Origin: Thermoproteota archaeon
GTDB lineage: Archaea; Thermoproteota; Thermoprotei_A; Sulfolobales; Pyrodictiaceae
Reading direction: 5' to 3'
DNA length: 64,000 nucleotides
Assembly: GCA_013153145.1 (NCBI GenBank)
Contig: JAADEY010000017.1
Span: forward strand, 1 to 64,000
A program made the position numbers and the translations under genes. Below are positions 1 to 64,000 of this stretch, in pieces. Position 1 is the first letter of the stretch, and every line of letters starts with the position of its first letter. The notes beneath the pieces were generated by a model. That model worked only from the letters and a program-made list of their open reading frames with translations, searched no databases and had not been told where the DNA came from.

Positions 1-405
1 ATTCAGCCTCTGCATAACGTTGTTGTTATAGCTGCAACGAATAGGCCCGACCTCCTAGACCCAGCACTACTAAGGCCAGGCAGATTCGACAGGCTGATCT
101 ACGTGCCGCCGCCGGACAAGAACGCCAGGCTCGACATACTGAGGATACACACCAGGAACATGCCTCTCGCAGACGATGTGGATCTCGAGAAGCTTGCGGA
201 GATGACCGAGGGCTACACCGGCGCAGATCTCGAGGCGCTGTGCAGGGAGGCTGCAATGATAGCGCTGCGTGAGGCCCTCAAGCCGAGGCCAGTAGCTATG
301 AGGCACTTCCTGAGGGCGCTCAAGCAGGTGCAGCCGAGCCTGACGAAGGAGGATATAGCGAGGTATGAGAGGCTGGCGAAGGAGCTGAAAAGAATGATAG
401 TCTAG
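1..405 (+). CDS. CDC48/VAT-type AAA ATPase, C-terminal end (partial)
   Basis: Only the last 134 codons lie in the window; the 5' part is cut off by the window edge. The visible part is the end of an AAA module: an ATNRPD box with sensor-1 asparagine, then [12 protein letters not shown] with the two arginine fingers, then the alpha-helical lid containing the sensor-2-like segment [17 protein letters not shown]. This pattern is typical of the D2 domain of archaeal CDC48/VAT (p97) unfoldases, which extract and unfold proteins for the proteasome. Only one module can be seen, so a single-AAA relative is possible. It ends by sharing a CTAG tetranucleotide with the convergent zinc-protein gene. Confidence 0.85.
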
Positions 406-842
406 GCGCCCTCCTCTGAGAGGTTCCAGGGCTTCCCCTCCCTAGTTATCTTCTCTGGCAGTTTTTCGGCGTACTTCTTTAGGAACTTCAGGTCCTCGTT
501 CTTCTTCCTCAGGTTGTCCGGCAGCATCCTTGGTATCTCGTCTATGATTGGGTACCAGCGGCCGCAGTTGGGGCAGTAGATCACGCCGGTCACGACCTCT
601 ATCTTGAGGCACTCGTCGCAGGGGGGTGTTACTCCCTCCTTCTGTAGCTCCTCGATCTTCTTGCCTATGGGTGTCTGCAGCTTGTAACAGTATATCTCAC
701 ACAGTGGCGGCTTATACTTCTCCAAGAGCCTCTTTATCTGCTCCTCCCTCTCCGGGTACTCCTTCGTCTCGATGACGTAGAGCTCTAAGGGGAAGTGTTT
801 GCACATTGGGCACGCAGCTATATCCATGAACCTGTGCTTCAA
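402..842 (-). CDS. Trm112-like zinc-ribbon protein
   Basis: This 146-residue protein starts with a CPMCKHFPL segment and has further cysteines in PPCDEC and [11 protein letters not shown] followed by DEIPRMLP. The C-terminal WYPIxxEIPxMLPD string is the hallmark of the Trm112 (DUF343) family, small zinc proteins that activate tRNA, rRNA and release-factor methyltransferases. Compared with the common short family form (about 60-70 residues) it carries a charged insert of roughly 55 residues between the first CxxC and the ribbon end. Its start overlaps the upstream phosphohexomutase stop by 4 nt, so the two are probably co-transcribed. Its partner methyltransferase is not visible here. Confidence 0.75.
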
Positions 843-2215
843 GCCTTGACCCCTAGTACCTCGGCTTTGACGAGCTCAATTAAACTGTTCGCCAGCTTCA
901 CGGCCTCCTCCCTGCTCCTCGCCTCAACCATTATCCGTAGCACTGGCTCAGTCCCGCTAGGCCTGACGAGGAACCACCAGCCCTCACCGAACACCTTCAC
1001 GCCGTCGATCCTAACCTGCCTATACCCGGCATACTTCTCAGCCACAATCCTCACAGCCTCAACCGCCTTGCTGCGCGGCATCTCGATCTTCGTCTTGACT
1101 GCGTAGTAGCGTGGCAGCCTCGCGAACAGCTCGCTCGCCTTCGCCCCCTCCCTGGCCATCATCTCGAGGAAGAGTGCGAGCGTCATGCCGCCATCCCTTA
1201 CGAGCTGGTGTGGGGGGTGTATGTAGCCGCCGTTCTCCTCGAAGCCCGCGACGCCCCCCTCCTCGACGAGCTTGTAGGAGATGTTTATTGCGCCGACGGG
1301 CGTCCACTCAACGGTGAGGCCGTGTTTTGAGAGGTACTCCTCGACGAGTATGCTCGAGGAGACAGCAGTGTAGACCCTGCGGGGAGCACCCGGATACTCC
1401 CCGGCAACATAGGCGGCGAGCAGCGAGCCCGTCCTATCACCCCACCAAACCTCGCCCTTCTCATCGACAAGGATAGCCCTGTCAGCGTCACCGTCATGCC
1501 CTACACCGAGGTCTGCGCCAACGCTCCTAACAATACACGAGGTGGTTGCAAGCGTCTCCGGGGTTGGCTCCGGCTGCCTGGCGGGGAAGTATGGATCAAG
1601 GTTACAGTTCACGCATAGACACTTGGCGCCAAGCCTGCGGAGTATACGCGGGGTTGTCAGGGCCCCGACACTGTTAGCGCAGTCCGCGACGACGCGGAAC
1701 CCGCGCCGCCTTATAGCATCAACATCAACCATTGAGACGACCGCGTCGACGTAGTTATTTATCACCCTATCCTCCCTACCAGCATCCTCTGCGAGCGCCT
1801 TCCAGGATGCAACCCTATACCTCTCGGAGAAGTATATCTCCTCTATCGCCCTCTCATCCCTCCTCCTAATCTCGACGCCGAGCGGCCCTATCACCTTGAT
1901 GCCATTGTATGGCGGCGGGTTGTGGCTCGCAGTAACTATTATGCCTGCATCATACCCCAGGGTCTTCACGCCATACTGTATCGCGGGGGTCGGGGCATAG
2001 CCCGCGTAGTAGGGCTTGCCGCCGGCAGCCATCACTCCAGCCATCACAGCCTTAGCTATCATGTCGCCGCCGCATCGTACATCCCTCCCGACAAGTATCC
2101 TGCATCCATCCCCGAAGAAGGTGGCGACAGCCATTCCCAGCCTGAGCGCCATGAGTGGTGTAAGCTGCTCGTTAACGATCCCCCTCACTCCATCCGTGCC
2201 GAAGAGACGGCCCAG
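839..2215 (-). CDS. Phosphohexomutase (phosphoglucosamine/phosphomannomutase)
   Basis: An alpha-D-phosphohexomutase that interconverts sugar 6- and 1-phosphates, needed for nucleotide sugars and glycans. Visible motifs are the phosphoserine loop TASHNPPPYNG, the metal-binding loop DGDADR, the sugar-binding EENGG and the phosphate-binding RPSGTEP near the C-terminus. The conserved N-terminal LFGTDGVRGIV string is encoded, but no ATG, GTG or TTG precedes it in frame: a TGA at 2222-2224 is followed by two CTG codons. I place the start at the CTG at 2213-2215, 6 nt after a GGTGA ribosome-binding site. A GTG at 2186-2188 would begin inside the motif (VRGIV) and remove its first half. Substrate (glucosamine, mannose or glucose) cannot be read from sequence. 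Confidence 0.88.
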   Translation of the reverse strand: MGRLFGTDGVRGIVNEQLTPLMALRLGMAVATFFGDGCRILVGRDVRCGGDMIAKAVMAGVMAAGGKPYYAGYAPTPAIQYGVKTLGYDAGIIVTASHNPPPYNGIKVIGPLGVEIRRRDERAIEEIYFSERYRVASWKALAEDAGREDRVINNYVDAVVSMVDVDAIRRRGFRVVADCANSVGALTTPRILRRLGAKCLCVNCNLDPYFPARQPEPTPETLATTSCIVRSVGADLGVGHDGDADRAILVDEKGEVWWGDRTGSLLAAYVAGEYPGAPRRVYTAVSSSILVEEYLSKHGLTVEWTPVGAINISYKLVEEGGVAGFEENGGYIHPPHQLVRDGGMTLALFLEMMAREGAKASELFARLPRYYAVKTKIEMPRSKAVEAVRIVAEKYAGYRQVRIDGVKVFGEGWWFLVRPSGTEPVLRIMVEARSREEAVKLANSLIELVKAEVLGVKA

Positions 2216-2247
2216 CAGGGGTCACCATGGTATCGGCTCAGCCCCGG

Positions 2248-2266
2248 AGATATTAACTAATATAAC
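2248..2266. promoter_or_regulatory. Divergent A/T-rich promoter core
   Basis: The segment around TTAACTAATATAACC is the only A/T-rich stretch between two divergent genes. Read rightward, TAATATAA at 2257-2264 predicts transcription start near 2287. Read leftward, GTTAATATC predicts a start near 2230, shortly ahead of the CTG start of the mutase. This supports the downstream ATG at 2314 for the DUF1152 gene. Promoter activity is inferred from spacing only. Confidence 0.45.
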
Positions 2267-2313
2267 CATCCATGTTGGAAAACCTACTCTCGTCCACCCA
2301 GGTGGAGGTCTTG

Positions 2314-3360
2314 ATGTGGAAGGAGGTGTTCAAGGGGGATCCCTCCGGCGTCCTCGTAGTGGCGATAGGTGGGGGAGGGGACATAGTATCAGCTGCAGTC
2401 CTAGCCTCCTCCCTGGAGAGGGAGGGCATACCAACGGTCATAGCGGCCCTCCCCTGGGAGAGGTTCGTCCTAGACCCCGAGCCGGGCCCAGTTCCCCTAG
2501 ACACCGTGACCCCCGCTGAGAGGGTGACACCTCACACCCTCCTAGCATATCCAGGCTGCAGCTTCGCCCACGGCGGCAGGGTCATCCCTACGCAGGCGTG
2601 CCGCGTAGGAGAGGTCATACAGCGCCCCATATACCTCCTAGACCTCTGGGGCGGCGAGGTAGCTGTAAGGAACGGGATAAACGAGATCCTAGAACTCCAC
2701 GACATAGACGTCGTCATAGGCGTCGACGTCGGGGGAGACGTCCTCGCATGCGGGATCGAAGACACGCTCTGGAGCCCGCTGGCAGACCAGATAGGCCTCT
2801 CGGCAATAGCTAACTCCAATGCAAGGGAGGCACTACTCGCAGTCCACAGCCTAGGGGCGGACGGCGAGCTGCCGATGGAGACGATGCTCGCGAGGATAGC
2901 GAAGACGCTGAAGCTCGGAGGATATAGGTGGATAAGGGGGCTCACAGCCCCAGACATAGAGCTCCTCAAAGCAATCACGGCCAAGGCGCTGACCGAGGCC
3001 AGCAGGGTCTCGCTCGAGGCCCTCAAGGGAGTATACGCAGACATAGTCATAAGGGATGGCACGAGGAGGGTGCACGTCTCCCCATACAGCCTCGCAACAT
3101 TCATACTCGACGCACGCCTACTCTACAAGATATCCCCGATGGCAAGGATAGTCCACGGCACCACGAGCATAAGAGAGGCCCGCATAAAGCTAAACCAGGC
3201 ATGCGTCTACACGGAGCTAGACCTCGAAGAAGACCTCAAGACATACGAGGGCAAAGGCCTAACAGAGGCACAGATGATAGAGGAGGCTAGGAGGAACGGC
3301 CGCGAAGAAATAATGAAGACATGCAACCCCTTCATACTCAGAGAATGCTTTAACACCTAG
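2314..3360 (+). CDS. DUF1152 family protein
   Basis: A 348-residue cytoplasmic protein matching the archaeal DUF1152 family. The signature is an early glycine-rich loop (LVVAIGGGGDIVSAA), resembling a nucleotide-binding Rossmann-type loop, followed by a second GVDVGGDVL loop in the middle and a conserved HGTTSIREA segment late in the protein. The biochemical function is not established. The ATG at 2314 is chosen because it follows GGAGGT at 2304-2309 and lies downstream of the predicted transcription start; an in-frame ATG at 2272 would add 14 residues but sits upstream of that point. A structured intergenic element follows the stop. Confidence 0.75.
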   Translation: MWKEVFKGDPSGVLVVAIGGGGDIVSAAVLASSLEREGIPTVIAALPWERFVLDPEPGPVPLDTVTPAERVTPHTLLAYPGCSFAHGGRVIPTQACRVGEVIQRPIYLLDLWGGEVAVRNGINEILELHDIDVVIGVDVGGDVLACGIEDTLWSPLADQIGLSAIANSNAREALLAVHSLGADGELPMETMLARIAKTLKLGGYRWIRGLTAPDIELLKAITAKALTEASRVSLEALKGVYADIVIRDGTRRVHVSPYSLATFILDARLLYKISPMARIVHGTTSIREARIKLNQACVYTELDLEEDLKTYEGKGLTEAQMIEEARRNGREEIMKTCNPFILRECFNT

Positions 3361-3383
3361 CAGCCTACACCCACCCACCAGGG

Positions 3384-3470
3384 GGTGGTGGCCCGGCGGA
3401 CGAGATGAACCCCGACACGCGCCGGGGCGATATGGCGCCGGGTCCGACCTCGGGCACACAACCCACCACC
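3384..3470 (+). ncRNA. Nested-stem structured element upstream of ferredoxin gene
   Basis: Three perfect nested complementary pairs are visible: GGTGGTGG (3384-3391) with CCACCACC (3463-3470), CCCGGCG (3392-3398) with CGCCGGG (3436-3442), and CCCCG (3410-3414) with CGGGG (3423-3427, 8-nt loop). Alternative pairings also exist: CCACC repeats at 3371-3379 can fold locally on GGTGG, and GCCCG (3391-3395) can pair with CGGGC (3451-3455). The element ends 11 nt before the ferredoxin ATG. It could be a leader regulator, a processed small RNA or the 3' end signal of the upstream gene. It matches no RNA family I can name. Confidence 0.4.
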
Positions 3471-3481
3471 TGGGAAGACCC

Positions 3482-3727
3482 ATGAAGAAGCTCTGCAGGA
3501 TAGTGGTTCTCGACCTCCTCATCGACGAGGAGAAGTGCAGTAGGTGCAGGGACTGCATAGCATACTGCCCCATGGACGTGCTCGCCGACCGTGGAGACGG
3601 AGTACCGGTTGTAGCTGCCAAGGAGAGGTGTATAGCATGCATAGGCTGCATGGCCCTATGCCCCTCCTCAGCAATAACCGTTGTAACCGACTGGGCCTGT
3701 GGCCCCGAGGCACCGGAGGGCGGGTAG
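3482..3727 (+). CDS. 2[4Fe-4S] ferredoxin
   Basis: An 81-residue ferredoxin with two canonical cluster motifs, CSRCRDCIAYCP and CIACIGCMALCP, separated by about 20 residues; each supplies three cysteines plus the remote fourth. Such proteins carry electrons for cytoplasmic oxidoreductases. The first 15 residues form a strand before the first motif, and the C-terminal tail (after ITVV) is short and carries one additional cysteine (WACGPE). The next gene starts 4 nt after the stop, so the two are an operon. The 5' leader is strongly base-paired, which may matter for expression. Confidence 0.9.
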   Translation: MKKLCRIVVLDLLIDEEKCSRCRDCIAYCPMDVLADRGDGVPVVAAKERCIACIGCMALCPSSAITVVTDWACGPEAPEGG

Positions 3728-3731
3728 GGGC

Positions 3732-4619
3732 TTGAGGCTGCTCTTCGTCGACGTGGCTGTACTATCCCCGAGGGAGAGGTTCGCCAGGGGCTACGTCTCG
3801 GTGAGGGACGGCAGGATAGAAGACCTCGGGGAGGGCGAGCCACCAGCCGAGCTGAGGGTCGCGGAGCTCGTCGGGGGAGGTCATGGAAGACTCGTAGTGC
3901 CGGGCTTCATAGCATTGGCGGCCCCCGTGCTCTACCCCTTCAGGGGCCTCGGCGTTGGGCTCCGGGTGGAGGATCTGCTAGACTACAGGGAGGCCTACTA
4001 CGCGGCACTGATGGGCCTCTACGAGCTAAGCGTCTCGGGATACCCGGTCGTACTCGCTGTAACCACTAAGGTCTCAGCGGTCGCCGACGCTATGAGGGCG
4101 GCGGGCGTCACGGGCGCAGTACTAATACCCTTCGGCCCCTCATACCCAGCGCTGGAGAGCGATGAGCTGGAGAAGGCGAGGAGCCTAGCGGAGACGGGCA
4201 AGATAAGGGTATACGCAATGAAGTGTGGCGGCGAGACCCCTGAAGGACTGAAAGCTATAGACTGCATGGAGCCAGCCGGCTGGACGGGCTCACCATGGAT
4301 AGAGCTATGCAGGCTGGACAACCCCGAGGAGAGGCTGCGGAAGTACTGGGGTATGCTGGGCTACGGGGAGCCCCTCGAGAAGGGGTCGGAGGCGCACCTA
4401 GTAGTACTAGACCTCACCGAGCCCCCCGCCTGGACTCCTAGCATGGAGCCCGGCTGGGAGTGGCTCCGTGGCTCGACGCCGCGCGTCGAGATGGTGGTGG
4501 CCGGGGGACAGCCGATAGTTGATGGTGGGCAGCACCTCTACATAGGGTTAAGCGACTGCGAGAAGGCTAGAGAAGTCCTCGCAGAGGCCCTTGATAGGGT
4601 CAAAAACCATCTCGGGTGA
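3732..4619 (+). CDS. Amidohydrolase-like protein lacking the metal-binding His motif
   Basis: This 295-residue protein begins like an amidohydrolase composite domain: a short N-terminal beta segment, then VSVRDGRIEDLGEG, then VVPGFIAL. In active members the PGFID segment leads into the HxH metal site; here the text is PGFIALAAPVLYPF, with no HxH. No other histidine ligands of a TIM barrel are evident, and the protein is about 100 residues shorter than usual. The C-terminus returns to the composite fold (GSEAHLVVLDL and VEMVVAGGQPIVDGG). I infer a degenerate or repurposed amidohydrolase-fold protein. The TTG at 3732 is chosen because it follows the ferredoxin stop by 4 nt with a G-rich site ahead. 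Confidence 0.55.
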   Translation: MRLLFVDVAVLSPRERFARGYVSVRDGRIEDLGEGEPPAELRVAELVGGGHGRLVVPGFIALAAPVLYPFRGLGVGLRVEDLLDYREAYYAALMGLYELSVSGYPVVLAVTTKVSAVADAMRAAGVTGAVLIPFGPSYPALESDELEKARSLAETGKIRVYAMKCGGETPEGLKAIDCMEPAGWTGSPWIELCRLDNPEERLRKYWGMLGYGEPLEKGSEAHLVVLDLTEPPAWTPSMEPGWEWLRGSTPRVEMVVAGGQPIVDGGQHLYIGLSDCEKAREVLAEALDRVKNHLG

Positions 4620-4630
4620 CGGCGACCCAA

Positions 4631-5032
4631 CTATTCCAACGACCTGTCGGCGCTGCCCATCTCTATCCTCTTTGGCTCCAGCGCATCTACTATATGGCGG
4701 AAGGCGGCCTCCGGGTCGGTGTGCCTCCCACAGCTGTAGACGTCCACGGTCGCGAAGGCGTACTCTGGCCAAGTGTGTATGGTTATGTGGCTCTCGAGTA
4801 TTATCGCGACGACGCTTACCCCCTCCCCTATCTTCCACGACTTGATGTCCAGGAGGGTCATGTTACCCTTCTCGGCGGCCTCGATCACTATCTTCCTCAG
4901 CGCCTCCTCGTCGCGGAGCAGCTCGACACGGCAATCGTAGAGGTTGCCGTAGACATGCTTGCCGTATACCCTGGGCTCGCCGGGCGCCGGCTCCGGCCTA
5001 GGCCTTATCATACTCCGCAGGCCAGCATACAT
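4631..5032 (-). CDS. Pyruvoyl-dependent arginine (or AdoMet) decarboxylase proenzyme
   Basis: Member of the prokaryotic AdoMet decarboxylase fold. The self-cleavage site is [11 protein letters not shown]: cleavage between Glu and Ser yields the pyruvoyl group. [11 protein letters not shown] and the conserved [15 protein letters not shown] follow family order. In crenarchaea a paralogue of this fold decarboxylates arginine to agmatine; its C-terminus typically ends in an ADRS string, as here (GSADRSLE), so I lean to arginine decarboxylase, though AdoMet decarboxylase is not excluded. Both make polyamine precursors. The ATG at 5030-5032 is preferred over a GTG 30 nt upstream because a TATA-like box at 5065-5076 puts the transcription start near 5046. 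Confidence 0.75.
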
Positions 5033-5064
5033 GGCATATCCCCCCACTACCCCCCTCCCCACAA

Positions 5065-5076
5065 ACTATTTTAAAG
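5065..5076 (-). promoter_or_regulatory. TATA-like box for the decarboxylase gene
   Basis: Read on the minus strand the segment is CTTTAAAATAGT, an A/T island within very G-rich DNA. It lies about 38 nt before the chosen ATG, predicting a leader of roughly 10-15 nt. Confidence 0.5.
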
Positions 5077-5104
5077 AGTTACCCCCCTGCCATGCTCCTA
5101 TGCC

Positions 5105-5110
5105 TATATA
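5105..5110 (+). promoter_or_regulatory. TATA box for the nucleoside phosphorylase gene
   Basis: TATATA within CCTATATACGC. Expected transcription start is near 5133, which would place the inverted repeat at 5137-5160 at the very start of the transcript. Confidence 0.5.
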
Positions 5111-5136
5111 CGCTTCCCAGGCACAAGCCGTATTAG

Positions 5137-5160
5137 CTCGGTAGCCCCGCCCCTACCGAG
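5137..5160. promoter_or_regulatory. Perfect 8-bp inverted repeat in the leader of the phosphorylase gene
   Basis: CTCGGTAG (5137-5144), 8-nt spacer, CTACCGAG (5153-5160). It lies just after the predicted transcription start and 50 nt before the ATG. It may be an operator for a dimeric regulator or an RNA hairpin. Confidence 0.5.
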
Positions 5161-5209
5161 GAAAAGGTATGGTCTCTAGGCCAGCGAAGCCCTGGTGGGG
5201 GTAAGCTCC

Positions 5210-6001
5210 ATGCCCATAATCCAGCCCTTCACGCACTCCAGCAGGCAGGACGTCGCGCCACAAGTCCTGCTGACATGGGTAGACGAGGTGTTCGATGCAG
5301 CGGCATCCTACATAAACCCCCTAAACAGCGTTGAGGGCAGGGCAGGCTTCAAGCTGGTGACCGGCACCTATAGGGGCACGCCCGTCACCATAGTCCGCAC
5401 ACCCCTAGGCGCCCACGGCACACTCATAGCCCTCGAGGAGCTCTCAAGGCTCGGCGCTAACGTCTACATAAAGGTCGGCCTGGGCTGCGCGGTCTCCCCA
5501 AGGCTCAGCGTAGGCGACATAGTAGTCGTCTCGTCGGCGATAAAGGGTGATGGTGTCTCTAGGGCGGCTGCACCCCTGGAGGTCCCGGCGATACCCGACC
5601 ATAACCTGACAAGCCTCATCCTGGAGGTGCTTGAGAGCAACAACATGAAGTACAACCGGGGTATGACTTGGTCCACAGACCTCTACTACAGCAACGGCCT
5701 CTCATCAATAGACCAGTCAGTCTACAAGCAGCTCGCAAAGTACGCACTGATAATGGATCCCGACACAGCCGCCCTCTTCACCATAGGGCTCCTCAAGAAG
5801 CTGCACACGGCCGCGATACTAGTCGTTGAGGCGAGCCAGCCGAAGGGAGTGGTTAGGGGGGAGTTGTTGAGCGAGGAGGCGGAGCGCAGGGATCTAAGGA
5901 AGAGGCTGGTCAACGGCCTCCAGGAGGCGGCACGCATAGCGATAGAAGCCCTAACACTGCACCACGAGCACGCGGTTAGGAAGACCTCCAGGAGGACGTA
6001 G
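5210..6001 (+). CDS. Nucleoside phosphorylase (PNP/UDP family)
   Basis: A 263-residue phosphorylase that splits purine or uridine nucleosides with phosphate, for salvage. Family features are GTYRGTPVTIVRTPLGAHG in the N-terminal half, the phosphate-site region IKVGLGCAVSP, and an acidic substrate region ending in ALIMDPDTAALFTIG, where most members have E-M-E; here it is M-D-P-D, so base/ribose recognition may be atypical. The ATG at 5210 is used, with GGTGGGGGT about 7 nt before it; a GTG at 5195 would add five residues. The phosphorylase fits with the nucleoside transporter at 41-45 kb and upp at 13 kb, but these are not linked in an operon. Confidence 0.82.
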   Translation: MPIIQPFTHSSRQDVAPQVLLTWVDEVFDAAASYINPLNSVEGRAGFKLVTGTYRGTPVTIVRTPLGAHGTLIALEELSRLGANVYIKVGLGCAVSPRLSVGDIVVVSSAIKGDGVSRAAAPLEVPAIPDHNLTSLILEVLESNNMKYNRGMTWSTDLYYSNGLSSIDQSVYKQLAKYALIMDPDTAALFTIGLLKKLHTAAILVVEASQPKGVVRGELLSEEAERRDLRKRLVNGLQEAARIAIEALTLHHEHAVRKTSRRT

Positions 6002-6005
6002 CATC

Positions 6006-6206
6006 TTGGATGAAGACCCCCTCGTACTCATAGACAAGGCCATGGGCATACTAGAGGAGCTCGAGAAGAGCATAGGCAGGGTTAGCTCATCGGCGGAGAA
6101 GGGTGAGGTTAGGAGGGGGCAGGTGTTCCGCCTATACAACCTTGTAGTGAACCTCGAGGAGACGCTCCGGGAGCTGCGCAGACTGGTCTACGAGAAGTGC
6201 CGATAA
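6006..6206 (+). CDS. Small helical protein of unknown function
   Basis: A 66-residue protein starting at TTG 6006, four bases after the phosphorylase stop. It is charged and predicted to be two amphipathic helices (LIDKAMGILEELEKSIG and VFRLYNLVVNLEETLRELRRLV), suggesting a helical hairpin or dimer. I recognise no family. The tight spacing suggests co-transcription with the phosphorylase and possibly with hypF, which starts 34 nt later. Confidence 0.55.
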   Translation: MDEDPLVLIDKAMGILEELEKSIGRVSSSAEKGEVRRGQVFRLYNLVVNLEETLRELRRLVYEKCR

Positions 6207-6240
6207 CCCTCCCAGGCCCCTACGGCTACACAGCGCAGGT

Positions 6241-8556
6241 ATGGGACTAATGCTCGCCCTGAAGCTAAGGCTAGCCGGTATAGTGCAGGGAGTAGGGTTC
6301 CGGCCATTCATACACCGATGCGCCGTACGCGCCGGAGTCTCCGGCTACGTCGTGAACCTCGGGGGGAGCGAGGTCGAGGTATACGTCGAGGGGCCGGAGG
6401 AGAGGCTCGCAGAGTTCTTCAAGCTGATGGCGGAGGAGATGCCCCCACCAGCATTGATAGAGGAGGCGGAGATAGAGGTCACTAGGCCGAGGCGGGTCAC
6501 CGGGTTCCGCATACTCCCAAGCAGGAGGGAGCTCTCCAAGAGGAGCATGATACCGCCGGATCTCGCGATGTGCAGTGACTGTCTAAGAGAGATACTAGAC
6601 CCGGGGGATAGAAGGTACCGCTACGCGTTCAACAGCTGTGCGTACTGCGGCCCACGCTTCGCGATAATGTACACCGTGCCGTATGATAGGGAGAACACAT
6701 CGATGAAGTACTTCCCCCTATGCAGCGACTGCCTCGCAGAGTACCGAGACCTCTGGAACAGGAGGAGGTACCATGCACAGGGCATCTCCTGCCCAAGGTG
6801 CGGCCCCAGCCTCTGGCTCACCGACAACCGGGGCAGGAGGATAGACGTTGAAGACCCCATCAGGGAGGCGGCGAGGCTCATCGATGAAGGCTTCATAGTG
6901 GCTGTGAGGGGGCTCGGCGGCTTCCACCTGGCAGCCCTAGCTTCAAGCGACGACGTGGTCGCTGAGCTGAGGAGGAGGAAGAGGAGGCCGAGGAAGCCCT
7001 TCGCGCTAATGGCACTCGACATGGAGACAGCTAGGAGCCTAGTCTACGTGAGCAGTGAGGCGGAGAGGCTCCTCAAGTCGCCACGGAGACCGATACTCCT
7101 ACTCCCACGGAGGCCGGGCGCGAGGGTCTCTGAGCTGGTGGCGCCGGGCCTCGACATGCTCGGCGTGATGCTGCCCTACACGGGCATACACTACCTACTC
7201 CTAATGGAGACCAGGGACAAGTACCTGATAATGACGAGCGGGAATATACATGGGAAGCCCATGTGCACCTCGAACCAGGAGGCTATAGAGAAGCTCGGAG
7301 GAATAGCAGACTACTTCCTGCTCCACAACAGGGAGATTGTGAACAGGGTTGATGACAGTGTTGTACGCTTCACGGACGGTGACCCAGTAATGCTGAGGAG
7401 AGGGAGGGGCTACGCTCCAGCCTGGATAAGGGTCAGGGTTAGGTTCCCGGCGCACCTTGTAGCGTTCGGAGCGGAGCTCCAGAACGCTGGAGCGGTGGCC
7501 TTCGAGGACAAGGTCGTACTCACACAATACATAGGGGACACCGATGACTACGATACACTCATGGAGCTAGACAAGTACATCAAATGGTTCGTCAACGTCT
7601 ACGGCTTGAAGCCAGGCATACTAGCGGCGGACCTCCACCCAGGCTATGCGAGTAGGAGGCTTGCAGAGCAGTGGGCCTCCGAGACCGGGGCCGAGCTAAC
7701 CCTCATACAGCACCACCACGCGCACGCGGCGAGCGTCATGGCCGACCACGGCGTCGAGCCCGGGGCGAGGGCTGTGGTGATAACGATAGACGGTGTAGGC
7801 TACGGCGAGGACGGCGCTATATGGGGTGGAGAGGTGCTCCTAGCCTCCTACAGCGAGTATGAGAGGGTCGGGCACCTCGCATACCAGCCGATGCCAGGAG
7901 GCGACCTAGCAACGCTAAGGCCGGTGAGGATGCTCATCGGGATACTATCAAGAATTATGAGCCTCGAGGAGACACTCAGCCTCCTGGAGGAGAGGAGGCT
8001 GCTCCACGGCCTCCCCGGGGGAGCCGAGGAGGCGAGAACAGCATACCTGCTGGCGGCCACGCGTAGGTCGCCGCAGACCTCGAGCACCGGCAGAGTACTC
8101 GACGCGGCGGCAGCCCTTCTCAACATATGCCTGCACCGCACATACGAGGGCGAGCCCGCCATGACCCTCGAGGCCCATGGTCACGGAGGCAGGCTCGTAG
8201 ACGCCATTGAGGCGCCGGTCAGGCTGAGGGATGGAGTGTATATAGTCGATACAGTGAGGCTCTTCGAGACACTCATAGAGAACCTTGACAAGGATACCAG
8301 GAACCTAGCCTATACAGTCATGTACAGGATAGGTGAGGCACTAGGACTGATAGCAGCCCGTACACTCGACAAAGCCGACACGGACACGGTATACGCGTCC
8401 GGCGGCGCAGCCGTAAACGACGTTATAATCCACGCGGCGCGCAGGGTGCTGGCCGAGGAGGGGGTCAAGCTATTACTGCCAAGAAGGGTTCCAGCCGGCG
8501 ACGGGGGTATAGCGCTGGGGCAGGCTGTGGTCGCGGCGTCGAGGTGGAGTAGTTGA
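6241..8556 (+). CDS. hypF: Carbamoyltransferase HypF
   Basis: HypF makes the cyanide ligands of NiFe hydrogenase from carbamoyl phosphate, handing thiocarbamate to HypE. All four domains are present in 771 residues: acylphosphatase (GIVQGVGFRPFIH, about 12-25), two zinc-finger pairs (CSDC...CAYCGP and CSDC...CPRCGP, about 109-188), a YrdC-like adenylation domain (about 205-380, with KRRPRKPFALM and MTSGNIHGKPM), and a Kae1-like domain (about 410-771, with the metal motif HHHAHAASVMADH and the late ASGGAAVND). Length is normal for the family. No hydrogenase or other hyp gene is present in the window. It ends in a TTGA overlap with the glycosyltransferase start. Confidence 0.96.
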   Translation: MGLMLALKLRLAGIVQGVGFRPFIHRCAVRAGVSGYVVNLGGSEVEVYVEGPEERLAEFFKLMAEEMPPPALIEEAEIEVTRPRRVTGFRILPSRRELSKRSMIPPDLAMCSDCLREILDPGDRRYRYAFNSCAYCGPRFAIMYTVPYDRENTSMKYFPLCSDCLAEYRDLWNRRRYHAQGISCPRCGPSLWLTDNRGRRIDVEDPIREAARLIDEGFIVAVRGLGGFHLAALASSDDVVAELRRRKRRPRKPFALMALDMETARSLVYVSSEAERLLKSPRRPILLLPRRPGARVSELVAPGLDMLGVMLPYTGIHYLLLMETRDKYLIMTSGNIHGKPMCTSNQEAIEKLGGIADYFLLHNREIVNRVDDSVVRFTDGDPVMLRRGRGYAPAWIRVRVRFPAHLVAFGAELQNAGAVAFEDKVVLTQYIGDTDDYDTLMELDKYIKWFVNVYGLKPGILAADLHPGYASRRLAEQWASETGAELTLIQHHHAHAASVMADHGVEPGARAVVITIDGVGYGEDGAIWGGEVLLASYSEYERVGHLAYQPMPGGDLATLRPVRMLIGILSRIMSLEETLSLLEERRLLHGLPGGAEEARTAYLLAATRRSPQTSSTGRVLDAAAALLNICLHRTYEGEPAMTLEAHGHGGRLVDAIEAPVRLRDGVYIVDTVRLFETLIENLDKDTRNLAYTVMYRIGEALGLIAARTLDKADTDTVYASGGAAVNDVIIHAARRVLAEEGVKLLLPRRVPAGDGGIALGQAVVAASRWSS

Positions 8557-9878
8557 ACGGCCTCGCGGCACTATCTTCATGGATACTCGGTCTACTGATG
8601 GCATTCATACTCCCCGGCCTCGTACTCTGGGTCAACGGCCTGACGTACACCCTCTCGATGAACCTTAGGGAGTGCCGGCTGGGAAGAACCCGTAGGGCGA
8701 GCTACGACGTAATAGTAGCAGCTAAGGAGGAGCCTGTGGAGCTCGTGAGGAGGCTTGCCTGGGCCGTCTCCGGGCTAAACCCTCCACCCAGGAGGCTGAT
8801 AATAGCCTGGGACGGGGAGGGCCTCGATGAGGCTAGGAGGGCAGCCGAGGAGGCTGCCCGTGGAGTCGAGGTAATCGTGTTCCGGGCCGGGTGTAGGAGC
8901 AAGGCCTGCGCGGTTAACAAGGCCCTCAGCCACGTCTCCTCGGAGTACGTCGTGATACTCGATATCGGAGATGAGCCGGGCTCCCGCGACTACGGGGCTA
9001 GGGCGACAGCGTGCCGCGTGGTTGTGCCTAGATGGGAGCCCCAGAGACCATTGAACATGTTCGAGGAGGCTGTGGCGCTGCTCGTCTCCTACGGCTCAAG
9101 AATACTCTATACGGGTAGGTGTAGGCTGGGCCTACCAGTCTACTTCCTGGGCTCCGGGTCATCAGCCTCAACCAGGACCCTCCGGGCCATGGGCGGGCTC
9201 CCCGACGAAGTACTGGAGGACGTGGGCTTCGGGCTAGAGCTCCTAGCGGCAGGCATCAAGCCCTGCTATGGAGAGGAGCACGTACTCTACGTCGGCCTCC
9301 CACCCAGCTATGCCGGGTTCCGGAAGCAGCAGGCAAGGTGGGCTATGGGGGCGGCTAAGCTGCTTAGAAGGCTCGGCTCACTAGGCCTGGAGGGGAGGGC
9401 CAGGCTCGACGCAGCCCTATACCTATCACAATACCTGCTATCCTCCCTACAGCTCCCAGGACTCATCCTCCTCGCGCTCCAACCCCCACCCCTACACCCC
9501 CTCCTAGCATGCCTAGGCTTCTGGGCGGCTGGAATGGCGCTGGCGGGCACCGGGCTCTACGTGCATGCGTCCAAGGAGATGGGGCTTGGTGCCAGGAAGG
9601 CCTTCTTCGCCTCAGCCAGGGCCTCGGCCGTAAGCATGGCCCTCACCCCAGTCCTACTAGCCTACAGTATCAGGGGGCTTCTCGGCATAAGGGTCGGCTT
9701 CATAAAGACGCCTAAGAAGAGGGGCTCGAGACTGATACCGGTCTCCGAGGCAGTGGCGCTTGCAGCATGCCTCGCGGCGCTCGCCTTCGGGCCCCCGAGC
9801 CCCGTCAAGCTACTAGTATTAATGTACCCGGTCTCCGTAGCCTACGTGGCGGTGAGGCTGCGGAAGTGGCTCAGCTGA
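8553..9878 (+). CDS. Membrane glycosyltransferase, GT2-like
   Basis: A 441-residue protein with one N-terminal membrane helix (about 5-32), a cytoplasmic GT-A domain and three or four C-terminal membrane segments (from about 295). The nucleotide-sugar domain begins YDVIVAAKEEP and has YVVILDIGDEP in place of the usual D-x-D line, an EDVGFG acceptor motif and QQARWAMG, the Q-x-x-R-W motif of processive GT2 enzymes. This suggests a polysaccharide or glycolipid synthase, but donor and product are unknown. The start is a TTG overlapping the hypF stop; an apparent operon link to hypF need not imply function. Confidence 0.75.
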   Translation: MNGLAALSSWILGLLMAFILPGLVLWVNGLTYTLSMNLRECRLGRTRRASYDVIVAAKEEPVELVRRLAWAVSGLNPPPRRLIIAWDGEGLDEARRAAEEAARGVEVIVFRAGCRSKACAVNKALSHVSSEYVVILDIGDEPGSRDYGARATACRVVVPRWEPQRPLNMFEEAVALLVSYGSRILYTGRCRLGLPVYFLGSGSSASTRTLRAMGGLPDEVLEDVGFGLELLAAGIKPCYGEEHVLYVGLPPSYAGFRKQQARWAMGAAKLLRRLGSLGLEGRARLDAALYLSQYLLSSLQLPGLILLALQPPPLHPLLACLGFWAAGMALAGTGLYVHASKEMGLGARKAFFASARASAVSMALTPVLLAYSIRGLLGIRVGFIKTPKKRGSRLIPVSEAVALAACLAALAFGPPSPVKLLVLMYPVSVAYVAVRLRKWLS

Positions 9879-10387
9879 GAGAGTGGTTGGCCGTGGCGGA
9901 GCCGGTGTGGTCGAGGGCTGCTAGGCTCCTATCATCACTCTCCGTCGTCGGGTTCGCCTCCTTCACCCTCTCCGTGGTGTTCTCGGCGTGGCCGCAGGCG
10001 CTTGCATCATACATGTTCATGGCGTCGACGGCTGCAGCCGCGGCTGCCCTCATACTGCTGGAGGCTAGGCGTGTCGCCGTCGGCGTGGTTAGGAGGTTCG
10101 GCCTGGACGTCTCCTCCCCATGCCTCCCCGACCCATCGCTCGCAGTCCTCGCCGCGCTGGCCCCTCCCGCCGCAGCGATACTCGCGTATGTCGCGGCCTC
10201 GAGCCTCTCATGCATACTCGGCATGCTGGACGAGAAGAGGTTCTATCTCCCACGGAGACCTAGGCTTGGAAGCCTCCTCCCCTACTCCCTCCTCATGATA
10301 GGCATGCCGGCCCTCTACAGCCTAGTCGCCGCCTACATAGAGTCGGCGTCCTACTTGGCCTCGAGCCACGCATCCTCGATCAGGTAG
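9866..10387 (+). CDS. Predicted membrane protein
   Basis: A 173-residue hydrophobic protein with about four transmembrane segments (roughly 19-38, 42-62, 85-115 and 138-160), rich in Ala and Leu. I recognise no domain. The GTG at 9866 is chosen because GGTGAGG precedes it by 8 nt; it overlaps the end of the glycosyltransferase gene by 13 nt, so the two are probably translated together and may act together at the membrane. The 3' end overlaps the convergent ATP-pyrophosphatase gene by 37 nt. Confidence 0.6.
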   Translation: MAQLREWLAVAEPVWSRAARLLSSLSVVGFASFTLSVVFSAWPQALASYMFMASTAAAAAALILLEARRVAVGVVRRFGLDVSSPCLPDPSLAVLAALAPPAAAILAYVAASSLSCILGMLDEKRFYLPRRPRLGSLLPYSLLMIGMPALYSLVAAYIESASYLASSHASSIR

Positions 10388-11028
10388 ACTGTATGGTAGG
10401 GTGCAAGCCTAACCCTCCTACCCTTCACGCGCAGCCTCGACCGGAAGAGGGGGGCGTCAAGGACGAGTGTCTCGGCCTCCCCGCCCTCGAAGGCCGGGTT
10501 GAAGCCGTAGAGCCTACTCAGCCTGATAACCTCCTCCACGAGCTCCTCGTCGAGCACACTCCCGGCCAGCCATGCAGGCAGTCCATACGCCTGCACGCTG
10601 ACCACCAGGATCCTGAATCCGTCCCTGACCAGCCACCTCATGTACTCCTCCTGGTTCTTCCTCCAGAGCGGAGAGTATATCCTCATGCCGGCCTCCAGGC
10701 ACGCCATGGAGAAGCGTAGCCGCTGGTAGTCGCTCAGCAGCGCGCCCGTCACGAGCCCACTGCACCTAAACCTTTCCCTGGCCTCCCTCAGCGCCTCTAC
10801 TATCTCGCCGTACTCGTCGCCGCCCCCCACCTCGCGGTAGAGGAGTGGTATGCCGAGGGCCTCTGAGTGCAGCTTCACAAGCTCTGCGGCCGGGTAGTGG
10901 AGGAGCATGCTGTCCCAGCTCCTCGGCTTCAGCGTCACGAGCCCGGCGACCTCGAAGCCGTGGAGCACCGCCCAGTGGAGGGCGTAGCAGCTATCCTTAC
11001 CCCCACTGTAGAGGGCGCAGATCCTCAC
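10351..11028 (-). CDS. Diphthine-ammonia ligase-like ATP pyrophosphatase
   Basis: A 225-residue PP-loop ATP pyrophosphatase. The N-terminal SGGKDS loop (residues 8-13) binds [33 protein letters not shown] and [18 protein letters not shown] match the DPH6/MJ0570 family. Eukaryotic DPH6 amidates diphthine to diphthamide on elongation factor 2; archaeal members are assigned that role by homology. Length is typical of archaeal members, which lack the eukaryotic C-terminal extension. It starts at ATG 11028, just 11 nt from a divergent ATG, so its promoter lies in the trpB2 upstream region. Its end overlaps the convergent membrane gene. Confidence 0.85.
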
Positions 11029-11042
11029 AGCAAACCACCATG

Positions 11043-11050
11043 TTTAAATA
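11043..11050 (+). promoter_or_regulatory. TATA box for trpB2
   Basis: TTTAAATA, an A/T island in GC-rich sequence. It predicts transcription start near 11070, after the first in-frame ATG (11040), so translation more likely begins at ATG 11097. Confidence 0.5.
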
Positions 11051-11096
11051 CTATCAGTGGGAGCCCTGTGGAATCCTGGTGCAGACGCATGCGCCA

Positions 11097-12449
11097 ATGG
11101 CGTTAAGCCTCCGGGCCCCCCAGACGCCAGACATGGTGCCGAAGTACTTCTATAACATAGTGCCCGACCTCCCCGAGCCCCTTCCCCCGCTGAGGAAGCC
11201 TAACGGGGAGCCGGTCAAGCCGGAGGAGATGGAGGTTCTCTTCGCGAAGGAGCTCGTGCGGCAGGAGTTCTCCAAGGAGAGGTTCATACCGATACCCGAG
11301 GAGCTGCGCGAGACATACCTAGAGCTTGGGAGGCCAACACCGCTCCTGCGTGCAAGGAGGCTGGAGGAGAGGCTCGGCACGCCAGCAAGGATATACTACA
11401 AGTATGAGGGCGTCACCCCCACCGGCAGCCACAAGGTCAACACCGCCACGGCCCAGGCATACTACAATATGAAGGAGGGCGTGGAGAGGCTGACCACGGA
11501 GACCGGTGCAGGGCAGTGGGGCTCCGCCCTGGCGCTCGCAGGCGCCCTATTCGGCCTCAAGGTAAGGGTATACATGGTACGTATAAGCTACCTGCAGAAG
11601 CCCTACAGGAAGGTGCTCATGCAGCTCTACGGCGCGGAGGTCGTGCCGAGCCCGAGCCCCTACACGGAGGTCGGGAGGAAGTTCCTCGAGAAAGACCCCA
11701 ACCACCCCGGCAGCCTCGGCATAGCTATAAGCGAGGCCATCGAGGACGCGGTAACCCACCCCAACACGAAGTACTCGCTGGGATCGGTGCTCAACCACGT
11801 CCTGCTACACCAGACGATCATAGGGCAGGAGGCGAAGAAGCAGATGGAGGAGCTAGGCGAGTACCCCGACTACGTCGTCGGCTGCGTCGGCGGCGGCAGC
11901 AACTACGCCGGCCTCGCATACCCGTTCGTGGCTGATAGGCTGGCCGGGAAGACTGAGACAAGGTTCATAGCCGTTGAGCCCAAGGCGGCCCCGAGCATGA
12001 CGAGGGGAGTCTACACATATGACTTCGGCGACACAGCGGGCCTCACACCACTACTAAAGATGCACACCATAGGCCACCGCTACGTGCCGCCGCCGATACA
12101 CGCGGGCGGCCTACGCTACCACGGCGTCGCGCCCACGCTCAGCGTGCTGGTGAAGCACGGGATAGTGGAGCCCAGGGCATACCACCAGACCGAGGTGTTC
12201 AAGGCGGCGCAGATATTCGCGCAGGCAGAGGGCATAGTCCCTGCACCGGAGACAGCACACGCAGTCAAGGCAGTGATAGACCTAGCGCTCGAGGCGAAGA
12301 GGAAGAACGAGGAGATAGTAATACTCTTCAACATGAGCGGCCACGGCCTACTAGACCTGAAAGGCTACCAGGACTTCCTGGAAGGCAAGCTGAAGGACTA
12401 CGAGCCGGAGAAGATAGACCTATCATACCTGCCGAAGATAAAGGAGTAG
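11097..12449 (+). CDS. trpB2: Tryptophan synthase beta chain, TrpB2 type
   Basis: PLP enzyme joining indole (or indole from TrpA) with serine to make tryptophan. TrpB2 features are the long N-terminal region with [17 protein letters not shown], the PLP lysine in [18 protein letters not shown], the glycine-rich phosphate loop [11 protein letters not shown], and the C-terminal [11 protein letters not shown]. TrpB2 proteins are about 30-40 residues longer than TrpB1 and act without a tight TrpA complex. No other trp gene is nearby, consistent with a stand-alone indole-salvage enzyme. I chose ATG 11097, which gives the usual short lead before PKYFYN; ATG 11040 lies inside the TATA region. Confidence 0.92.
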
Positions 12450-12472
12450 CAGGCCTCCAGCACCCACCCCAT

Positions 12473-12485
12473 CCCCCAGAGGGGG
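12473..12485 (+). terminator. C5/G5 hairpin after trpB2
   Basis: CCCCC AGA GGGGG located 24 nt after the stop codon. Similar compact C/G hairpins occur after other genes in this window. No T tract follows, so a processing or stability role is as likely as termination. Confidence 0.35.
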
Positions 12486-12507
12486 CCTCGGAGGAGAAGG
12501 AGGGGAG

Positions 12508-13149
12508 GTGAGCCGGCATCTGGGACGCGGTTTTCTCTACCGGCTCGCGCCAATCGAGGAGCTAATACCCCACGAGCAGGTCGACCCACACCACGTAAAG
12601 GAGCTCGCGGAGGACATTGCCTCGAGGGGCCTGGTTCTCCGCCCAATAATAGTTGATGGGGAGTCGGGCCTCGTCATAGACGGGCATCATAGGCTTGAAG
12701 CGCTCCGCCTCCTCGGCGCGAGGAGGGCCCCCATCGTCGCGGCAGCCAGGCACGACATCCATGGGGTCACCACGTGGGCCTACCTCCTCAGCCCCAGGCT
12801 CTCGTTCCTCGCGCAGAGGATAGCGAGGATACTCGAGTCGTCAGCCGGCAGGGGCTCAGCAAGGCTCACGATCGAGCACCGAGGAGTCTTAGCGAGCGTC
12901 AAGGGCGACCCCGTATGCCTCCACGAGGCAGTATCAAGCCTAGTGACGCTCCTCGGATGGAGGGCGAGGAGGGTGCCGCTCCACGAAGCCGACGACAAGA
13001 GGTGGCTCGTCATCAAGCCGCCAATAATACCACACGACATGGTCGTAAAGCTGGCCTCAACCGGCTACCGGCTACCCCCCAAAACCACCTGCTACCTCAC
13101 ATGGCTGAAGGAGGTGGAGGCGCCAACCCCCCTACGCCTACTACTCTAG
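12508..13149 (+). CDS. ParB/SerK-like protein
   Basis: A 213-residue protein with an N-terminal ParB-fold domain. The key motifs are ELIPHEQVDP (catalytic-type Glu about residue 23) and VIDGHHRLEAL (residues 57-65). This pair matches SerK, the archaeal free-serine kinase of Thermococcus, which uses ADP to make phosphoserine, and also related ParB-like NTPases. The helical C-terminal half (about 85-213) is as expected for SerK-length proteins. Start is a GTG with GGGGAGG just upstream. Serine kinase is the more likely role than DNA partition because no ParA or helix-turn-helix is present, but phosphoryl donor specificity cannot be judged. Confidence 0.65.
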   Translation: MSRHLGRGFLYRLAPIEELIPHEQVDPHHVKELAEDIASRGLVLRPIIVDGESGLVIDGHHRLEALRLLGARRAPIVAAARHDIHGVTTWAYLLSPRLSFLAQRIARILESSAGRGSARLTIEHRGVLASVKGDPVCLHEAVSSLVTLLGWRARRVPLHEADDKRWLVIKPPIIPHDMVVKLASTGYRLPPKTTCYLTWLKEVEAPTPLRLLL

Positions 13150-13252
13150 CCCAAACCCCTCCAAGAGGAGGGAGGGGCGCGGCTGCCGGGGGAGAGGGTT
13201 GGCGCTGCAGCTTTCACCCCCACCCAGGCCTAGACCCACCTTATTGTAGGGG

Positions 13253-13915
13253 TTGTTTGTGCCGCTCCTCGACGTGAGGGTCATAGATAATCCTGTCGCG
13301 CAGGATAGGCTCCGCGTCCTTAGGAGTAGGGGTACGCCGCGCTGGGTCTTTAGGGAGGTTATGGAGGAGTGTGGCTGCATACTAGCCTATGAGGCCTCTA
13401 GGCAGCTGCCGTCGAGGCCCGTCACTGTGGAGACTCCGCTGGCTGAGGCGCAGGCGTTGGAGCTGCTGGATGAGAGGGTTGTGGTCGTCGCTGTGCTGAG
13501 GGCTGGTCTCCCGCTCGCGCATGGCATGCTTAGGGTCTGGCGTAGGGCGAGGATGGGCTTCGTTGCGGCCAAGAGGATAGAGGAGTGGGGTGGTGACGTC
13601 TTCCCGGTGGACACCCCCTACATCAACATCCCCAGTCTCTCCGCAAGCGACATGGTTGTAGTCGCTGACCCTATGCTCGCGACTGCCTCGACGATGCTGA
13701 AGGTCATCGGCATACTGGAGGAGAAGGGGGCAAGGAACATAATAATAGGCTCAGTCATATCCTCAAAGAAGGGTGTTGAGAGGCTCAGGATGAGGCTCCG
13801 CTCCTCACCGGCCAGGGTGATGCTGTACACGTTCTCGGTCGACCCACTACTGGACTCAAGGGGCTTCATCATCCCCGGCCTAGGCGATGCAGGCGATAGG
13901 TCGTTCACCCTTTAA
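13253..13915 (+). CDS. upp: Uracil phosphoribosyltransferase
   Basis: Type I phosphoribosyltransferase converting uracil and PRPP to UMP. Seen are VVAVLRAGLPLAHG, the PRPP-binding loop VVVADPMLATASTM and the uracil-binding C-terminus FIIPGLGDAGDRSF, all diagnostic. Length, 220 residues, is normal. The start is a TTG at 13253 (a GTG two codons later, 13259, is an alternative). The first half of the gene uses more T-ending and GTT/GGT-type codons than its neighbours. Its end overlaps the convergent hydrolase gene by 11 nt. It works with the nucleoside phosphorylase in pyrimidine salvage. Confidence 0.94.
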   Translation: MFVPLLDVRVIDNPVAQDRLRVLRSRGTPRWVFREVMEECGCILAYEASRQLPSRPVTVETPLAEAQALELLDERVVVVAVLRAGLPLAHGMLRVWRRARMGFVAAKRIEEWGGDVFPVDTPYINIPSLSASDMVVVADPMLATASTMLKVIGILEEKGARNIIIGSVISSKKGVERLRMRLRSSPARVMLYTFSVDPLLDSRGFIIPGLGDAGDRSFTL

Positions 13916-14483
13916 ACACTATGTCATCCACGTGCTCAACAATCCTAGCCATATACACCTTTGACGCCAGGTAGGTGAACACCCTCCTACTCTCATCACC
14001 CATGAACACGATGGCGTCCAGCGGCGCGACAACCCTATACCCCCTCATGAACGCCCCGGCGATGCTCGCCAAGACACATATATGCCCCACCGTGCCGGTC
14101 ACCACAATGTACTCGATGCCCCTACTCCTCAATACATCGTCGAGCATCGTCGAGTAGAACGCGTCAAACCTCGGCTTCTCAACAACAACATCACCCTGCC
14201 TCGGGGCCAGCTCGTCAACTATCCTCCACCCCCAGCTGCCCTTCACACAGTGCTCGCCGAAGTACGCGAACTCCGGGTCGCCAGGGTAATGGGTATCCAT
14301 GGTATAGGCTACGAGAACCCCGGCCCTCCGAGCCCTCTCAACAAGCCTAGATATAGCCCCGACGACGCCCTCCGAGCCACTCACATAAAGCTTGCCGGAG
14401 GGCTTAACGAAGTCATTCTGCATGTCAACTATGAGCAGAGCAGTCCTCCCCGCAGGCAGCTCGACCACGGCCAAAACACCCAC
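13905..14483 (-). CDS. Isochorismatase-fold hydrolase, nicotinamidase-like
   Basis: A 192-residue cysteine hydrolase of the isochorismatase family. The triad Asp20 (LLIVDMQNDF), Lys103 (VVEKPRFDAFY) and Cys136 (VGHICVLAS) is complete, with a cis-peptide-type VTGTVGHIC loop. A metal site D-x-H is seen at residues 63-65 (DTHYPGDPEF), but the second histidine found in most nicotinamidases is an aspartate. Nicotinamidase (nicotinamide to nicotinate, NAD salvage) is the best guess; other amidases of this fold remain possible. The gene is isolated, with its promoter shared with nothing, and its 3' end overlaps upp. Confidence 0.75.
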   Translation of the reverse strand: MGVLAVVELPAGRTALLIVDMQNDFVKPSGKLYVSGSEGVVGAISRLVERARRAGVLVAYTMDTHYPGDPEFAYFGEHCVKGSWGWRIVDELAPRQGDVVVEKPRFDAFYSTMLDDVLRSRGIEYIVVTGTVGHICVLASIAGAFMRGYRVVAPLDAIVFMGDESRRVFTYLASKVYMARIVEHVDDIVFKG

Positions 14484-14534
14484 CCCACACGGCTGCCCGT
14501 GTCTCCCTAACCTTTTCCCTCCTCCTCCGAGGGT

Positions 14535-15533
14535 CTATTCGGGTACCTTGACGACTACTTTAAGCTCCTCCCTCTTCAACGCCCTTTTGAACACCTCCTC
14601 GCCGTCAAGTAGCTTCATCCTAGCGGTGACCAGCGGCTTGACGGCACCCCTGCGCAGCATCCTGATAGCGGCCTCGAAGTCGTCGCCAGTACCGCACCTG
14701 GTGCCGTAGATCCTCGCCTCCTTCACCACCAGGAGCGTCGAGTTGAATGACGCCTCGCCGCCAGGGGTGGACTTCAAGTGGATGACTCCACGCGGCCTTA
14801 CAAGCTCAACCGCCTCCCGGAGGCCTCTCGTCGACCCACTTGCCTCAAACACCATCGGGAACCCGCCGTGAAGCCTCTCGGCACGCCTTAGGGCCTCATC
14901 GAACCCCATAACCTCCACGCCGAGGCGGAGGAAGTAGCCGGCCTTGGGGCTATCACTCCTCGCGACGACTACGGGGCTAGCCCCAAGGAGCCTCAGGACC
15001 TGCACAGCCAGGTAGGCCAGGCTACCGGTGCCGATGACCGCGACCTCCTCTCCAACCGGCGGGGGGTACTGCCTAAACGCGTTAACCACCGCGGCCAGTG
15101 GCTCAACGTGCACGGCCTCCTCCGGGCTGAGCCCCTCAACAACATGCAGGGAGTCCGCCGGGGCGACAAAGTACTCTGCCATGCCGCCGTCAAAGTCTAT
15201 CCCAAGAGTCCTCCTACGAGGACAATGAGTATACAGCCCCCTCCTACAATACCAGCACCGCCAACAGGGGAAGTTTATCTCCGGCACCACGAGCCTACCT
15301 AGCAGATGCTCCCAGCCATGAGGAGCCTCGACAACCTCGCCGACAACCTCATGGCCGGGTATAAGCGGCCTCTTAAACAGGGGGTACGTGCCACGATAGA
15401 ACGCCTTATCAGTACCACAGACACCGACCATGAGGCTCCTCACTAGAACCCATCCATCCGGGACACGAGGCTCCTCAACCTCCTCAAGCCTCGCATCACC
15501 AGGCCCATAGAGGCGGAGCGCAAGCATAGCCAA
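14535..15533 (-). CDS. Zinc-dependent medium-chain dehydrogenase
   Basis: A 332-residue MDR-family alcohol/polyol dehydrogenase. Catalytic zinc ligands are Cys39 (VGVCGTDK), His61-Glu62 (PGHEVVG) and a later Glu (HVEPLA); the structural zinc loop has Cys90, Cys93, Cys96 and Cys104. The Rossmann domain starts AVIGTGSLAYLA. The GVCGTDK motif and late GTGDDFEAAI region resemble archaeal glucose dehydrogenases more than simple alcohol dehydrogenases, so a sugar or polyol is a plausible substrate, but this is inference. Start is TTG 15533 or ATG 15527. It lies 54 nt from the tRNA-Trp gene in the same direction. Confidence 0.78.
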   Translation of the reverse strand: MAMLALRLYGPGDARLEEVEEPRVPDGWVLVRSLMVGVCGTDKAFYRGTYPLFKRPLIPGHEVVGEVVEAPHGWEHLLGRLVVPEINFPCWRCWYCRRGLYTHCPRRRTLGIDFDGGMAEYFVAPADSLHVVEGLSPEEAVHVEPLAAVVNAFRQYPPPVGEEVAVIGTGSLAYLAVQVLRLLGASPVVVARSDSPKAGYFLRLGVEVMGFDEALRRAERLHGGFPMVFEASGSTRGLREAVELVRPRGVIHLKSTPGGEASFNSTLLVVKEARIYGTRCGTGDDFEAAIRMLRRGAVKPLVTARMKLLDGEEVFKRALKREELKVVVKVPE

Positions 15534-15585
15534 GACCAGAAACCCTTCTACACCAAGACGCCGAGGCGAGGAGAGAAGAAGATTG

Positions 15586-15732
15586 TGGTGGGCCCGCGGG
15601 GATTCGAACCCCGGACCTCCGGGTCTCTCCCGACCCAGTCTTCACGCATCATTCAGCAGACCCGGAGCCCATGCGCCGTGGACTCGGCGTGGGTCTGGAG
15701 CCCGGCGCTCTGCCTGGCTGAGCTACGGGCCC
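15586..15732 (-). tRNA. tRNA-Trp (CCA anticodon) with intron and encoded CCA end
   Basis: The acceptor stem GGGCCCG (15726-15732) pairs with CGGGCCC (15590-15596); discriminator A is at 15589 and the 3' CCA is encoded at 15586-15588. The anticodon arm is CCGGG-CTCCAGA-CCCGG with anticodon CCA, and the T arm is CGGGG-TTCGAAT-CCCCG. A 70-nt intron lies between positions 37 and 38 (15625-15694). Loop nucleotides CTCC (32-35) can pair with GGAG near the intron end, leaving AG/A bulges at both junctions, as the archaeal splicing endonuclease needs. Without the intron the tRNA is 77 nt including CCA. Confidence 0.93.
15625..15694 (-). other. tRNA-Trp intron
   Basis: The canonical 37/38 intron, 70 nt. 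It contains an internal hairpin CGCCG-6 nt-CGGCG and a CTGA directly followed by ATGATG, which resemble D' and C' boxes. In euryarchaea the tRNA-Trp intron guides 2'-O-methylation as a C/D RNA; terminal C and D boxes are not convincing here, so that role is only a possibility. Confidence 0.75.
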
Positions 15733-15825
15733 ACACAGCGTCTCAGGGCCCACCACACTGCTCATCCCCACCCCGTTGGGCGGGTCGGCCGGGGTTCGCC
15801 AGGGAGACCCTTACACGGGCCCGGG

Positions 15826-15834
15826 TGTTTATAC
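15826..15834 (-). promoter_or_regulatory. TATA-like box upstream of tRNA-Trp
   Basis: Read on the minus strand the segment is AAGGTATAAACACC, the best TATA match ahead of the tRNA. It is about 95 nt before the mature tRNA 5' end, implying a 70-nt leader or an additional small RNA. Confidence 0.4.
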
Positions 15835-15835
15835 C

Positions 15836-16102
15836 TTACCCCTGCCAGCACGGCTGGCCCCACTGGCACCAGGCGCAGCAGCCCCCTCCCCAACAGCCAT
15901 GACGGTAGTGGCCGTGCTGATGGTAGGGGTGGTAGCCGCCGCCCTGCCATCCCCATCCAGGCTGCTGGTGCGCCCAGCCATAATGGCTGCCGGCGTGGAG
16001 ATGCAGGAGCGTCGACGCACTCGCAGCCGCAACTATGAAGCCTATCGTGCCGAGCCCTATCACGAGGGCTATGAGTAGCTCACGTGGCTCAACACTAACC
16101 AC
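15836..16102 (-). CDS. Small His/Trp/Cys-rich membrane-anchored protein
   Basis: An 88-residue protein with one N-terminal membrane helix (LLIALVIGLGTIGFIVAAAS, about 9-29), then a low-complexity tail of about 55 residues rich in His, Gly, Trp, Tyr and Gln that ends in a cysteine cluster (CWGGGCCAWCQWGQPC). With about ten histidines and five cysteines the outer tail should bind metal; this is inference from composition. I know no family. The GTG start follows GGTGAGG by 7 nt. It faces a secreted-protein gene across a perfect 17-bp palindrome, suggesting shared control. It could be mistaken for noise, but the ribosome-binding site, membrane helix and stop argue for a gene. Confidence 0.6.
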   Translation of the reverse strand: MVSVEPRELLIALVIGLGTIGFIVAAASASTLLHLHAGSHYGWAHQQPGWGWQGGGYHPYHQHGHYRHGCWGGGCCAWCQWGQPCWQG

Positions 16103-16155
16103 CAGGCCTCACCCCAGGGACGAGGGGCAGGGGGTTTCTCCTCCTAATCTCGGGG

Positions 16156-16172
16156 ACTCACAACTTGTGAGT
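16156..16172. promoter_or_regulatory. Perfect 17-bp palindrome between divergent genes
   Basis: ACTCACAA-C-TTGTGAGT, with two exact 8-bp arms about a single central base. It sits 54 nt from the His/Cys-rich gene start and 62 nt from the secreted-protein start, a classic operator position for a dimeric repressor. The winged-helix protein encoded at 16783 is a candidate binder. Confidence 0.6.
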
Positions 16173-16233
16173 ATGGAGTGTGCGTCGGCCCCTTAACGGC
16201 GCCAGACGCGTCTACGATACATGGTGTGTATAC

Positions 16234-16635
16234 ATGGAGAGACGTGTAGCAGCCCTAATCGCCCTAGGCCTGCTGGCGGTACTACTGGTAGTGCCGGTGT
16301 ATACTGCAGCTGCTAGGCATGGGCGTGGCGGCGGCCACCCGCCCTCGGCGAGCCCCGTAAGCCTAAACGGCGTCGTGCTCGACGTAGTCGACTATAAGAC
16401 GTTCAGGCTCAGCGTAGACAATAAGACCTATGTGGTCGTGCTGCCCGAGTACATGACAGCCCCCAACGGCACCAAGGTACCCGCATCAACCATAACACAG
16501 CAGCTCACAAGCGGCGCCGTGGTGGCCGTCGAGGGCTATGCCCACGACAGGCCCTGCTACGGCGACGTGCTGGTGAAGGCATACAGCATAACGGTCAACG
16601 GGGCAACCTATACGTGGAGCATGCCGCAGGCCTAA
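16234..16635 (+). CDS. Secreted or membrane-anchored small beta protein
   Basis: A 133-residue protein with an N-terminal signal or anchor (VAALIALGLLAVLLVVPVYT, about 4-23), then a His/Gly linker and a compact all-beta domain (SLNGVVLDVVDYKTFRLSV to the end) that resembles small OB-like folds carrying NGxVxxV and GxVVxVEGYA turns. One Cys (DRPCYGD) is present. No known family is recognised. ATG 16234 is chosen because it precedes the basic MERR and hydrophobic core; longer in-frame starts would put 18 extra residues ahead of the signal. It is divergent from the His/Cys-rich gene and may belong with it in an extracellular metal or redox function. Confidence 0.6.
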   Translation: MERRVAALIALGLLAVLLVVPVYTAAARHGRGGGHPPSASPVSLNGVVLDVVDYKTFRLSVDNKTYVVVLPEYMTAPNGTKVPASTITQQLTSGAVVAVEGYAHDRPCYGDVLVKAYSITVNGATYTWSMPQA

Positions 16636-16721
16636 GGAGGGATTATCTTTCCACGGCCACTCCGGGCTCCAAGTGTTTTTCACTCGGTCACCGAACTGTT
16701 TCTGAATCAACACCTCCTCTG

Positions 16722-16738
16722 CAGGGGCTCTGCCCCTG
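16722..16738. promoter_or_regulatory. 7-bp hairpin/dyad just upstream of a TATA box
   Basis: CAGGGGC-TCT-GCCCCTG, directly followed by the A/T-rich AAAATATTT at 16741-16749. Position right upstream of TATA suggests an activator or repressor site for the winged-helix gene, or the 3' hairpin of the preceding gene. Confidence 0.45.
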
Positions 16739-16740
16739 GT

Positions 16741-16749
16741 AAAATATTT
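16741..16749 (+). promoter_or_regulatory. TATA box for winged-helix regulator gene
   Basis: AAAATATTT, predicting transcription start near 16770. This makes the GTG at 16783 a better start than the ATG at 16759. Confidence 0.5.
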
Positions 16750-16782
16750 GGGTTTGATATGCGGGATACCGGGGGTGTATGT

Positions 16783-17037
16783 GTGGCCAGGGTAGCGCTC
16801 AACGAGATAGACTACGCTGTTATAGGGGTTCTATACCTCCACGGGCCATGCACGGTCTCGGACATACAGAAGTATATTGATGGCAGGTACATCACAATCT
16901 ATAAGGCGATTAAGCGCCTCGAGAAGGAGGGCATAGTGGTGCATGCAGGCAAGGCTGCTAGGAAGGGTCGTGGCCGGCCAGCGATGCTATACACTCTCGC
17001 CCCGCGCCGGACGGTGCAGGCATCCCAAGCATCATGA
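16783..17037 (+). CDS. Winged helix-turn-helix DNA-binding protein
   Basis: An 84-residue regulator made of little more than one winged helix. The order is a first helix (NEIDYAVIGVLYLHG), the turn and recognition helix (VSDIQKYIDGRYITIYKAIKRLEKEGIV), and a basic wing (RKGRGRPAMLYTLA), which is the PadR/ArsR/MarR-like layout and must dimerise to bind DNA. No sensor domain is present. It likely controls itself and perhaps the divergent His/Cys-rich and secreted genes upstream. The GTG at 16783 follows GGGGGTG. The last 80 nt overlap the convergent phosphatase gene. Confidence 0.75.
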   Translation: MARVALNEIDYAVIGVLYLHGPCTVSDIQKYIDGRYITIYKAIKRLEKEGIVVHAGKAARKGRGRPAMLYTLAPRRTVQASQAS

Positions 17038-17734
17038 GCAGGGCTGCGACCCCCTGGCTGCTCGGCCCGCAGGAGACTAGGTCGGCGATGTGCTTCAAGC
17101 CTGGGTCAGCATTGGATACGGCTGCCAGGTGTACGCCTGCCTCACTCATCTCGGCGTCGAGCACCGAGTCGCCTACGGCGAGCGTGCATCCAGGCCTGCA
17201 CCCCCTAAGCCTCATGGCGGTTTGGAGCCCCCTAGCCTTGCTCGCCTCCGGCGGCTTCGTGTGGAGGGCGTAGCCGCTGAAGCCGAGCCTAACCCACGAA
17301 TAGCCGTTGGCGTCGAGCAGCCTCCTAGCCTCGGCGATGACCTCGCGGGGGCTCACGCCACGCCTAACAGTGAAGGCGTAGTCATAGACCCTGAACCTGT
17401 TCTGCCAGCTTGGCTCCAGGAGCCCCTTAAGCTTCTCCGAGAGGAGCTTTGCAGCACCCCGCGTACTCCTCCTACAGACATGTATTATCCTCCCGGCATG
17501 GTACACGAGGCAGCCGTTCTCAGCGACAACCGGGTGGCGGATGTCGAGGTACCTCGCAAGCCCCGCAGCGACCGGGAGAGAGTTCCCCGTCACCAGTATG
17601 ACAGGCACCTCCCCCGCCACGAGCCTAAGCGCCTCCACGAGGCCGAGATCAAGTCTAAAGCCGGTTCTAGAGATGGTCAGGGTGCCGTCCACGTCCAGGG
17701 CTAGGCAGCAAACCCTACCAGCAGCAGCCACCAT
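16958..17734 (-). CDS. HAD phosphatase, archaeal phosphoglycolate phosphatase-like
   Basis: A 258-residue HAD hydrolase. Motif I is LDVDGTLT (nucleophile Asp about residue 14), motif II VTGN, motif III the lysine of HTKPPEASKARGL, and motif IV GDSVLDAEM. The cap inserted after motif II is of the type seen in archaeal phosphoglycolate phosphatase (TA0175) and sucrose/mannosyl-phosphate phosphatases. Phosphoglycolate is the usual archaeal assignment, but other sugar or polyol phosphates are possible. The C-terminus (from about residue 233) extends 80 nt into the convergent regulator gene, and its final 20 residues look unlike a structured domain. Confidence 0.8.
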   Translation of the reverse strand: MVAAAGRVCCLALDVDGTLTISRTGFRLDLGLVEALRLVAGEVPVILVTGNSLPVAAGLARYLDIRHPVVAENGCLVYHAGRIIHVCRRSTRGAAKLLSEKLKGLLEPSWQNRFRVYDYAFTVRRGVSPREVIAEARRLLDANGYSWVRLGFSGYALHTKPPEASKARGLQTAMRLRGCRPGCTLAVGDSVLDAEMSEAGVHLAAVSNADPGLKHIADLVSCGPSSQGVAALLMMLGMPAPSGAGRECIASLAGHDPS

Positions 17735-17802
17735 CCACCACCACGACGCCCTGCCAGGTTGGGCCGGTGCAGGCTAAAGCGGTGCCCTCGGGAAGAGGGA
17801 GC

Positions 17803-18273
17803 CTAGCCGCTGCAGAGGGAGCCGCCTCCACAGCACCTCTCGATGCACTTCATGGCGGCGGCTAACGCGTCGCTGGTGGTGGCTGCCAGGTATAGGTGTG
17901 TCTCCGACCTCGGGTCGTCGGTTGCCCCGAAGCCGGGGATGGGGGTTAGTCCTTCAGCCTCGAGGCAGCCTGCCAGACACGCCTCGGCCTTCACCCCCCA
18001 GCACCTAGTGGTGTAGACTGCTGCAACCACGCTGCAGGCATCGCTGCCCGTGAGCCAGTCTATGTGCCAGTGCCTCCTCCTCGGGCCGTGGACGTGGCGT
18101 GTCAGCCTGGCCCTCAGGCCCCCGGGCCCCCCGGCTGAGCCGACGTAGAGGTATACCCCTGGACAGAGGCTCCTCACCCCACCCCTAACCCTAGCCTCGA
18201 CGGGCCTCGAGGCACGTATGACTAGGATGTACGCGCCCCTGCTCCGAGGCGCCTCCGTGCAGCGTGTATCCAA
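17803..18273 (-). CDS. GIY-YIG nuclease-like protein (DUF123)
   Basis: A roughly 156-residue protein of the DUF123 branch of the GIY-YIG superfamily. The core is AYILVI, then PGVYLYVGSAGGPGGLRARLTRHV, then RRHWHIDWLT; the first Tyr pair is A-Y and Y-L-Y-V-G rather than the strict GIY/YIG, as normal for this branch. Some bacterial and archaeal members are fused to endonuclease III. The C-terminal part carries a cluster of cysteines (CWGVKAEACLAGC, CIERCC, LC), which may bind metal. I use TTG 18273 with GAGGGAG upstream; an ATG at 18306 is possible. It overlaps the end of the CCA-enzyme gene. Confidence 0.7.
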   Translation of the reverse strand: MDTRCTEAPRSRGAYILVIRASRPVEARVRGGVRSLCPGVYLYVGSAGGPGGLRARLTRHVHGPRRRHWHIDWLTGSDACSVVAAVYTTRCWGVKAEACLAGCLEAEGLTPIPGFGATDDPRSETHLYLAATTSDALAAAMKCIERCCGGGSLCSG

Positions 18274-19640
18274 GCCGGCTCCCTCGCCGCGAACCAGTGA
18301 ATCCATCTCTCAAGCCCAGGGTATACCCTTACAGCCTTCTCACCCCGGATGACACGCACCCTCCAGCCCCTCCTCCTCGCCGAGCCCGGTACCCATGACT
18401 CGTCGGCCTCAAGGAGGCCAACGGGGTCCCGGCTCCGTGGGGGGCGTAGGACGTGTAGCCTGCCGTCAGCCCCTATCCACGGCCCCCGGGGGCCGGCCGA
18501 GGAGACGTACTTGGAGAGGAAGCGTGCGGCATGCCTGCTCCATGCTGGCGGGCCGTGGTGGGGCAGGAGTGGGGGCAGCCTATCCTCTAGGAGGGCTATG
18601 AGTCCTACGCCTACACCCCTCCAATGCCTGGCTGTGGTGTCTAGCACGGTGAAGCCCGAGGAGGAGAGCTTGGCCCCAGCCTGCCTGGCGGCCCTAGCTG
18701 CAACCCCTGCGAGCACCTCGGGGGGCTCCGGCTCCGGGGGCTCCACGACCACGGCCACGACCCTGCATGCTGGCTCCGGGGGCTCTAGGTGCTCCTCCAG
18801 CCTAGGGTCAAGCAGCTCTGGGATGGGGTTCTCGAGGTAGAGCCTTGCGGCGGTTATGAACGCGGCCAGGCTCCTCGCCGAGACTGCCGCCGCGGCGTTC
18901 CTCTCGGGGTCGACGGGGTCTGGGACGTACATGACTGAGTCGGGGTACCTCCTCCTAAGCCTCCGGGCCTCCTCGATGCTCGTGCCCGGGGGCGCAACGT
19001 AGACCGGCGGCCTCCATTCCTCAGCGGCCACGCGGAGGACTCCCCTGAAGCTCCCGTAGGAGGCTATGAGGAGCTCAACCAGGTAGCCGCTGAAACCCGA
19101 GACCTCGAGCTCAGCCCCATAGACACCAACAGCCTTCATGAAGGCCTTCAGCAGCCTAACCTCATCCCTCTGCCACCCCTCCCTCAGCACCCTCCTAACA
19201 TACTCCGTGTGCAGGGGTGTGCGGTCGACGGGCGTGAGGGGCCTCTCCCCACGGCATATAATGCAGCCAGGCACCACGTCGGCCCAGAGCCCGCCCCTGC
19301 CCACGCGGAGGTATGGGTGGCTCGCATACCTCCTCTCAACCATGTAGCCGTGCCTAGCGGCCCACCCCTCCAGGTACTCTATGAGCCTCTCAGACGCCAT
19401 GGCTAGGCAATACTCCCTCGGGAAGAGCGCGAAGACGTCAACATCAACGTCCCCGCTCAGCCACGTATCCTTGGCAACACTCCCCTCAACCCTAACACTG
19501 CAGCCAGCCCAGCCCAGAGCCCCCCTAACCATCGAGGCGACGGACTCCGCGAAGCCGAGCACACGCCTATACTCATCCGGGCCGGGTCTAAGCCTCCTCA
19601 GAGCCTCCTCCTCAACCCCTCCCCTCAACCGTCCCTCCAT
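18222..19640 (-). CDS. cca: CCA-adding enzyme, archaeal class I
   Basis: tRNA nucleotidyltransferase that builds or repairs the 3' CCA end. The polymerase beta-type head has GSVAKDTWLSGDVDVDVF (residues 53-70) with the metal-binding Asp64/Asp66 region and a later Asp in LWADVVPG (about 118). The central and C-terminal domains (FSGYLVELLIASYGSF, then an RNP-like tail) match archaeal class I enzymes, and 472 residues is typical. It overlaps the upstream moaA end by 16 nt and the downstream nuclease gene start, so these are one operon. At least one tRNA in the window already encodes CCA, so repair is one role. Confidence 0.93.
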   Translation of the reverse strand: MEGRLRGGVEEEALRRLRPGPDEYRRVLGFAESVASMVRGALGWAGCSVRVEGSVAKDTWLSGDVDVDVFALFPREYCLAMASERLIEYLEGWAARHGYMVERRYASHPYLRVGRGGLWADVVPGCIICRGERPLTPVDRTPLHTEYVRRVLREGWQRDEVRLLKAFMKAVGVYGAELEVSGFSGYLVELLIASYGSFRGVLRVAAEEWRPPVYVAPPGTSIEEARRLRRRYPDSVMYVPDPVDPERNAAAAVSARSLAAFITAARLYLENPIPELLDPRLEEHLEPPEPACRVVAVVVEPPEPEPPEVLAGVAARAARQAGAKLSSSGFTVLDTTARHWRGVGVGLIALLEDRLPPLLPHHGPPAWSRHAARFLSKYVSSAGPRGPWIGADGRLHVLRPPRSRDPVGLLEADESWVPGSARRRGWRVRVIRGEKAVRVYPGLERWIHWFAAREPAWIHAARRRLGAGARTS

Positions 19641-20749
19641 TCCTCCAGCAGCCTCTCTAGGTGCTCGCGGCCACGAGCGCCAGTGAATAATAGAGTGCCG
19701 TCCCTCTTAGGGAGCCCCAGCCTGAGAGTCCTCGGCCTAACCGGTATGTATCCATCACTCCTCGTGTAGAGGGTGTAGGGCTTACGGAGACGCATAAGCC
19801 TCCTGAAGCCCTCAACAACAGCGTCAACCATCTCCTCGAACCCCCTGCACCCCCTCCACAGCTCCCTTAGGTCGACGTACTCGCCGCTCCAGTTGAGGCA
19901 GGGCACCAGCTTAGCATCCCACGTCACCCTAGCCCTGCTACACCTAGCGCAGAACGCGGCGTTCTTCACCGGCAGCACTACCTCCACCTCGAAGCCATCG
20001 TCAAGGACAAGTATCGGCCTCGTGTGGAGCCCGAGCCTATACCTCACACGCCTAACCCTATCCCTCAAGACACTGTAGACGTAGGTGCCTGGGAGATGAT
20101 ACTCTGTGAAGCCGGAGGCAGCCCTACCCACCGGGTAGAGCTCAATGACCTGCAGCCGGTAGCAATACCTCTCCGCAAACTCCAGGACCGGGATTAGCTG
20201 CCCCTCATTCACACCCCTAAGGAGAACAAAGTTAGCCTTGACGCGCAGTCCGTGCTCCCAAGCCCTCCTCACACCCTCAACAACCCGATCCAGCATATCG
20301 ACCCCGGTTATCCGCCTATACAGGCCAGGCTCGAGGGCATGGAGACTAACATTGACGTGGTCGACGCCGGCCTCAGCAAGCCTCCCAGCAAGGCCGGCGA
20401 GGAGGCTGCCGTTCGTCGTTATCGATACACGGGGCCTACCACCATACTCCATCACCGCTTTGACGATATCCACTATGTCCCTCCTAAGCAGGGGCTCTCC
20501 CCCAGTGAGCTTGTAGTCGTAGACACCGACCCTCCTACCAGCGGCAGCTATGGCTGAGACCTCCTCCACAGAGACCTCCTCAGCACCACCCCTAGCATCA
20601 TAGCCCTCACTATGACAGAAGAAGCACCGATAGTTACACCTCCAGGTAACCATCACCCGGAGGTGCGTCAGAGGCCTACCATACGCGTCGAATAGGGGAA
20701 ACAAGGCAAGCCTCCCTTCACGGCTCAGGGCTGCCAGCCCCTCCTCCAC
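19625..20749 (-). CDS. moaA: GTP 3',8-cyclase MoaA
   Basis: Radical SAM enzyme that starts molybdopterin (or tungstopterin) synthesis from GTP. The N-terminal cluster motif is CNYRCFFC (Cys38, Cys42, Cys45); the second, GTP-binding cluster uses CARCSRARVT and the later Cys in LVPCLNW. KLTGGEPLLRRD is the SAM-binding GGEP motif. The last 70 residues after the second cluster are longer than in many MoaA proteins. In a hyperthermophile the cofactor probably serves tungsten enzymes. Start is a GTG after GGTAAGG. Confidence 0.9.
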   Translation of the reverse strand: MEEGLAALSREGRLALFPLFDAYGRPLTHLRVMVTWRCNYRCFFCHSEGYDARGGAEEVSVEEVSAIAAAGRRVGVYDYKLTGGEPLLRRDIVDIVKAVMEYGGRPRVSITTNGSLLAGLAGRLAEAGVDHVNVSLHALEPGLYRRITGVDMLDRVVEGVRRAWEHGLRVKANFVLLRGVNEGQLIPVLEFAERYCYRLQVIELYPVGRAASGFTEYHLPGTYVYSVLRDRVRRVRYRLGLHTRPILVLDDGFEVEVVLPVKNAAFCARCSRARVTWDAKLVPCLNWSGEYVDLRELWRGCRGFEEMVDAVVEGFRRLMRLRKPYTLYTRSDGYIPVRPRTLRLGLPKRDGTLLFTGARGREHLERLLEEWRDG

Positions 20750-20762
20750 ACCCTTACCGGTT

Positions 20763-21356
20763 CTACCCGGAGCTTAGGCGGAGACGGTTAAACTCGTAGT
20801 AGTAGTTGTCGAACTGTATCATGAATATGAGGGTGTAGTTGCCGGGCCTCGTGGCGTTGATTACCAGCAGCTGTGATATCGTGCTGTAGACGGTCACCTT
20901 GTACACCTTGGGGTAGACGTTGGTGAACGCCGCCAAGGGTATGTAGCTGCCCGTCGAGCCCAGGATCATCACGTAGCTCACCGGGGCGTAGACCGGCGGG
21001 TAGACCGTCAACCCGCTGGTCGCGTTGTAGGCGATGTAGTTAAGTATTGGTGCATAGTTGGAGGTGTTGAGTAGTGTTACGTAGAACGTGTAGGGGCCTC
21101 CGAGCAGGTCGACGACCCCTATGTAGAACGTCGCGTTATCGACCTGCTCCACGTAGAGCCCCAGCCCGCTCATAGCCTGGCTTATGGCGTTCGTAAGCGC
21201 CTGCCTAGTCCTCTGTATATTGAGCCACGACATGGTGTACCCTAGGAGGGCGAGTCCTATGAACATGGCTGCTATCACTAGCACGACGACGGCGAGCACC
21301 GACGCCTGCCCGCGCAGCCGCCGCCTAGAAGACCTCGCCGGTGACCTCCTCTGCAA
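20763..21356 (-). CDS. Type IV pilin-like protein
   Basis: A 197-residue protein with a short basic leader (about 15 residues, ending RRRLRG), then QASVLAVVVLVIAAMFIGLALLGYT as a hydrophobic helix, then a polar, Tyr/Asn-rich outer domain with several N-glycosylation sequons. A basic stretch plus Gly right before the hydrophobic helix is the class III signal processed by archaeal prepilin peptidase PibD. Together with the neighbouring pilus ATPase and TadC-like membrane protein this suggests a pilus or surface-filament subunit; the sequence alone is not diagnostic. The TTG start overlaps the end of the giant surface-protein gene by 32 nt. Confidence 0.6.
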   Translation of the reverse strand: MQRRSPARSSRRRLRGQASVLAVVVLVIAAMFIGLALLGYTMSWLNIQRTRQALTNAISQAMSGLGLYVEQVDNATFYIGVVDLLGGPYTFYVTLLNTSNYAPILNYIAYNATSGLTVYPPVYAPVSYVMILGSTGSYIPLAAFTNVYPKVYKVTVYSTISQLLVINATRPGNYTLIFMIQFDNYYYEFNRLRLSSG

Positions 21357-24300
21357 GCACCCTCACCCTCCTATACATCTTCCATGCTATGAACACGGCT
21401 ATAACGATAGCAGCGCCTGCTATCATGTAGGGTGTCAGCCTCGCTATCTTGGTTATGAGCAGTGGCTTTAAGCGGAGGACGTAGCTCGTCTCCCTAGTCA
21501 CCTTCACTATATCGCATACCTGCATGTAGCCCTGCTTCGACGCGCAAACCCTGTACGTCCCTATGGGTAGTGACACCCTGAGCTCGCCCTTTGCAGTCGT
21601 GAACAGCCTGGTCTCGTAGATCACGTTGATGCCGCTTATGTAGACCAGTGCCTGCGGCAGAGGCTGGCCGAGGTCGTTTACTACATCCAGGTTGAATGTT
21701 ACGAGCTTCCTGGCGAGCCTCACGGAGACCTTGTACCGGTACACGGTGCCGGGTATGACTATCGTCTTCCTCGTGTAGAGGCTCGAGGTGAACTCTATCT
21801 TTATCGTCTTGGCGCGTGGGAGCAGCAGCGTCACCTGCCCGGTGCCCGGCTTTAGGTGTACGTAGACGGTGAAGTTGCCGGTGCTCACAGTCATGTCGAC
21901 GGGCGTCTTGGGGGGAGTGCCGGTGTACGCGTCGCGCAGGAGGAGGGTGACCTCTATGAAGCCCCTCTCAAGTATCAGCGTTATCCGTGTCGGCCCCGTG
22001 ACCTCCACGGTCTTCTCCAAGGGGTAGTAGGGCTCGACCGGTATCCCGGTGAGCTTGTCAACGAGCATCTTCGCGGGCCTGACCTCTATGTAGTGCTTGC
22101 CTGCTGGGAGCTCGAAGGTGACTGTGAAGTTGTGGGCGCCGCCCGGCACGCTTGCCTTCGGCGAGCCGTCCACGAGGACTAGGAGCGGTACTATTATCGG
22201 TGCCTTCGCCGAAGCTTCTACGAGGCTGACTGAGACCGGGAACGTCTTCGGCTTGAGTGTTATCCATGCAGTCGTCGTTGTACTATGGTGCTCCACCCTT
22301 ATGCAGTTCCTCTGGAGCACGGGGCTCTCGGCGCATATGTGGTATGTGCCGTAGACTAGGCCTGCGAGGCTGAAGCTAGTCTCCGTGAGCCTCCTCGAGA
22401 TGTGGAGGCCGGCTGGCCCAGTTATGTTGACGTCCACCGGTATCTTCTTGACGAGCTCTACTGGTGCGAGCAGCTCTACCCTCAGCACGCCGGTGCCCCT
22501 CTTGAGGTACGCGTCTATCGTCGTGTTCTCAGCCAGGACGATGTAGGCTGTGTACGGCATGTATAGTGGTGGCTGCGTGGCGGGCTCGATGTCTATCTTG
22601 TAGTTGCCGTATGGGAGTATCGCTGTAGTGTTGGGGTGCGTGGCGTTGACCTCTGCACGGAACCTCGTCACACCGAAGCTATCCTGTATGGTTACCCTGA
22701 GGGGCTGCAGCAGCCTGGAGCCGAGCTCGTCGAACACCCTTATGTCCAGCCTGAACCTCCTCACACTCACGTTTAGCAGTAGGAGTGTGCTCGGCTTATC
22801 TATGGCGACCCTCACGCACTCCGGCACTATTAGTGGGGCGGTGTAGCATACGGTGTAGTTGCCGTAGCGTAGGTTGCTCAGCGTCAGTCCCTCGAGGGGC
22901 TTGGTGAGCACGGTGACGTAGTGGTATACTGGGCCGGTTACATTCACTGTTAGTGGTATCTTCTTGAGCACGTCGAGCCTCTTGGACGTGAACTTGAGCT
23001 CCAGGGATCCCAGGAGCGGCTTGAAGACAACCTTCTCCTCGGGCTCCCTAAGCGTGACGTTCACGCACGGCTGGTCGACGATCACCCCGCGTATACACAC
23101 GGTATAGTTGCTGTAGGGGAGCTTGCTGAAGACCACGCTCGCGGCCCCGGTGAGGTTGGCGCTCCTCCTTATGCCGAGCTCCCTCGAGACAAGAGTTATG
23201 GTCGTGTTAACGCCCTCCATGACCCCCTTCGGGGCCTCGATGCTGGCGGTGATGGAGCCACGGTACCTCACCATGATCATCCTCACCGTCGCGTTGGGGT
23301 GCAGCCAGTCGAGGAGCACGGTCTCGTTGACCGGCTCGTAGTATGGGTTCAGGGGCTCGGCTGACACGCTGTAGTTGCCCGGGGGCAGCATCAGCTCCGC
23401 CTTGGTGATGTTGGCGTAGAACGTTATATTGTAGGTGCCTGGTAGGGGCGAGGATATGGCCTCAACCACTACGGTCACGTTTGTGAGCAGGTTCTTGCCG
23501 AACTCGTCCCTCAGGCTTATCAGTAGCGGGAACCTCCTATAGCGGAGCTTGACGGTGAGCTGGGCCTCGCCTCCGGGCCTCACGGTTATCCTTGGGAGCG
23601 TCTTCGGGTACATGTTGGGGTTCGGCGGCGTAATAGTCACGTTGTAGACGCCGTACGGTATGTTCGTGAACACTGCTACGCCGTCAGCCCCGGTCTCCGC
23701 TGAGAGGGTCACGGGTACACTGGCACCCCTCGGCCCCGATATCGTTACGAGCGCCCCGCGGAGAGGCCTGCCAGCCTCATCCCTAACGACAACCTTGAGG
23801 GAGCCTGCACGGTACATGGTGAGGTTTAGGTATATGCCATCGGGGTCTAGGAGCCTGTGCAGCTTGAGGTAGTCCTCCATTATCTTCTTGGCAGCCTTAT
23901 TGAGGTTGTAGATCAGCAGGGCGTCGCTCCCACGGGCGAGGCCGAGCACGGTGAGCCCATTATTCACCCAGAACGTCTCGGCCCCACCGCTCCAGGACGG
24001 CTTGAAGCCTAGGCTCGTCGAGAACCTCAGCATAGGTATGAGCGGCACAGTCCTATTGATGTAGCCCAGCAAGTGTATCGAGCCGTCCTCGGTGAGCGCC
24101 ACCAGTACGAGGCCGGGGGCGCCCGGCGGCTTCACAAGCCTCGCCTTGACGAGCGGGGCTGGGAGCACGTAGCTCCACGCGAGGCTGTAGGAGTCCGTCT
24201 TTGTATTGTATGTTAGGAGGCTTATCCTCGGCCCACCCATACACGTCGTTAGGAGTAGGCGTCCGCCGTAGAGGGGTGTCGCCTCCGGGAGCCCCTTGCT

Positions 24301-25584
24301 GCAGGGGGTGTATATGGCTAGCTTGGTGAGGCTCATAGCTCCCTCGGAGGCGTCTACGCCGTAGACCATGAGTGTGTGCCCGGCCCTCACGATGAGCGTA
24401 TACATGTGTGCGACGGCGGGCAGCATGTATGCCCTGTACAGCTCAGCGCCGCCAGGCACGGTCTCCTCGTCAACTATGGTTCTAGCCTCAGTGACTAGCC
24501 TGGTGCCGTTGACCCCGACAAGCTCTAGGAGCATGTACCTCTCATGGCCCTTGAAGGGCCTTGGTATAGTCAGCACGTTCATGAAGTCGTCCGGGTACCT
24601 CATCGTGAGCGTGAAGCTGCATGAACCATTCACATAGGTGGGGGTCAGTGCCTGCCTTATGTTGAGGTACTCGGCTCTAACAATAGACCCGGTAACCGGC
24701 TCCCTGTACTCTATGTAGGCGGTGACGTTCAGTGGTAGTGGTGCGAGGAGCTTGGGGAATGAGAGCGTCCCATTGGAGTCCGTTACACCCGTTAGGCTGA
24801 GCCTCAGCACGCGGTTGAGGGCTGACTGTGCAAGGAACAGGTACACCTTCACCCCGCTGAAGGCCTGCCACTTGTTGCTCGTCGTGTTGTAGAATAGGAG
24901 CTTCACCCTTAGACTGCAGGGCATGGACTCGAGCATGAACACCTTGTCGGCGCCGGTTGCGAGGCTCGAGAGCGGCAGGGTGTAGTTCATTACCGGCGCT
25001 ATCGACTCTATCGGTACAGCAAGCCTATGCACCGGTACAGCTGTGTCGCTCACCGGGCCCGGCGTGTATACGCTCAGCAGGTTCCCGTGGTAGTCGAAGA
25101 GGTAGAGGGCCTCGGAGCCCGCGTAGCTGCTCTCGACTATAATGTGGCTGGGTGTGAGGTGGAGGAGCTTCACGGGCCCCTCGACGGCATGTATGTATAA
25201 TGGGGCCAGGCTATGGTTGAGCGCAAGTACAAGCACCTCTCCCCGATCCGTGCCGAAGCCGGCCAGGAGGCCCCCACGGCTGGGCGTGTAGGATACGGCG
25301 GTGAGTCTCCCGGTGAGCGGGTAGGTGTAGCCGAGATAGTCTCCGAAGACGTCGTAGAGGCTGATAACAGTCCCCGAGCCCGAAGACCCTATACCGACCA
25401 CAACCCTGTCAAACGGGTCGTACAGCGTCCTCGCCACGGGTTTGGCGAGCTTTACCTCCACTATAACGGGCCCAGGCATTGAGAAGTAGTCATACGGCTT
25501 CGGGGCGACGGCGGCTGCGGCCGCGGCGGAGACAACCGCCACGGCCAACACGCCGGCAATCAATAGGAGCCTCCATGCGTCCAT
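21325..25584 (-). CDS. Giant cell-surface protein with beta-propeller and repeated beta-sandwich domains
   Basis: A 1419-residue exported protein. Residues 1-27 are a signal peptide ending in an Ala-rich stretch; about 1383-1405 is a C-terminal membrane helix followed by a short basic cytoplasmic tail. Residues about 50-580 look like propeller repeats. From about 595 to 1380 there are roughly nine carboxypeptidase-regulatory/CnaB-like domains, each with a xxGNYTVxxxP-type strand. Four domains carry an identical C-x9-C pair (around residues 829, 912, 1082 and 1345), likely disulfides. Many N-glycosylation sequons occur. Its stop overlaps the pilin-like gene, so an adhesin, stalk or filament-capping role is inferred. 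Confidence 0.7.
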   Translation of the reverse strand: MDAWRLLLIAGVLAVAVVSAAAAAAVAPKPYDYFSMPGPVIVEVKLAKPVARTLYDPFDRVVVGIGSSGSGTVISLYDVFGDYLGYTYPLTGRLTAVSYTPSRGGLLAGFGTDRGEVLVLALNHSLAPLYIHAVEGPVKLLHLTPSHIIVESSYAGSEALYLFDYHGNLLSVYTPGPVSDTAVPVHRLAVPIESIAPVMNYTLPLSSLATGADKVFMLESMPCSLRVKLLFYNTTSNKWQAFSGVKVYLFLAQSALNRVLRLSLTGVTDSNGTLSFPKLLAPLPLNVTAYIEYREPVTGSIVRAEYLNIRQALTPTYVNGSCSFTLTMRYPDDFMNVLTIPRPFKGHERYMLLELVGVNGTRLVTEARTIVDEETVPGGAELYRAYMLPAVAHMYTLIVRAGHTLMVYGVDASEGAMSLTKLAIYTPCSKGLPEATPLYGGRLLLTTCMGGPRISLLTYNTKTDSYSLAWSYVLPAPLVKARLVKPPGAPGLVLVALTEDGSIHLLGYINRTVPLIPMLRFSTSLGFKPSWSGGAETFWVNNGLTVLGLARGSDALLIYNLNKAAKKIMEDYLKLHRLLDPDGIYLNLTMYRAGSLKVVVRDEAGRPLRGALVTISGPRGASVPVTLSAETGADGVAVFTNIPYGVYNVTITPPNPNMYPKTLPRITVRPGGEAQLTVKLRYRRFPLLISLRDEFGKNLLTNVTVVVEAISSPLPGTYNITFYANITKAELMLPPGNYSVSAEPLNPYYEPVNETVLLDWLHPNATVRMIMVRYRGSITASIEAPKGVMEGVNTTITLVSRELGIRRSANLTGAASVVFSKLPYSNYTVCIRGVIVDQPCVNVTLREPEEKVVFKPLLGSLELKFTSKRLDVLKKIPLTVNVTGPVYHYVTVLTKPLEGLTLSNLRYGNYTVCYTAPLIVPECVRVAIDKPSTLLLLNVSVRRFRLDIRVFDELGSRLLQPLRVTIQDSFGVTRFRAEVNATHPNTTAILPYGNYKIDIEPATQPPLYMPYTAYIVLAENTTIDAYLKRGTGVLRVELLAPVELVKKIPVDVNITGPAGLHISRRLTETSFSLAGLVYGTYHICAESPVLQRNCIRVEHHSTTTTAWITLKPKTFPVSVSLVEASAKAPIIVPLLVLVDGSPKASVPGGAHNFTVTFELPAGKHYIEVRPAKMLVDKLTGIPVEPYYPLEKTVEVTGPTRITLILERGFIEVTLLLRDAYTGTPPKTPVDMTVSTGNFTVYVHLKPGTGQVTLLLPRAKTIKIEFTSSLYTRKTIVIPGTVYRYKVSVRLARKLVTFNLDVVNDLGQPLPQALVYISGINVIYETRLFTTAKGELRVSLPIGTYRVCASKQGYMQVCDIVKVTRETSYVLRLKPLLITKIARLTPYMIAGAAIVIAVFIAWKMYRRVRVLAEEVTGEVF

Positions 25585-25617
25585 GACACGACCCTCCTAC
25601 AGCTAATTACAGCACCC

Positions 25618-25625
25618 TAATTATA
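25618..25625 (-). promoter_or_regulatory. TATA box for the giant surface-protein gene
   Basis: On the minus strand TATAATTA, about 38 nt before the ATG at 25584. Confidence 0.5.
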
Positions 25626-25678
25626 GCAGGCGGAGCCCAGGCCTTCAAAACCTTAATGCCTTGCGGGAGGCGAGCCAA

Positions 25679-25686
25679 GTATATAG
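25679..25686 (+). promoter_or_regulatory. TATA box for the pilus ATPase gene
   Basis: GTATATAG; predicted start near 25710 gives a leader of about 50 nt before GTG 25759. Confidence 0.5.
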
Positions 25687-25758
25687 CATCCAGCCGCAAC
25701 CTACACGATGGGACAGTGAGTACTCGGCATGTCAGCCACCTGGTAGAGGTGCTGTGCT

Positions 25759-27366
25759 GTGCCGGGGAAGGGGTCTGCTAAGAGTATAGAGGCGCTGCTC
25801 GACGAGTACATAGGCAGCGAGATCGAGGAGTACTTGAAGCTCCGTGAGGAGAAGATGACGTTCATAGAGATACCGCCGGAAGCCGAGATCATGGAGATCA
25901 AGGACCTCTACAAGCCGTGGGCGAGGGCGGTCATCATAAGGGATCCGACCACCGGCGCCCTCAAGTACATCGTCGACGAGATACCCTTGACGCAGCTCGA
26001 GAGAAGGGTGGTTAAGAGACTGATAGACATGCTGTACTGGCAGATGGAGCCCCCGCCGAGCGGCGTCGATGTGAGGGACTATGTGGAGGCCGAGGTCAAG
26101 AGGCTCATAGCCCTATACGGCCTCAAGAGGCTCGGTAGGAGGGTTAAGTGGAGTAAGATACTCTACTACATACTCCGCGACACGGTCGGCTACGGGCCCC
26201 TAGACCCCCTCATGCGCGACCCCGATATAGAGGATATATCATGCGTCGGGCCCGGCCGCCCGATATACGTCTGGGTTAGGCCATACGAGTATGTCCCGAC
26301 AAACGTCATATTCTACGACCCGGAGGAGCTGGACGACTTCATAGTCAAGCTCGCCCATAAGGCCGGGAAGCACGTCTCAGTGGCGAGCCCGATAGTGGAC
26401 GCGATACTCCCCGGCGGACACCGTCTAGCAGCCACGTTCAGGAAGGAGGTCTCAGTGGCCGGCTCCACCTTCACGATCCGTAAGTTCAGGGAGGAGCCCC
26501 TCACGATCATAGACCTCATACGCTGGGGCACCCTAAGCCCCGAGCTAGCCGCCTACCTCTGGCTAGTCATAGAGAACAAGCTCACAGCCCTCATCCTGGG
26601 AGTGACCGGCGCGGGTAAGACAAGCCTCCTAAACGCCCTAGCAACACTCCTCCGCCCGACAACGAAGGTCGTCACGATAGAGGATACCCCGGAGCTCAAG
26701 CTCCCCCTGGAGAACTGGGTTCAGCTAGTCTCCAGGCCCTCCCACGGCATAGGCCCCTACAAGGTTGGCGAGATAACCCTCTTCGACCTCGTCAAGCTAT
26801 CGCTTAGGTATAGGCCCGACGTGATAATAGTCGGTGAGGTGCGTGGCGAGGAGGCCTACGTCCTATTCCAGGCGATGGCGACCGGGCATGGAGGCATGAC
26901 CACGATGCACGCCGAGGACATAAGCGCGGCCGTCAAGAGGCTGACATCACCGCCGATGAACATACCGGAGAGCTACATACCGCTGGCGAGCCTCGCAATG
27001 GTCATCAGGAGGGTTAGGCTGCCCGGAGCAGAGATAGTTGCCAGGAGAGTTGCAAAGGTATGGGAGATAAGGGGCCCCAATGACTTCTTCACGGTTGCAG
27101 AGTGGAAGCCGGCCATAGACGCCTTCGAGATAAGGGTTGAGGACAGCCAGCTTCTGAAATCAATAGCGGAGATGCTCGGCAAGGACACCGTATGGATATT
27201 CGACGAGATAGCCAAGAGGACAACGGTTCTAACATGGATGGCTGTGAAGAAGATAACCAGGTATAGGGATGTAGCGAAGCACGTGCAGAAGTACTACGCG
27301 AAGCCAGACCTAATGTATAGGACGGCGCTCGAGGAGCTCAAGCAGCTCAGGGAGGCCGAGGCCTAA
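25759..27366 (+). CDS. Type IV pilus / secretion ATPase (GspE/ArlI superfamily)
   Basis: A 535-residue hexameric secretion ATPase that powers filament assembly. Motifs are Walker A GVTGAGKTS (about 278-286), the Asp box VVTIEDTPELKLP, Walker B VIIVGEVRGEEAY (about 354-367) and the His box GHGGMTTMHAED. The N-terminal domain (about 1-200) and the string VGYGPLDPLMRDPDIEDISCVGPGRP match the archaeal ArlI/UpsE/AapE-type group. No archaellin, arlB cluster or arlH is here, so a pilus rather than an archaellum is more likely. GTG start follows GAGGTG by 7 nt. The membrane partner starts 13 nt downstream. Confidence 0.92.
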   Translation: MPGKGSAKSIEALLDEYIGSEIEEYLKLREEKMTFIEIPPEAEIMEIKDLYKPWARAVIIRDPTTGALKYIVDEIPLTQLERRVVKRLIDMLYWQMEPPPSGVDVRDYVEAEVKRLIALYGLKRLGRRVKWSKILYYILRDTVGYGPLDPLMRDPDIEDISCVGPGRPIYVWVRPYEYVPTNVIFYDPEELDDFIVKLAHKAGKHVSVASPIVDAILPGGHRLAATFRKEVSVAGSTFTIRKFREEPLTIIDLIRWGTLSPELAAYLWLVIENKLTALILGVTGAGKTSLLNALATLLRPTTKVVTIEDTPELKLPLENWVQLVSRPSHGIGPYKVGEITLFDLVKLSLRYRPDVIIVGEVRGEEAYVLFQAMATGHGGMTTMHAEDISAAVKRLTSPPMNIPESYIPLASLAMVIRRVRLPGAEIVARRVAKVWEIRGPNDFFTVAEWKPAIDAFEIRVEDSQLLKSIAEMLGKDTVWIFDEIAKRTTVLTWMAVKKITRYRDVAKHVQKYYAKPDLMYRTALEELKQLREAEA

Positions 27367-27379
27367 GGAGGGGAGGGCT

Positions 27380-29236
27380 GTGGCGCTGGCTGTTAGGGCT
27401 AGGCTTAGGAAGCCGAGGCTAGGCGAGCTACTCGACGCGCTCGCGCTCCAGATCTTCGGTAAATGGGCTACAGCGCTTGCTAGGAGCCTCGAGCTAAGGG
27501 ATATGCTGGAGAAGGCTGGCATCCTCGTAGACCCCGTAGTCTATGCCGCCAGGATGCTCCTCTACACTACAGCCATGGCCTTCGTGGCAGCCATAAGCAT
27601 GGTTATCGTCGCGCTCCTACCGGTAGGCCTCGTCTTCAAGGTGCTCGGCCTCCTCGCGCTCGCATTCCTCCCCATAGGGATATTCATGTCGTTCATGATG
27701 AGGGTGATGAACAGGGTTCAGGCGAGGAAGAGGGGGACCGAGGAGGAGCTGCCATACCTAGCACTATACATGAGCGTAATGGCCCTCGGCGGCGTAAGCC
27801 CCATGGCGGTCTTCGAGAGGATAGCGAGGAGCAGGGTGTTTAGGGCGATAAGGGATGAGGCCGCCAGGATAATCCGTAACATAAAGGTCTTCGGCCTAGA
27901 CCCCCTCTCAGCCCTCGAGAGGAACGCGAGGACGCACCCCTCCAGGGCCTACAAGAACTTCATCTTCGGCTACACGACGACCGTCAGGGTTGGCGGTGAC
28001 GTGGCCCACTACCTCATAGTCCAGACCAGGGAGATAATAAAGAGGAAGGCTGGCGAGCTCGAGACCGTCGTTAACAGGGTGTCGGTGTTCGTCGAGATGT
28101 ATATATCGGTTGCAGTCATAGCCACGCTGACTCTCTACGCATTCTTCATAGTTGGCTCGTACTTCAAGTCGATAGGCATGACGGGGCCGGCCTCCGGCAT
28201 ATTCCTACTATACGGCTACGTCTTCCTACCACTCTTCAACCTCATGGCGATATTCCTGGTGCATAAGAGCCTCCCCGAGACGAGCAGGCCGATAAAGCTA
28301 CCATACCTCTACATACCGGTCACACTCATACCGGCACTGATAGCCGTCGTCGCGATACTCTACTCCCTCGGCGCGATACACAGCCTACTGACACTACACC
28401 TCACCATAAGAAGCATCGTCTACGCCGAGGCGGCCATAGCGGCGGTGCTAATACCCTCCTCGCTCGGCCCAGCGGTGATGTTCTACAAGATCATGAGGAG
28501 GGAGAAGAAGCTCCCCAGGAAGCTCGCAGACTTCCTCCACGACGTCGCAGAGGCCAGGAAGACCGGGCTGAGCCCAGAGAAGAGCATCATAGTAGCAGCC
28601 CTCGGCAGGAACTACGGAGCCCTAGACCCGATAGTCAAGAAGATAGCGACAGCGCTGAACCTCGGCCTAAGCCTAGAGGCGGCGGTGCGCCGCGCCCTGC
28701 ACAGGATATACGATAAGCTCACCATAATAGCCATGAGGATACTCGTAGACTCCATAGAGGCCGGCGGCGGCACAGCCGAGCTACTAGACCTACTAGCACA
28801 GCACGCAGACGCCCTGGCAGACCTACAGGAGGAGCTGAAGAGGAAGCTCAAGACATACATAGCAATGCCCTACCTAGGCACCCTAGTCCTGGCGATCTCG
28901 GGCATACTCCTCCTCTCAATGATGCTGCAGGCAACCCACGTAGCACTACCAACCAGCGCGGGAGCAGCAGCAACCGCAGCGGCCGGGATGCTCAAGCCAC
29001 CAAACCCGCAGCAAGTACTAATGCTGACACTCATAACAGTGACAAGCATAACCATACACGCATACCTAAGCGGCCTCCTCGCAGGCAAGCTCTCAACAGG
29101 CTTCATAGCAGGCGGCTTCCTCCACGCAGCGATACAGGTGCTGATAGTCGCGCTCATAGAGATAATAGGGTATCAGACAATGCTCGTACCAGCCCTGCAG
29201 GCATTGATGAAGACGGCAGCGGCGGCGCCGCCATAG
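27380..29236 (+). CDS. Type IV pilus membrane platform protein with two T2SSF domains
   Basis: A 618-residue polytopic protein, the membrane partner of the ATPase. It contains two type II secretion F (TadC/ArlJ-like) halves, about 90-320 and 370-610, each with cytoplasmic helices followed by membrane segments; matching elements are PYLALYMSVMALGGVSPMAVFERIA in the first and KLADFLHDVAEARKTGLSPEKS in the second. Tandem F domains are the archaeal ArlJ/AapF layout. GTG 27380 follows a strong GGAGGGGAGGG site. Nearby are the divergent pilin-like and giant surface proteins, consistent with one export system. Confidence 0.88.
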   Translation: MALAVRARLRKPRLGELLDALALQIFGKWATALARSLELRDMLEKAGILVDPVVYAARMLLYTTAMAFVAAISMVIVALLPVGLVFKVLGLLALAFLPIGIFMSFMMRVMNRVQARKRGTEEELPYLALYMSVMALGGVSPMAVFERIARSRVFRAIRDEAARIIRNIKVFGLDPLSALERNARTHPSRAYKNFIFGYTTTVRVGGDVAHYLIVQTREIIKRKAGELETVVNRVSVFVEMYISVAVIATLTLYAFFIVGSYFKSIGMTGPASGIFLLYGYVFLPLFNLMAIFLVHKSLPETSRPIKLPYLYIPVTLIPALIAVVAILYSLGAIHSLLTLHLTIRSIVYAEAAIAAVLIPSSLGPAVMFYKIMRREKKLPRKLADFLHDVAEARKTGLSPEKSIIVAALGRNYGALDPIVKKIATALNLGLSLEAAVRRALHRIYDKLTIIAMRILVDSIEAGGGTAELLDLLAQHADALADLQEELKRKLKTYIAMPYLGTLVLAISGILLLSMMLQATHVALPTSAGAAATAAAGMLKPPNPQQVLMLTLITVTSITIHAYLSGLLAGKLSTGFIAGGFLHAAIQVLIVALIEIIGYQTMLVPALQALMKTAAAAPP

Positions 29237-29376
29237 CAGGGGCGGAGACTAAGGGGATTCTGTGCCGTTATCAATTAGAGTGACCACTCCCCAGTAGAGA
29301 CGACTAGGCCTCTCCCCCGTCCCTCGCCCTCCCAGGTTCACCCCTGCACGCCGTATGCACGTGGAGGAGGTGGTGT

Positions 29377-30120
29377 TTGGAGCCTCCTAGGCCGGATGTG
29401 GGTAGTGCTGTGGCGGCGGCGGCCGTAACGGCCCTAGTATACTTCTTCTCCGGGAGCGTCTCGGCCAGCATAGCCGCGGCCATAATGGTCTTCATGATAG
29501 CTATACCGGTCCTCCTAGCCTGGAGGACGTATAGGCTGCTCGCCAACATAGAGATAGAGGCTAAGAGGATAGAGGTTCTCTACGAGTGGATGCTCGTCGT
29601 CGGGAAGAGGGTGGGTGTGAATGGGGGGATAGCACTCCTCTACCTCATAAGGAGGCCGACGGGGATACAGGCTGTCCAGATAGGTGGTGCGCCGCTTCGC
29701 GCGGAGGCTGCTGCGCTTGTGCCGCTCCTCTACAAGCTGGTGTGGTTCGGCGACCCCGTGGCGGCTAGGAGGGATAATACGAGCTACATACTCTTCCCGA
29801 GCCTCCTGGCCCACCGGCTAAGCATGAGGGTGTCGAGGACTACTAATGGGAAGCCGGTGCTGGAGGTGAGGGACGAGGGGGATGCCAGGATAGTCTACAA
29901 GCTGATAAGGGTGATGATAGAGTCGAAGGGGCAGAGGCTCCCCAGGACGCTCACAGCCTACGCGGCGACGAAGGCGTTCCTCCGCCTCTTCATGGACGGC
30001 CTGCTGAGGGTGAAGGCGAGCCTACTAGAAGAGCTTGACAAGGTGCTGCCGGCGGAGCCGCCGTGGGTGAGGTGGAGGGTGAAGAAGCAGCTCGCCGCGG
30101 AGACGCCCCTCTCAGCCTAG
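29377..30120 (+). CDS. Membrane-anchored protein of unknown function
   Basis: A 247-residue protein with two membrane segments near the start (about 9-28 and 30-50) and a 190-residue cytoplasmic, basic domain rich in Arg/Lys helices. No known domain recognised. TTG 29377 has GGAGGTGG about 7 nt upstream; the initial codons give MEPPRPDVG. It follows the pilus platform gene by 140 nt in the same direction and could be part of that locus, but the gap means it may have its own promoter. It overlaps the convergent DUF1611 gene by 9 nt. Confidence 0.6.
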   Translation: MEPPRPDVGSAVAAAAVTALVYFFSGSVSASIAAAIMVFMIAIPVLLAWRTYRLLANIEIEAKRIEVLYEWMLVVGKRVGVNGGIALLYLIRRPTGIQAVQIGGAPLRAEAAALVPLLYKLVWFGDPVAARRDNTSYILFPSLLAHRLSMRVSRTTNGKPVLEVRDEGDARIVYKLIRVMIESKGQRLPRTLTAYAATKAFLRLFMDGLLRVKASLLEELDKVLPAEPPWVRWRVKKQLAAETPLSA

Positions 30121-31170
30121 TATCGAGTCGACTATCCTCGAGACGCCGTGGCGTATCGGGTCTGCGACCGGGACGCCGTAGACGCGCTCAGCCATACGCA
30201 CGGCCTCCTCGGCCTCCTCCCTGCCGAGCATATGTGTGTCCAGAGTCATCCCGGCGAGCCTGCAGCCCGGGTAGGGGTTGAGGAGCTTCAACACCTCATA
30301 CTCCAGCCTAGGGTCTGTGAGGGGCATGCGCTGGGGGAAGGCGGTCCTAGTCCTCCTCCCCGCGGCGTGCGCCAAGACTATATGGGTCGGCGATGCCCCG
30401 CGGAGTATGCCGAGCGATACATGGCCATACGCTGGGTGGGTGACGGCCGCCTGCCCCTCGACAACCACGGCCTCACACCCCTCCCTGAAAGCCTCCACTA
30501 TGTAGCCCTCCACCACCCCCGCGACGAAGTCGCTGGGGACGGCGTCGACGACCATGCCCCTAGCCCCGAGGAGCAGCATCGTCTGCCCCGTGCCTATGAG
30601 GCAGGCCCTGACACCCCTCCTCTTCAACTCGAGGTATATCTCCATGGACGCTATATTCTTCCCCGTCTCGCAGTCAGTCCCGGCGACGAGTATCCTGGGC
30701 CCAGGCGTCGAGAGCACCTCGCCGCTCCAAATCCTAAGCCTGCTCCTATCCGGCTTCCTGATATCAACGATCCTCCCCCCACCCCTCCTCGCGGCCTCAA
30801 CAGCCTCCGGGTCCTCGGAGAGGAAGTGGTGCAGCCCATTATACACGGTCATGCCTAGCTCGAGGCTCCTAATGATGTCCTTCTTCCATCCATCGGGGAT
30901 GTAGCCGCCGACGGTCGCAGCACCTATAATGAATGCCTCCGGGTCGCCGTGCAGGGCCTCCTCGAGGCTACCGACGACGGGTATCCCCCTCCTACCAACC
31001 CCGACCACGTGGCCGGCATCCTTGCCCGCATGCTCCGGGTCTATCACAGCCACTATCCTGAACCTCTCGCCTCCAGAGTATATCACTAGGTCGTTGGCGG
31101 TCTTCCCCAGCCCCGTGCCGAGGGCCCCGGGAGCATAGATGACTGCGGGCGTCTTACCCCTCCTCGTCAA
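30112..31170 (-). CDS. DUF1611 family protein (DgcN-like)
   Basis: A 352-residue protein with an N-terminal Rossmann-like domain (AVIYAPGALGTGLGKTANDL, about 10-140) and a C-terminal P-loop domain (VAGTDCETGKNIASMEIYLELK, GEVLSTPGPRILV, TGQTMLLLG). This is the DUF1611 family, found beside amino-acid epimerase genes in some genomes; enzymatic role is unresolved. The TTG at 31170 is chosen, with GGAGG 8 nt upstream and the normal family length; longer in-frame starts would add an 80-residue Pro/Arg-rich segment that overlaps the divergent gene. No epimerase gene lies nearby. Confidence 0.75.
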   Translation of the reverse strand: MTRRGKTPAVIYAPGALGTGLGKTANDLVIYSGGERFRIVAVIDPEHAGKDAGHVVGVGRRGIPVVGSLEEALHGDPEAFIIGAATVGGYIPDGWKKDIIRSLELGMTVYNGLHHFLSEDPEAVEAARRGGGRIVDIRKPDRSRLRIWSGEVLSTPGPRILVAGTDCETGKNIASMEIYLELKRRGVRACLIGTGQTMLLLGARGMVVDAVPSDFVAGVVEGYIVEAFREGCEAVVVEGQAAVTHPAYGHVSLGILRGASPTHIVLAHAAGRRTRTAFPQRMPLTDPRLEYEVLKLLNPYPGCRLAGMTLDTHMLGREEAEEAVRMAERVYGVPVADPIRHGVSRIVDSILG

Positions 31171-31376
31171 GGCGTCTTCCTCCACCAAGTCGGCCTCCAG
31201 GCTCAAGTGGTAGGGTGGGCTAACCGGGGGAGGGGGTAATAAGCGGTGGCTCCCCAGCAGCCTCCGGGGGGATTCGCTAAAATACCTCCAGCATGTGATT
31301 AGGAGCCATGTGAAGAGCGTGGGTAGCCCCTGCCGGGACGCCTCCTCTAGGTGTGGGTGAGAGGTGCGGGATAGCC

Positions 31377-31691
31377 TTGGCGAGCGATAAGGCGCTTGGA
31401 GCACTCCTCCTCATAGTATCAATAATAGTGATCATAGTCTACGGCTGGCTCGTCTTCGCCCCGCCCGTGAAGACGGTCTTCGGACAGCCTCTAGACATAC
31501 TAGTGCTCAAGATAACGGGCTTCGTCGCAGTAGCAATAGTATTCGGCATCCTCGGCTGGATAGGCTACACGCTAGCGACAACGCCGCCGCCGAAGCCGAT
31601 AGAGGAGATAGAGAAGGAGATCGAGGAGGAGCTGAAGAAGCTCGAGAAGGAGATGAGCGAGGAGGGCGGGGCGCCCGCCGAGAAGAAGTAG
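31377..31691 (+). CDS. Small membrane protein with two helices and charged coiled tail
   Basis: A 104-residue protein: two membrane helices (about 8-30 and 45-68) joined by a short loop, then KPIEEIEKEIEEELKKLEKEMSEE, a highly charged coiled-coil tail facing the cytoplasm. Such proteins are common in crenarchaeal genomes but I know of no function. The TTG at 31377 follows a GAGGTG; GTG 31353 would add 8 residues. Divergent from DUF1611. Confidence 0.6.
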   Translation: MASDKALGALLLIVSIIVIIVYGWLVFAPPVKTVFGQPLDILVLKITGFVAVAIVFGILGWIGYTLATTPPPKPIEEIEKEIEEELKKLEKEMSEEGGAPAEKK

Positions 31692-31807
31692 CCCCAGCCC
31701 CGCCGCCGGGGGCTCTGAGGGGCTGGCGGGGAGGCCCTGCATGGTCAAGAGTTTTTAGTAGGCCCCGCCCCGGGTTGCCACCCTGGTATATCGGGAGGCG
31801 ATACGGG

Positions 31808-32137
31808 GTGAGGCGTAGACTAGCCGGCCTTGCAGCCCTTATGGTCGCCGCCCTCCTCGTCTCCTGCATGGCTGCCGCGGCCCTCAAGGCATACATCGAG
31901 TTCGGCATGCTGAAGGCAAAGTACTATAATATCCTCGACAACCCGTCAGCATACCTAGAAGCCTACGGCAAGATGCTGCTGTACACGGGGCTCTCCTGGC
32001 TCGGCGTCAAGCTGACATGGCTCAGCATAGAGGGTGTCGTCCAGAGGGGCCTGGAGAGCATCATCGGGCCCTTGAACGTCATAGACCAGGTAGCGGTGGT
32101 GATGGTCTCACTGGGTATAACGCTGATACTGCTCTAG
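31808..32137 (+). CDS. Predicted membrane protein, unknown
   Basis: A 109-residue protein with hydrophobic segments near both ends (LAGLAALMVAALLVSCMAAAAL and VAVVMVSLGITLILL) and a tyrosine-rich middle (AKYYNILDNPSAYLEAYGKMLLYTG). Looks like a two- or three-pass small membrane protein. The GTG at 31808 has GGGAGG about 10 nt upstream; a T-rich run GTTTTTAG at 31750-31757 precedes it. It shares the CTAG convergent stop with the NurA-like gene. Confidence 0.55.
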   Translation: MRRRLAGLAALMVAALLVSCMAAAALKAYIEFGMLKAKYYNILDNPSAYLEAYGKMLLYTGLSWLGVKLTWLSIEGVVQRGLESIIGPLNVIDQVAVVMVSLGITLILL

Positions 32138-33102
32138 GCCTCCCCTCCACCAGTTTTTGGCGCCGCGAGGGCCAGGAGGCTGCGCGCACCAGGCCTCATC
32201 GCTATCCTGGATAGGAACAGCCTCCTAAGGGCATCGGCGCCGAGTGCGAGCCTGCCAGCCTCCTCATGCGCCATCTCGACGGGGGCCGGGTGCTGGAGCC
32301 CCCGGGGAGTCGTGGAGACCACTAGCTCGACGCCCCAACCGGCATCCCACGCCTCGACCCCCCTAACACCCCTCCACCATGGGGTGAGGAGGTAGGCGGA
32401 CTCCACGCCCTCGTAGAGGCTGTATGGCTCGCCCTCGCCGGGGCTCAGTGGCCCCAGCCACGCGGCAGCCGCCTCAGGGTGCTCCTCAAGGGCCTTGGCG
32501 AGGATGATGTATGCCAGCTCGGCGTCGCCGAGCCCCCTCCTGCCCAGGAGGTCTGCCAGCCTCCTACCCCTAACCCTCTTCACGTACCCGGCCACCCTCC
32601 TGCCTCGGAGCAGGCGGCTCCTCCATGCATGGTAGCCCCCATAGCTCCTTGCAGCCATCTCCGTGTAGGGCATGTGGGGCGGATCCACTATCGGGCCGTC
32701 GAGCACCACGCTATACCTGCCCGACAGCTCGGCAGCCGTCTCGGCCTCCACCCTCATCATGGCGTACTCGACGTACTCCTCCATCTCCTCCCCGCCCGCC
32801 TCCTCAACAGCGACTACATCCTCGTGGACAGTGAGGAGCCCTGAGGAGCCCCGTGGAGACGCGTTGACCCCGACGACCCGGTAGGCGTAGAGCCTCCTAC
32901 CAGGGGTGCGGGCGACCTCCATGAAGAACCCGTCAACGCCGGCAGCCTCCCCCCAGCCGCGCGGCTCGTCGAGGTAGTGGAGGAGGCCTAGGGCCTCAAC
33001 CGCCCTTAGGAGCCTCCCAGCCTCCCTGTACAGCTGCTGGAGCCTCTCGGCCTCCGCCTCGGCTAGCCTCACCACCCTCTCTACCAGCCTGCCTGCGGCC
33101 AA
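32134..33102 (-). CDS. NurA-like nuclease
   Basis: A 322-residue protein matching the NurA domain. Catalytic-type residues in family order are Asp57 (GVDGFF), Glu119/Glu121 (MMRVEAE), Asp135 (VVLDGPIVD), the basic KRVRGR strip (about 175-180) and His279 (PVEMAHEEAG). NurA is a manganese-dependent 5'-3' nuclease that with the translocase HerA resects DNA ends; here HerA is absent, and the gene instead starts 48 nt after a giant ATPase gene, very likely in one operon. The TTG start is at 33102. Sequence identity to known NurA looks weak, so the assignment rests on motif order. Confidence 0.7.
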   Translation of the reverse strand: MAAGRLVERVVRLAEAEAERLQQLYREAGRLLRAVEALGLLHYLDEPRGWGEAAGVDGFFMEVARTPGRRLYAYRVVGVNASPRGSSGLLTVHEDVVAVEEAGGEEMEEYVEYAMMRVEAETAAELSGRYSVVLDGPIVDPPHMPYTEMAARSYGGYHAWRSRLLRGRRVAGYVKRVRGRRLADLLGRRGLGDAELAYIILAKALEEHPEAAAAWLGPLSPGEGEPYSLYEGVESAYLLTPWWRGVRGVEAWDAGWGVELVVSTTPRGLQHPAPVEMAHEEAGRLALGADALRRLFLSRIAMRPGARSLLALAAPKTGGGEA

Positions 33103-33150
33103 GCCCTGGCTCCCGTGTGTGAGGATGGGGGCGGGGCTGGTGTATTAGGG

Positions 33151-36100
33151 CTAGAGCCTAGGCTCTATTATGCCCTTCTCTATGAGGCTTATCAGCCTCC
33201 TCCTGGCCTCCTCGGGTTTCCAGCCTAGCTTCTCAGCTATTATCCTTGAGGCCGTGCTGAGGAGTAGGTCTCCCATAGTCTTCTTCGCCTCCTGGAGGGC
33301 CATGTACGCCTCCACCTCCTCCCTCGTAAGGATCCCAGCCTCCATAACCCTCCTCCTTAGCTCCTCAAGGCCCGCGGCGAGCCTGCAGGCGTCGCTCGGC
33401 GGGGGCTCCCTGTACCCGATGGCTGCTGCTAGGGCGCTGTACTCCAGCCTCATCTTCTCATACTCCTCCCTAACCCTCTTCTCAGCCTCCCTAACCCTAG
33501 CCCTTAGGCCCGCAACTGCCTGCTCGAGCTCGGATGCCAGCCCCTCCAGCCTAGAGGCGGCCGATGAGACGGAGTCCACGTCGAGGCTTATGCCGGCGAG
33601 GCTCAGCGAGTCGAGCGCCTTCTCCGCCCTCTCCCTGGCGGCCGTGGCCTCCTCCATCAGGGTCTTGGCGAGGAGGGGTGACGTGCACTCAGCCTCCCCC
33701 GCCAGCCTCTCCGCCTCCTCGGCCTCCTCCTCCAGCCTCGACGCCGCCGACCTAACCCTTTCAACCGCCTTCTCGAGCCTCGCCAGGGCCTCCCTCAGAG
33801 CCCTTATGCCCGCGGTCGCCTCGTCCAGCCTCCTCCTCCACTCATTGATGCTCTTCTCCAGCTCGTCGAGGCCGAGTATTGTTGAGGAGGGCTTCAGCCT
33901 CGGCGGCCTCGTCTCGACGCCCCCGGCCTCTATGCCTAGGCTGGCGAGCCTCGAGGCTATGGCGTGGAGGTCTGCGGCGAGCTGGTTGTACTGCTCTATG
34001 CAGCTCTGCAGTGTCGACGCTATGGTCTTCAGCCGCTCGGCTGCGGCTGCGGCCATGCCTCCGGGGCTCGTTGAGCCGTAGTCCTCGACTACGCCCATCC
34101 CTCTGAGCTTCTCGTAGAGGAGCCATAGCTTGTAGTTGTATAGTATCTTGGGGCCGAGCCCGCCTATGTAGAACGGTGTCTCCCTCCCCGGCTCCCTCGG
34201 GTTCTTCGCTAGGGCCTTCCTCCACATCGCTGCTACGCGGGCCTCGAGCTCCTCCTCGCTGAGCTCCAGTGCCTCGACCTCTCCTATCGCCTTTATAGCC
34301 TCCTTCAGTGCCTCGACGGCCTCAACCCTCACGGTCACCGGCTCCTCGAACACGTAGCTTGACGCTAGCTCCTCGACAGCGCCCCTCAGCTCCTCGAGCT
34401 CCTCCAGCGCCTCCCTCAGCCTCGCAGCCAGGCTCCTGGCCGTCTCGGCGGCCGGCTTGACGAGCCTCTCTACTATATCCTCCCGGTAGTACTCGACGAG
34501 GTCCTCGACGGTCCTGACGAGCCTCGCGGCCATAAGCATGTTCCCGGCTGTGAGCGCCTCCTCCGCGGCGTCTAGGAGCGTGGACGCCTTCTCGACCAGG
34601 CCGCGGAGGCAGCCTGCCCTATACCCCCTCAGCTTCGCCGATACTATGTAGGCCCAGGCGGCGTCGGGGTCGCCTGCCAGCTCCTCGAGCTCCTCCCTGA
34701 GCTCCCTAATCCTGTCCCTTATCTCTCTTGGCTGCCTTATCCTCAGCCTCGTCTTGTCCGGGTCTATCCTCCTCCCCTGGGCCTCCACGAGCCCACGGTA
34801 GACTAGGAGCTGGAGCAGCATCCTCCTCGTGCCAGGGTTTGTTGTGGCGTCTACGAGGCATCTCCACACCTGCCTGCCCTGCACCCAGTCGCGCTCCCCG
34901 CCGGCCTGCCTTATCGCCTCAAGCACTGAGGCCTCCATTGGGCTCAGCGTGTCTATCTTCATCTCCCCGTTGAGGCGTTCCAGCATCTTGTTGGCTATGA
35001 GTAGGGCGGTGTACTTCTCGAGCGTCGACACCTCCCGGCGGTCGATGTCGGGGCTCAGTATGCCCCTGGAGTCTGGGCCCCCACCCCTCCGGTACACGTG
35101 GTACCTCATGACGTACTCGTAGGCTGTTGTGAGCGCGTCCCTCGGGCTGGCCTTGGGCGAGGGCACGACGAGGTAGTAGCGTAGAGCCCCTGCGAGCTCG
35201 CTGGGCCTCTCAACCTCGTAGGCGAGCTTAGGGTCTGTTATCATGAGGGGCCTGCCGGAGACGCCGGCCCTTAAGGCCGCCTTCAGCGTCTCGGGGTCCA
35301 GTAGCTCGCCGGCCTCGGAGAGGAAGTGTTCAAGCCTATACGTGTCTAGGCCGAGCTCCTCCTGTAGCGCCTGGTCGTGTGGGAGCTTTGCGGCGAGGGC
35401 TGCCGCCTCCTCGAGGGTGTCTGCTGCATCCATCACCTTTATGCCTAGGGCTGAGAGCCTCACCTTCATGACCATCGTCGGTATCCTCACGGGTATGATC
35501 TTCACGAAGAACTTCTCCTCGACCTCCCTCAGCCTCCTCTCGGCCTCGGGGTCGAGCGACCCATAGTAGAGCACTACTACGGCGTGAGGCCTCCAGTTCG
35601 CAAGTATGCATGTCATGACGAGCCTCTCGATCTTCTCTGCATCGCTCTGGCCGAGCTCCCCTGCGACGGCTGCGAGCAGCAGGTTAGCTCTGGGCCTTGC
35701 GTGTCCGAGGTGGAGCTCGACAGTCATCCTGGCGGCCCACGACCCCTGCAGCGTGGGCTGCTCGACGAGTCTATAGGTTGCCGAGGCCGCGGCGATAGCC
35801 GCGAGTAGTATGTGGCGCTGGTCGGCCTCGGCGTAGACTCTCCGGTTCACCCTCAGCCTCTCAAGCCTATCGGCTATGAAGTCTAGGTACTGCAGCTCGG
35901 GGCTGACGTAGAGTGTCTTGGAGAGCTTGGGGGATAGCATTACGGCGTCTACTCCCGTGAGGCCTGCCAGCCTGCCCCTAAGCACCTCTGCCAGCTCCTC
36001 GGCCTCCTGTCTCGAGAGCTCCACGGGGGACGCGTCCATTACAAGGTCGACTAGCTCCTCCTCGCCGGGTATCCCTGCCTTCAGCGTCTCGTCCGGGGCT

Positions 36101-37482
36101 ATGTGTACTATCTGGTCGCCGACGTGTAGGAGCACCTGCGCCAGGCGGGGCACTGTCTTCGAGGCCTCCTCCGCAGCCTCCCTAAACACCTTCAATGCCT
36201 CCTCGGCGTCGACCAGCCTAACCCTATAGATCAGCCTCTGAACCCCCAGCTCCCTCCTTATCCAAGACTCGCCTGCGGCCTCGTTGAGCTCTGCTACCAG
36301 CCTCCCCCACCTGCCGTCGATCATTATGTGTTGTGCTATCAGTGTCTCCATGAAGCCGGTTGCCATCTTGGGGTTGGAGCCGCTTAGCCTAGCCCTGGCC
36401 TCGACGGTCTTCATGAGCCTCGAGTACAGCTCCTGGTTCAACGCGGGTATCTCGGCACCCCCTATGCTGAGCCGGAGCCCCGACAGCAGCCTCACCATGT
36501 CGCCCGCCGAGAGGAGCACGGCCCTCCCGCCGCACAGCCTCTCACCCCTCTCCGCGGCGTAGCCAGCGAGCATCCTGAACGCCGAGACCAGTGCACCCAT
36601 GTTGCCCAGCCCTGCGCTGGCGAGGGCGTTTGCCAGCGAGGGGTTGCTGAGGAAGCCGCGTAGCCCGGCGTCGCCGAACGTGTATCTTGCAAGCGCCTTT
36701 ATGAACTGGAGCGACTCGCTCCTCGTGAGGCTCCTAACGTTTATCATGCGCACCCTGCGCTTGAGCCTGGAGGCTATGGTGGCGAAGTCCTTGAAGCTCA
36801 TCAGCTTGCTGTAGGCGGGAGGGGTGAGGGCCAGGAAGAGGTGGAGGCTCCCCGGGCTGCAGGGCTCTATCCTCCTATCCCTGCACGCGACGCTGACTGG
36901 GGCGACGCCGCCGTTCACGAGGCCGACGAGGCCGGCGACTGTAAGGCCGACTATCTCCTCGCTCCTAGCTGCAACTATGTCCTCGAACTCGTCGACGAGG
37001 AAGACGACGCCCCTACCCGCGGCCGAGACCCTCCTCACGCATGCAGCCACATAATCCCTCGCCGAGCCATACTCGCCGGGGTCCGGCACGAGGAGGGGCT
37101 GCTGCTCCCTCATGGCGGCGAAGAGCGCGGCTGTGAGGAGGTACTCCGGCGCCTTATCCCTCATACGGTTCCTCAGCTCCTCCATGTAGCCGAGGAGGGT
37201 CGACGCCGAGACCTCTACGGCCAGCCATCCCCTAGCCTCCAGCCACGGCTTCACCTTAGCGTTGTAGATGCTTGTCTTACCCTCACCCCACTCGGCGACG
37301 AGGAGCACAACCATGGGGTCGCTGCTCGACGCCAGCTCCCCCAACACGCCCTCAACCTGCGTCAACACCTCCTCGCGGGAGGGCAGCCTCGGCAGGTACT
37401 CCTCTAGCAGCCTCGCGTCGGAGCCGGCCAGCGAGGGCAGGCGGCCCGGCCTAGCACCACACTTCATGGCTCGGGTATACAC
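33151..37482 (-). CDS. Giant P-loop ATPase with winged helix and long coiled coils
   Basis: A 1443-residue protein. An N-terminal P-loop domain has Walker A AEWGEGKTS (residues 64-71), Walker B VVFLVDEFEDI (159-169) and a sensor-like LALTPP (218-222); WGEGKTS resembles KAP/STAND-type NTPases. A beta-alpha region (about 590-680) is followed by a winged-helix-like region (about 875-940, SPMEASVLEAIRQAGGERDW). From about 945 to 1400 it is mainly coiled coil, in three blocks, and it ends with a second helical motif KPEEARRRLISLIEKG. No transmembrane segment. The start may be GTG 37482 or ATG 37467. The NurA-like nuclease follows, suggesting a DNA-processing pair. I do not recognise a named family. 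Confidence 0.7.
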   Translation of the reverse strand: MYTRAMKCGARPGRLPSLAGSDARLLEEYLPRLPSREEVLTQVEGVLGELASSSDPMVVLLVAEWGEGKTSIYNAKVKPWLEARGWLAVEVSASTLLGYMEELRNRMRDKAPEYLLTAALFAAMREQQPLLVPDPGEYGSARDYVAACVRRVSAAGRGVVFLVDEFEDIVAARSEEIVGLTVAGLVGLVNGGVAPVSVACRDRRIEPCSPGSLHLFLALTPPAYSKLMSFKDFATIASRLKRRVRMINVRSLTRSESLQFIKALARYTFGDAGLRGFLSNPSLANALASAGLGNMGALVSAFRMLAGYAAERGERLCGGRAVLLSAGDMVRLLSGLRLSIGGAEIPALNQELYSRLMKTVEARARLSGSNPKMATGFMETLIAQHIMIDGRWGRLVAELNEAAGESWIRRELGVQRLIYRVRLVDAEEALKVFREAAEEASKTVPRLAQVLLHVGDQIVHIAPDETLKAGIPGEEELVDLVMDASPVELSRQEAEELAEVLRGRLAGLTGVDAVMLSPKLSKTLYVSPELQYLDFIADRLERLRVNRRVYAEADQRHILLAAIAAASATYRLVEQPTLQGSWAARMTVELHLGHARPRANLLLAAVAGELGQSDAEKIERLVMTCILANWRPHAVVVLYYGSLDPEAERRLREVEEKFFVKIIPVRIPTMVMKVRLSALGIKVMDAADTLEEAAALAAKLPHDQALQEELGLDTYRLEHFLSEAGELLDPETLKAALRAGVSGRPLMITDPKLAYEVERPSELAGALRYYLVVPSPKASPRDALTTAYEYVMRYHVYRRGGGPDSRGILSPDIDRREVSTLEKYTALLIANKMLERLNGEMKIDTLSPMEASVLEAIRQAGGERDWVQGRQVWRCLVDATTNPGTRRMLLQLLVYRGLVEAQGRRIDPDKTRLRIRQPREIRDRIRELREELEELAGDPDAAWAYIVSAKLRGYRAGCLRGLVEKASTLLDAAEEALTAGNMLMAARLVRTVEDLVEYYREDIVERLVKPAAETARSLAARLREALEELEELRGAVEELASSYVFEEPVTVRVEAVEALKEAIKAIGEVEALELSEEELEARVAAMWRKALAKNPREPGRETPFYIGGLGPKILYNYKLWLLYEKLRGMGVVEDYGSTSPGGMAAAAAERLKTIASTLQSCIEQYNQLAADLHAIASRLASLGIEAGGVETRPPRLKPSSTILGLDELEKSINEWRRRLDEATAGIRALREALARLEKAVERVRSAASRLEEEAEEAERLAGEAECTSPLLAKTLMEEATAARERAEKALDSLSLAGISLDVDSVSSAASRLEGLASELEQAVAGLRARVREAEKRVREEYEKMRLEYSALAAAIGYREPPPSDACRLAAGLEELRRRVMEAGILTREEVEAYMALQEAKKTMGDLLLSTASRIIAEKLGWKPEEARRRLISLIEKGIIEPRL

Positions 37483-37618
37483 CCCTAAGCTAACGGGTGT
37501 GCGGTAGCACGGTTGTCATTCTACGTGCAATGCCGTGTTTGCGGAGCCCGTGATACCCCAGTAACACTTCTAAGCCATTAAGGCGGGGAGGCACTGAGAC
37601 ACGGAGGGGCGGCGAGGG

Positions 37619-38152
37619 GTGGATAAGAGGATCCTCCTCGCGGCCGCCGCGGCGGCCATAGTCCTCGGGGTAGTGTCTGTCGTCGTATTCGTCTACCCCG
37701 GCCTACTCGGCGGCGGCCTATCGGCGCCGGAGACGATGCTTGGCTCCCCCAGGGTGAAGGTCATCTCGGGGGAGAAGGCTGTTGAGCTCGCTAACAATAT
37801 ACACTGGAGCCACTACGTGGGCGTGGTCAAGGCATTGATAGTGAAGTATGCAGACGGCTCAATGATATGGGTGAGCGTGGTCAAGGGAGGCGACGCCAGC
37901 AAGTACGCGGACATGATGGCTGACAGGATAATGCTGTACCAGTCCTCCAGCATAATGCCCTACGAGATACTCGAGGTCGTAAGGATGGGGTCCTGCAGGG
38001 TCTACCTGGCACTGGACAAGAGGACTGACAAGATACACGCCTTCTGGGGCATAGGCGATAAGGTGATCTGGGCAGAGCTCTACAGGAAGGGCAGCCCCAG
38101 GAACATGGAGGCACTCAAGCTACTAACCAGGTTCTATGGGTGTTACTCTTGA
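37619..38152 (+). CDS. Membrane-anchored protein of unknown function
   Basis: A 177-residue protein with one N-terminal helix (ILLAAAAAAIVLGVVSVVVFVYPGLL, about 4-30) and a 140-residue outer or soluble domain with mixed alpha/beta pattern. Sequence features: VISGEKAVELANNIHWSHYVG and LYRKGSPRNMEALKLLTRFYGCY. No family recognised. It is divergent from the giant ATPase gene across a 136-bp region that must hold both promoters (a TTAAGG box at 37580-37585 fits this gene), and the next gene overlaps its stop by 13 nt. Start is GTG. Confidence 0.6.
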   Translation: MDKRILLAAAAAAIVLGVVSVVVFVYPGLLGGGLSAPETMLGSPRVKVISGEKAVELANNIHWSHYVGVVKALIVKYADGSMIWVSVVKGGDASKYADMMADRIMLYQSSSIMPYEILEVVRMGSCRVYLALDKRTDKIHAFWGIGDKVIWAELYRKGSPRNMEALKLLTRFYGCYS

Positions 38153-39186
38153 TACTGAAACGCGACCCGCTGCGCGGCCTAGGGCTAGCCGAGCTGGCCT
38201 CAGCCTACCTGGCAGCGAGGCTCGGGAGGATCGAGGGGCTGAGGAAGCTATCCTACCTACTCTTCATAGCAATGCACATGGATCCGGACACGGGGGGCTA
38301 CCAGCCGCTCAGCAGCTCTCCCCGCTTCTACCTCTACCTCGAAGGCCCCATGATGGAGGGGCTCGGCGGGGTAGTCTCAACCCTCTCCTCGAGGGGTGTT
38401 GTGAGGGTAAGGGTTGAGGGGTTCCCGGGCTCGCTGCCCGGCCTCGTAGACTACATCGACTTCTACGACTGCAAGTCGCTGAGGATAATCGAGCCGAGGG
38501 TCTCGGCGGCCAGGGTTGGGCAGAGGCTCCCGGAGGTGGTCAGGGAGAGGCTGGACGCTGTCGCCGACAAGTATGGCTCGGCGACGCCGTCAGCCCTCGA
38601 GAGGGTCTTGGAGGGCCTTGGGGCGGGTCTCCAGGCCAGGCTTAGGAGGATAGGCGGCCTATACAAGGGGCCTGCGGAGACTGACGGCGGCTGGCCCGGC
38701 GGGGTAGTGGTCGAGGCGAGGAGCACGAGTAAGAGGTACGTTGAGAGGATAGGCGGCCTCGCCTTCCTAGACTCGACGGGCCCGGTTCCGAGGCTGAGGG
38801 GCCTAGTAGACCTCGTAGCCCCCGGGGCGGCGGGCTCCAAGCCCCTCATACAGCCCCTCGTCGCGCACCAGCAGGGCGTGAAGTGCTTCGACCTCCTGTG
38901 GGCCGGGCCGCGTGGCTGCATCGCAGCCGAGGTGCTCGACGGCTCGGCGGGCGAGGCGCTCCCAGCGGGCCTCCGCCTATGCCTCGAGAAGGCTGCAGGC
39001 GGGCCGTGCGCTGGCGTCGTGCTGATAGACTGTAGGCTCGGCGGCTCCCCCATCTGCGGCGTTGTGAACGTGTTGAAGGCCTCCCCTAAGGGCGTGGTCG
39101 TGCTCGGGTTTACATCCCCGGAGACTGATGGAGAGGTGGTTGAGCAGCTATCCTCCATGATATCGTCGGTTACTGGGAGAGGCTGA
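38140..39186 (+). CDS. Conserved-looking protein of unknown function
   Basis: A 348-residue soluble protein, not membrane-spanning. The N-terminal third (GLAELASAYLAARLGRIEGLRKL, then MHMDPDTGGYQPL) and the glycine-rich C-terminal third look globular, with strands such as KGVVVLGFTSPETDGEVV at the end. I recognise no motif or family. Start GTG 38140 overlaps the preceding stop by 13 nt (TTG 38149 is an alternative), so both are translated together. Its position next to the nuclease/ATPase pair makes it a possible accessory. Confidence 0.6.
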   Translation: MLLLILKRDPLRGLGLAELASAYLAARLGRIEGLRKLSYLLFIAMHMDPDTGGYQPLSSSPRFYLYLEGPMMEGLGGVVSTLSSRGVVRVRVEGFPGSLPGLVDYIDFYDCKSLRIIEPRVSAARVGQRLPEVVRERLDAVADKYGSATPSALERVLEGLGAGLQARLRRIGGLYKGPAETDGGWPGGVVVEARSTSKRYVERIGGLAFLDSTGPVPRLRGLVDLVAPGAAGSKPLIQPLVAHQQGVKCFDLLWAGPRGCIAAEVLDGSAGEALPAGLRLCLEKAAGGPCAGVVLIDCRLGGSPICGVVNVLKASPKGVVVLGFTSPETDGEVVEQLSSMISSVTGRG

Positions 39187-39204
39187 GAAGAACCCCCACA
39201 CCAG

Positions 39205-39223
39205 ACCAGGTGCCCTGCCTGGT
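39205..39223. promoter_or_regulatory. 6-bp inverted repeat before the HTH-PRTase gene
   Basis: ACCAGG-7 nt-CCTGGT ends 3 nt before the ATG at 39227. It may be an autoregulatory operator or an RNA hairpin at the start codon. Confidence 0.35.
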
Positions 39224-39226
39224 TGC

Positions 39227-39964
39227 ATGGGTGTGGCCGGCTCCTCAAGGCTCGAGAAGCTGAGGTTCAGGCTGCTGGTGGTTGACGCGCTCCGGGCGGC
39301 GAAGGCCAGGTACTCGTACCGCGAGTTGTCAGAGGCAACTGGTGTTGATGCAACGCTCCTCGCAAGGTACGTGGGGGGCTCCATGGTTCCAAGCTATGAG
39401 CACGCTGTAGAGATATGGCGTGGTCTCCGCCGCCTCCTGGATCCTGCGAGGGAGGTTCTGGCGGCGCTCCGTAGGTACGGCGGCCTCCTAGACTTAACCA
39501 GCGTCGTCACGGACCCCCTCATGCTTAGGCTGATAGCGTTGGAGTTCCTGGAGAGGTTCCGCGGAGAGAACATAACAAGGATACTGGTTCCGGAGACAAG
39601 CGGCATCCCACTCGCAGCAGCAATGGCCCTCCACTTCAACGCTAGGCTCGTGATAGCTAGGAGGAGGAAGGAGAACCCGTTGGAGGAGTATATAGAGGGT
39701 CACATAGTGGAGTCCCCGAGGGTCTCGAGGATATTCTATGTGCCCCGTAGCAGTATCGGGAGAAGGGATAACGTGCTCATAGTCGACGACGTCGTCCAGA
39801 CAGGCTACACTCTCTCCGTTATGGAGAAGATCGTGGAGGCGGCCGGCGCGAGGCTCGCGGGCGTCGCAGCAGTCGTAGTCATAGGTGAGGAGTGGAGGAG
39901 GAGGCTGAAGGCCAGGAGGGTTGAGGCGCTCCTATCAATATCGGGAAGACCCCTCATTGAATAA
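39227..39964 (+). CDS. HTH-phosphoribosyltransferase regulator (GfcR/PyrE-like)
   Basis: A 245-residue two-domain protein: an N-terminal helix-turn-helix (YSYRELSEATGVDATLLARYVGG, about 28-50) and a C-terminal PRTase domain with the PRPP loop VLIVDDVVQTGYT (about 180-192) and the earlier VPETSGIPLAAAMA. This is the architecture of GfcR-type archaeal regulators, PyrE-like proteins that control sugar or nucleotide genes. It sits directly upstream of a nucleoside-type ABC transporter operon, so a purine or phosphoribosyl ligand controlling uptake is a reasonable inference. The PRTase loop is complete, so residual catalysis cannot be excluded. Confidence 0.78.
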   Translation: MGVAGSSRLEKLRFRLLVVDALRAAKARYSYRELSEATGVDATLLARYVGGSMVPSYEHAVEIWRGLRRLLDPAREVLAALRRYGGLLDLTSVVTDPLMLRLIALEFLERFRGENITRILVPETSGIPLAAAMALHFNARLVIARRRKENPLEEYIEGHIVESPRVSRIFYVPRSSIGRRDNVLIVDDVVQTGYTLSVMEKIVEAAGARLAGVAAVVVIGEEWRRRLKARRVEALLSISGRPLIE

Positions 39965-39992
39965 AACGATTCAAAGATGCACGGAGACGCTG

Positions 39993-40000
39993 TTTATAGG
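39993..40000 (+). promoter_or_regulatory. TATA box for the BMP transporter operon
   Basis: TTTATAGG, with a second A/T-rich TTATAAGG at 40007. Predicted start near 40019, inside the adjacent palindrome. Confidence 0.5.
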
Positions 40001-40011
40001 CTTGATTATAA

Positions 40012-40023
40012 GGGCTGCAGCCC
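40012..40023. promoter_or_regulatory. 12-bp perfect palindrome at the transporter promoter
   Basis: GGGCTGCAGCCC, overlapping the predicted transcription start, so a bound repressor would block RNA polymerase. It is followed by a second short palindrome CCCGCGGG at 40021-40028. The neighbouring HTH-PRTase is the natural candidate binder. Confidence 0.5.
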
Positions 40024-40055
40024 GCGGGGAGCCCTAGAGACCCGGGAGAATCCCC

Positions 40056-41372
40056 GTGGCGGGAGAGGGAGGGGTCTCAAGGAGAGAGTTCCTCAAGATA
40101 GCCGCAGCAGGAGCGATAGGCCTAGCCATAGGGCTAGGGGGAGGCTACGCAGCCTGGGGCCTCAAGCCCCAGGCTCCATCGGGGGCCGCCGGGGGCGCTG
40201 GGCGCCGCAGGGTAAAGGCCCTCTGGATCTACATAGGCCCCATAGGAGACTACGGCTGGACACGCGCCCACGATGATGGCAGGAGGCATGTGCAGGAGAA
40301 GTTCTCGTCGTGGCTGCAGACGAAGTACCTTGAGAAGGTTCCCGTCGAGCAGGCCTACAACGTCATAAAGAACCAGTTGGAGGTAAACCACTACGACGCA
40401 GTGTTCGCCACGAGCTGGGGCTACATGGAGCCCGTCAAGAGGCTTGCAAGGGAGTACCCCAACGTGTTCTTCTACCACTGCAGCGGCCCCTGGGAGTACT
40501 TCAGGGACGAGCCGAACGTGGCGACGTACTTCGCCGAGTTCTACCAGCTCTACTACCTATGCGGCATAGCAGCCGGAGCCGTCACCGAGACCTGTAGCGT
40601 GGGCTATGTGCCTGCCTTCCTAACCCCCGAGGTTGTGCGCCACATAAACGCCTTCGCGCTCGGAAGCATCCACGGGGCCAAGCTCATGGGTAAGTGCAGG
40701 GACGGGGAGGGCCTTAAGATATATGTGACTAAGCCTCTGAACGCCTGGTTCGCCCCGACCGCCGCTAGGAACTCTGCTAGGATGCTCGTAGACAGCTACA
40801 ATGTAGACGTTATAGCCTACACGGAGGACTCGACGAGCATCCTCGAGACAGCTGAGAGCTACTGGGATGAAGGCAAGAAGGTCTACAGCTTCAGCCACTA
40901 CAGCAACATGTACGAGTACTTCCTCAAGAAGGGCAAGAAGCTACGCTGCCACCTAACCGGCCAGGTCGCCGACTGGACACCGATCTACGCCTACCTCCTC
41001 GAGAGGCTCTACGCCGGCGACGCGCACAAGGAGGATATATGGGCCAGGCTCGGCGACTTCACCCCGATAAGGTGGAGGAGGCCCGTCAGTGAGTCCAGGG
41101 CGGGTAAGCCGGAGGGCGCAGTCTACCTGGCCCCGATAAACACGAAGGCTATACCCCCGAAGGCCGTCTACGAGATAAAGAGGCTGTACGAGGACATGAG
41201 GGAGCTACTATTCGAGCCCTTCACGGGCCCGATAAGAGGCTACCAGATAGACTCGCAGGGTAGGCCGCAGGAGAAGCCAAGGCTCAAGGTACCGGCCGGG
41301 GTGAGGCTCGGCAGGAACGAGCTGTGGAGGATGAACTGGTTCTACGAGAAGATAACCCCCTTGACAGGGTAG
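40056..41372 (+). CDS. BMP-family substrate-binding lipoprotein/Tat protein of an ABC transporter
   Basis: A 438-residue solute-binding protein. The N-terminus SRREFLKIAAAGAIGLAIGLGG is a twin-arginine export signal. The mature part matches the BMP/PnrA family: KALWIYIGPIGDYGWTRAHDDGRR near the start, ATSWGYMEPVKRLAREYPNVFF, then NVATYFAEFYQLYYLCGIAAGA. BMP proteins bind purine nucleosides in several bacteria; ligand specificity here is not shown. GTG start at 40056 after GAGAATCC. First gene of a four-gene transporter operon, 5 nt before the ATPase gene. Confidence 0.9.
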   Translation: MAGEGGVSRREFLKIAAAGAIGLAIGLGGGYAAWGLKPQAPSGAAGGAGRRRVKALWIYIGPIGDYGWTRAHDDGRRHVQEKFSSWLQTKYLEKVPVEQAYNVIKNQLEVNHYDAVFATSWGYMEPVKRLAREYPNVFFYHCSGPWEYFRDEPNVATYFAEFYQLYYLCGIAAGAVTETCSVGYVPAFLTPEVVRHINAFALGSIHGAKLMGKCRDGEGLKIYVTKPLNAWFAPTAARNSARMLVDSYNVDVIAYTEDSTSILETAESYWDEGKKVYSFSHYSNMYEYFLKKGKKLRCHLTGQVADWTPIYAYLLERLYAGDAHKEDIWARLGDFTPIRWRRPVSESRAGKPEGAVYLAPINTKAIPPKAVYEIKRLYEDMRELLFEPFTGPIRGYQIDSQGRPQEKPRLKVPAGVRLGRNELWRMNWFYEKITPLTG

Positions 41373-41376
41373 CGCC

Positions 41377-42870
41377 ATGGAGGCTGTTTTACGGGCCGAG
41401 GACATACACGTCACCTACCCTAATGGCGTCAGGGCGAATGTAGGGGTAACGCTGGAGGTTAGGGGAGGAGAGGTACTGGGGCTGCTGGGCGAGAACGGGG
41501 CCGGGAAGACCACCCTCGTGAAGGTCTTGTCCGGGCTGCTGAGACCCGATAAGGGCAGGATAATCTACATGGGCAGGGAGGTCGTATTCAATACCCCGAG
41601 GGACGCGTTGAGGCTTGGGATCATACTGGCGCCCCAGACCCCCCGCCTCTTCCCGGGCCTCACCGTAGCCGAGGACGTAGGGTTAACGATGAGGCTGGCG
41701 GGCAGGGGTATGGGGCTGCAGGAGGTTAGGAGGAGGCTGCGCGAGATATCGAGGGAGTATGGGCTCGGCGTGGATCCGGACGCGAGGGTGTGGAGGCTAT
41801 CTATGGGTGAGAGGCAGCGCGTCAACCTCGCCAAGATAATCATGCTGGACGCACGCGTAGCACTACTAGACGAGCCAACAACCCACCTGACCCCCATGGA
41901 GAGGAGGAGCCTAGTACAGGTCATGAGGAGGATGGCTTCAGAGGGGAGGGCGGTCGTCTTCATAACGCATAGGATAGGCGAGGCGCTCGAAGCCTGCGAC
42001 CGGATAGCCGTTATGAGGAAGGGGAGGCTCGTAGGCGTCGTCGAGAGGGGCGAGGCGAGCAGGGAGCAGCTGCTGAGGATGATGTTCGGCGACTACACCC
42101 CCTCCAAGCCCTCCCGGAGGAGCGGCGGCCCCGGTGCAGGGAGGGTGCTGGAGCTTGTGGAGGTGTGGGTTAGGGGGCCCCACGGTACATGGGCGGTCCG
42201 CGGCGCCAGCATGAGCGTTGAGGAGGGCTGCGTGGTGGGCGTGGCCGGCGTGGCTGGCAACGGGCAGAGGGAGCTCTTCGAGACAGTCGTTGGCCTGAGG
42301 AGGCCGGTGAGGGGCAGGGTTCTACTGATGGGCGTGGACGTCACCAGGGCTCCCCCGCTCGCTAGGCGCAGGATGGGGATGGCGGTGATCCCGGAGGAGA
42401 GGCTGGGGTGGGGCCTGGTGCCGGGGAGGAGCATAGTGTTCAACATAGCCTTCGCGCACGCCTGGCTCGACGGCGGCTTCATGGTAGACTGGCAGTCCTA
42501 TAGGAGGCTCGCGGAGGAGATAGTCTCGGCGATGAAGGTTAAGGCGAGGAGCGTCGAGGACCCCGTCGACAGCCTTAGCGGCGGCAATATGCAGCGCCTC
42601 CTCCTAGGCAGGGAGCTCCTCCGGGGGGCCAGGCTCGTCGCAGCCATGAACCCCACTGCCGGCCTGGATGCTAGGACGGCTGAGGCTGTCGACTCTATGC
42701 TCGTGGAGGCCGCCTCCAGGGGTGCTGGAGTGCTGGTGTTCTCCGAGGACCTGGACGAGTTGATGACTATAAGCGACAAGATATACGTCATGTCTAGGGG
42801 GAGGCTCCACGGGCCATTTATGAGGCCGTTCGACTACAAGGCTGTCGCGGCAGCCATGACGGCGGGGTAG
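41377..42870 (+). CDS. Nucleoside-type ABC transporter ATP-binding protein (two domains)
   Basis: A 497-residue protein with tandem ABC ATPase domains, as in RbsA/NupO-type importers. Domain 1 has Walker A GENGAGKTT (about 38-46), signature LSMGERQR and Walker B VALLDEPTT. Domain 2 (from about 255) has a degenerate Walker A VAGNGQRELF lacking the lysine, and signature LSGGNMQRLLLGREL with MNPTAGLD, normal for this family. It energises uptake with the two permeases downstream. ATG at 41377 lies just after the substrate-binding gene stop. Confidence 0.95.
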   Translation: MEAVLRAEDIHVTYPNGVRANVGVTLEVRGGEVLGLLGENGAGKTTLVKVLSGLLRPDKGRIIYMGREVVFNTPRDALRLGIILAPQTPRLFPGLTVAEDVGLTMRLAGRGMGLQEVRRRLREISREYGLGVDPDARVWRLSMGERQRVNLAKIIMLDARVALLDEPTTHLTPMERRSLVQVMRRMASEGRAVVFITHRIGEALEACDRIAVMRKGRLVGVVERGEASREQLLRMMFGDYTPSKPSRRSGGPGAGRVLELVEVWVRGPHGTWAVRGASMSVEEGCVVGVAGVAGNGQRELFETVVGLRRPVRGRVLLMGVDVTRAPPLARRRMGMAVIPEERLGWGLVPGRSIVFNIAFAHAWLDGGFMVDWQSYRRLAEEIVSAMKVKARSVEDPVDSLSGGNMQRLLLGRELLRGARLVAAMNPTAGLDARTAEAVDSMLVEAASRGAGVLVFSEDLDELMTISDKIYVMSRGRLHGPFMRPFDYKAVAAAMTAG

Positions 42871-42880
42871 GAGGTGCCCC

Positions 42881-43858
42881 TTGAAGGCCTCTGCCGCCCT
42901 AGCACTCCTGGCGGGCCTAGTAGGGATAGTAGTAGTGGCCGCGATGACCCCGGCCGGGCCGGCCGGGCTGTTTTCCGCACTGGCCACCGTCTACACGAGG
43001 CCCGACCTCCTCGCCACGGCGGTTCTCTACGCCGGGCCCATAGCGGCGTCGGCAGTGGGCCTCGCGGTGGCGTATAGGGCGGGCTTCCTAACCATAGGCT
43101 CGGAGGGCCAGGTGCTCCTAGGAGCCTTGGCCTCGATGTGGGTCATAGGCTACTCGGGGCTTAGGCTCCCACCGGTCCTCGCCGTCGCCTCGGCGCTCCT
43201 CCTAGCCCTTGTTGCTGGCCTGCTGCTCGGCCTAGTGGTGGGTGTGCTGAGGGCCTGGCTGGGGGTTAACGAGACGCTGAGCAGCCTAATGCTGAACTAC
43301 ATTGTCCTGGCCTACGCGAACTACCTCATCGCCGGCCCGTGGAGGGTCGGCGCCTTCACGGAGACCAAGAGCATACCCCCATCCTGCAGCCTGGCCTGGC
43401 CGGTGGTCCTCGCATGCCTGCTGGCTATGGCCGTGGTGCTCGAGGTGCTGGTTAGGAGGACTAGGCTCGGCCTCGCAGTAGAGGCGCTGGGGGCGGCGCC
43501 GAGGGCTGCAGAGACCTACTCCCTCCCATCCAGGCGCCTCTACCTCTACGTCTCAGCCCTCCAGGGCGCGACGGCGGGCGTCGGGGGCGCCCTCATGCTT
43601 ATGGGGTTCCAGAGGGTGTTGACTGCTATGAGCGTGTCGCCCGGCTACGGCTACATGGGGATACTCGTTGCATGGATGGCGCTCCTAAGCCCCCTCGCCT
43701 CCCTACTAGCCTCATACTTCTTCTCGACGCTCATAGTAGCCGGCTACATACTGCAGTCGTACAGGGTGCCTTTCAACACTGTGCTCGTGATCCAGTCGAT
43801 AATAGTCCTAGCCGTCCTAGCCTACGTCATGATAGGCAGGAGGTCGAGGAGGCCATGA
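42881..43858 (+). CDS. ABC transporter permease (RbsC/BMP type) 1
   Basis: A 325-residue integral membrane protein with about eight or more helices, the first of two permeases of the importer. The GSEGQVLLGALASMWV and LNETLSSLMLNYIVLAYANYL segments match the branched-chain/ribose-type permease family (BPD_transp_2) used with BMP binding proteins. Start TTG 42881 with GGAGGTG just upstream. The next permease starts by an ATGA overlap. Confidence 0.92.
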   Translation: MKASAALALLAGLVGIVVVAAMTPAGPAGLFSALATVYTRPDLLATAVLYAGPIAASAVGLAVAYRAGFLTIGSEGQVLLGALASMWVIGYSGLRLPPVLAVASALLLALVAGLLLGLVVGVLRAWLGVNETLSSLMLNYIVLAYANYLIAGPWRVGAFTETKSIPPSCSLAWPVVLACLLAMAVVLEVLVRRTRLGLAVEALGAAPRAAETYSLPSRRLYLYVSALQGATAGVGGALMLMGFQRVLTAMSVSPGYGYMGILVAWMALLSPLASLLASYFFSTLIVAGYILQSYRVPFNTVLVIQSIIVLAVLAYVMIGRRSRRP

Positions 43859-44727
43859 ACCCGGCGGCCATAATGCTCACAGGCTTATCGGAGGCAACCC
43901 CGCTGCTCCTCGCAGCCCTCGGCGAGATGATAGTCGAGAGGAGCGGCAGGGTCAACCTGGGCGTTGAGGGCATGATGGCCGTCGGCGCCGCGGCCGCAGC
44001 CTACGCCGGGGTCTACACCGGCAGCCTGGCTGCAAGCCTCGCATTCGGCGCACTAGCTGCATGCCTCCTAGCACTAGTCTATGTAGTGGCTGTCGTCATC
44101 CTCGGCCTCGACCAGATAGTCGTGGGCCTAATACTAGTCTTCATGGGGAAGGGGCTGGCCGACATAATAGGCTCTTGGGCGGGAGGAGCCCCCGGCACAC
44201 CCCTCACCCCGATACCGGGGCTCGGCATAGACCTGGTCGAGACGGCCTCGCTGGCGCTGCCGCCGATACTCTGGCTCATACTCTACCACAGCTGGCTCGG
44301 CGTCGAGCTGAGGGCGGTGGGGGAGGATGAGGAGGAGGCGGCCGCCAGGGGCATAAACGTGAGGCTGGTGAGGGGGCTCGCCGTGCTCGTGGGAGCCGCG
44401 CTGGCGGGGATAGGAGGGGCGTATGTCGCTGACGCCTTCCACTACGGGCGCTGGTTCTCCGGGGTTACCGAGGGGCTGGGCTGGATAGCGATAGCGGACG
44501 TCATCCTCGGCTACTGGCACCCCCTGGGGGTGCTCGCGGCATGCTATCTAACCGGCCTACTATTCGCCGTCAAGCCCCTGCTCCCAGTCCTCGGCGTGCC
44601 GGCGGAGCTCGTGGACGCGGCACCATACCTGGCGGTGCTCGCGGCGCAGGTAGTGGCTACAGTGATTTGTAGGAGGCTGGGGCTGACACCGCCTGCGAGC
44701 GTCTGGTGGGGAGAGCTTACCGGGTGA
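43855..44727 (+). CDS. ABC transporter permease (RbsC/BMP type) 2
   Basis: A 290-residue permease, about eight membrane helices. NLGVEGMMAVGAAAAAY and LGLDQIVVGLILVFMGKGLADIIG are the family signatures. The ATG overlaps the preceding stop in ATGA. It forms the heterodimeric channel with the upstream permease. Confidence 0.92.
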   Translation: MNPAAIMLTGLSEATPLLLAALGEMIVERSGRVNLGVEGMMAVGAAAAAYAGVYTGSLAASLAFGALAACLLALVYVVAVVILGLDQIVVGLILVFMGKGLADIIGSWAGGAPGTPLTPIPGLGIDLVETASLALPPILWLILYHSWLGVELRAVGEDEEEAAARGINVRLVRGLAVLVGAALAGIGGAYVADAFHYGRWFSGVTEGLGWIAIADVILGYWHPLGVLAACYLTGLLFAVKPLLPVLGVPAELVDAAPYLAVLAAQVVATVICRRLGLTPPASVWWGELTG

Positions 44728-44734
44728 ACCCGTA

Positions 44735-45451
44735 TTGCTGGGCCTGGAGCCGGGCGCGTGCAGGCTTGTTGGGGGTGTTAGGGTCTGTAGGCCCCCGGTC
44801 GGCGAGCCCATAGTGTTTATAGGTACCTCCTCCGAGGCGGCCATGGAGGGGTTGACGCCCTCCTCCATAAAGACGATGCTTCACGTGCCCCCGCTGCAGG
44901 CTCCGAGGCTCGCACCCCTCGCACGCGTGGTTCCGCTGGCCGTGTCTGGCGTGCCTGTCTACTCGCCCAGCCCCGGCCGCCTCTACACGGTGCTTGCACC
45001 GGCCCTCGAGGAGAAGGGGTATACTCCCCCACTAGCCATGGTGGAGGCCTCCAGCATCGGGGCGGCGCCCGTGACCCTCGTGCAGCGCCATGTTGCGGAG
45101 GCATACTACCATGCTAGGAGGCTCGGCCTGCTCGACGAGATAGGGGCCCTCGGGGAGGAGGTCGCCGAGTACGCTGCAGTACTCTCCGCGCTCACCGGTA
45201 AGCCGGTCGACCAGGTACTCCCCGCGGCAAGGTACCTGGCGGCGCACGCGGACTACATGATTCATGGGGCCAGGCTGCTGGGGGGAGTGGTCGGGGTCTA
45301 TGTCTCGGCGCCGAGGATGACTGCCGGGAACAGGGTTGATGTTGAGAGGGTTGCGAGGGCGTGCGAGGAGTTGAGGAGGACTGGCGGCAGGTATGGCGTT
45401 GCAGTCAAAGCGTGTAGGGCGTGGCCGCCTTTCAGCGTCGAGGAGGCCTAG
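44735..45451 (+). CDS. Unknown protein at end of the nucleoside transporter operon
   Basis: A 238-residue soluble protein. TTG 44735 lies 7 nt after the permease stop with GGGTGA as ribosome-binding site, so it is the last gene of the operon. Sequence blocks: VFIGTSSEAAMEGLTPSSIKTM at 27-48, a mid region PPLAMVEASSIGAAPVTLVQRHVAEAYYHARR, and GGVVGVYVSAPRMTAGNRVDVERVARACEEL near the end. I recognise no domain. Operon context suggests a role in using or sensing the imported ligand. It shares a CTAG stop with the convergent cdvC. Confidence 0.6.
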   Translation: MLGLEPGACRLVGGVRVCRPPVGEPIVFIGTSSEAAMEGLTPSSIKTMLHVPPLQAPRLAPLARVVPLAVSGVPVYSPSPGRLYTVLAPALEEKGYTPPLAMVEASSIGAAPVTLVQRHVAEAYYHARRLGLLDEIGALGEEVAEYAAVLSALTGKPVDQVLPAARYLAAHADYMIHGARLLGGVVGVYVSAPRMTAGNRVDVERVARACEELRRTGGRYGVAVKACRAWPPFSVEEA

Positions 45452-46572
45452 ACGGCCCCGAACTTGCTGTACCAGGCCTCATAAGCCTTTATCATGTCCT
45501 TCGTTATGCTCGGCCTCCTATTCCTAAGCGCCTCGAGGAAGTCCTGCATCGTTATGGGCCTCGGCTCCCCCTCCCCGCCCGTCTTCTCGAACAGCTCCCT
45601 CACCGTCCTAAGGTGGGCCTCCATCACTATGTCCTTTATGTCGCTCCCACTATACCCCTCGGTCATCTCCGCCAGCTTCCTTAAGTCGACGTCGTCGGCG
45701 AGCTTCAAGCCCTTCGTGTAGAGCTTGAAGAGCTCCAGCCTAGCGTTGAAGTCTGGTGGCGGGATGTATATCCTCTTCTGGAACCTCCTTATGAATGGCT
45801 CGTCGAGCCTCCATGGCTTATTAGTCGCGGCTATGACGTAGACGTGTATCTTCGATGACTTGTCCTGCAGGCCGTCCATCTCCTTGAGGAACTGGTTCCT
45901 CACCCTTATCTCCCCGCCGACCTCGTGCTCGTACACGCCCAGGAGGGCGTCGACCTCGTCGATGAATATTATCGCTGGCTTCCCCTCCGAGGCTATCCTC
46001 CTTGCTTTCTCGAAGAGCCTCTTAACCTTCTTCTCCGCCTCGCCGAGCCACTTAGACATTATGCTGGCGGCGTCAACGTGCATGAATACGCCGTCGACCT
46101 CGTTGGCCACGGCGGCCGCGAGCATCGTCTTACCGCAGCCGGGAGGGCCGAAGAGGAGTATCCCCCGCGGCCAGCCCAGCGGGAAGAGGTCCGGCCTCTT
46201 GACGGGGTATACTATCGACTCTATGATGGCCCTCTTCGCCTGGTATAGGTCTGCTATATCGGCGAACGTTATGCTCGGCTTCTTGGTGACTATCCAGTCC
46301 TCGTCCCCGCCGGCCTCCTCGGAGCTCGCGTTCGCCGCCGGTAGTTTGAGTCTCTCGAGCTGCTCAACCCTCTCCTCGTACTCCCTTATCAGCTTCCTGT
46401 AGAGGCCGGCCAGCGGTATGGTGGGGTACAGCGCCACTATCTTGTGTAGAACCTCTATCGCCTTCCTGTAGTTCTTTATAGCGTCCTCGTACCTCCCCTC
46501 CTTGTCGGCCTGCACGGCCGCGACGGCGTATGCCTTTGCTATCGCCTCTAGCCGGTGTAGCCCGGTTGACAA
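45448..46572 (-). CDS. cdvC: CdvC, Vps4-like cell division ATPase
   Basis: A 374-residue AAA ATPase that remodels CdvB filaments during division. The N-terminal MIT domain is about 1-75 (AKAYAVAAVQADKEGRYEDAIKNYRKAIEVL), then a linker and the AAA module: Walker A GPPGCGKTM (about 143-151), Walker B AIIFIDEVDALLG (about 205-217), sensor ATNKPWRLDEPFIRRFQKRI, and the Vps4-like C-terminal helix region. The MIT domain binds the MIM motif of CdvB. It is downstream of cdvB by 55 nt, with its own TATA-like CAATAAACC at about 46599-46607. Start TTG 46572. Confidence 0.95.
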   Translation of the reverse strand: MSTGLHRLEAIAKAYAVAAVQADKEGRYEDAIKNYRKAIEVLHKIVALYPTIPLAGLYRKLIREYEERVEQLERLKLPAANASSEEAGGDEDWIVTKKPSITFADIADLYQAKRAIIESIVYPVKRPDLFPLGWPRGILLFGPPGCGKTMLAAAVANEVDGVFMHVDAASIMSKWLGEAEKKVKRLFEKARRIASEGKPAIIFIDEVDALLGVYEHEVGGEIRVRNQFLKEMDGLQDKSSKIHVYVIAATNKPWRLDEPFIRRFQKRIYIPPPDFNARLELFKLYTKGLKLADDVDLRKLAEMTEGYSGSDIKDIVMEAHLRTVRELFEKTGGEGEPRPITMQDFLEALRNRRPSITKDMIKAYEAWYSKFGAV

Positions 46573-46627
46573 AATGGATCCCTTCTTGGCAGCTGGTTTA
46601 TTGGCTGCCTCAAAAAGGCCTCAGGCG

Positions 46628-47440
46628 TCATGCTATTCTTATCAGTCCCTTGTCTGCTAGGCGGTGCAGCGCCTGCATAACCTCCTGCCTTGTGACGCCA
46701 TACCTCTGCTGGAACTCGTTTATGTCGAGGAAGCCTCCGTGCTCCCTTATGTACTGCATTATTGCCTCCTCGAGCTGCTCGGGCGTCAGCTTCCTCTCCT
46801 CCCTCTTGGAGGCGGCTGGCAGGGGTGGTGAGGCTACTATCACGTCCTCCCTCGTCTGGGTCTTCTTCACTATGGGTGGCTCCGGCAGTATCTCGTTGAC
46901 CTTCTCCTCGGCCTTCTTCCAGGCCTCCCGCAGTATCTCCACCGCGGACTCGCTCAGCACCTCGGGGTTTATGTTGCCGGGGTCGAAGCTCGTCTCTATT
47001 ATCATTGACCTCACGTTCCTGCTGACCTCGTCGAGTAGCACCGACATTGCCGGGTATAGGCGTTTCACCTGGTCGCGCACTGTCTCCAGCGCGGTTCCGA
47101 AGGCCATCAGTATCTTTATGAGCTCGTTGGTGTCCTTGGTGGTCTTGAGCCTCTCCTTCGCCATGGTTATCATGTTCTCCAGTGCGATCACCGCCTTAAG
47201 CATGTTCTTTACCTGGCTGACCTCCGTGGCGTATATGCTGGCCCTCTTGTTATCCCCCTTCCTCAGTGACTGTATTATCTCCTCGAAGAGCTGGTCTGAC
47301 CTCTTCTCGAGATTGTACCTTATGTGCTCGAGCTTGTCCTCCATTAGCTCGAACTGTATTATTAGGTGGTCTATGTTGTCCATGTGATTAGACTTGTGAC
47401 CCAGGTTGAAGCCGAAGATGCGGGCAAGTGCTGCAAGCAC
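46628..47440 (-). CDS. cdvB: CdvB, ESCRT-III-like division protein
   Basis: A 270-residue ESCRT-III homologue. The N-terminal helical core (about 20-170) assembles into filaments at the division site. ILPEPPIVKK at about 190-200 is a MIM2-like motif that binds the CdvC MIT domain, and the C-terminal winged-helix (about 215-270, LTPEQLEEAIMQYIREHGGFLDINEFQQRYGV) binds CdvA. Order cdvA-cdvB-cdvC fits the conserved cluster. Start is a GTG whose codon lies in a 14-bp palindrome. Confidence 0.95.
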   Translation of the reverse strand: MLAALARIFGFNLGHKSNHMDNIDHLIIQFELMEDKLEHIRYNLEKRSDQLFEEIIQSLRKGDNKRASIYATEVSQVKNMLKAVIALENMITMAKERLKTTKDTNELIKILMAFGTALETVRDQVKRLYPAMSVLLDEVSRNVRSMIIETSFDPGNINPEVLSESAVEILREAWKKAEEKVNEILPEPPIVKKTQTREDVIVASPPLPAASKREERKLTPEQLEEAIMQYIREHGGFLDINEFQQRYGVTRQEVMQALHRLADKGLIRIA

Positions 47441-47448
47441 GCGTGCTT
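47435..47448. promoter_or_regulatory. 14-bp palindrome over the cdvB start codon
   Basis: AAGCACGCGTGCTT, perfectly self-complementary, spans the presumed GTG start (47438-47440). As RNA it would fold poorly (no loop), so a DNA-binding site is the likelier reading if it is not chance. Confidence 0.35.
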
Positions 47449-47622
47449 CACCCCTAACCGGCTACATCCCGAGAGAATCATGGCAAGGAGTTGTCGTGGT
47501 AAAGAGTGGGGGGTGCTAACACTCAGTAAATACCGGGGCCGCTGCACCGGCCCGGCCAAAAAGACTCCAGCAGGCTCCTTCATTCCCGGCCCCTTCTACC
47601 CGGCCGCGGGGCTCCAAGGGGC

Positions 47623-48342
47623 TTAGCCGACGATGTGTACGGTTACCGGCCCGGATCCCTGCATGGAGGGTGTCGCTGGGCTGCTCCTCTCCGGAGCCTT
47701 GTGCTCCTCCCTGGTCTTGACGGCGACCTCTAGGCTGCCCTCCTCAACCGACTCTAGCTGCCTCTTGTACTTCCTTATCTCCTCGAGCTCCTTGGTGTTG
47801 CTCTCCTTGGCCTGCCTGAGGGGCTCTATGGCCTGCTTGTATGCCCTCTCGGAGACCTCCCCGGCTATGTAGGATACCTTTAGCTCTGCTATCACGCGGT
47901 CGAGCTTGAGGTTCTCATCCTCTATCTCGTGTATCCTCCTGGTTATCATGTCCTTTACCTTCTTGGCCTCGTCTTTTAGTGCCGCTATCTTCGTCTCGAG
48001 CTTCTTCTTCATGGCATGGTATACCCTGGCGCTGACCTCACCCCTGTTATACAGCTCCTCGAGTCCCCTGAACCTCTTCACTGCTGTACGGTACTGCTCG
48101 AGCACCTTGACTGCCTTCACCTTCCAGTCCGGCTCTACCTCTATCACGCCACCGTTTACCTTTACTGCCTCGGCGGGGAATATGGAGACGGTGCGGTTCT
48201 CGTTCTCCACGACTATGTTCTCCACTACTCCATCTACATCGCTCTCGAAGCTTACGAGTCTGCCTAGGACGCGGCCGTAGGGGTCCCGGACGCTGTCACC
48301 AACGTATTTCTGTATAACGTCGACGGTTAGTATACGGGGCAT
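47623..48342 (-). CDS. cdvA: CdvA, crenarchaeal division protein
   Basis: A 239-residue protein with a PRC-barrel-like N-terminus (about 1-75, VGDSVRDPYGRVLGRLVSFESDVDG and VSIFPAEAVKV) and long coiled coil (about 80-205), then a Ser/Pro-rich tail ending GPVTVHIVG. The tail's final strand-like segment is the region that binds the CdvB winged helix. CdvA binds DNA/membrane and recruits CdvB. An AT-rich box at 48385-48392 acts as its promoter; a 182-nt gap separates it from cdvB. Confidence 0.93.
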   Translation of the reverse strand: MPRILTVDVIQKYVGDSVRDPYGRVLGRLVSFESDVDGVVENIVVENENRTVSIFPAEAVKVNGGVIEVEPDWKVKAVKVLEQYRTAVKRFRGLEELYNRGEVSARVYHAMKKKLETKIAALKDEAKKVKDMITRRIHEIEDENLKLDRVIAELKVSYIAGEVSERAYKQAIEPLRQAKESNTKELEEIRKYKRQLESVEEGSLEVAVKTREEHKAPERSSPATPSMQGSGPVTVHIVG

Positions 48343-48384
48343 CCCCGCACCCGGTCTCTAGGCTTCAAAGCCGGCATTGCACGG

Positions 48385-48392
48385 TATTTAAG
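48385..48392 (-). promoter_or_regulatory. TATA box for cdvA
   Basis: Minus strand CTTAAATA (TATTTAAG on plus). About 45 nt before the cdvA ATG, giving a leader of about 20 nt. The same box is too close to the divergent DUF2797 gene start (48404) to serve it well. Confidence 0.55.
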
Positions 48393-48403
48393 AGGGGAGG
48401 GGG

Positions 48404-49324
48404 TTGGCGAAGCCCTTAGTGATACGTGGCGTACTACCCACCCTCAGGCCGGCGGGCTACGGCTTGAGGGAGTATAGGGTCAGCCTCATAGGCTCTAGTG
48501 GGAGGATACTGCTGCAGCACAACTTGTTCCGGGTTGAGGGGTTTAGGCTCCTGGTGCAGCCCGACCCGCTCAGCCCGGGCGTCGAGCTAGTTGATGGAGA
48601 TGGCTTCCTGGTCTCGTCGCTCGGGAAGAGGATGTGCAGGTTCCATGAGGGTAGGGGCGGCAGGCTGCTCTCATGGCGCTTCTGCACCAGGCCCGCCGTG
48701 ACGGTGTCCGGGTTCTGCATGGATCACCGCTCCTCGCCGCAGGCGTTGTATGAGAAGTGTAATGCTGGTAGGCTTGATGCATGCCTCGTCGTCGACACGG
48801 CGTGGAGGGGTGAGAGTTACAGCGTCTACCTGCTCGACTACGGCTCTAAGAACGTCAAGGTAGGCTTGACTAGGACGTGGAGGCTGCCGTATAGGATTGC
48901 TGAGCAGCCCCACCTGGCAGCACTGGAGCTCGGGAGGTATGGTAGCCTCTACGAGGCCAGGATGGCTGAGAGGAGGATTGGGAGGAGCAGGGGGTTCACT
49001 GAGGGGATCGGCGTCGACAGGGTTGGTAGGCTTGAGAGGGTCGTGGAGAGCCTAGAGAAGAAGGGCGTCGGGGTGGCCGAGGAGGCTGCGAGGAGGCTCG
49101 CGGAGGCAGTCTACAGGGCTACTGGCAGGGGTGGTAGGAGGAACTGCGTGACGATACTCCCCGGCGTGGAGCCCTCCGAGTTCACCCGTGCCAGGAGGGT
49201 TAGGGAGCCCGAGCCTCCCCTACGCCTCCTCGGCTACTGGGCCGGGGTCTTCCTCGCGGAGTCCCGTGGGGAGAGGATAGTGTTCGAGGCAGACCAGCTC
49301 CTACACAGGGTCGTCTATACCTAG
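48404..49324 (+). CDS. DUF2797 family protein
   Basis: A 306-residue protein. DUF2797 markers: YLLDYGSKNVKVGLTRTWRLPYRIAEQPHLAALE (about 145-180) and AlaArg-type YEARMAERRIGRSRG following, with an early Cys/His group CRFHE...FCTRP...FCMDH...KC (about 67-125) that may bind zinc. Function not known. TTG 48404 start after GGGAGGGGG. It is divergent from cdvA by 61 nt. Confidence 0.72.
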   Translation: MAKPLVIRGVLPTLRPAGYGLREYRVSLIGSSGRILLQHNLFRVEGFRLLVQPDPLSPGVELVDGDGFLVSSLGKRMCRFHEGRGGRLLSWRFCTRPAVTVSGFCMDHRSSPQALYEKCNAGRLDACLVVDTAWRGESYSVYLLDYGSKNVKVGLTRTWRLPYRIAEQPHLAALELGRYGSLYEARMAERRIGRSRGFTEGIGVDRVGRLERVVESLEKKGVGVAEEAARRLAEAVYRATGRGGRRNCVTILPGVEPSEFTRARRVREPEPPLRLLGYWAGVFLAESRGERIVFEADQLLHRVVYT

Positions 49325-49444
49325 GGATTACTTCCCCCGCAGCCTCAACCCTAGAGCCGCGCTGGAGCCTCTCCTCCCGGGGTCTAGCGCATGTCGTTAG
49401 CAGCCTCCTTGACCCAGCCCCATAGGCACCACGCGCAGCCATGC

Positions 49445-49702
49445 ATGGAGGCCTTCTACATAGGCGAGGGGGACGATGTATGGGAGGTGCTCGACGAGGT
49501 GGCGGCCCTCTCCCGTGGACGCGGGGCCCTCGTCGAAGTCCTGCATGATGGTGGGAGGGTCTCCCTGCTCATGGGCGACGGGGTGATCCTCGCGGAGAGC
49601 CCGATGAACGGGCTCGACAGGGTCCGGGGGAGGGTCAGGGTGGAGGCGTGGATAGCCCCACTCTCCTCGGTCTCCTCCGAGCCCGGGGCGCCGGAGCCGT
49701 GA
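49445..49702 (+). CDS. Small hypothetical protein
   Basis: An 85-residue acidic protein (MEAFYIGEGDDVWEVLDEV to a Pro/Ser tail), predicted alpha-beta-beta-beta in pattern (LVEVLHDGGRVSLLMGDGVILAESPM). No family recognised. ATG 49445 is chosen over ATG 49391 because the upstream 18 codons are His/Gln-rich and not protein-like. The next gene starts 34 nt later, so co-transcription is likely. Confidence 0.45.
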   Translation: MEAFYIGEGDDVWEVLDEVAALSRGRGALVEVLHDGGRVSLLMGDGVILAESPMNGLDRVRGRVRVEAWIAPLSSVSSEPGAPEP

Positions 49703-49735
49703 TACCCCCCTCTCCCCCAGCTCCCCTCCACACCG

Positions 49736-50422
49736 GTGTTTGTTGTGGCGGGCGTCGTCTGGGATGGCAGGGAGCTTGACTGGGTAGACCCGTGCGAGGT
49801 GAATGACTGCTGTAGGGAGTTCCTACGCGGCGTTGGCGGGAGGTTCCTCACCGGTAGAGTGTTTGAGGAGGCTTTCAAGAGGCTCTTGGAGAGGTATGAG
49901 CCCCCACGGGGCAGGCTCATGTTGATACTCCCGTGCAGCTATGGGAAGCCTTACGGGCAGAGCTTCATACACTACCATATACAGTCTGTTCTCGTCAGGG
50001 AGGGCTTCTATGGCCGCGTCCACCAGGTCATAGTGACTAATGCGGGGGTTGTGCCTAGGGAGCTTGAGGAGTACTGGCCCTGGTGCGCCTATGACTGGAA
50101 CCCGGCCTACGAGACGAGGGAGGTTAAGGAGGAGTATGTCAGGGTGCTTGCCTCGAGGCTTGAGAAATACATTGGGAGGTTCAGGGGGTACTACACGGGC
50201 TTCGCGGCCTACCTCCGCTGGGACAGTGACTCGTGGAGGGCTGTTAGGCTGGCGTCCTCGAGGCTGGGCATCGAGATCCCCAACCTGGCTCCCCGCAGCG
50301 TGCCCGGCGAGGAGGTGTGGGAGGTCAGCCTCCACGGCGTGTATAGGGATCCCGACCTCGTCCTCATAACGCCATCATCTCTTAGGGGTCTTGCTGATGG
50401 CCTCCGGAGGCTGCTCGGCTAG
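49736..50422 (+). CDS. DUF5591 protein, stand-alone archaeosine-synthase-core-like
   Basis: A 228-residue protein with PCSYGKPYGQSFIHYHIQSVL (about 62-82), VIVTNAGVVPRELEEYWPW and AYDWNPAYETREVK; these are the conserved blocks of the DUF5591 domain that forms the core of archaeosine synthase ArcS, in which P-C-S-x-x-K-P-Y-x-x-S-x-x-H holds the catalytic lysine. Unlike ArcS (about 500-600 residues in euryarchaea), there is no TGT-like or PUA domain. It may amidate preQ0 on tRNA with a separate partner, or have another role. GTG start at 49736. It ends in a shared CTAG stop. Confidence 0.65.
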   Translation: MFVVAGVVWDGRELDWVDPCEVNDCCREFLRGVGGRFLTGRVFEEAFKRLLERYEPPRGRLMLILPCSYGKPYGQSFIHYHIQSVLVREGFYGRVHQVIVTNAGVVPRELEEYWPWCAYDWNPAYETREVKEEYVRVLASRLEKYIGRFRGYYTGFAAYLRWDSDSWRAVRLASSRLGIEIPNLAPRSVPGEEVWEVSLHGVYRDPDLVLITPSSLRGLADGLRRLLG

Positions 50423-51834
50423 TGCGTTGGCGGCACCCAGTGTGGCGCTATTCCGAGCTGCGCGTAGAGCCATAGGAATGCTATCGCGTATGATATGATG
50501 CATATCGGTACACCTATCTTCATCCAGCCCGTCATGCTGAACGTGCGCTTGTACTTCTTCTCGAGGTAGCCGGCTGCAACTATGTTTGCCGTGGAGCCTA
50601 TGACAGTCGCGTTGCCCCAGTAGGTGCCGGCCATGAGCAGCACCCACCAGAGCATGAACACGTTCATGTATGCTCCAAGGGCCTTCACAACCGGTATCAG
50701 TGTTGCAACCGCCAGCACGTTGTCCATGAATGCCGTTAGGAAGCCGGCGACGCCGCTCATGAGGAGCATTGCTATGACCTCGTTGCTCGCGGATATCTTG
50801 TAGACCGCTGAGGCTATAACCTTCGTCACGCCGGTGTAGGCGAGTGTGCCGACGCTGCCGAAGAGCAGTATGAAGTAGAGGAGCGTCCACCAGTCCACAT
50901 GGTGCTCGACTATATCCCTTGCATGTCTATGCTCCATGAATAGGGCTGCTGCAGCCCCGAGCAGAGGTACCCCGAGTAGGAGCGCGTTGTGTGGGAGCCC
51001 CAGCACCTTTTCGAGGTCGTGGTGCATGATTAGGCCTGCAAGCACGGCTATGAAGAGTGCTAGTGGTGCCTTGAGGTGCGGGCCCCACTTGACCTCCACC
51101 AACTTCCTGACCTCCGCCACCTCGCCCCTCTCTATCTTAGCCCTCATCTTCTCTATGTAGCCTTTGAGTACTAGGAGCGCTATCCCTATGATGCTGGCGA
51201 CTGCTAGTAGGCTGGCCGGCGTGCTCCACCTTATGAAGTCGAGGAAGCTGAAGCCCGCGTTGAATGCTATCAGTACTCCTATCGGGTTTCCTACTACTGT
51301 CGCGCTGCTCCCTATGTTGGTGGTGAATACGAGGAATACTATGAATGGTATCGGGTCGACGTCGTATGCCTCGAGGATCCTGAGCATTATGCTCATCGTG
51401 AAGAGTATGCTTGTGACCTCGTCGACTAGGGCTGCCATGACGTAGCCTAGGAACAGCAGTATCGCTATGAGTGCAACCGGCTTGTCGATGACTGGTTTAA
51501 GCATTGAGGAGATGAGCCAGTCGAAGAAGCCGCGCTTCTCGAGGGCTCCTATTATTATCATCATGCCGACTATGAATAGTATTACGTCTAGCTGGCTGTG
51601 CATCACGAGGTGCTCTATGTCTATTGTATGCAGTATGAGCAGTAGTGATACACCGAAGAGCGCGAAGGCGTTCCTAAACGTCCAGTAGAAGAGCGAGCCG
51701 GCGATGAATATGGCGAGAACAGTCACGGCGACGACCTGCTTGAACGTCAGCCCGCCCATAACGGCTGCCAGCGCGACGACAGCAACCACTAGGATGTACG
51801 CTATAGCCTTCCCTACCTCCCTCAAAACACGCAC
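50419..51834 (-). CDS. Ion transporter, ArsB/NhaD or SLC13-type permease
   Basis: A 471-residue integral membrane protein with about 11-12 helices. Repeat-related halves show the ion-transporter superfamily motifs, for example NIGSSATVVGNPIGVLI in the first half and GTYWGNATVIGSTANIVAAG in the second, each a re-entrant loop with G-N-P/A. VDEVTS and FMDNVLA provide conserved acidic sites after the helices. This is the ArsB/NhaD/CitMHS branch; cargo (arsenite, Na+/H+ or organic acid) cannot be told. No arsenic-resistance genes are nearby. Confidence 0.8.
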   Translation of the reverse strand: MRVLREVGKAIAYILVVAVVALAAVMGGLTFKQVVAVTVLAIFIAGSLFYWTFRNAFALFGVSLLLILHTIDIEHLVMHSQLDVILFIVGMMIIIGALEKRGFFDWLISSMLKPVIDKPVALIAILLFLGYVMAALVDEVTSILFTMSIMLRILEAYDVDPIPFIVFLVFTTNIGSSATVVGNPIGVLIAFNAGFSFLDFIRWSTPASLLAVASIIGIALLVLKGYIEKMRAKIERGEVAEVRKLVEVKWGPHLKAPLALFIAVLAGLIMHHDLEKVLGLPHNALLLGVPLLGAAAALFMEHRHARDIVEHHVDWWTLLYFILLFGSVGTLAYTGVTKVIASAVYKISASNEVIAMLLMSGVAGFLTAFMDNVLAVATLIPVVKALGAYMNVFMLWWVLLMAGTYWGNATVIGSTANIVAAGYLEKKYKRTFSMTGWMKIGVPICIISYAIAFLWLYAQLGIAPHWVPPTH

Positions 51835-51950
51835 CAGGTTAACCCCGGGTCACCGGGAGCCCCGAGTAAAATAGGCAGCAGCCAGCCCCTCCGGGGGAAA
51901 GCGATAAGAGGAGTCCACGTCCAGTGGTCTACGTTGGAGGGTCTACGCTG

Positions 51951-52181
51951 ATGGGCAGCTATGTGACGATATCAGTTAGGGTTAGGAGGGAGCTGAAGGA
52001 GGAGGCTGAGAGGCTCGGCATAAGGCTCTCTGAGTTCCTCAGGAGGGCGCTCGAGGAGGAGATAAGGAGGAGGAGGATTGAGAAGCTGAAGGCCGAGCTT
52101 GAGGAGCTGAGGCCAGTACTGGAGAAGATAAGCATAGAGGAGGTTGTTGAGGCGATTAGGAGGGATAGGGAGTCGAGATGA
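51951..52181 (+). CDS. VapB-type antitoxin (RHH/AbrB-like)
   Basis: A 76-residue, highly charged protein. YVTISVRVRRELKEEAERLGIRLSEFLRRALEEEI is a ribbon-helix-helix DNA-binding core, followed by a charged toxin-binding tail. ATG 51951 follows GGAGGGTC by about 8 nt; an upstream start at 51924 is unlikely. The VapC gene starts 4 nt before its stop (ATGA). Together a toxin-antitoxin operon that represses itself. Confidence 0.8.
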   Translation: MGSYVTISVRVRRELKEEAERLGIRLSEFLRRALEEEIRRRRIEKLKAELEELRPVLEKISIEEVVEAIRRDRESR

Positions 52182-52585
52182 GCCTGCTCTTCGACTCCTG
52201 CGCGGTCATAGAAGCCGTTAGGAGGGGTGTCGTGGAGATACTCTTCGACCAGTACATACAGCCTCTGACAAGCTACGAGGTGCTCAACGCCGTCTGGAAA
52301 GAGCACCGCCTCCTAGGGAGGCTCAGCAGGGAGGAGGCTGAGAGGCTTGCATCATACCTCCTGAAGCTCCTAGGCTACATGAGGGTGCTCGCGGTTAGGG
52401 GCCTGGAGAAGGAGTTCTTCCGCGTGGCGGTCGAGCTCGGGGTGACGGTGTACGATGCGTCATACATAGTCCTGGCGAGGCACTACGGCTTGACGCTCGT
52501 CACGGAGGATAGGAGGCTCGCACGCGCGGCGAGAGGAGTCGTGGAGGTTGCTAGCGTCGGGGATGTCACTGGGCGGCGTGCTTAG
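52178..52585 (+). CDS. VapC-type PIN ribonuclease toxin
   Basis: A 135-residue PIN-domain RNase. The four acidic residues are Asp6 (LFDSCAV), Glu34 (SYEVLNAVWKE), Asp93 (VYDASYIVLA) and Asp111 (VTEDRRL). Complete active site and standard length. The antitoxin gene overlaps. VapC toxins cleave tRNA or rRNA when freed from VapB. Confidence 0.85.
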   Translation: MSLLFDSCAVIEAVRRGVVEILFDQYIQPLTSYEVLNAVWKEHRLLGRLSREEAERLASYLLKLLGYMRVLAVRGLEKEFFRVAVELGVTVYDASYIVLARHYGLTLVTEDRRLARAARGVVEVASVGDVTGRRA

Positions 52586-52772
52586 CTATTACCTCCTCGA
52601 ACTCCTCCGGGGTCATCTCATCCCTCCTCTTAGGCAGCTTGACCAGCACCACCTCCCTGTCCCTGAGCCTGAGGAGGCGCAGCTCCTCATACGTCTTATA
52701 CCTGTAGACGTCCAGCTGCCTGAAGCCATGCTTCTCCAGGATCTTCTTGTAGAGCGTGTACCTCCTCGCCAC
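52566..52772 (-). CDS. Small basic protein of unknown function
   Basis: A 68-residue basic protein: ARRYTLYKKILEKHGFRQLDVYRYKTYEELRLLRL, then REVVLVKLPKRRDEMTPEEFEEVIAKHAAQ. GTG 52772 is chosen because a TATA-like ACTTTAAC at about 52811-52818 predicts a start near 52789. It is convergent to vapC with a 20-nt overlap. No family recognised; a nucleic-acid-binding role is conceivable from the charge. Confidence 0.55.
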   Translation of the reverse strand: MARRYTLYKKILEKHGFRQLDVYRYKTYEELRLLRLRDREVVLVKLPKRRDEMTPEEFEEVIAKHAAQ

Positions 52773-52845
52773 TATTAACCCCCCTTGCCGGCGTCTCTGC
52801 ACCGGGGAGGGTTAAAGTAGACTCCCCGAGGCTCTCCGGAAATGA

Positions 52846-52854
52846 GATATATAC
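52846..52854 (+). promoter_or_regulatory. TATA box for second vapBC pair
   Basis: GATATATAC located 30 nt before the ATG at 52880, which suggests a leaderless transcript. Confidence 0.5.
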
Positions 52855-52879
52855 TGCGTATAGACGCGTACTTACCTGG

Positions 52880-53119
52880 ATGGTCTTCATGAATGCACGT
52901 TCCTCAACAGCGATATACGTGAGGGTTCCGAGAAGCCTCCTCGAACGCTTCGACGAGGCTGCACGGAGGAGCGGGCTGACCAGGAGCGAGGCGGTAAGAG
53001 AGGCCATGAGGCTCTACATAAAATACGTGAAGGCGTCAAGGCTCCAGCAGCTACGGGGGCTCCTCGCAGCCACAAGGATACCCCCGCGGGAGCTGGACGA
53101 GACAGTAATCCTGGGGTGA
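52880..53119 (+). CDS. VapB-type antitoxin (ribbon-helix-helix)
   Basis: A 79-residue antitoxin: AIYVRVPRSLLERFDEAARRSGLTRSEAVREAMRLYIKYV is a standard ribbon-helix-helix; the tail LQQLRGLLAATRIPPRELDETVILG wraps the toxin. Its TATA box lies about 27 nt ahead. The partner PIN gene starts 4 nt after the stop. Confidence 0.8.
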   Translation: MVFMNARSSTAIYVRVPRSLLERFDEAARRSGLTRSEAVREAMRLYIKYVKASRLQQLRGLLAATRIPPRELDETVILG

Positions 53120-53123
53120 TCCG

Positions 53124-53612
53124 GTGCCCTCACTCGTCTTCATAGACTCGACGGTGTTCACGAGGCTCCTCCTAGGCAGGGACGGCGCAGACTTCGCAGT
53201 AAACCTCTTCTCCAGGATAGAGAGGGGCGTCGACACGGGCGTGACGGACACGCTGGCGCTCTACGAGGCATACGCCAAGACCATAGTAGCCGCCGGGGGA
53301 GAGCTCGCAGCGACACACAACCCCTGGGAGGCGGTGAGGCTGCTCGACTCAGACATAGTTGCGAGGAGGATGGCGGTCGACAAGGCAGTCATGGTTGCCT
53401 CCTACGTGGAGCACCTAGTCTCCCAGGGGAGGCTCCTAGTCATACCAGTAACCATGGACCACCTTGCGGAGGCCCTAAGGCTCTCCGCGATATACGGCCT
53501 AAGGCTCAACGAGGCAGTCCACATAGCAGCCGCCAGGAGCGCCAGGGTACAGAAGCTCGCAACATTCAACGAGAGGATGAGGAGGGTGTCCGGCATAGAG
53601 TTCATACCATAG
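53124..53612 (+). CDS. PIN-domain protein, VapC-like with altered active site
   Basis: A 162-residue PIN-fold protein. Asp8 (FIDSTVF) and a glutamate (LYEAYAKTIV) are present; the third acidic position is Glu in LNEAVHIAAA; the usual fourth, in the T-F-D motif, is Asn (ATFNERMRR). It is longer than most VapC by about 25 residues in the middle. Still paired with a RHH antitoxin gene, so it may be a weaker or modified toxin. GTG start. Confidence 0.75.
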   Translation: MPSLVFIDSTVFTRLLLGRDGADFAVNLFSRIERGVDTGVTDTLALYEAYAKTIVAAGGELAATHNPWEAVRLLDSDIVARRMAVDKAVMVASYVEHLVSQGRLLVIPVTMDHLAEALRLSAIYGLRLNEAVHIAAARSARVQKLATFNERMRRVSGIEFIP

Positions 53613-53722
53613 CCGCCTTGGGGGTCGGCAGCCGGGTCGGTGCGCGAAACCGTCCTCACCCATCGGCAGGCCTGGAAAGGGCCCATCTCCTCACACCCGG
53701 TAGGGTCGCGAGTGGAGGCGTC

Positions 53723-53761
53723 GGTGATGGGACTACTCTTCATCACCCCTCACTGGAGGGG
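53723..53761. repeat. Two overlapping hairpins between convergent genes
   Basis: GGTGATG (53723-53729) pairs with CATCACC (53741-53747) over an 11-nt loop, and CCCCTC (53746-53751) with GAGGGG (53756-53761) over a 4-nt loop. They share two bases (53746-53747), so they are mutually exclusive. They lie in the 169-bp gap between the end of a vapC-like gene and the end of the phosphopantothenate synthetase gene. Confidence 0.4.
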
Positions 53762-53781
53762 TTCACGGAGCCCCCAGCGCC

Positions 53782-54510
53782 TCATCCATGGAGTAGGCTC
53801 TCTGCAAGCCGGTTAAGCCTTTCCCCGATATACCTTATCACCTCGGCCAGCACCCTGCGGTTATCATAGCCCTCCAGCACCTCGAGCAGCTTCTCCCTAG
53901 GCCACTTCCTCATCTCCTCAGCAGTCTTGACTAGGAGGGGCATAGCCCTGACAACGTTATCGACTATAGTTATGTCTGCCTTCTGGGCAGTCCTCGATAA
54001 CGGGTTGAGGTCTATCGCTATAACGAGCTTCCCCATCCTCCTGAGCGCCTCGGTTCTATCCCCGTCCTCGAGGGCTAGGAGCACGACGTCAGCCTTGTAG
54101 ATGCCCTCCGGGCTAACCATGCCCCTGGGGTGCTCTAGGCCGGGGATCCTCGCCGTGGCGTCGTCGACGCCGAGCACCCTCCTGGCCCCGTGCCTCCTCA
54201 GCAGCTCGGCTATCTTCTCGGCCCTCTCACGTGTACGGTAGAAGAGGTTCACCTCTATCAGCGCCCCAGTCGCCTCGGCGAGCCTGGGTATGTGCTCTGC
54301 AGCCAGGGCGGCTGTGTTACCGTTAACCGATATGACGGGGTGCCTCGCAGTCAGCAACGCCGCGACGGCGGCGCGTATAGCCTCCACGGCGGGCCCTATA
54401 GTCTCCTCCCCGATGAGGTAGTCGAAGCACTCCCCCCTACCATGCGCTATGAGGCCCTGCGGAACCACTATGCCCTCACGGAAAGCCTCTACAAGCCTCT
54501 CCCTCACCAC
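53782..54510 (-). CDS. 4-phosphopantoate--beta-alanine ligase (phosphopantothenate synthetase)
   Basis: A 242-residue archaeal enzyme that joins 4-phosphopantoate and beta-alanine, replacing bacterial pantothenate synthetase and kinase. Family strings: HGRGECFDYLIGE (about 23-35), VNGNTAALAAEH, VNLFYRTRERAEKI, LGVDDATARIPGLEHPRG, and DLNPLSRTAQKADITIVDNV. It is the last gene of the CoA operon with a 7-nt overlap at the pantoate kinase stop. Start GTG 54510. Confidence 0.92.
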   Translation of the reverse strand: MVRERLVEAFREGIVVPQGLIAHGRGECFDYLIGEETIGPAVEAIRAAVAALLTARHPVISVNGNTAALAAEHIPRLAEATGALIEVNLFYRTRERAEKIAELLRRHGARRVLGVDDATARIPGLEHPRGMVSPEGIYKADVVLLALEDGDRTEALRRMGKLVIAIDLNPLSRTAQKADITIVDNVVRAMPLLVKTAEEMRKWPREKLLEVLEGYDNRRVLAEVIRYIGERLNRLAESLLHG

Positions 54511-55439
54511 GAGGCTCCAGTAGCGTGGATGGCTACGGGGGATCTGCGTAGTCTCACCGTGTAGCCGGCGCCGGAGGGCCAGTATAACCCTGCACCCCTA
54601 ACAGGCTTCATCGAGGAGACGGCGTCGAGGACGTCCAGCGCATGCCCCCTCTCGGCAACGACGACGAGCAGCTTCTTCTTAACATACCACCCCACAACCC
54701 CCCGGACACCTGCCAGCTCCTCGTCGAGGCTGCGTGGGAGCATCCCGAGGGCGAGGGAGAAGCCCCTAGCCTCCTCCAGCACGGTCTCAAGACGCGGGTC
54801 CTCGAAGACCCTCCGGAGCCTCGGGGCAGCCTCACGGTAGAGGCGCTCGCCTAGGATCCGGTGCATCTCAGACGTCGTCATCTCGCCGAGCTCAGCGAGT
54901 ATGAAGGGCAGGTTCTCGATGACGACGTACTCGACCCTGCCGACCCCGGGGGCGCCCGCGGCGAGCCTAAGCTCCATGAACCTCCCCTCAGCCATCGCGG
55001 CTACATCACCCAGCCCGGTGCCCGCATAGACCTCGGCCAGGTGAGCGATCCTAAGGCCCCAGAGAGCGCCACGACGGAGAGCCAGGGAGGCTGCAAGGCC
55101 AGCAGCCATCGCGGCAGCGGCGCTCACCGCATAGCCCCTACCCGGCCTAGGGCTCCTAACCGGGGCCACAGAAACCCCGACGCCAGCCAGCCTCTCAGCC
55201 TCACCCACGCTAGCAACCAGGTGCCGCCCCACAGCCCCCATGCCGCCGGCGCACGCCTCCAGGATTATCGGGGGGTTTAGGAGGAAGCCGACACCAAGGC
55301 TCCCCGTCTCGAGGGGATCCGGGGCGTACACGGGGAGCCAGATGGCTGTCACGTGTACGGGCGTGGAGAATAATATGCAAGCGCTACGTCCAGCAGCCTC
55401 CTCGCGGCCAGCCTCTTCCCCGTCAAAGGTATGAACCAT
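54504..55439 (-). CDS. Pantoate kinase (archaeal GHMP type)
   Basis: A 311-residue GHMP kinase that phosphorylates pantoate, the archaeal first step to CoA after pantoate. Seen are the N-terminal PVHVTAIWLPVYAPDPLETGSLGVGF block, the ATP motif RGYAVSAAAAMAAGLAASLAL (about 99-120), and YAGTGLGDVAA. Start is uncertain: ATG 55439 overlaps coaBC by 91 nt, while GTG 55352 (GTGA overlap with the coaBC stop) would delete PVH, which matches the family N-terminus. I keep ATG. The first 20 residues before ACILFST look unlike the family. Confidence 0.88.
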   Translation of the reverse strand: MVHTFDGEEAGREEAAGRSACILFSTPVHVTAIWLPVYAPDPLETGSLGVGFLLNPPIILEACAGGMGAVGRHLVASVGEAERLAGVGVSVAPVRSPRPGRGYAVSAAAAMAAGLAASLALRRGALWGLRIAHLAEVYAGTGLGDVAAMAEGRFMELRLAAGAPGVGRVEYVVIENLPFILAELGEMTTSEMHRILGERLYREAAPRLRRVFEDPRLETVLEEARGFSLALGMLPRSLDEELAGVRGVVGWYVKKKLLVVVAERGHALDVLDAVSSMKPVRGAGLYWPSGAGYTVRLRRSPVAIHATGASW

Positions 55440-56599
55440 GTAGCCCCACCCCTCACGGCCACCGCGAGCTCATTCATCCCCGACGCGAAGCCGGCCTCCC
55501 CGCGGCCAGCAGGGTTTGCAGCTACTATGTCTACCCCCAGCTCCTCAAGCCTCCTCCGCGCAATACCGGCGAGCTCCTCAAGGCTGGAGGCCGGCTTAGC
55601 GGTGAAGGCCACGTTAACCCTGGCCCTGGACTCCCCTATAACGCTCCTAGTCCTCTCAAGCTCGAGCACGAGCCCCTCCCTAGACGGGATCTTGCCCTCA
55701 AACCTCCTCCGGGGCCTGAAATCGGCCGGCGCGGCGGCGTGGAATGCTATATCCGTGCCTGGGGACTCCGAGGCCACTGCTTCAGCCATCTCATCTGTTG
55801 ACTCGACCTCTATGCAGGTGAAGCCGGAGACGCTGCACGCGTACCTGCGCACCGTGTCGAGGACGCCGAGGCTTAGGGGGCCGTGTATCAGCGTGACCCT
55901 GGCCCCGCGGGCGTAGGCCTCGAAGGCGAGGGAGAACCCCATGAGGCCCGTCGAGGGGTTCGAGATGAAGCGTACAGAGTCTATATACTCCCTCGTGGGC
56001 CCGGCCGTCACGAGCACTCGTAGGCCGGATGCATCCCTCCCACGGAGAGCGACAGCCTCAACGATCCAGGCCAGGGCCTCGACCGGCGGGGGCTTAGCCT
56101 TCCCCTCCTCGAGCAGCGGCTCCACGACGACGAGGCCGCCGCACCCCCTCTCCCTCACAAGCCTCAACGCCTCCGCGTAGAGCCCCCCATGCATGGAGGG
56201 CGCCGCGATAACCGGCTTCCCGAGGCCTAGGAACTCGTGGGCCGTTGCACTCACCGGGCTAGACGCAAGCCCCTCAACAACCTCCATGAGGGTGTGCAGG
56301 GTCGCCGGGGCTATAACCATGCAGCTGCACTCGTGAGCCAAGCCTATATGCTCAATACCACCCGTCAACTCGGTGACGGGCTCAAACCCGGTGGCCCAGT
56401 GCAGTAGCCTAGGCCCAACAAGGCTACACGCAGTCCTCGTCATCACGGGGTAGACCCTAGCACCCATCCTCATAAGCAGCCTGGCCAGGTCAACGGCCTT
56501 GTATGCAGCAGCACCACCCGTCACACCGAGGACGATGCACTCACCCCTAAGCATGCCGGGCCTAGAGCCCAGTATCGAGAGGCTCGGGTGCAGCCCCAA
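55349..56599 (-). CDS. coaBC: Bifunctional CoaBC (phosphopantothenoylcysteine synthetase/decarboxylase)
   Basis: A 416-residue fusion. The N-terminal CoaC flavoprotein domain has VLGVTGGAAAYKAVDLARLL and MHGGLY; the C-terminal CoaB domain has VLVTAGPTREYIDSVRFISNPSTGLMG and DIVAANPAG. It converts 4'-phosphopantothenate to 4'-phosphopantetheine. TTG 56599 has a strong GGAGGT 9 nt ahead; an in-frame ATG at 56554 is an alternative. First gene of the overlapping CoA operon. Confidence 0.93.
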   Translation of the reverse strand: MGLHPSLSILGSRPGMLRGECIVLGVTGGAAAYKAVDLARLLMRMGARVYPVMTRTACSLVGPRLLHWATGFEPVTELTGGIEHIGLAHECSCMVIAPATLHTLMEVVEGLASSPVSATAHEFLGLGKPVIAAPSMHGGLYAEALRLVRERGCGGLVVVEPLLEEGKAKPPPVEALAWIVEAVALRGRDASGLRVLVTAGPTREYIDSVRFISNPSTGLMGFSLAFEAYARGARVTLIHGPLSLGVLDTVRRYACSVSGFTCIEVESTDEMAEAVASESPGTDIAFHAAAPADFRPRRRFEGKIPSREGLVLELERTRSVIGESRARVNVAFTAKPASSLEELAGIARRRLEELGVDIVAANPAGRGEAGFASGMNELAVAVRGGATWFIPLTGKRLAARRLLDVALAYYSPRPYT

Positions 56600-56667
56600 G
56601 CTTCATTTACCTCCGCACCGGTGGGTGAGCTGTGTAACTGGCGGCAGGGCCTGGAGACGCGCGCGGG

Positions 56668-57891
56668 GTGGGTCTGGTTGGATACAGGTTAAGTCTTGAT
56701 GGGGTAATCCTCCGCTGCAGCGTCTGCGGAGCAGCATACGAGCCGGACCCCTGGCTCTTCTTCTGCCCCCGGTGCGGCGGGGTATTCGATGTAGTGCTGG
56801 AGGAGCCCCGCGTAACCCGGGGGTTCAGGGGCCGGGGGGTCTGGAGGTATAGTGAGCTGATACCGGTGAAGACGCAGCCAGTCACCATGAATGAGGGCGG
56901 CACACCACTCATACCCGTACCGAGGCTCGCCGAGGAGAGCGGCGTCGGGGCTGAGCTCTACGTCAAGTATGAGGGCGCGAACCCGACTGGTAGCTTCAAG
57001 GACAGGGGCATGACGGTCGCGGTGAGCCTCGCGAGAGCACTCGGCGTCAGGAGGGCCGCGGCCGCCTCGACGGGCAACACGGCCGCCTCCGCGGCAGCCT
57101 ACACGGCGAGGGCGGGGATAGGGCTCACACTCGTACTCCCAGCCGGCAAGGTGGCTAAGGGTAAGCTTGGCCAGAGCATACTGCACGGCGCAAGGATACT
57201 GGAGGTCGAGGGGGGCTTCGACGAGGCGCTCAGCGTCGTCGTCGAGTCCGTGAAGCGCTACGGCTACTACCCATTAAACTCCTTCAACGCCTGGAGGCTG
57301 GAGGGCCAGAAGACCATAGCCTTCGAGGTCTACGAGGAGATAGGAGTCCCCGACTACGTCATAGTACCAGTAGGCAACGGGGGCAACATATCAGCTATAT
57401 GGAAGGGCTTCAAGGAGCTCCTAGAAGCAGGCCTCATAGACAAGCTGCCCCGGATGATAGGGGTGCAGGCGGCCGGCGCCGCGCCGCTGGCGGACGCGTT
57501 CCTCCAGGGCCTCGACCACCCACTCTTCAAGGACCACCCGGAGACGAGGGCCACTGCGATAAGGATAGGGAAGCCCATAAACTGGGCTAAGGCTATGAGG
57601 GCTGTGAGGGAGTCCGGCGGGGTCTTCGTCAAGGTCAGTGACGAGGAGATAATGAAGGCCCAGAGGATGCTCGCCAGGCTAGAAGGGATAGGAGCCGAGC
57701 CCGCCGGCGCGGCGGGGGCAGCGGCACTAGCCAGGCTAGCGGCTCAAGGGCTCCTGGAGAAGGGGGAGAGGGCAGTCATAGTCGTCACCGGCCATGCCCT
57801 CAAAGACCCGGAGGCAATGATGGAGGCGCCAACCGAGACACTCCACGCAGGGAGCGTGGAGGAGGCGGTGAAGCTACTAGGCCTCCACTAG
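56668..57891 (+). CDS. thrC: Threonine synthase
   Basis: A 407-residue PLP enzyme (O-phosphohomoserine to threonine). An N-terminal zinc ribbon (Cys17, Cys20, Cys33, Cys36; CSVC...CPRC) is typical of archaeal ThrC. PLP lysine 111 lies in NPTGSFKDRGM; the phosphate loop is VPVGNGGNIS, and the late VVTGHALKDPEAM fits. GTG start. It is followed 5 nt later by PEP carboxylase. A cysteate synthase or related fold-type II enzyme is a less likely reading. Confidence 0.9.
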   Translation: MGLVGYRLSLDGVILRCSVCGAAYEPDPWLFFCPRCGGVFDVVLEEPRVTRGFRGRGVWRYSELIPVKTQPVTMNEGGTPLIPVPRLAEESGVGAELYVKYEGANPTGSFKDRGMTVAVSLARALGVRRAAAASTGNTAASAAAYTARAGIGLTLVLPAGKVAKGKLGQSILHGARILEVEGGFDEALSVVVESVKRYGYYPLNSFNAWRLEGQKTIAFEVYEEIGVPDYVIVPVGNGGNISAIWKGFKELLEAGLIDKLPRMIGVQAAGAAPLADAFLQGLDHPLFKDHPETRATAIRIGKPINWAKAMRAVRESGGVFVKVSDEEIMKAQRMLARLEGIGAEPAGAAGAAALARLAAQGLLEKGERAVIVVTGHALKDPEAMMEAPTETLHAGSVEEAVKLLGLH

Positions 57892-57896
57892 AACGA

Positions 57897-59453
57897 GTGT
57901 ACGGAGGGGCCTGGAGGGTGCTCAAGCTACTAGGAGTACCCTTCGCCATGGCTACCCAGCACCCCGACTCAGCCTCAAGGAGGATAACCGCGCAGGGCGA
58001 GGTAGAGGAGGCCGTAAACGACCTACTACCCCTCAGCAGGGGAGGCTACGGCTGCGACGAGAAGATGGTCGACTACGAGGGCAAGCTAACCCCATACCAC
58101 CAGCCACAATGGATAGTGGAGGCGCTCGCCAGGGTCGGGCTGAAGCCGGGCGAGGACTACCTCATCACACCCAGGATACCGGCAGAGAGGCTCGAGTCCG
58201 GCGAGAGACAGGTCATGGTTATCTGGAGCAGCCTCGTAGCCAACAAGCACAGCATACCCCTCGGGGGCCAGGCAGTCAAGTACATGATACACCCCATGAC
58301 CGGTACCTCGAGGGAGCTCGTAGCGGCGCAGAGGAGGATAACCAAGCTAGAGAAGTTCGCCGAGGAGGAGCTAGGCCTCAGGCTCGAGGAACCGATAAAG
58401 ATCATACCACTCGTGGAGGACGTGGTGAGGCACTTCCACGTAGACAAGCTGATGCACGGCCTCCACTACAACGTAGCGAGGACAGAGGGCCTCCTCTACG
58501 ACTCCTACAGGATACTCCTCGGGAAGAGCGATGCAGCCCTATCATTCGGCCACCTCGCGTCAACAATATCCCTCATAACGGCCATATCGAGGCTCTACGC
58601 CTGGGGCTTCAGCGAGAAGGTGAGGGTATACCCCATACTAGGGGTGGGCAAGCCCCCATTCCGCGGCCACCTAGCACCCGAGACGGTGGAGGAGTTCACC
58701 AGGCAGTACAGCGGCTACTTCACAGTCACCATACAGTCCGCCCTACGGTTCGACACGCCGAGGAAGCTATACGAGGAGACCATAGAGAAGCTGGCTGAGG
58801 GGGTGGGCGGGGAGCCGAGGAGGATACCGCCAGACCTCGAGCCCGTCCTCGCCGAGGCGGCGAGGCACGCTGCGGCCGAGTACCTCCGCTTCCTCCTCAG
58901 GGCGGCCGACCGTATAGTCGAGGTAGCCAGGCTAGTACCCTCGAAGAGGGATAGGATGCCGATGGAGAGCTACTCCAGAGACGTCTCGCAGGCGATAGCA
59001 TTCACGCTCGACAAGCAGCTGATAAGCCTGGGTAGGGGCCGCATACCGCTCCCAAGGGCGATAAAGTTCACTGCGGCATGCTACACCATGGGCATACCCC
59101 CCGGCCTCATAGGCCTCGGCAGGGGGCTTAGGAGGATAAGGGAGAGGCTCGGCGGGAGGATACTCGAGGAGATCATAGAGCTGGCGCCACTCCTACGCCT
59201 AGACGTCGAGTACGACACAGCATACATGAGCCCCGAGCTCGCCAAGACCTATCTGCCCGAGAGCCTAGTCGAGGAATACATGGAGGACGCGAGGCTCGCG
59301 GCAGACATACTAGGAGTAGGCGAGCCCGAACAACCACCGGACGAGTACTTCGACACCCTGTGGAGGGTCAGGGAGTGCATCAAGGAGGGCCCATGCCCGA
59401 GGATAGGAGACCTGATAGACGAGGCGGGGGCGGTGAGGGGCTTCCTGGGCTGA
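57897..59453 (+). CDS. ppcA: Phosphoenolpyruvate carboxylase, archaeal type
   Basis: A 518-residue archaeal-type PEPC, making oxaloacetate from PEP and bicarbonate. Diagnostic blocks are MATQHPDSASRRITAQGEVEEAV near the N-terminus, then YEGKLTPYHQPQWI, the HVDKLMHGLHYNVARTEGLLY region, and SFGHLASTISLITAISRL. Family length 480-540. GTG 57897 gives 16 residues before MATQHPD, as in other archaea. The radical SAM gene starts within its stop codon. Confidence 0.93.
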   Translation: MYGGAWRVLKLLGVPFAMATQHPDSASRRITAQGEVEEAVNDLLPLSRGGYGCDEKMVDYEGKLTPYHQPQWIVEALARVGLKPGEDYLITPRIPAERLESGERQVMVIWSSLVANKHSIPLGGQAVKYMIHPMTGTSRELVAAQRRITKLEKFAEEELGLRLEEPIKIIPLVEDVVRHFHVDKLMHGLHYNVARTEGLLYDSYRILLGKSDAALSFGHLASTISLITAISRLYAWGFSEKVRVYPILGVGKPPFRGHLAPETVEEFTRQYSGYFTVTIQSALRFDTPRKLYEETIEKLAEGVGGEPRRIPPDLEPVLAEAARHAAAEYLRFLLRAADRIVEVARLVPSKRDRMPMESYSRDVSQAIAFTLDKQLISLGRGRIPLPRAIKFTAACYTMGIPPGLIGLGRGLRRIRERLGGRILEEIIELAPLLRLDVEYDTAYMSPELAKTYLPESLVEEYMEDARLAADILGVGEPEQPPDEYFDTLWRVRECIKEGPCPRIGDLIDEAGAVRGFLG

Positions 59454-60181
59454 AGGGCTACGACCCGGTCGAGCTAGCCGATAGGGTTGAGGCGAGGGTG
59501 TGCAGGGACTCCGAGAGGATGTACTATAGGTTCCGGGCGGCGAGGTTCTACGGCGGCATAGCAACCGGCGACGTCATGGGCTGCAACCTCCGCTGCATCT
59601 TCTGCTGGAGCATGCATGGCTGGGCGGGGCGTACTGGGAGGATGTATACAGCGTGGGAGGCTTGGGAGAAGCTACGCGGCATAGCGAGGAGCAGGGGGTA
59701 CCGCAGGGTTAGGCTCAGCGGCGGCGAGCCAACCATAGGGTTCCGGCACCTCGAGGAACTGATAGGCTACGCGGACTCCGAGGGCTACCTCTTCATACTA
59801 GAGACAAACGGCATACTCATAGGGGCAAGGAGGGAGTATGCCAGGAGGCTCTCAGCCTACAACAACCTCCACGTAAGGGTCTCCATAAAGGCGTGCAGCC
59901 CCGAGTGGTTCCACCGCCTAACCGGGGCGAGGCCCGAGGCCTGGAGGTACCAGATAGAGGCCCTCAAAAACCTGGCAGACTATGGTGTAAGCCACCACGC
60001 AGCCATAATCCTCGGCTTCGGGGACAAGCAGTGCTATAGGAGCCTCGTAGAGGCGCTGGAGGAGGCTGACCCAGGGGTCACAGCGCACCTCGAGCCGGAG
60101 GTGATAGTGATGTACCCGAGCGTGGAGCGCAGGCTACGCGCGGCGGGCCTCTGGCCCACCACCTATGCGAGGCCACCCTAA
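59450..60181 (+). CDS. Radical SAM protein with a CxxxCxxC cluster
   Basis: A 243-residue radical SAM enzyme. Cluster motif CNLRCIFCWS (Cys about 46, 50 and 53) is followed by RLSGGEPTIGFRH, FILETNGILIG and VRVSIKACSPEWFHRLTG; the C-terminus (LEPEVIVMYPSVERRL) has no second cluster. Substrate unknown. Upstream of the first aligned residues (KGYDPVELADR) there is no ATG, GTG or TTG after an in-frame ATG at 59393, which lies 61 nt inside the PEPC gene. A CTG at 59450 overlaps the PEPC stop (CTGA), and I choose that; the ATG at 59393 would add 19 Arg/Gly-rich residues. Confidence 0.7.
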   Translation: MKGYDPVELADRVEARVCRDSERMYYRFRAARFYGGIATGDVMGCNLRCIFCWSMHGWAGRTGRMYTAWEAWEKLRGIARSRGYRRVRLSGGEPTIGFRHLEELIGYADSEGYLFILETNGILIGARREYARRLSAYNNLHVRVSIKACSPEWFHRLTGARPEAWRYQIEALKNLADYGVSHHAAIILGFGDKQCYRSLVEALEEADPGVTAHLEPEVIVMYPSVERRLRAAGLWPTTYARPP

Positions 60182-60663
60182 GACCTCGATAAGGGCTCCT
60201 GCAGCACCTTCATCAACGCCGCCTCGAACCGCCTCGCAAGCCTCCTACTCTTATTATTCCTCCTCGGGAAGACTATCATGTACTTTATCTTGGACATCGA
60301 TGCCTCGACCTTGACCTCGACGTCAGAGTCCAGGTTGGCCTTGAGCACGACCGCAGGTATATCGGCCTCATCTATGTTGGCGTTAAGCTCCATGGACACC
60401 GGCTCTATCCTCGCCCTCACAAGCGCCTTAGTGAACGCGAGCACCGCTGCATTGAACGCGCTCTTCAGCTCACCGTAGTCCTGCATCCCGGGGGCCTCCT
60501 TGGCCACCTCCTCGTAGTAGTCACCCTCCTCATCCTCCTCGGCGCCCGTGAAGACCCTGGGGCCCGGCGCCGTTATTATCACCTGCTCGTACTCGCTCCT
60601 GATCGGGTAGAGTGCCTCGACGATCTTCTTATCGGCGGTAGACCTGCTGGGCAGGGCGGCCAC
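60178..60663 (-). CDS. Hypothetical protein with acidic middle region
   Basis: A 161-residue soluble protein. It has an acidic linker (TGAEEDEEGDYYEEVAKEAPG, about 40-60) and a C-terminal alpha/beta segment (LVRARIEPVSMELNANIDEADIPAVVLKANLDSDVEVKVEAS) with a basic end (PRRNNKSRRLARRFE). I recognise no family. GTG 60663 is 31 nt after a TATA-like CATATAA at about 60694-60700, suggesting a near-leaderless mRNA. Its end shares CTAA with the convergent radical SAM gene. Confidence 0.6.
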   Translation of the reverse strand: MAALPSRSTADKKIVEALYPIRSEYEQVIITAPGPRVFTGAEEDEEGDYYEEVAKEAPGMQDYGELKSAFNAAVLAFTKALVRARIEPVSMELNANIDEADIPAVVLKANLDSDVEVKVEASMSKIKYMIVFPRRNNKSRRLARRFEAALMKVLQEPLSRS

Positions 60664-60693
60664 CTCGGGTACCCTACCCAGAGGCTTCCCTGG

Positions 60694-60700
60694 TTATATG
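60694..60700 (-). promoter_or_regulatory. TATA box for the acidic hypothetical gene
   Basis: Minus-strand CATATAA, about 31-37 nt before GTG 60663. Confidence 0.5.
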
Positions 60701-60721
60701 GTGTGTTGACACGCCTGCATA

Positions 60722-61633
60722 CTACTCACCCCCCTCCTCACCACCCCTCCTATGCAGCACCACGTTCACAGTATTCCTCGGCACCTTCAACACCCTCTCA
60801 CCAACCATGCACGGCACGTATAGGAGGCTCAGCGTGTCAACCTGCACCGGGTTATTGTAGAAGTACAGTGTCTGCAGCAGCCCCTTCGCGACCAGCAGGT
60901 CGGCCTCCTTAAGCCTCTCATAGATGAACCCCGCCTCCTCCGGCAGTATCGTCGCCTCACCGTCACCGGTCACGAGTATCTCGTCGGCAAGGCTCCTAGC
61001 AGCACTATAGCCGAGGTCGTCCTTAGTCACGAAGTTCTGGAACTCGCTCCCACGCACAACAAGCGTTATACGCGCACCATACTCCTCCCGGAGTATCTCC
61101 AAGAGTATCTCGTCATAGGGTAGCTCGTCAACACTACCAGTGAGGTAGAAGACGTGAGGGCTCCCGTGAAGAAGCGCGGCCACAGCATCACTATCATCAA
61201 TCCCCATCCTCGCACCAACAACATCCACGGCGTGGGGAGGCTCCGGCGACGCAACCAGGAAGTGCGGGCCGGGCTGCATCCTAGTAGCAAGCGCCGAGGC
61301 GATCAACGCCAAGCGGAGCCTCTCACCCTCCTTCTCAACAGTCTTCAACATGCCACGAATAGTCCTAGCAGCTTCAGCGGCGACACGATACCTCCTCTCC
61401 TTCTCCTCAAGACTATAGATGCTCCTCCTAGTACTAGCCAACAACCTCTTATAAGACATGGTCGCCGTCAACGCGAGCTCTATATGAGGACCAGTATACA
61501 GGTTAACAGTGTTAACAACATCATGGAAGACGGCAAGCCTCTCAGCATCATCACCAATACTCTTCTCAATATCAAGAGCCCTCGAAGCAAGTATACACGC
61601 AAGACACGAGGGAGTCAGCTTCAAGCACTGCAC
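60722..61633 (-). CDS. DUF89 damage-control phosphatase-like protein
   Basis: A 303-residue protein of the DUF89 (ARMT1-like) group, metal-dependent phosphatases that remove damaged phosphometabolites. Markers: an N-terminal CLKLTPSCLACILASRALDIEKS with CxxC, RRGGE-type tail, GDGEATILPEEAG and the late EADLLVAKGLLQTLYFYNN, the DUF89 D-x-x-x-x-KG string. Substrate not determined. Upstream lies an inverted repeat near its promoter. Confidence 0.72.
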   Translation of the reverse strand: MQCLKLTPSCLACILASRALDIEKSIGDDAERLAVFHDVVNTVNLYTGPHIELALTATMSYKRLLASTRRSIYSLEEKERRYRVAAEAARTIRGMLKTVEKEGERLRLALIASALATRMQPGPHFLVASPEPPHAVDVVGARMGIDDSDAVAALLHGSPHVFYLTGSVDELPYDEILLEILREEYGARITLVVRGSEFQNFVTKDDLGYSAARSLADEILVTGDGEATILPEEAGFIYERLKEADLLVAKGLLQTLYFYNNPVQVDTLSLLYVPCMVGERVLKVPRNTVNVVLHRRGGEEGGE

Positions 61634-61657
61634 CTCACAGCCAAGCCATACCTATAC

Positions 61658-61685
61658 AACACCCCGGCACACCCCGGGGGGTGTT
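61658..61685. promoter_or_regulatory. 8-bp inverted repeat upstream of DUF89 gene
   Basis: AACACCCC (61658-61665) and GGGGTGTT (61678-61685) with a 12-nt spacer, 25-52 nt upstream of the gene on the minus strand. Overlaps the probable promoter region. Confidence 0.45.
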
Positions 61686-61731
61686 AAAGACACGGATCCC
61701 TCCCCACCAGGCCCGGCGGGAAGGGCCACCA

Positions 61732-61749
61732 CCCCCTCCAAAGAGGGGG
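61732..61749 (-). terminator. C5TC/GAG5 hairpin after ppa
   Basis: CCCCCTC-caaa-GAGGGGG directly follows the ppa stop (9 nt away on the minus strand). A 7-bp stem with a 4-nt loop; likely a 3' end or stability hairpin. No T run follows on either side. Confidence 0.45.
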
Positions 61750-61757
61750 AGGACGCG

Positions 61758-62318
61758 CTAGCCCTCCCCGCCGCTCCTCTGCTGCCGGTACCTCTTAATC
61801 GCCTCCTCTATCCTCTTATACGCCTCCTCGACGCCCCGCCACTCCTTGACCTTGACCCACTTGCCTGGCTCGAGCTCCTTGTAGTGCTCGAAGAAGTGCT
61901 TTATCTTTGCCTTGACTGCCTCTGGTAGATCCTCAACGCTCTTGATATCCTTGTACGTCGGGTCGAGCTTGTCCTTCGGGACGGCTATGATCTTGCTGTC
62001 CGGGCCCTCCTCATCCTCCATGATTAGTACGCCGATAGGCCTGGCCTCGATGACGCAGCCCGGGATCACCGGCTCCCTCGAGAGAACGAGCACATCGACC
62101 GGATCCCCATCCTCCTCGAGAGTGCCCGGCACGAAGCCATAGTTGAACGGGTAATGCATGGCAGTATAGAGGAACCTGTCAACCTTGACCACGCCAGCCT
62201 CCTCGTCATACTCATACTTGACACTACTACCCATTGGGATCTCAACGAACACATTGACAACCTTTGGGGCGTCACGACCAGGGCCTAGAACCTCGTGAAT
62301 GCTCCCCCTAGAAGCCAT
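61758..62318 (-). CDS. ppa: Inorganic pyrophosphatase
   Basis: A 186-residue family I soluble pyrophosphatase. Metal-site strings: [40 protein letters not shown] and [31 protein letters not shown] near the C-terminus. Pulls anabolic reactions by hydrolysing PPi. An AT-rich box GAATAAAATG (minus CATTTTATTC) at 62356-62365 lies about 42 nt ahead of the ATG. Confidence 0.95.
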
Positions 62319-62355
62319 GAACCCACACCGTGTGCTGAAGGGAGCCCCACGGCGA

Positions 62356-62365
62356 GAATAAAATG
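62356..62365 (-). promoter_or_regulatory. TATA box for ppa
   Basis: CATTTTATTC on the minus strand, about 42 nt from the ATG; implies a leader of about 15 nt. Confidence 0.5.
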
Positions 62366-62399
62366 TATCACAGCCCGCTCAAAATACGAGGCAAATCAA

Positions 62400-62560
62400 G
62401 CCCCCAGGGACAGGAGGGAGAAGGAGGGGGCGGCGAAGGCCGCAAGGGCGCTTCACTCGGGCGGTGAGGAGGTTACGCACATGCGAGCCCCCGGGGGGCT
62501 GTGAGCGCGCCTACCTCGCCGAGCCGTCCTTCCGACGGTGTTGAAATAGTTATGGGGGAG
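62400..62560. other. GC-rich dyad-containing intergenic stretch
   Basis: Between two genes on the minus strand, a GC-rich stretch holds several dyads: AGCCCCC/GGGGGGCT near 62487-62502, CCGTC-CTTCC-GACGG at 62524-62538, and an imperfect match between GGCGGTGAGGAGG and CCTACCTCGCC. It does not resemble RNase P or SRP RNA. The rest of the 62319-62579 gap is the ppa promoter. Function unknown. Confidence 0.35.
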
Positions 62561-62579
62561 GAGGGGGAGGGGTTAGCCG

Positions 62580-63101
62580 TCATGTGGGTATCAGGTTTCT
62601 CTCTATGAGCTCCCTTGCGACCGTTGTGAGTGTCTTCTTGTCTATCCATGGCTTTATCTTCCTCACCTCCTTTACGAGCTTCTTTATGTTCTTCGCGAGC
62701 TCCGGTGACTCGTCGAGGATCATCAGTATTGTCGCTGCTGCCTCCAGCCAGTCCTCCTCCTTCCCTCTAAGCCACTCGACCAGCTCCTCTTCGAGGGGTG
62801 TTGGGTTATGGAGCGAGGCGAACCTCTCAATGGCTTCATCGCCCTGCCTCGCGAGCATATAGTATATCACTGCAAGGCTCGGCGAGTAGGGGCCGTAGGC
62901 GTACATGCCGTACTCGAATGCCTTGTACGCCTCGATGCCTGCGGCCCTCAGTATGTATACTATCTTCTGTATCCTCACCCTCGGCCCCCTCGACTGGCCG
63001 AGGATGTCGCTGGCCCTCAGCCCAAGCCTCCTGATAACCCATGCAACCGTCGCTGGCAGCTCGACAGCCTCACTCCTCTGGCTAACCATCCCCCCGTGCA
63101 C
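62580..63101 (-). CDS. YwgA/Panacea-like uncharacterised protein
   Basis: A 173-residue helical protein. RGPRVRIQKIVYILRAAGIEAYKAFEYGMYAYGPYSPSLA (about 40-80) matches the R-x-Q-K-x-V-Y...Y-G-P-Y-S pattern of the YwgA/SocA-like (Panacea) domain, a small antitoxin- or regulator-type fold with no known enzyme activity. The C-terminus is a basic helical region (KKLVKEVRKIKPWIDKKT). No toxin gene is adjacent. Start is GTG or ATG near 63101. Confidence 0.5.
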   Translation of the reverse strand: MHGGMVSQRSEAVELPATVAWVIRRLGLRASDILGQSRGPRVRIQKIVYILRAAGIEAYKAFEYGMYAYGPYSPSLAVIYYMLARQGDEAIERFASLHNPTPLEEELVEWLRGKEEDWLEAAATILMILDESPELAKNIKKLVKEVRKIKPWIDKKTLTTVARELIERNLIPT

Positions 63102-63135
63102 CAGATGCTAAGCACACCCCATACCACTCTTATTA

Positions 63136-63900
63136 TCAAAGCGCTGAGGCGGCCTCCACCGGCCGCCCCGACGCCCTATACGGCTCTATGGCGTTTACGT
63201 AGGTCTTTGCATACCTCTTGGCGAGCCCTGCAACCTCGTTGACCAGCTCCCTGCCGGGGCTGCAGTGCCTCCTACACCACTCCCTGTCCCTGGGGTCGGT
63301 GTGTGGTGGGCCTAGGAGGGGGTTCACGACTATATACCAGGTCGTGTTCCTCAGCCTCCTTGAGGCCTCGCTGAGTGCCTTCTTCAGGGCCTCTAGGTAT
63401 CCATGTATGTTCCTCGGTACCGGTATCCTGAGCTCCACGGTTATCTTCTCCCTGGCTAGTATCTCCAGGCTCTCAAGCCAGTTCCTCCAGAGCCTCTCCG
63501 ATGCGCCGCCGGTCATAACCCTCCAGGGAACCTTGAGGTCTGTCGCAGCATGCTCTATGAGGCCTACAAGGATCCTCAGCCTCCCCGGCATGGTGAGGTT
63601 GCTGTTGAGGCTGCACGGCACCGGGCTCCCACGGAAGAGTTCACGGAGAGCATCGGCCTGGATTAGGGGCTCCCCGCCAGTCACGTGGAGGTAGTCGACC
63701 AGCCGGGCAGCGTGCCCCAGCTCCCAGAGGACACGCTCCACACCCACCCAGTGGCAGGGGGGCTCATGGCGGTCGGCGAGCCGCCAGTTGTGGCAGAAGG
63801 GGCACCTTAGGTTGCAGCCGCAGAGCCACACCGTGAACGTCGCCTTGCCCTTCACGTCTATTAGGCTCACGCTCTTCCATCCGGCGAGGTAGAGCTTCAC
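63136..63900 (-). CDS. Radical SAM activase-like protein (NrdG/PflA type)
   Basis: A 254-residue radical SAM protein with the cluster CGCNLRCPFCHN (about 27-38), the DYLHVTGGEPLIQAD SAM loop and NSNLTMPGRL. The length and single cluster match activases of anaerobic ribonucleotide reductase or of pyruvate formate-lyase-type glycyl radical enzymes, and archaeal homologues of unknown target. No nrdD or pflD is nearby. The tail is Arg/Ala-rich. Confidence 0.72.
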   Translation of the reverse strand: MKLYLAGWKSVSLIDVKGKATFTVWLCGCNLRCPFCHNWRLADRHEPPCHWVGVERVLWELGHAARLVDYLHVTGGEPLIQADALRELFRGSPVPCSLNSNLTMPGRLRILVGLIEHAATDLKVPWRVMTGGASERLWRNWLESLEILAREKITVELRIPVPRNIHGYLEALKKALSEASRRLRNTTWYIVVNPLLGPPHTDPRDREWCRRHCSPGRELVNEVAGLAKRYAKTYVNAIEPYRASGRPVEAASAL

Positions 63901-64000
63901 AAACCACCCCTATGCTAGCAGCTCTACGCCGGGGGCGCCGGGTTAGGGAGAGGGGGTCTTCTAGAACCGGTTAACACCTGGGCAAGGGGGTTCAGCTTAT

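What the first reader, a model, noticed from the sequence alone, without database searches (positions are those of the whole stretch)
32134..37482. NurA-like nuclease paired with a giant coiled-coil P-loop ATPase
The nuclease follows the 1443-residue ATPase by 48 nt in what looks like a two-gene operon. Known NurA pairs with the HerA translocase, and the Mre11 nuclease with the coiled-coil ATPase Rad50. Here an N-terminal P-loop domain, winged-helix-like parts and about 450 residues of coiled coil replace HerA, so this could be a third nuclease-ATPase architecture for DNA repair, replication restart or defence.
Basis: partly seen in the sequence, partly recalled or inferred. Interest (0 to 1): 0.75.

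Follow-up and report, generated by a model that had tools for sequence, protein, structure and literature searches.

The report
HerA-NurA machine with Orc1/Cdc6-like ATPase
Two neighbouring genes of a heat-loving archaeon make a DNA-cutting enzyme and a very large ATP-driven protein whose head is built like the proteins that mark replication origins; across related archaea they travel with a dedicated DNA pump, which points to a DNA-degrading machine for which I found no published description.

Summary
32134-33102(-) is a NurA nuclease (Pfam E 6e-8; the model's best PDB hit is Sulfolobus NurA; catalytic D57, E119, D135 and K175 are invariant). It lies 48 nt behind a 1443-aa ATPase (33151-37482, -). 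The ATPase is neither Rad50/SMC-like nor a HerA substitute. Its head is an Orc1/Cdc6-type AAA+ domain (top PDB hits: archaeal Cdc6/Orc1), with a long C-terminal coiled coil. In relatives the ATPase and this NurA travel with a second, divergent HerA (HerA2). HerA2-ATPase-coiled coil-NurA2 is a tight four-gene operon in 15 of 15 Sulfolobaceae loci examined. HerA2 and NurA2 lie beside the ATPase in another family and outside the order too. ATPase and HerA2 co-occur in 27-28 of 34 genomes that have either, out of 145. Pyrodictiaceae have split the operon; the window keeps the ATPase-NurA2 half. HerA2 is missing from this 79%-complete genome, which still has classical HerA-Mre11-Rad50. Best reading: a three-part DNA-degrading machine, with the Orc-like ATPase as DNA-bound loader. 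The biological role (defence or repair) is unproven. A TGT-like plus DUF5591 pair, adjacent in two distant lineages, hints at a link to deazaguanine modification. New variant of the HerA plus Orc/Cdc6 kind.

The parts
32134..33102 (-). nurA2: 322-aa NurA nuclease (DGPxxDPP subfamily)
   Evidence: Pfam PF09376 E 5.9e-8; AlphaFold model pLDDT 92, best PDB hit Sso NurA 2ygk E 2.4e-10; D57, E119, D135, K175 invariant in 17 homologues
32677..32700 (-). codons 135-142 of nurA2, DGPIVDPP motif, DGP and DPP invariant in the ATPase/HerA2-associated NurAs
   Evidence: alignment A13
33151..37482 (-). giant ATPase, 1443 aa: Orc1/Cdc6-like AAA+ head, alpha/beta and winged-helix-like middle, C-terminal coiled coil
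36448..37482 (-). AAA+ head, residues 1-345 (invariant W65 G66 G68 K69, D164 E165 E167, R243)
   Evidence: Foldseek to 1fnn, 2qby and ORC; N-domain profile hits ~400-aa ORFs, some at contig starts, that look like orc1/cdc6; TIGR02928 orc1/cdc6 E 0.005
35413..35865 (-). middle alpha/beta domain, about residues 540-690, with an alpha-beta-beta-beta-alpha-beta order that resembles an inactive restriction-endonuclease core (inference from DSSP only)
   Evidence: secondary structure of the model
33283..34611 (-). coiled-coil part, about residues 958-1400
   Evidence: SMC/Rad50 coiled-coil matches, residues 1147-1398; long helices from residue 959 on in the model, which ends at residue 1150
49736..50422 (+). 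candidate further part: small DUF5591 (ArcS-like) protein; the same domain sits directly upstream of HerA2 in Sulfolobaceae and G263
   Evidence: PF17884 E 2.3e-16. Membership in the system is inferred

Best explanation
The two genes are the nuclease and the loader/scaffold of a three-part DNA-degrading machine, HerA2-NurA2-Orc-like ATPase, whose genes have been dispersed in this family. Proposed working: (1) the AAA+ head and winged-helix parts of the giant ATPase assemble on double-stranded DNA in an ATP-dependent way, as Orc1/Cdc6 does; (2) the long coiled coil tethers or bridges, as proposed for the BREX ATPase BrxC; (3) the ATPase delivers DNA to the HerA2 hexamer, which pumps the duplex; (4) NurA2, docked on HerA2, cuts both strands. 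Most likely use: destroying foreign or aberrant DNA, apart from the classical HerA-NurA-Mre11-Rad50 break repair that the cell also keeps. Shown here: the families, folds, intact catalytic residues, operon structure and co-occurrence. Inferred: complex formation, loading, direction of pumping and biological role. I hold the three-part module at about 0.85 and the complete statement including the role at the confidence given here.
For: NurA2 is a true NurA with intact active site. The ATPase head is Orc1/Cdc6-like by fold and by profile. HerA2-ATPase-coiled coil-NurA2 operon in 15 Sulfolobaceae loci, gaps of a few bases or overlaps; NurA2-HerA2 beside the ATPase in family f4; HerA2-ATPase-NurA2 outside the order in G263 (NurA2 profile E 8e-54, HerA2 3e-196, ATPase 2e-85). 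HerA2-NurA2 pairs elsewhere in the chromosome of Pyrodictiaceae, HerA2 55-66% identical to the f4 HerA2. ATPase and HerA2 in 145 genomes: both 27-28, ATPase only 5, HerA2 only 1-2, neither 111. Classical HerA-Mre11-Rad50 is separate in the same genome. A 2026 study of Thermococcus HerA-NurA concluded that it is unlikely to act directly in end resection and suggested antiviral defence (PMC12977600); HerA plus Orc/Cdc6 plus nuclease systems are proposed anti-invader systems (PMC10853773).
Against: No direct data on interaction or phenotype. HerA2 is not in the window's own genome, which is only 79% complete. Family f7 (three genomes) has the ATPase without HerA2. The system is inherited mainly vertically and in the window sits among housekeeping genes, with no match in the phage or plasmid collections, which is unlike a mobile defence island. 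PADLOC has no model for the ATPase or NurA2.
Confidence: 0.5

Rival explanations
1. A second genome-maintenance complex: HerA2-NurA2 resects or degrades DNA at stalled forks or unusual ends, with the Orc-like ATPase replacing Mre11-Rad50 as the DNA-end or fork recogniser.
For: Mainly vertical inheritance and conserved chromosomal context within Sulfolobaceae genera; housekeeping surroundings in the window; a PCNA-like gene lies in the G263 operon; the classical HerA and NurA are essential repair proteins (PMC4351679).
Against: Entire sister genera of Sulfolobaceae lack ATPase and HerA2 together, so it is dispensable; classical HerA-Mre11-Rad50 is present in the window's genome.
Confidence: 0.3
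2. One reading: NurA works with the giant ATPase alone, which has taken over HerA's role as translocase.
For: In the window, G002 and G005 NurA2 is adjacent to the ATPase and not to HerA; no HerA2 was found in the window's genome.
Against: G002 keeps HerA2 elsewhere; HerA2 is adjacent in f4, Sulfolobaceae and G263; the head is an Orc/Cdc6-type, not a translocase-type, AAA+.
Confidence: 0.08
3. The ATPase and NurA2 are chance neighbours and function independently.
For: In genera g2 and g5 of the same family the ATPase stands alone with unrelated neighbours.
Against: ATPase, HerA2 and NurA2 are linked in every pairwise combination in separate lineages, including one outside the order, and ATPase and HerA2 are missing together.
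Confidence: 0.04

Closest known systems
Archaeal HerA-NurA with Mre11-Rad50
   Same: NurA nuclease plus HerA translocase plus a long coiled-coil ATPase encoded together
   Different: HerA2 is a divergent paralogue (NCBIfam HerA models match far below cut-off); the coiled-coil ATPase is Orc/Cdc6-type, not the Rad50 ABC type; no Mre11; the classical set exists separately in the same genome
'HerA/FtsK capture' systems with an Orc/CDC6 ATPase, inactive REase, active REase and wHTH (PMC10853773)
   Same: HerA-type pump coupled to an Orc/Cdc6 AAA+ ATPase and a nuclease; the middle domain of the ATPase has the strand/helix order of a restriction-endonuclease core
   Different: nuclease is NurA (RNase H-like), not REase; long C-terminal coiled coil; mainly vertical inheritance in crenarchaea rather than mobile loci; the paper's held text contains neither NurA nor Sulfolobus
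BREX BrxC/PglY (and DUF499, DUF6079) and the BREX-related capture (BRC) system with HerA and TGT (PMC12839542)
   Same: 1200-1500 aa, N-terminal Orc/Cdc6 AAA+, wHTH and alpha+beta parts, C-terminal coiled coil of 250-500 aa; BRC also links HerA and a TGT
   Different: no DUF6079 match; PF10923 BrxC_BrxD only weak in 3 of 26 homologues; no PglZ or BrxX among the neighbours that were scanned; NurA instead
CRISPR-associated nurA-csm6-herA of Pyrobaculum (PMC3396285)
   Same: paralogous NurA-HerA pair beside the classical one
   Different: tied to CRISPR and csm6, no Orc-like ATPase reported; the window's genome has a separate HerA/NurA pair near cas-like genes on contig C10

Membership tests
NurA nuclease | NurA domain above the Pfam cut-off | tested here: met
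   32.9 bits against 21
NurA nuclease | RNase H-like NurA fold | tested here: met
   2ygk E 2.4e-10, 3taz 5e-8, 7f6d 1e-5
NurA nuclease | Acidic catalytic residues conserved | tested here: met
   D57, E119, D135 and K175 in 17 of 17
Canonical HerA-NurA pair | HerA partner gene adjacent or in the genome | tested here: inconclusive
   not adjacent in the window; HerA2 not found in the 79%-complete genome; present in relatives
Rad50/SMC ABC ATPase | ABC signature motif, head split by the coil, zinc hook | tested here: not met
   no LSGG, no CxxC, both Walker motifs at the N-terminus
Orc1/Cdc6 clade AAA+ | AAA+ core of Orc/Cdc6 fold with Walker A/B and an Arg finger candidate | tested here: met
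   Foldseek top hits 1fnn, 2qby, ORC subunits; invariant WGxGK, DExE, R243
Orc1/Cdc6 clade AAA+ | winged-helix DNA-binding domain after the AAA+ core | tested here: inconclusive
   alignments to Cdc6 run over 400-500 columns and HTH models match some homologues, but no separate domain test was possible
BrxC (BREX) | DUF6079 or BrxC_BrxD profile match | tested here: not met
   no match in the window protein at E<=1; weak in 3 of 26 homologues
BrxC (BREX) | PglZ and BrxX in the neighbourhood | tested here: not met
   none among the window neighbours scanned with Pfam; not every ORF of the genome was scanned
HerA/FtsK capture system | HerA + Orc/Cdc6 ATPase + nuclease in one locus | tested here: met
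   for Sulfolobaceae, f4 and G263 loci; in the window only ATPase + nuclease
HerA/FtsK capture system | REase-type active nuclease | tested here: not met
   the nuclease is NurA

The most novel reading that the evidence does not exclude
A crenarchaeal restriction system based on 7-deazaguanine: a TGT-like enzyme and a DUF5591 (ArcS-like) protein mark the cell's own DNA, and the Orc-like ATPase loads HerA2-NurA2 on unmarked DNA, which is then pumped and degraded. Basis: the TGT-like gene and DUF5591 lie directly upstream of HerA2 in two Sulfolobaceae genera and, in the same order with a PCNA-like gene between them, outside the order; the TGT-like gene occurs in 31 of 34 genomes with ATPase or HerA2 and in 12 of 111 without, while a canonical-type tRNA TgtA is present separately. 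The window's genome holds the DUF5591 gene (49736-50422), but no TGT-like gene was found in it.
Probability: 0.15. Interest if true: 0.9.

Novelty: new variant of a known kind. Interest (0 to 1): 0.62.

Why it matters
HerA-NurA is usually taken as the archaeal break-resection machine partnered by Mre11-Rad50, and recent biochemistry questions that. Here is a second, mainly vertically kept HerA-NurA set whose third partner is an Orc1/Cdc6-type ATPase with a Rad50-length coiled coil. It links origin-recognition ATPases to DNA degradation in archaea and parallels BREX and Dnd-type defence in bacteria.

Tried and rejected
Rad50/SMC or ABC reading: rejected. HerA replacement: rejected by HerA2 in relatives. 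Mobile element or virus origin: no tblastn match in the phage or plasmid collections. PDB by sequence: nothing useful for either protein. PADLOC: only coiled-coil noise for the ATPase. Coiled-coil gene of Sulfolobaceae as the split C-terminus of the ATPase: similar last 20 residues and position, but hhalign and BLAST not significant, so left as a suggestion. One genome-contig scan gave only close Pyrodictiaceae relatives. The 247-aa and 348-aa neighbours were followed only to homologues near the ATPase or NurA2 in G002, G003 and G008. The Iyer 2004 FtsK-HerA survey is not held, so an earlier mention there cannot be excluded.
Full report
WHAT IS THERE. The window is contig C14 of a 1.19-Mb, 79%-complete genome of the family Pyrodictiaceae (inferred: close relatives in the named collection are Pyrodictiaceae MAGs). 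The ATPase gene runs 37482-33151(-) and the NurA gene 33102-32134(-), 48 nt apart. Further along are a DUF1611 gene at 30112-31404, a phosphoribosyltransferase, ABC-transporter genes, CdvA and a Vps4-like ATPase. This is a housekeeping neighbourhood; no mobile genes were seen among the ORFs scanned.

THE NUCLEASE. Pfam NurA E 5.9e-8. An AlphaFold model built on 17 homologues has mean pLDDT 92, and its best PDB hits are Sulfolobus NurA 2ygk (E 2.4e-10), NurA 3taz and the Deinococcus HerA-NurA complex 7f6d. D57, E119, D135, K175 and the DGP..DPP motif are invariant in all 17.

THE ATPASE. No Pfam family covers it. Walker A is WGEGKT and Walker B VDEFE, both in the first 170 residues, followed by an invariant R243. 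The model of residues 1-1150 (pLDDT 87) matches archaeal Cdc6/Orc1 (1fnn 1e-5, 2qby 3e-5) and eukaryotic ORC subunits. A profile of the head also finds short ORFs of about 400 aa, some right at contig starts, that look like orc1/cdc6 genes. There is no ABC signature and no zinc hook. Residues 540-690 have the alpha-beta-beta-beta-alpha-beta order of a restriction-endonuclease core without its catalytic motif; this is read off the secondary structure only. The layout (Orc/Cdc6 head, alpha+beta and winged-helix middle, long C-terminal coiled coil) parallels BrxC as described in PMC12839542, but the BrxC profiles do not match.

PARTNERS. In the family the ATPase is found in most genera, but the nuclease is next to it only in G000, G002 and G005. 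In genera g2, g4, g5 and g8 the same NurA subfamily sits beside a HerA paralogue, HerA2, elsewhere on the chromosome. G002 has NurA2 beside the ATPase and HerA2 on another contig. In family f4 the order is NurA2-HerA2 next to the ATPase. hhalign links the NurA2 proteins of f11 with those of Pyrodictiaceae and f4 (probability 98) and the ATPases of f11 and Pyrodictiaceae (probability 94, head only). In f3 the order is ATPase (two ORFs, 605 and 884 aa) then NurA2. G263, from a family outside the order, has HerA2-ATPase-NurA2 with strong profile scores to all three. In f9 (G088, G090) NurA2-HerA2 is preceded by a contig-end ORF that by position looks like the ATPase end; BLAST did not prove it.

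CO-OCCURRENCE. Among 145 genomes of the class (at least 85% complete, plus the window's own), true ATPase matches (coiled-coil-only hits discarded) occur in 32 and HerA2 (E<=1e-60) in 29; 27 have both, 28 if the G090 fragment counts. ATPase only: the window's incomplete genome, G012 and three f7 genomes. HerA2 only: G010 (and G090 on the strict count). Neither: 111. Fisher p is about 1e-23, but the genomes are related, so this is descriptive. By genus: both 12, ATPase only 2, HerA2 only 1, neither 47. Within f11, genera g26, g29, g54 and g55 lack both, so the module is absent as a unit and is dispensable. The HerA2 tree largely follows genera and families, which indicates mainly vertical inheritance; some deep forks are unresolved.

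CLASSICAL REPAIR SET. HerA-Mre11-Rad50 lies intact on C37 and another NurA on C12, so the module is an addition to, not a replacement for, the classical set.

A POSSIBLE MODIFICATION LINK. In f11 genera g56 (most genomes) and g59, a TGT-like protein of ~290 aa and a DUF5591 (ArcS-like) protein of ~195 aa lie directly upstream of HerA2; in G263 the order is TGT, PCNA-like, DUF5591, HerA2, ATPase, NurA2. Class-wide the TGT-like gene is in 31 of 34 genomes with ATPase or HerA2 and 12 of 111 without; 10 of those 12 are one genus. All 26 genomes tested have a separate TgtA match, over the curated cut-off in 24. The window itself holds a DUF5591 gene at 49736-50422. In G032 the TGT-like gene borders another HerA-NurA pair plus a PAPS-reductase-domain gene and a DUF5591 gene. 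BRC systems also join HerA, a BrxC-like ATPase and, in a subset, a TGT (PMC12839542). Whether DNA is modified is untested; most crenarchaea are reported to lack ArcS (PMC11298593, PMC5485725).

HOW IT MOST LIKELY WORKS. Orc-like ATPase binds duplex DNA and loads or anchors HerA2; HerA2 pumps; NurA2 cuts. HerA-NurA complexes are known to do the last two steps (PMC12977600; PMC9960219). The loading step and the biological role are inference. I lean to destruction of foreign or aberrant DNA because of the parallels with HerA plus Orc/Cdc6 systems and the all-or-nothing presence, but vertical inheritance in housekeeping contexts keeps repair alive as a rival.

NOVELTY. Nine full-text searches of the held library found no description of this gene set. 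Subscription papers are not held, and Iyer et al. 2004 could not be read. The parts are known kinds and the combination is a new variant.

Noticed in passing
window 49736-50422(+): Small stand-alone DUF5591 (archaeosine-synthase-like) protein; homologues flank HerA2 in Sulfolobaceae and in G263.
   Followed up: partly
window 29377-30120(+): 247-aa protein of unknown family whose homologues lie next to NurA2 in G002 and next to short (921-932 aa) ATPase paralogues in G003 and G008.
   Followed up: partly
window 38140-39186(+): 348-aa protein without Pfam match, divergently placed upstream of the ATPase; its homologue has a similar place in G002.
   Followed up: partly
L050 (G000:C10) 64-6290: Genes that look like cas genes by eye beside a HerA-like protein (664 aa) and a 525-aa NurA: a third NurA-HerA type pair, perhaps like the CRISPR-linked pair of Pyrobaculum.
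   Followed up: no
L279 (G032:C130) 565-6066: TGT-like gene next to HerA, NurA, a PAPS-reductase-domain protein and DUF5591: looks like a DNA-modification and degradation cluster of another kind.
   Followed up: partly
L241 (G263:C43) 9054-9821: PCNA-like gene inside the HerA2-ATPase-NurA2 operon.
   Followed up: no
L163 (G119:C250) 962-5435: The ATPase is split into two adjoining ORFs of 605 and 884 aa; real gene fission or assembly frameshift not decided.
   Followed up: no
window 21325-25584(-): 1419-aa protein with an N-terminal signal-like stretch and carboxypeptidase-regulatory/Ig-like domains, probably a large surface protein.
   Followed up: no
window 45448-48342(-): CdvA-like coiled-coil protein and a Vps4/CdvC-like AAA ATPase with MIT domain: the archaeal cell-division genes.
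   Followed up: no
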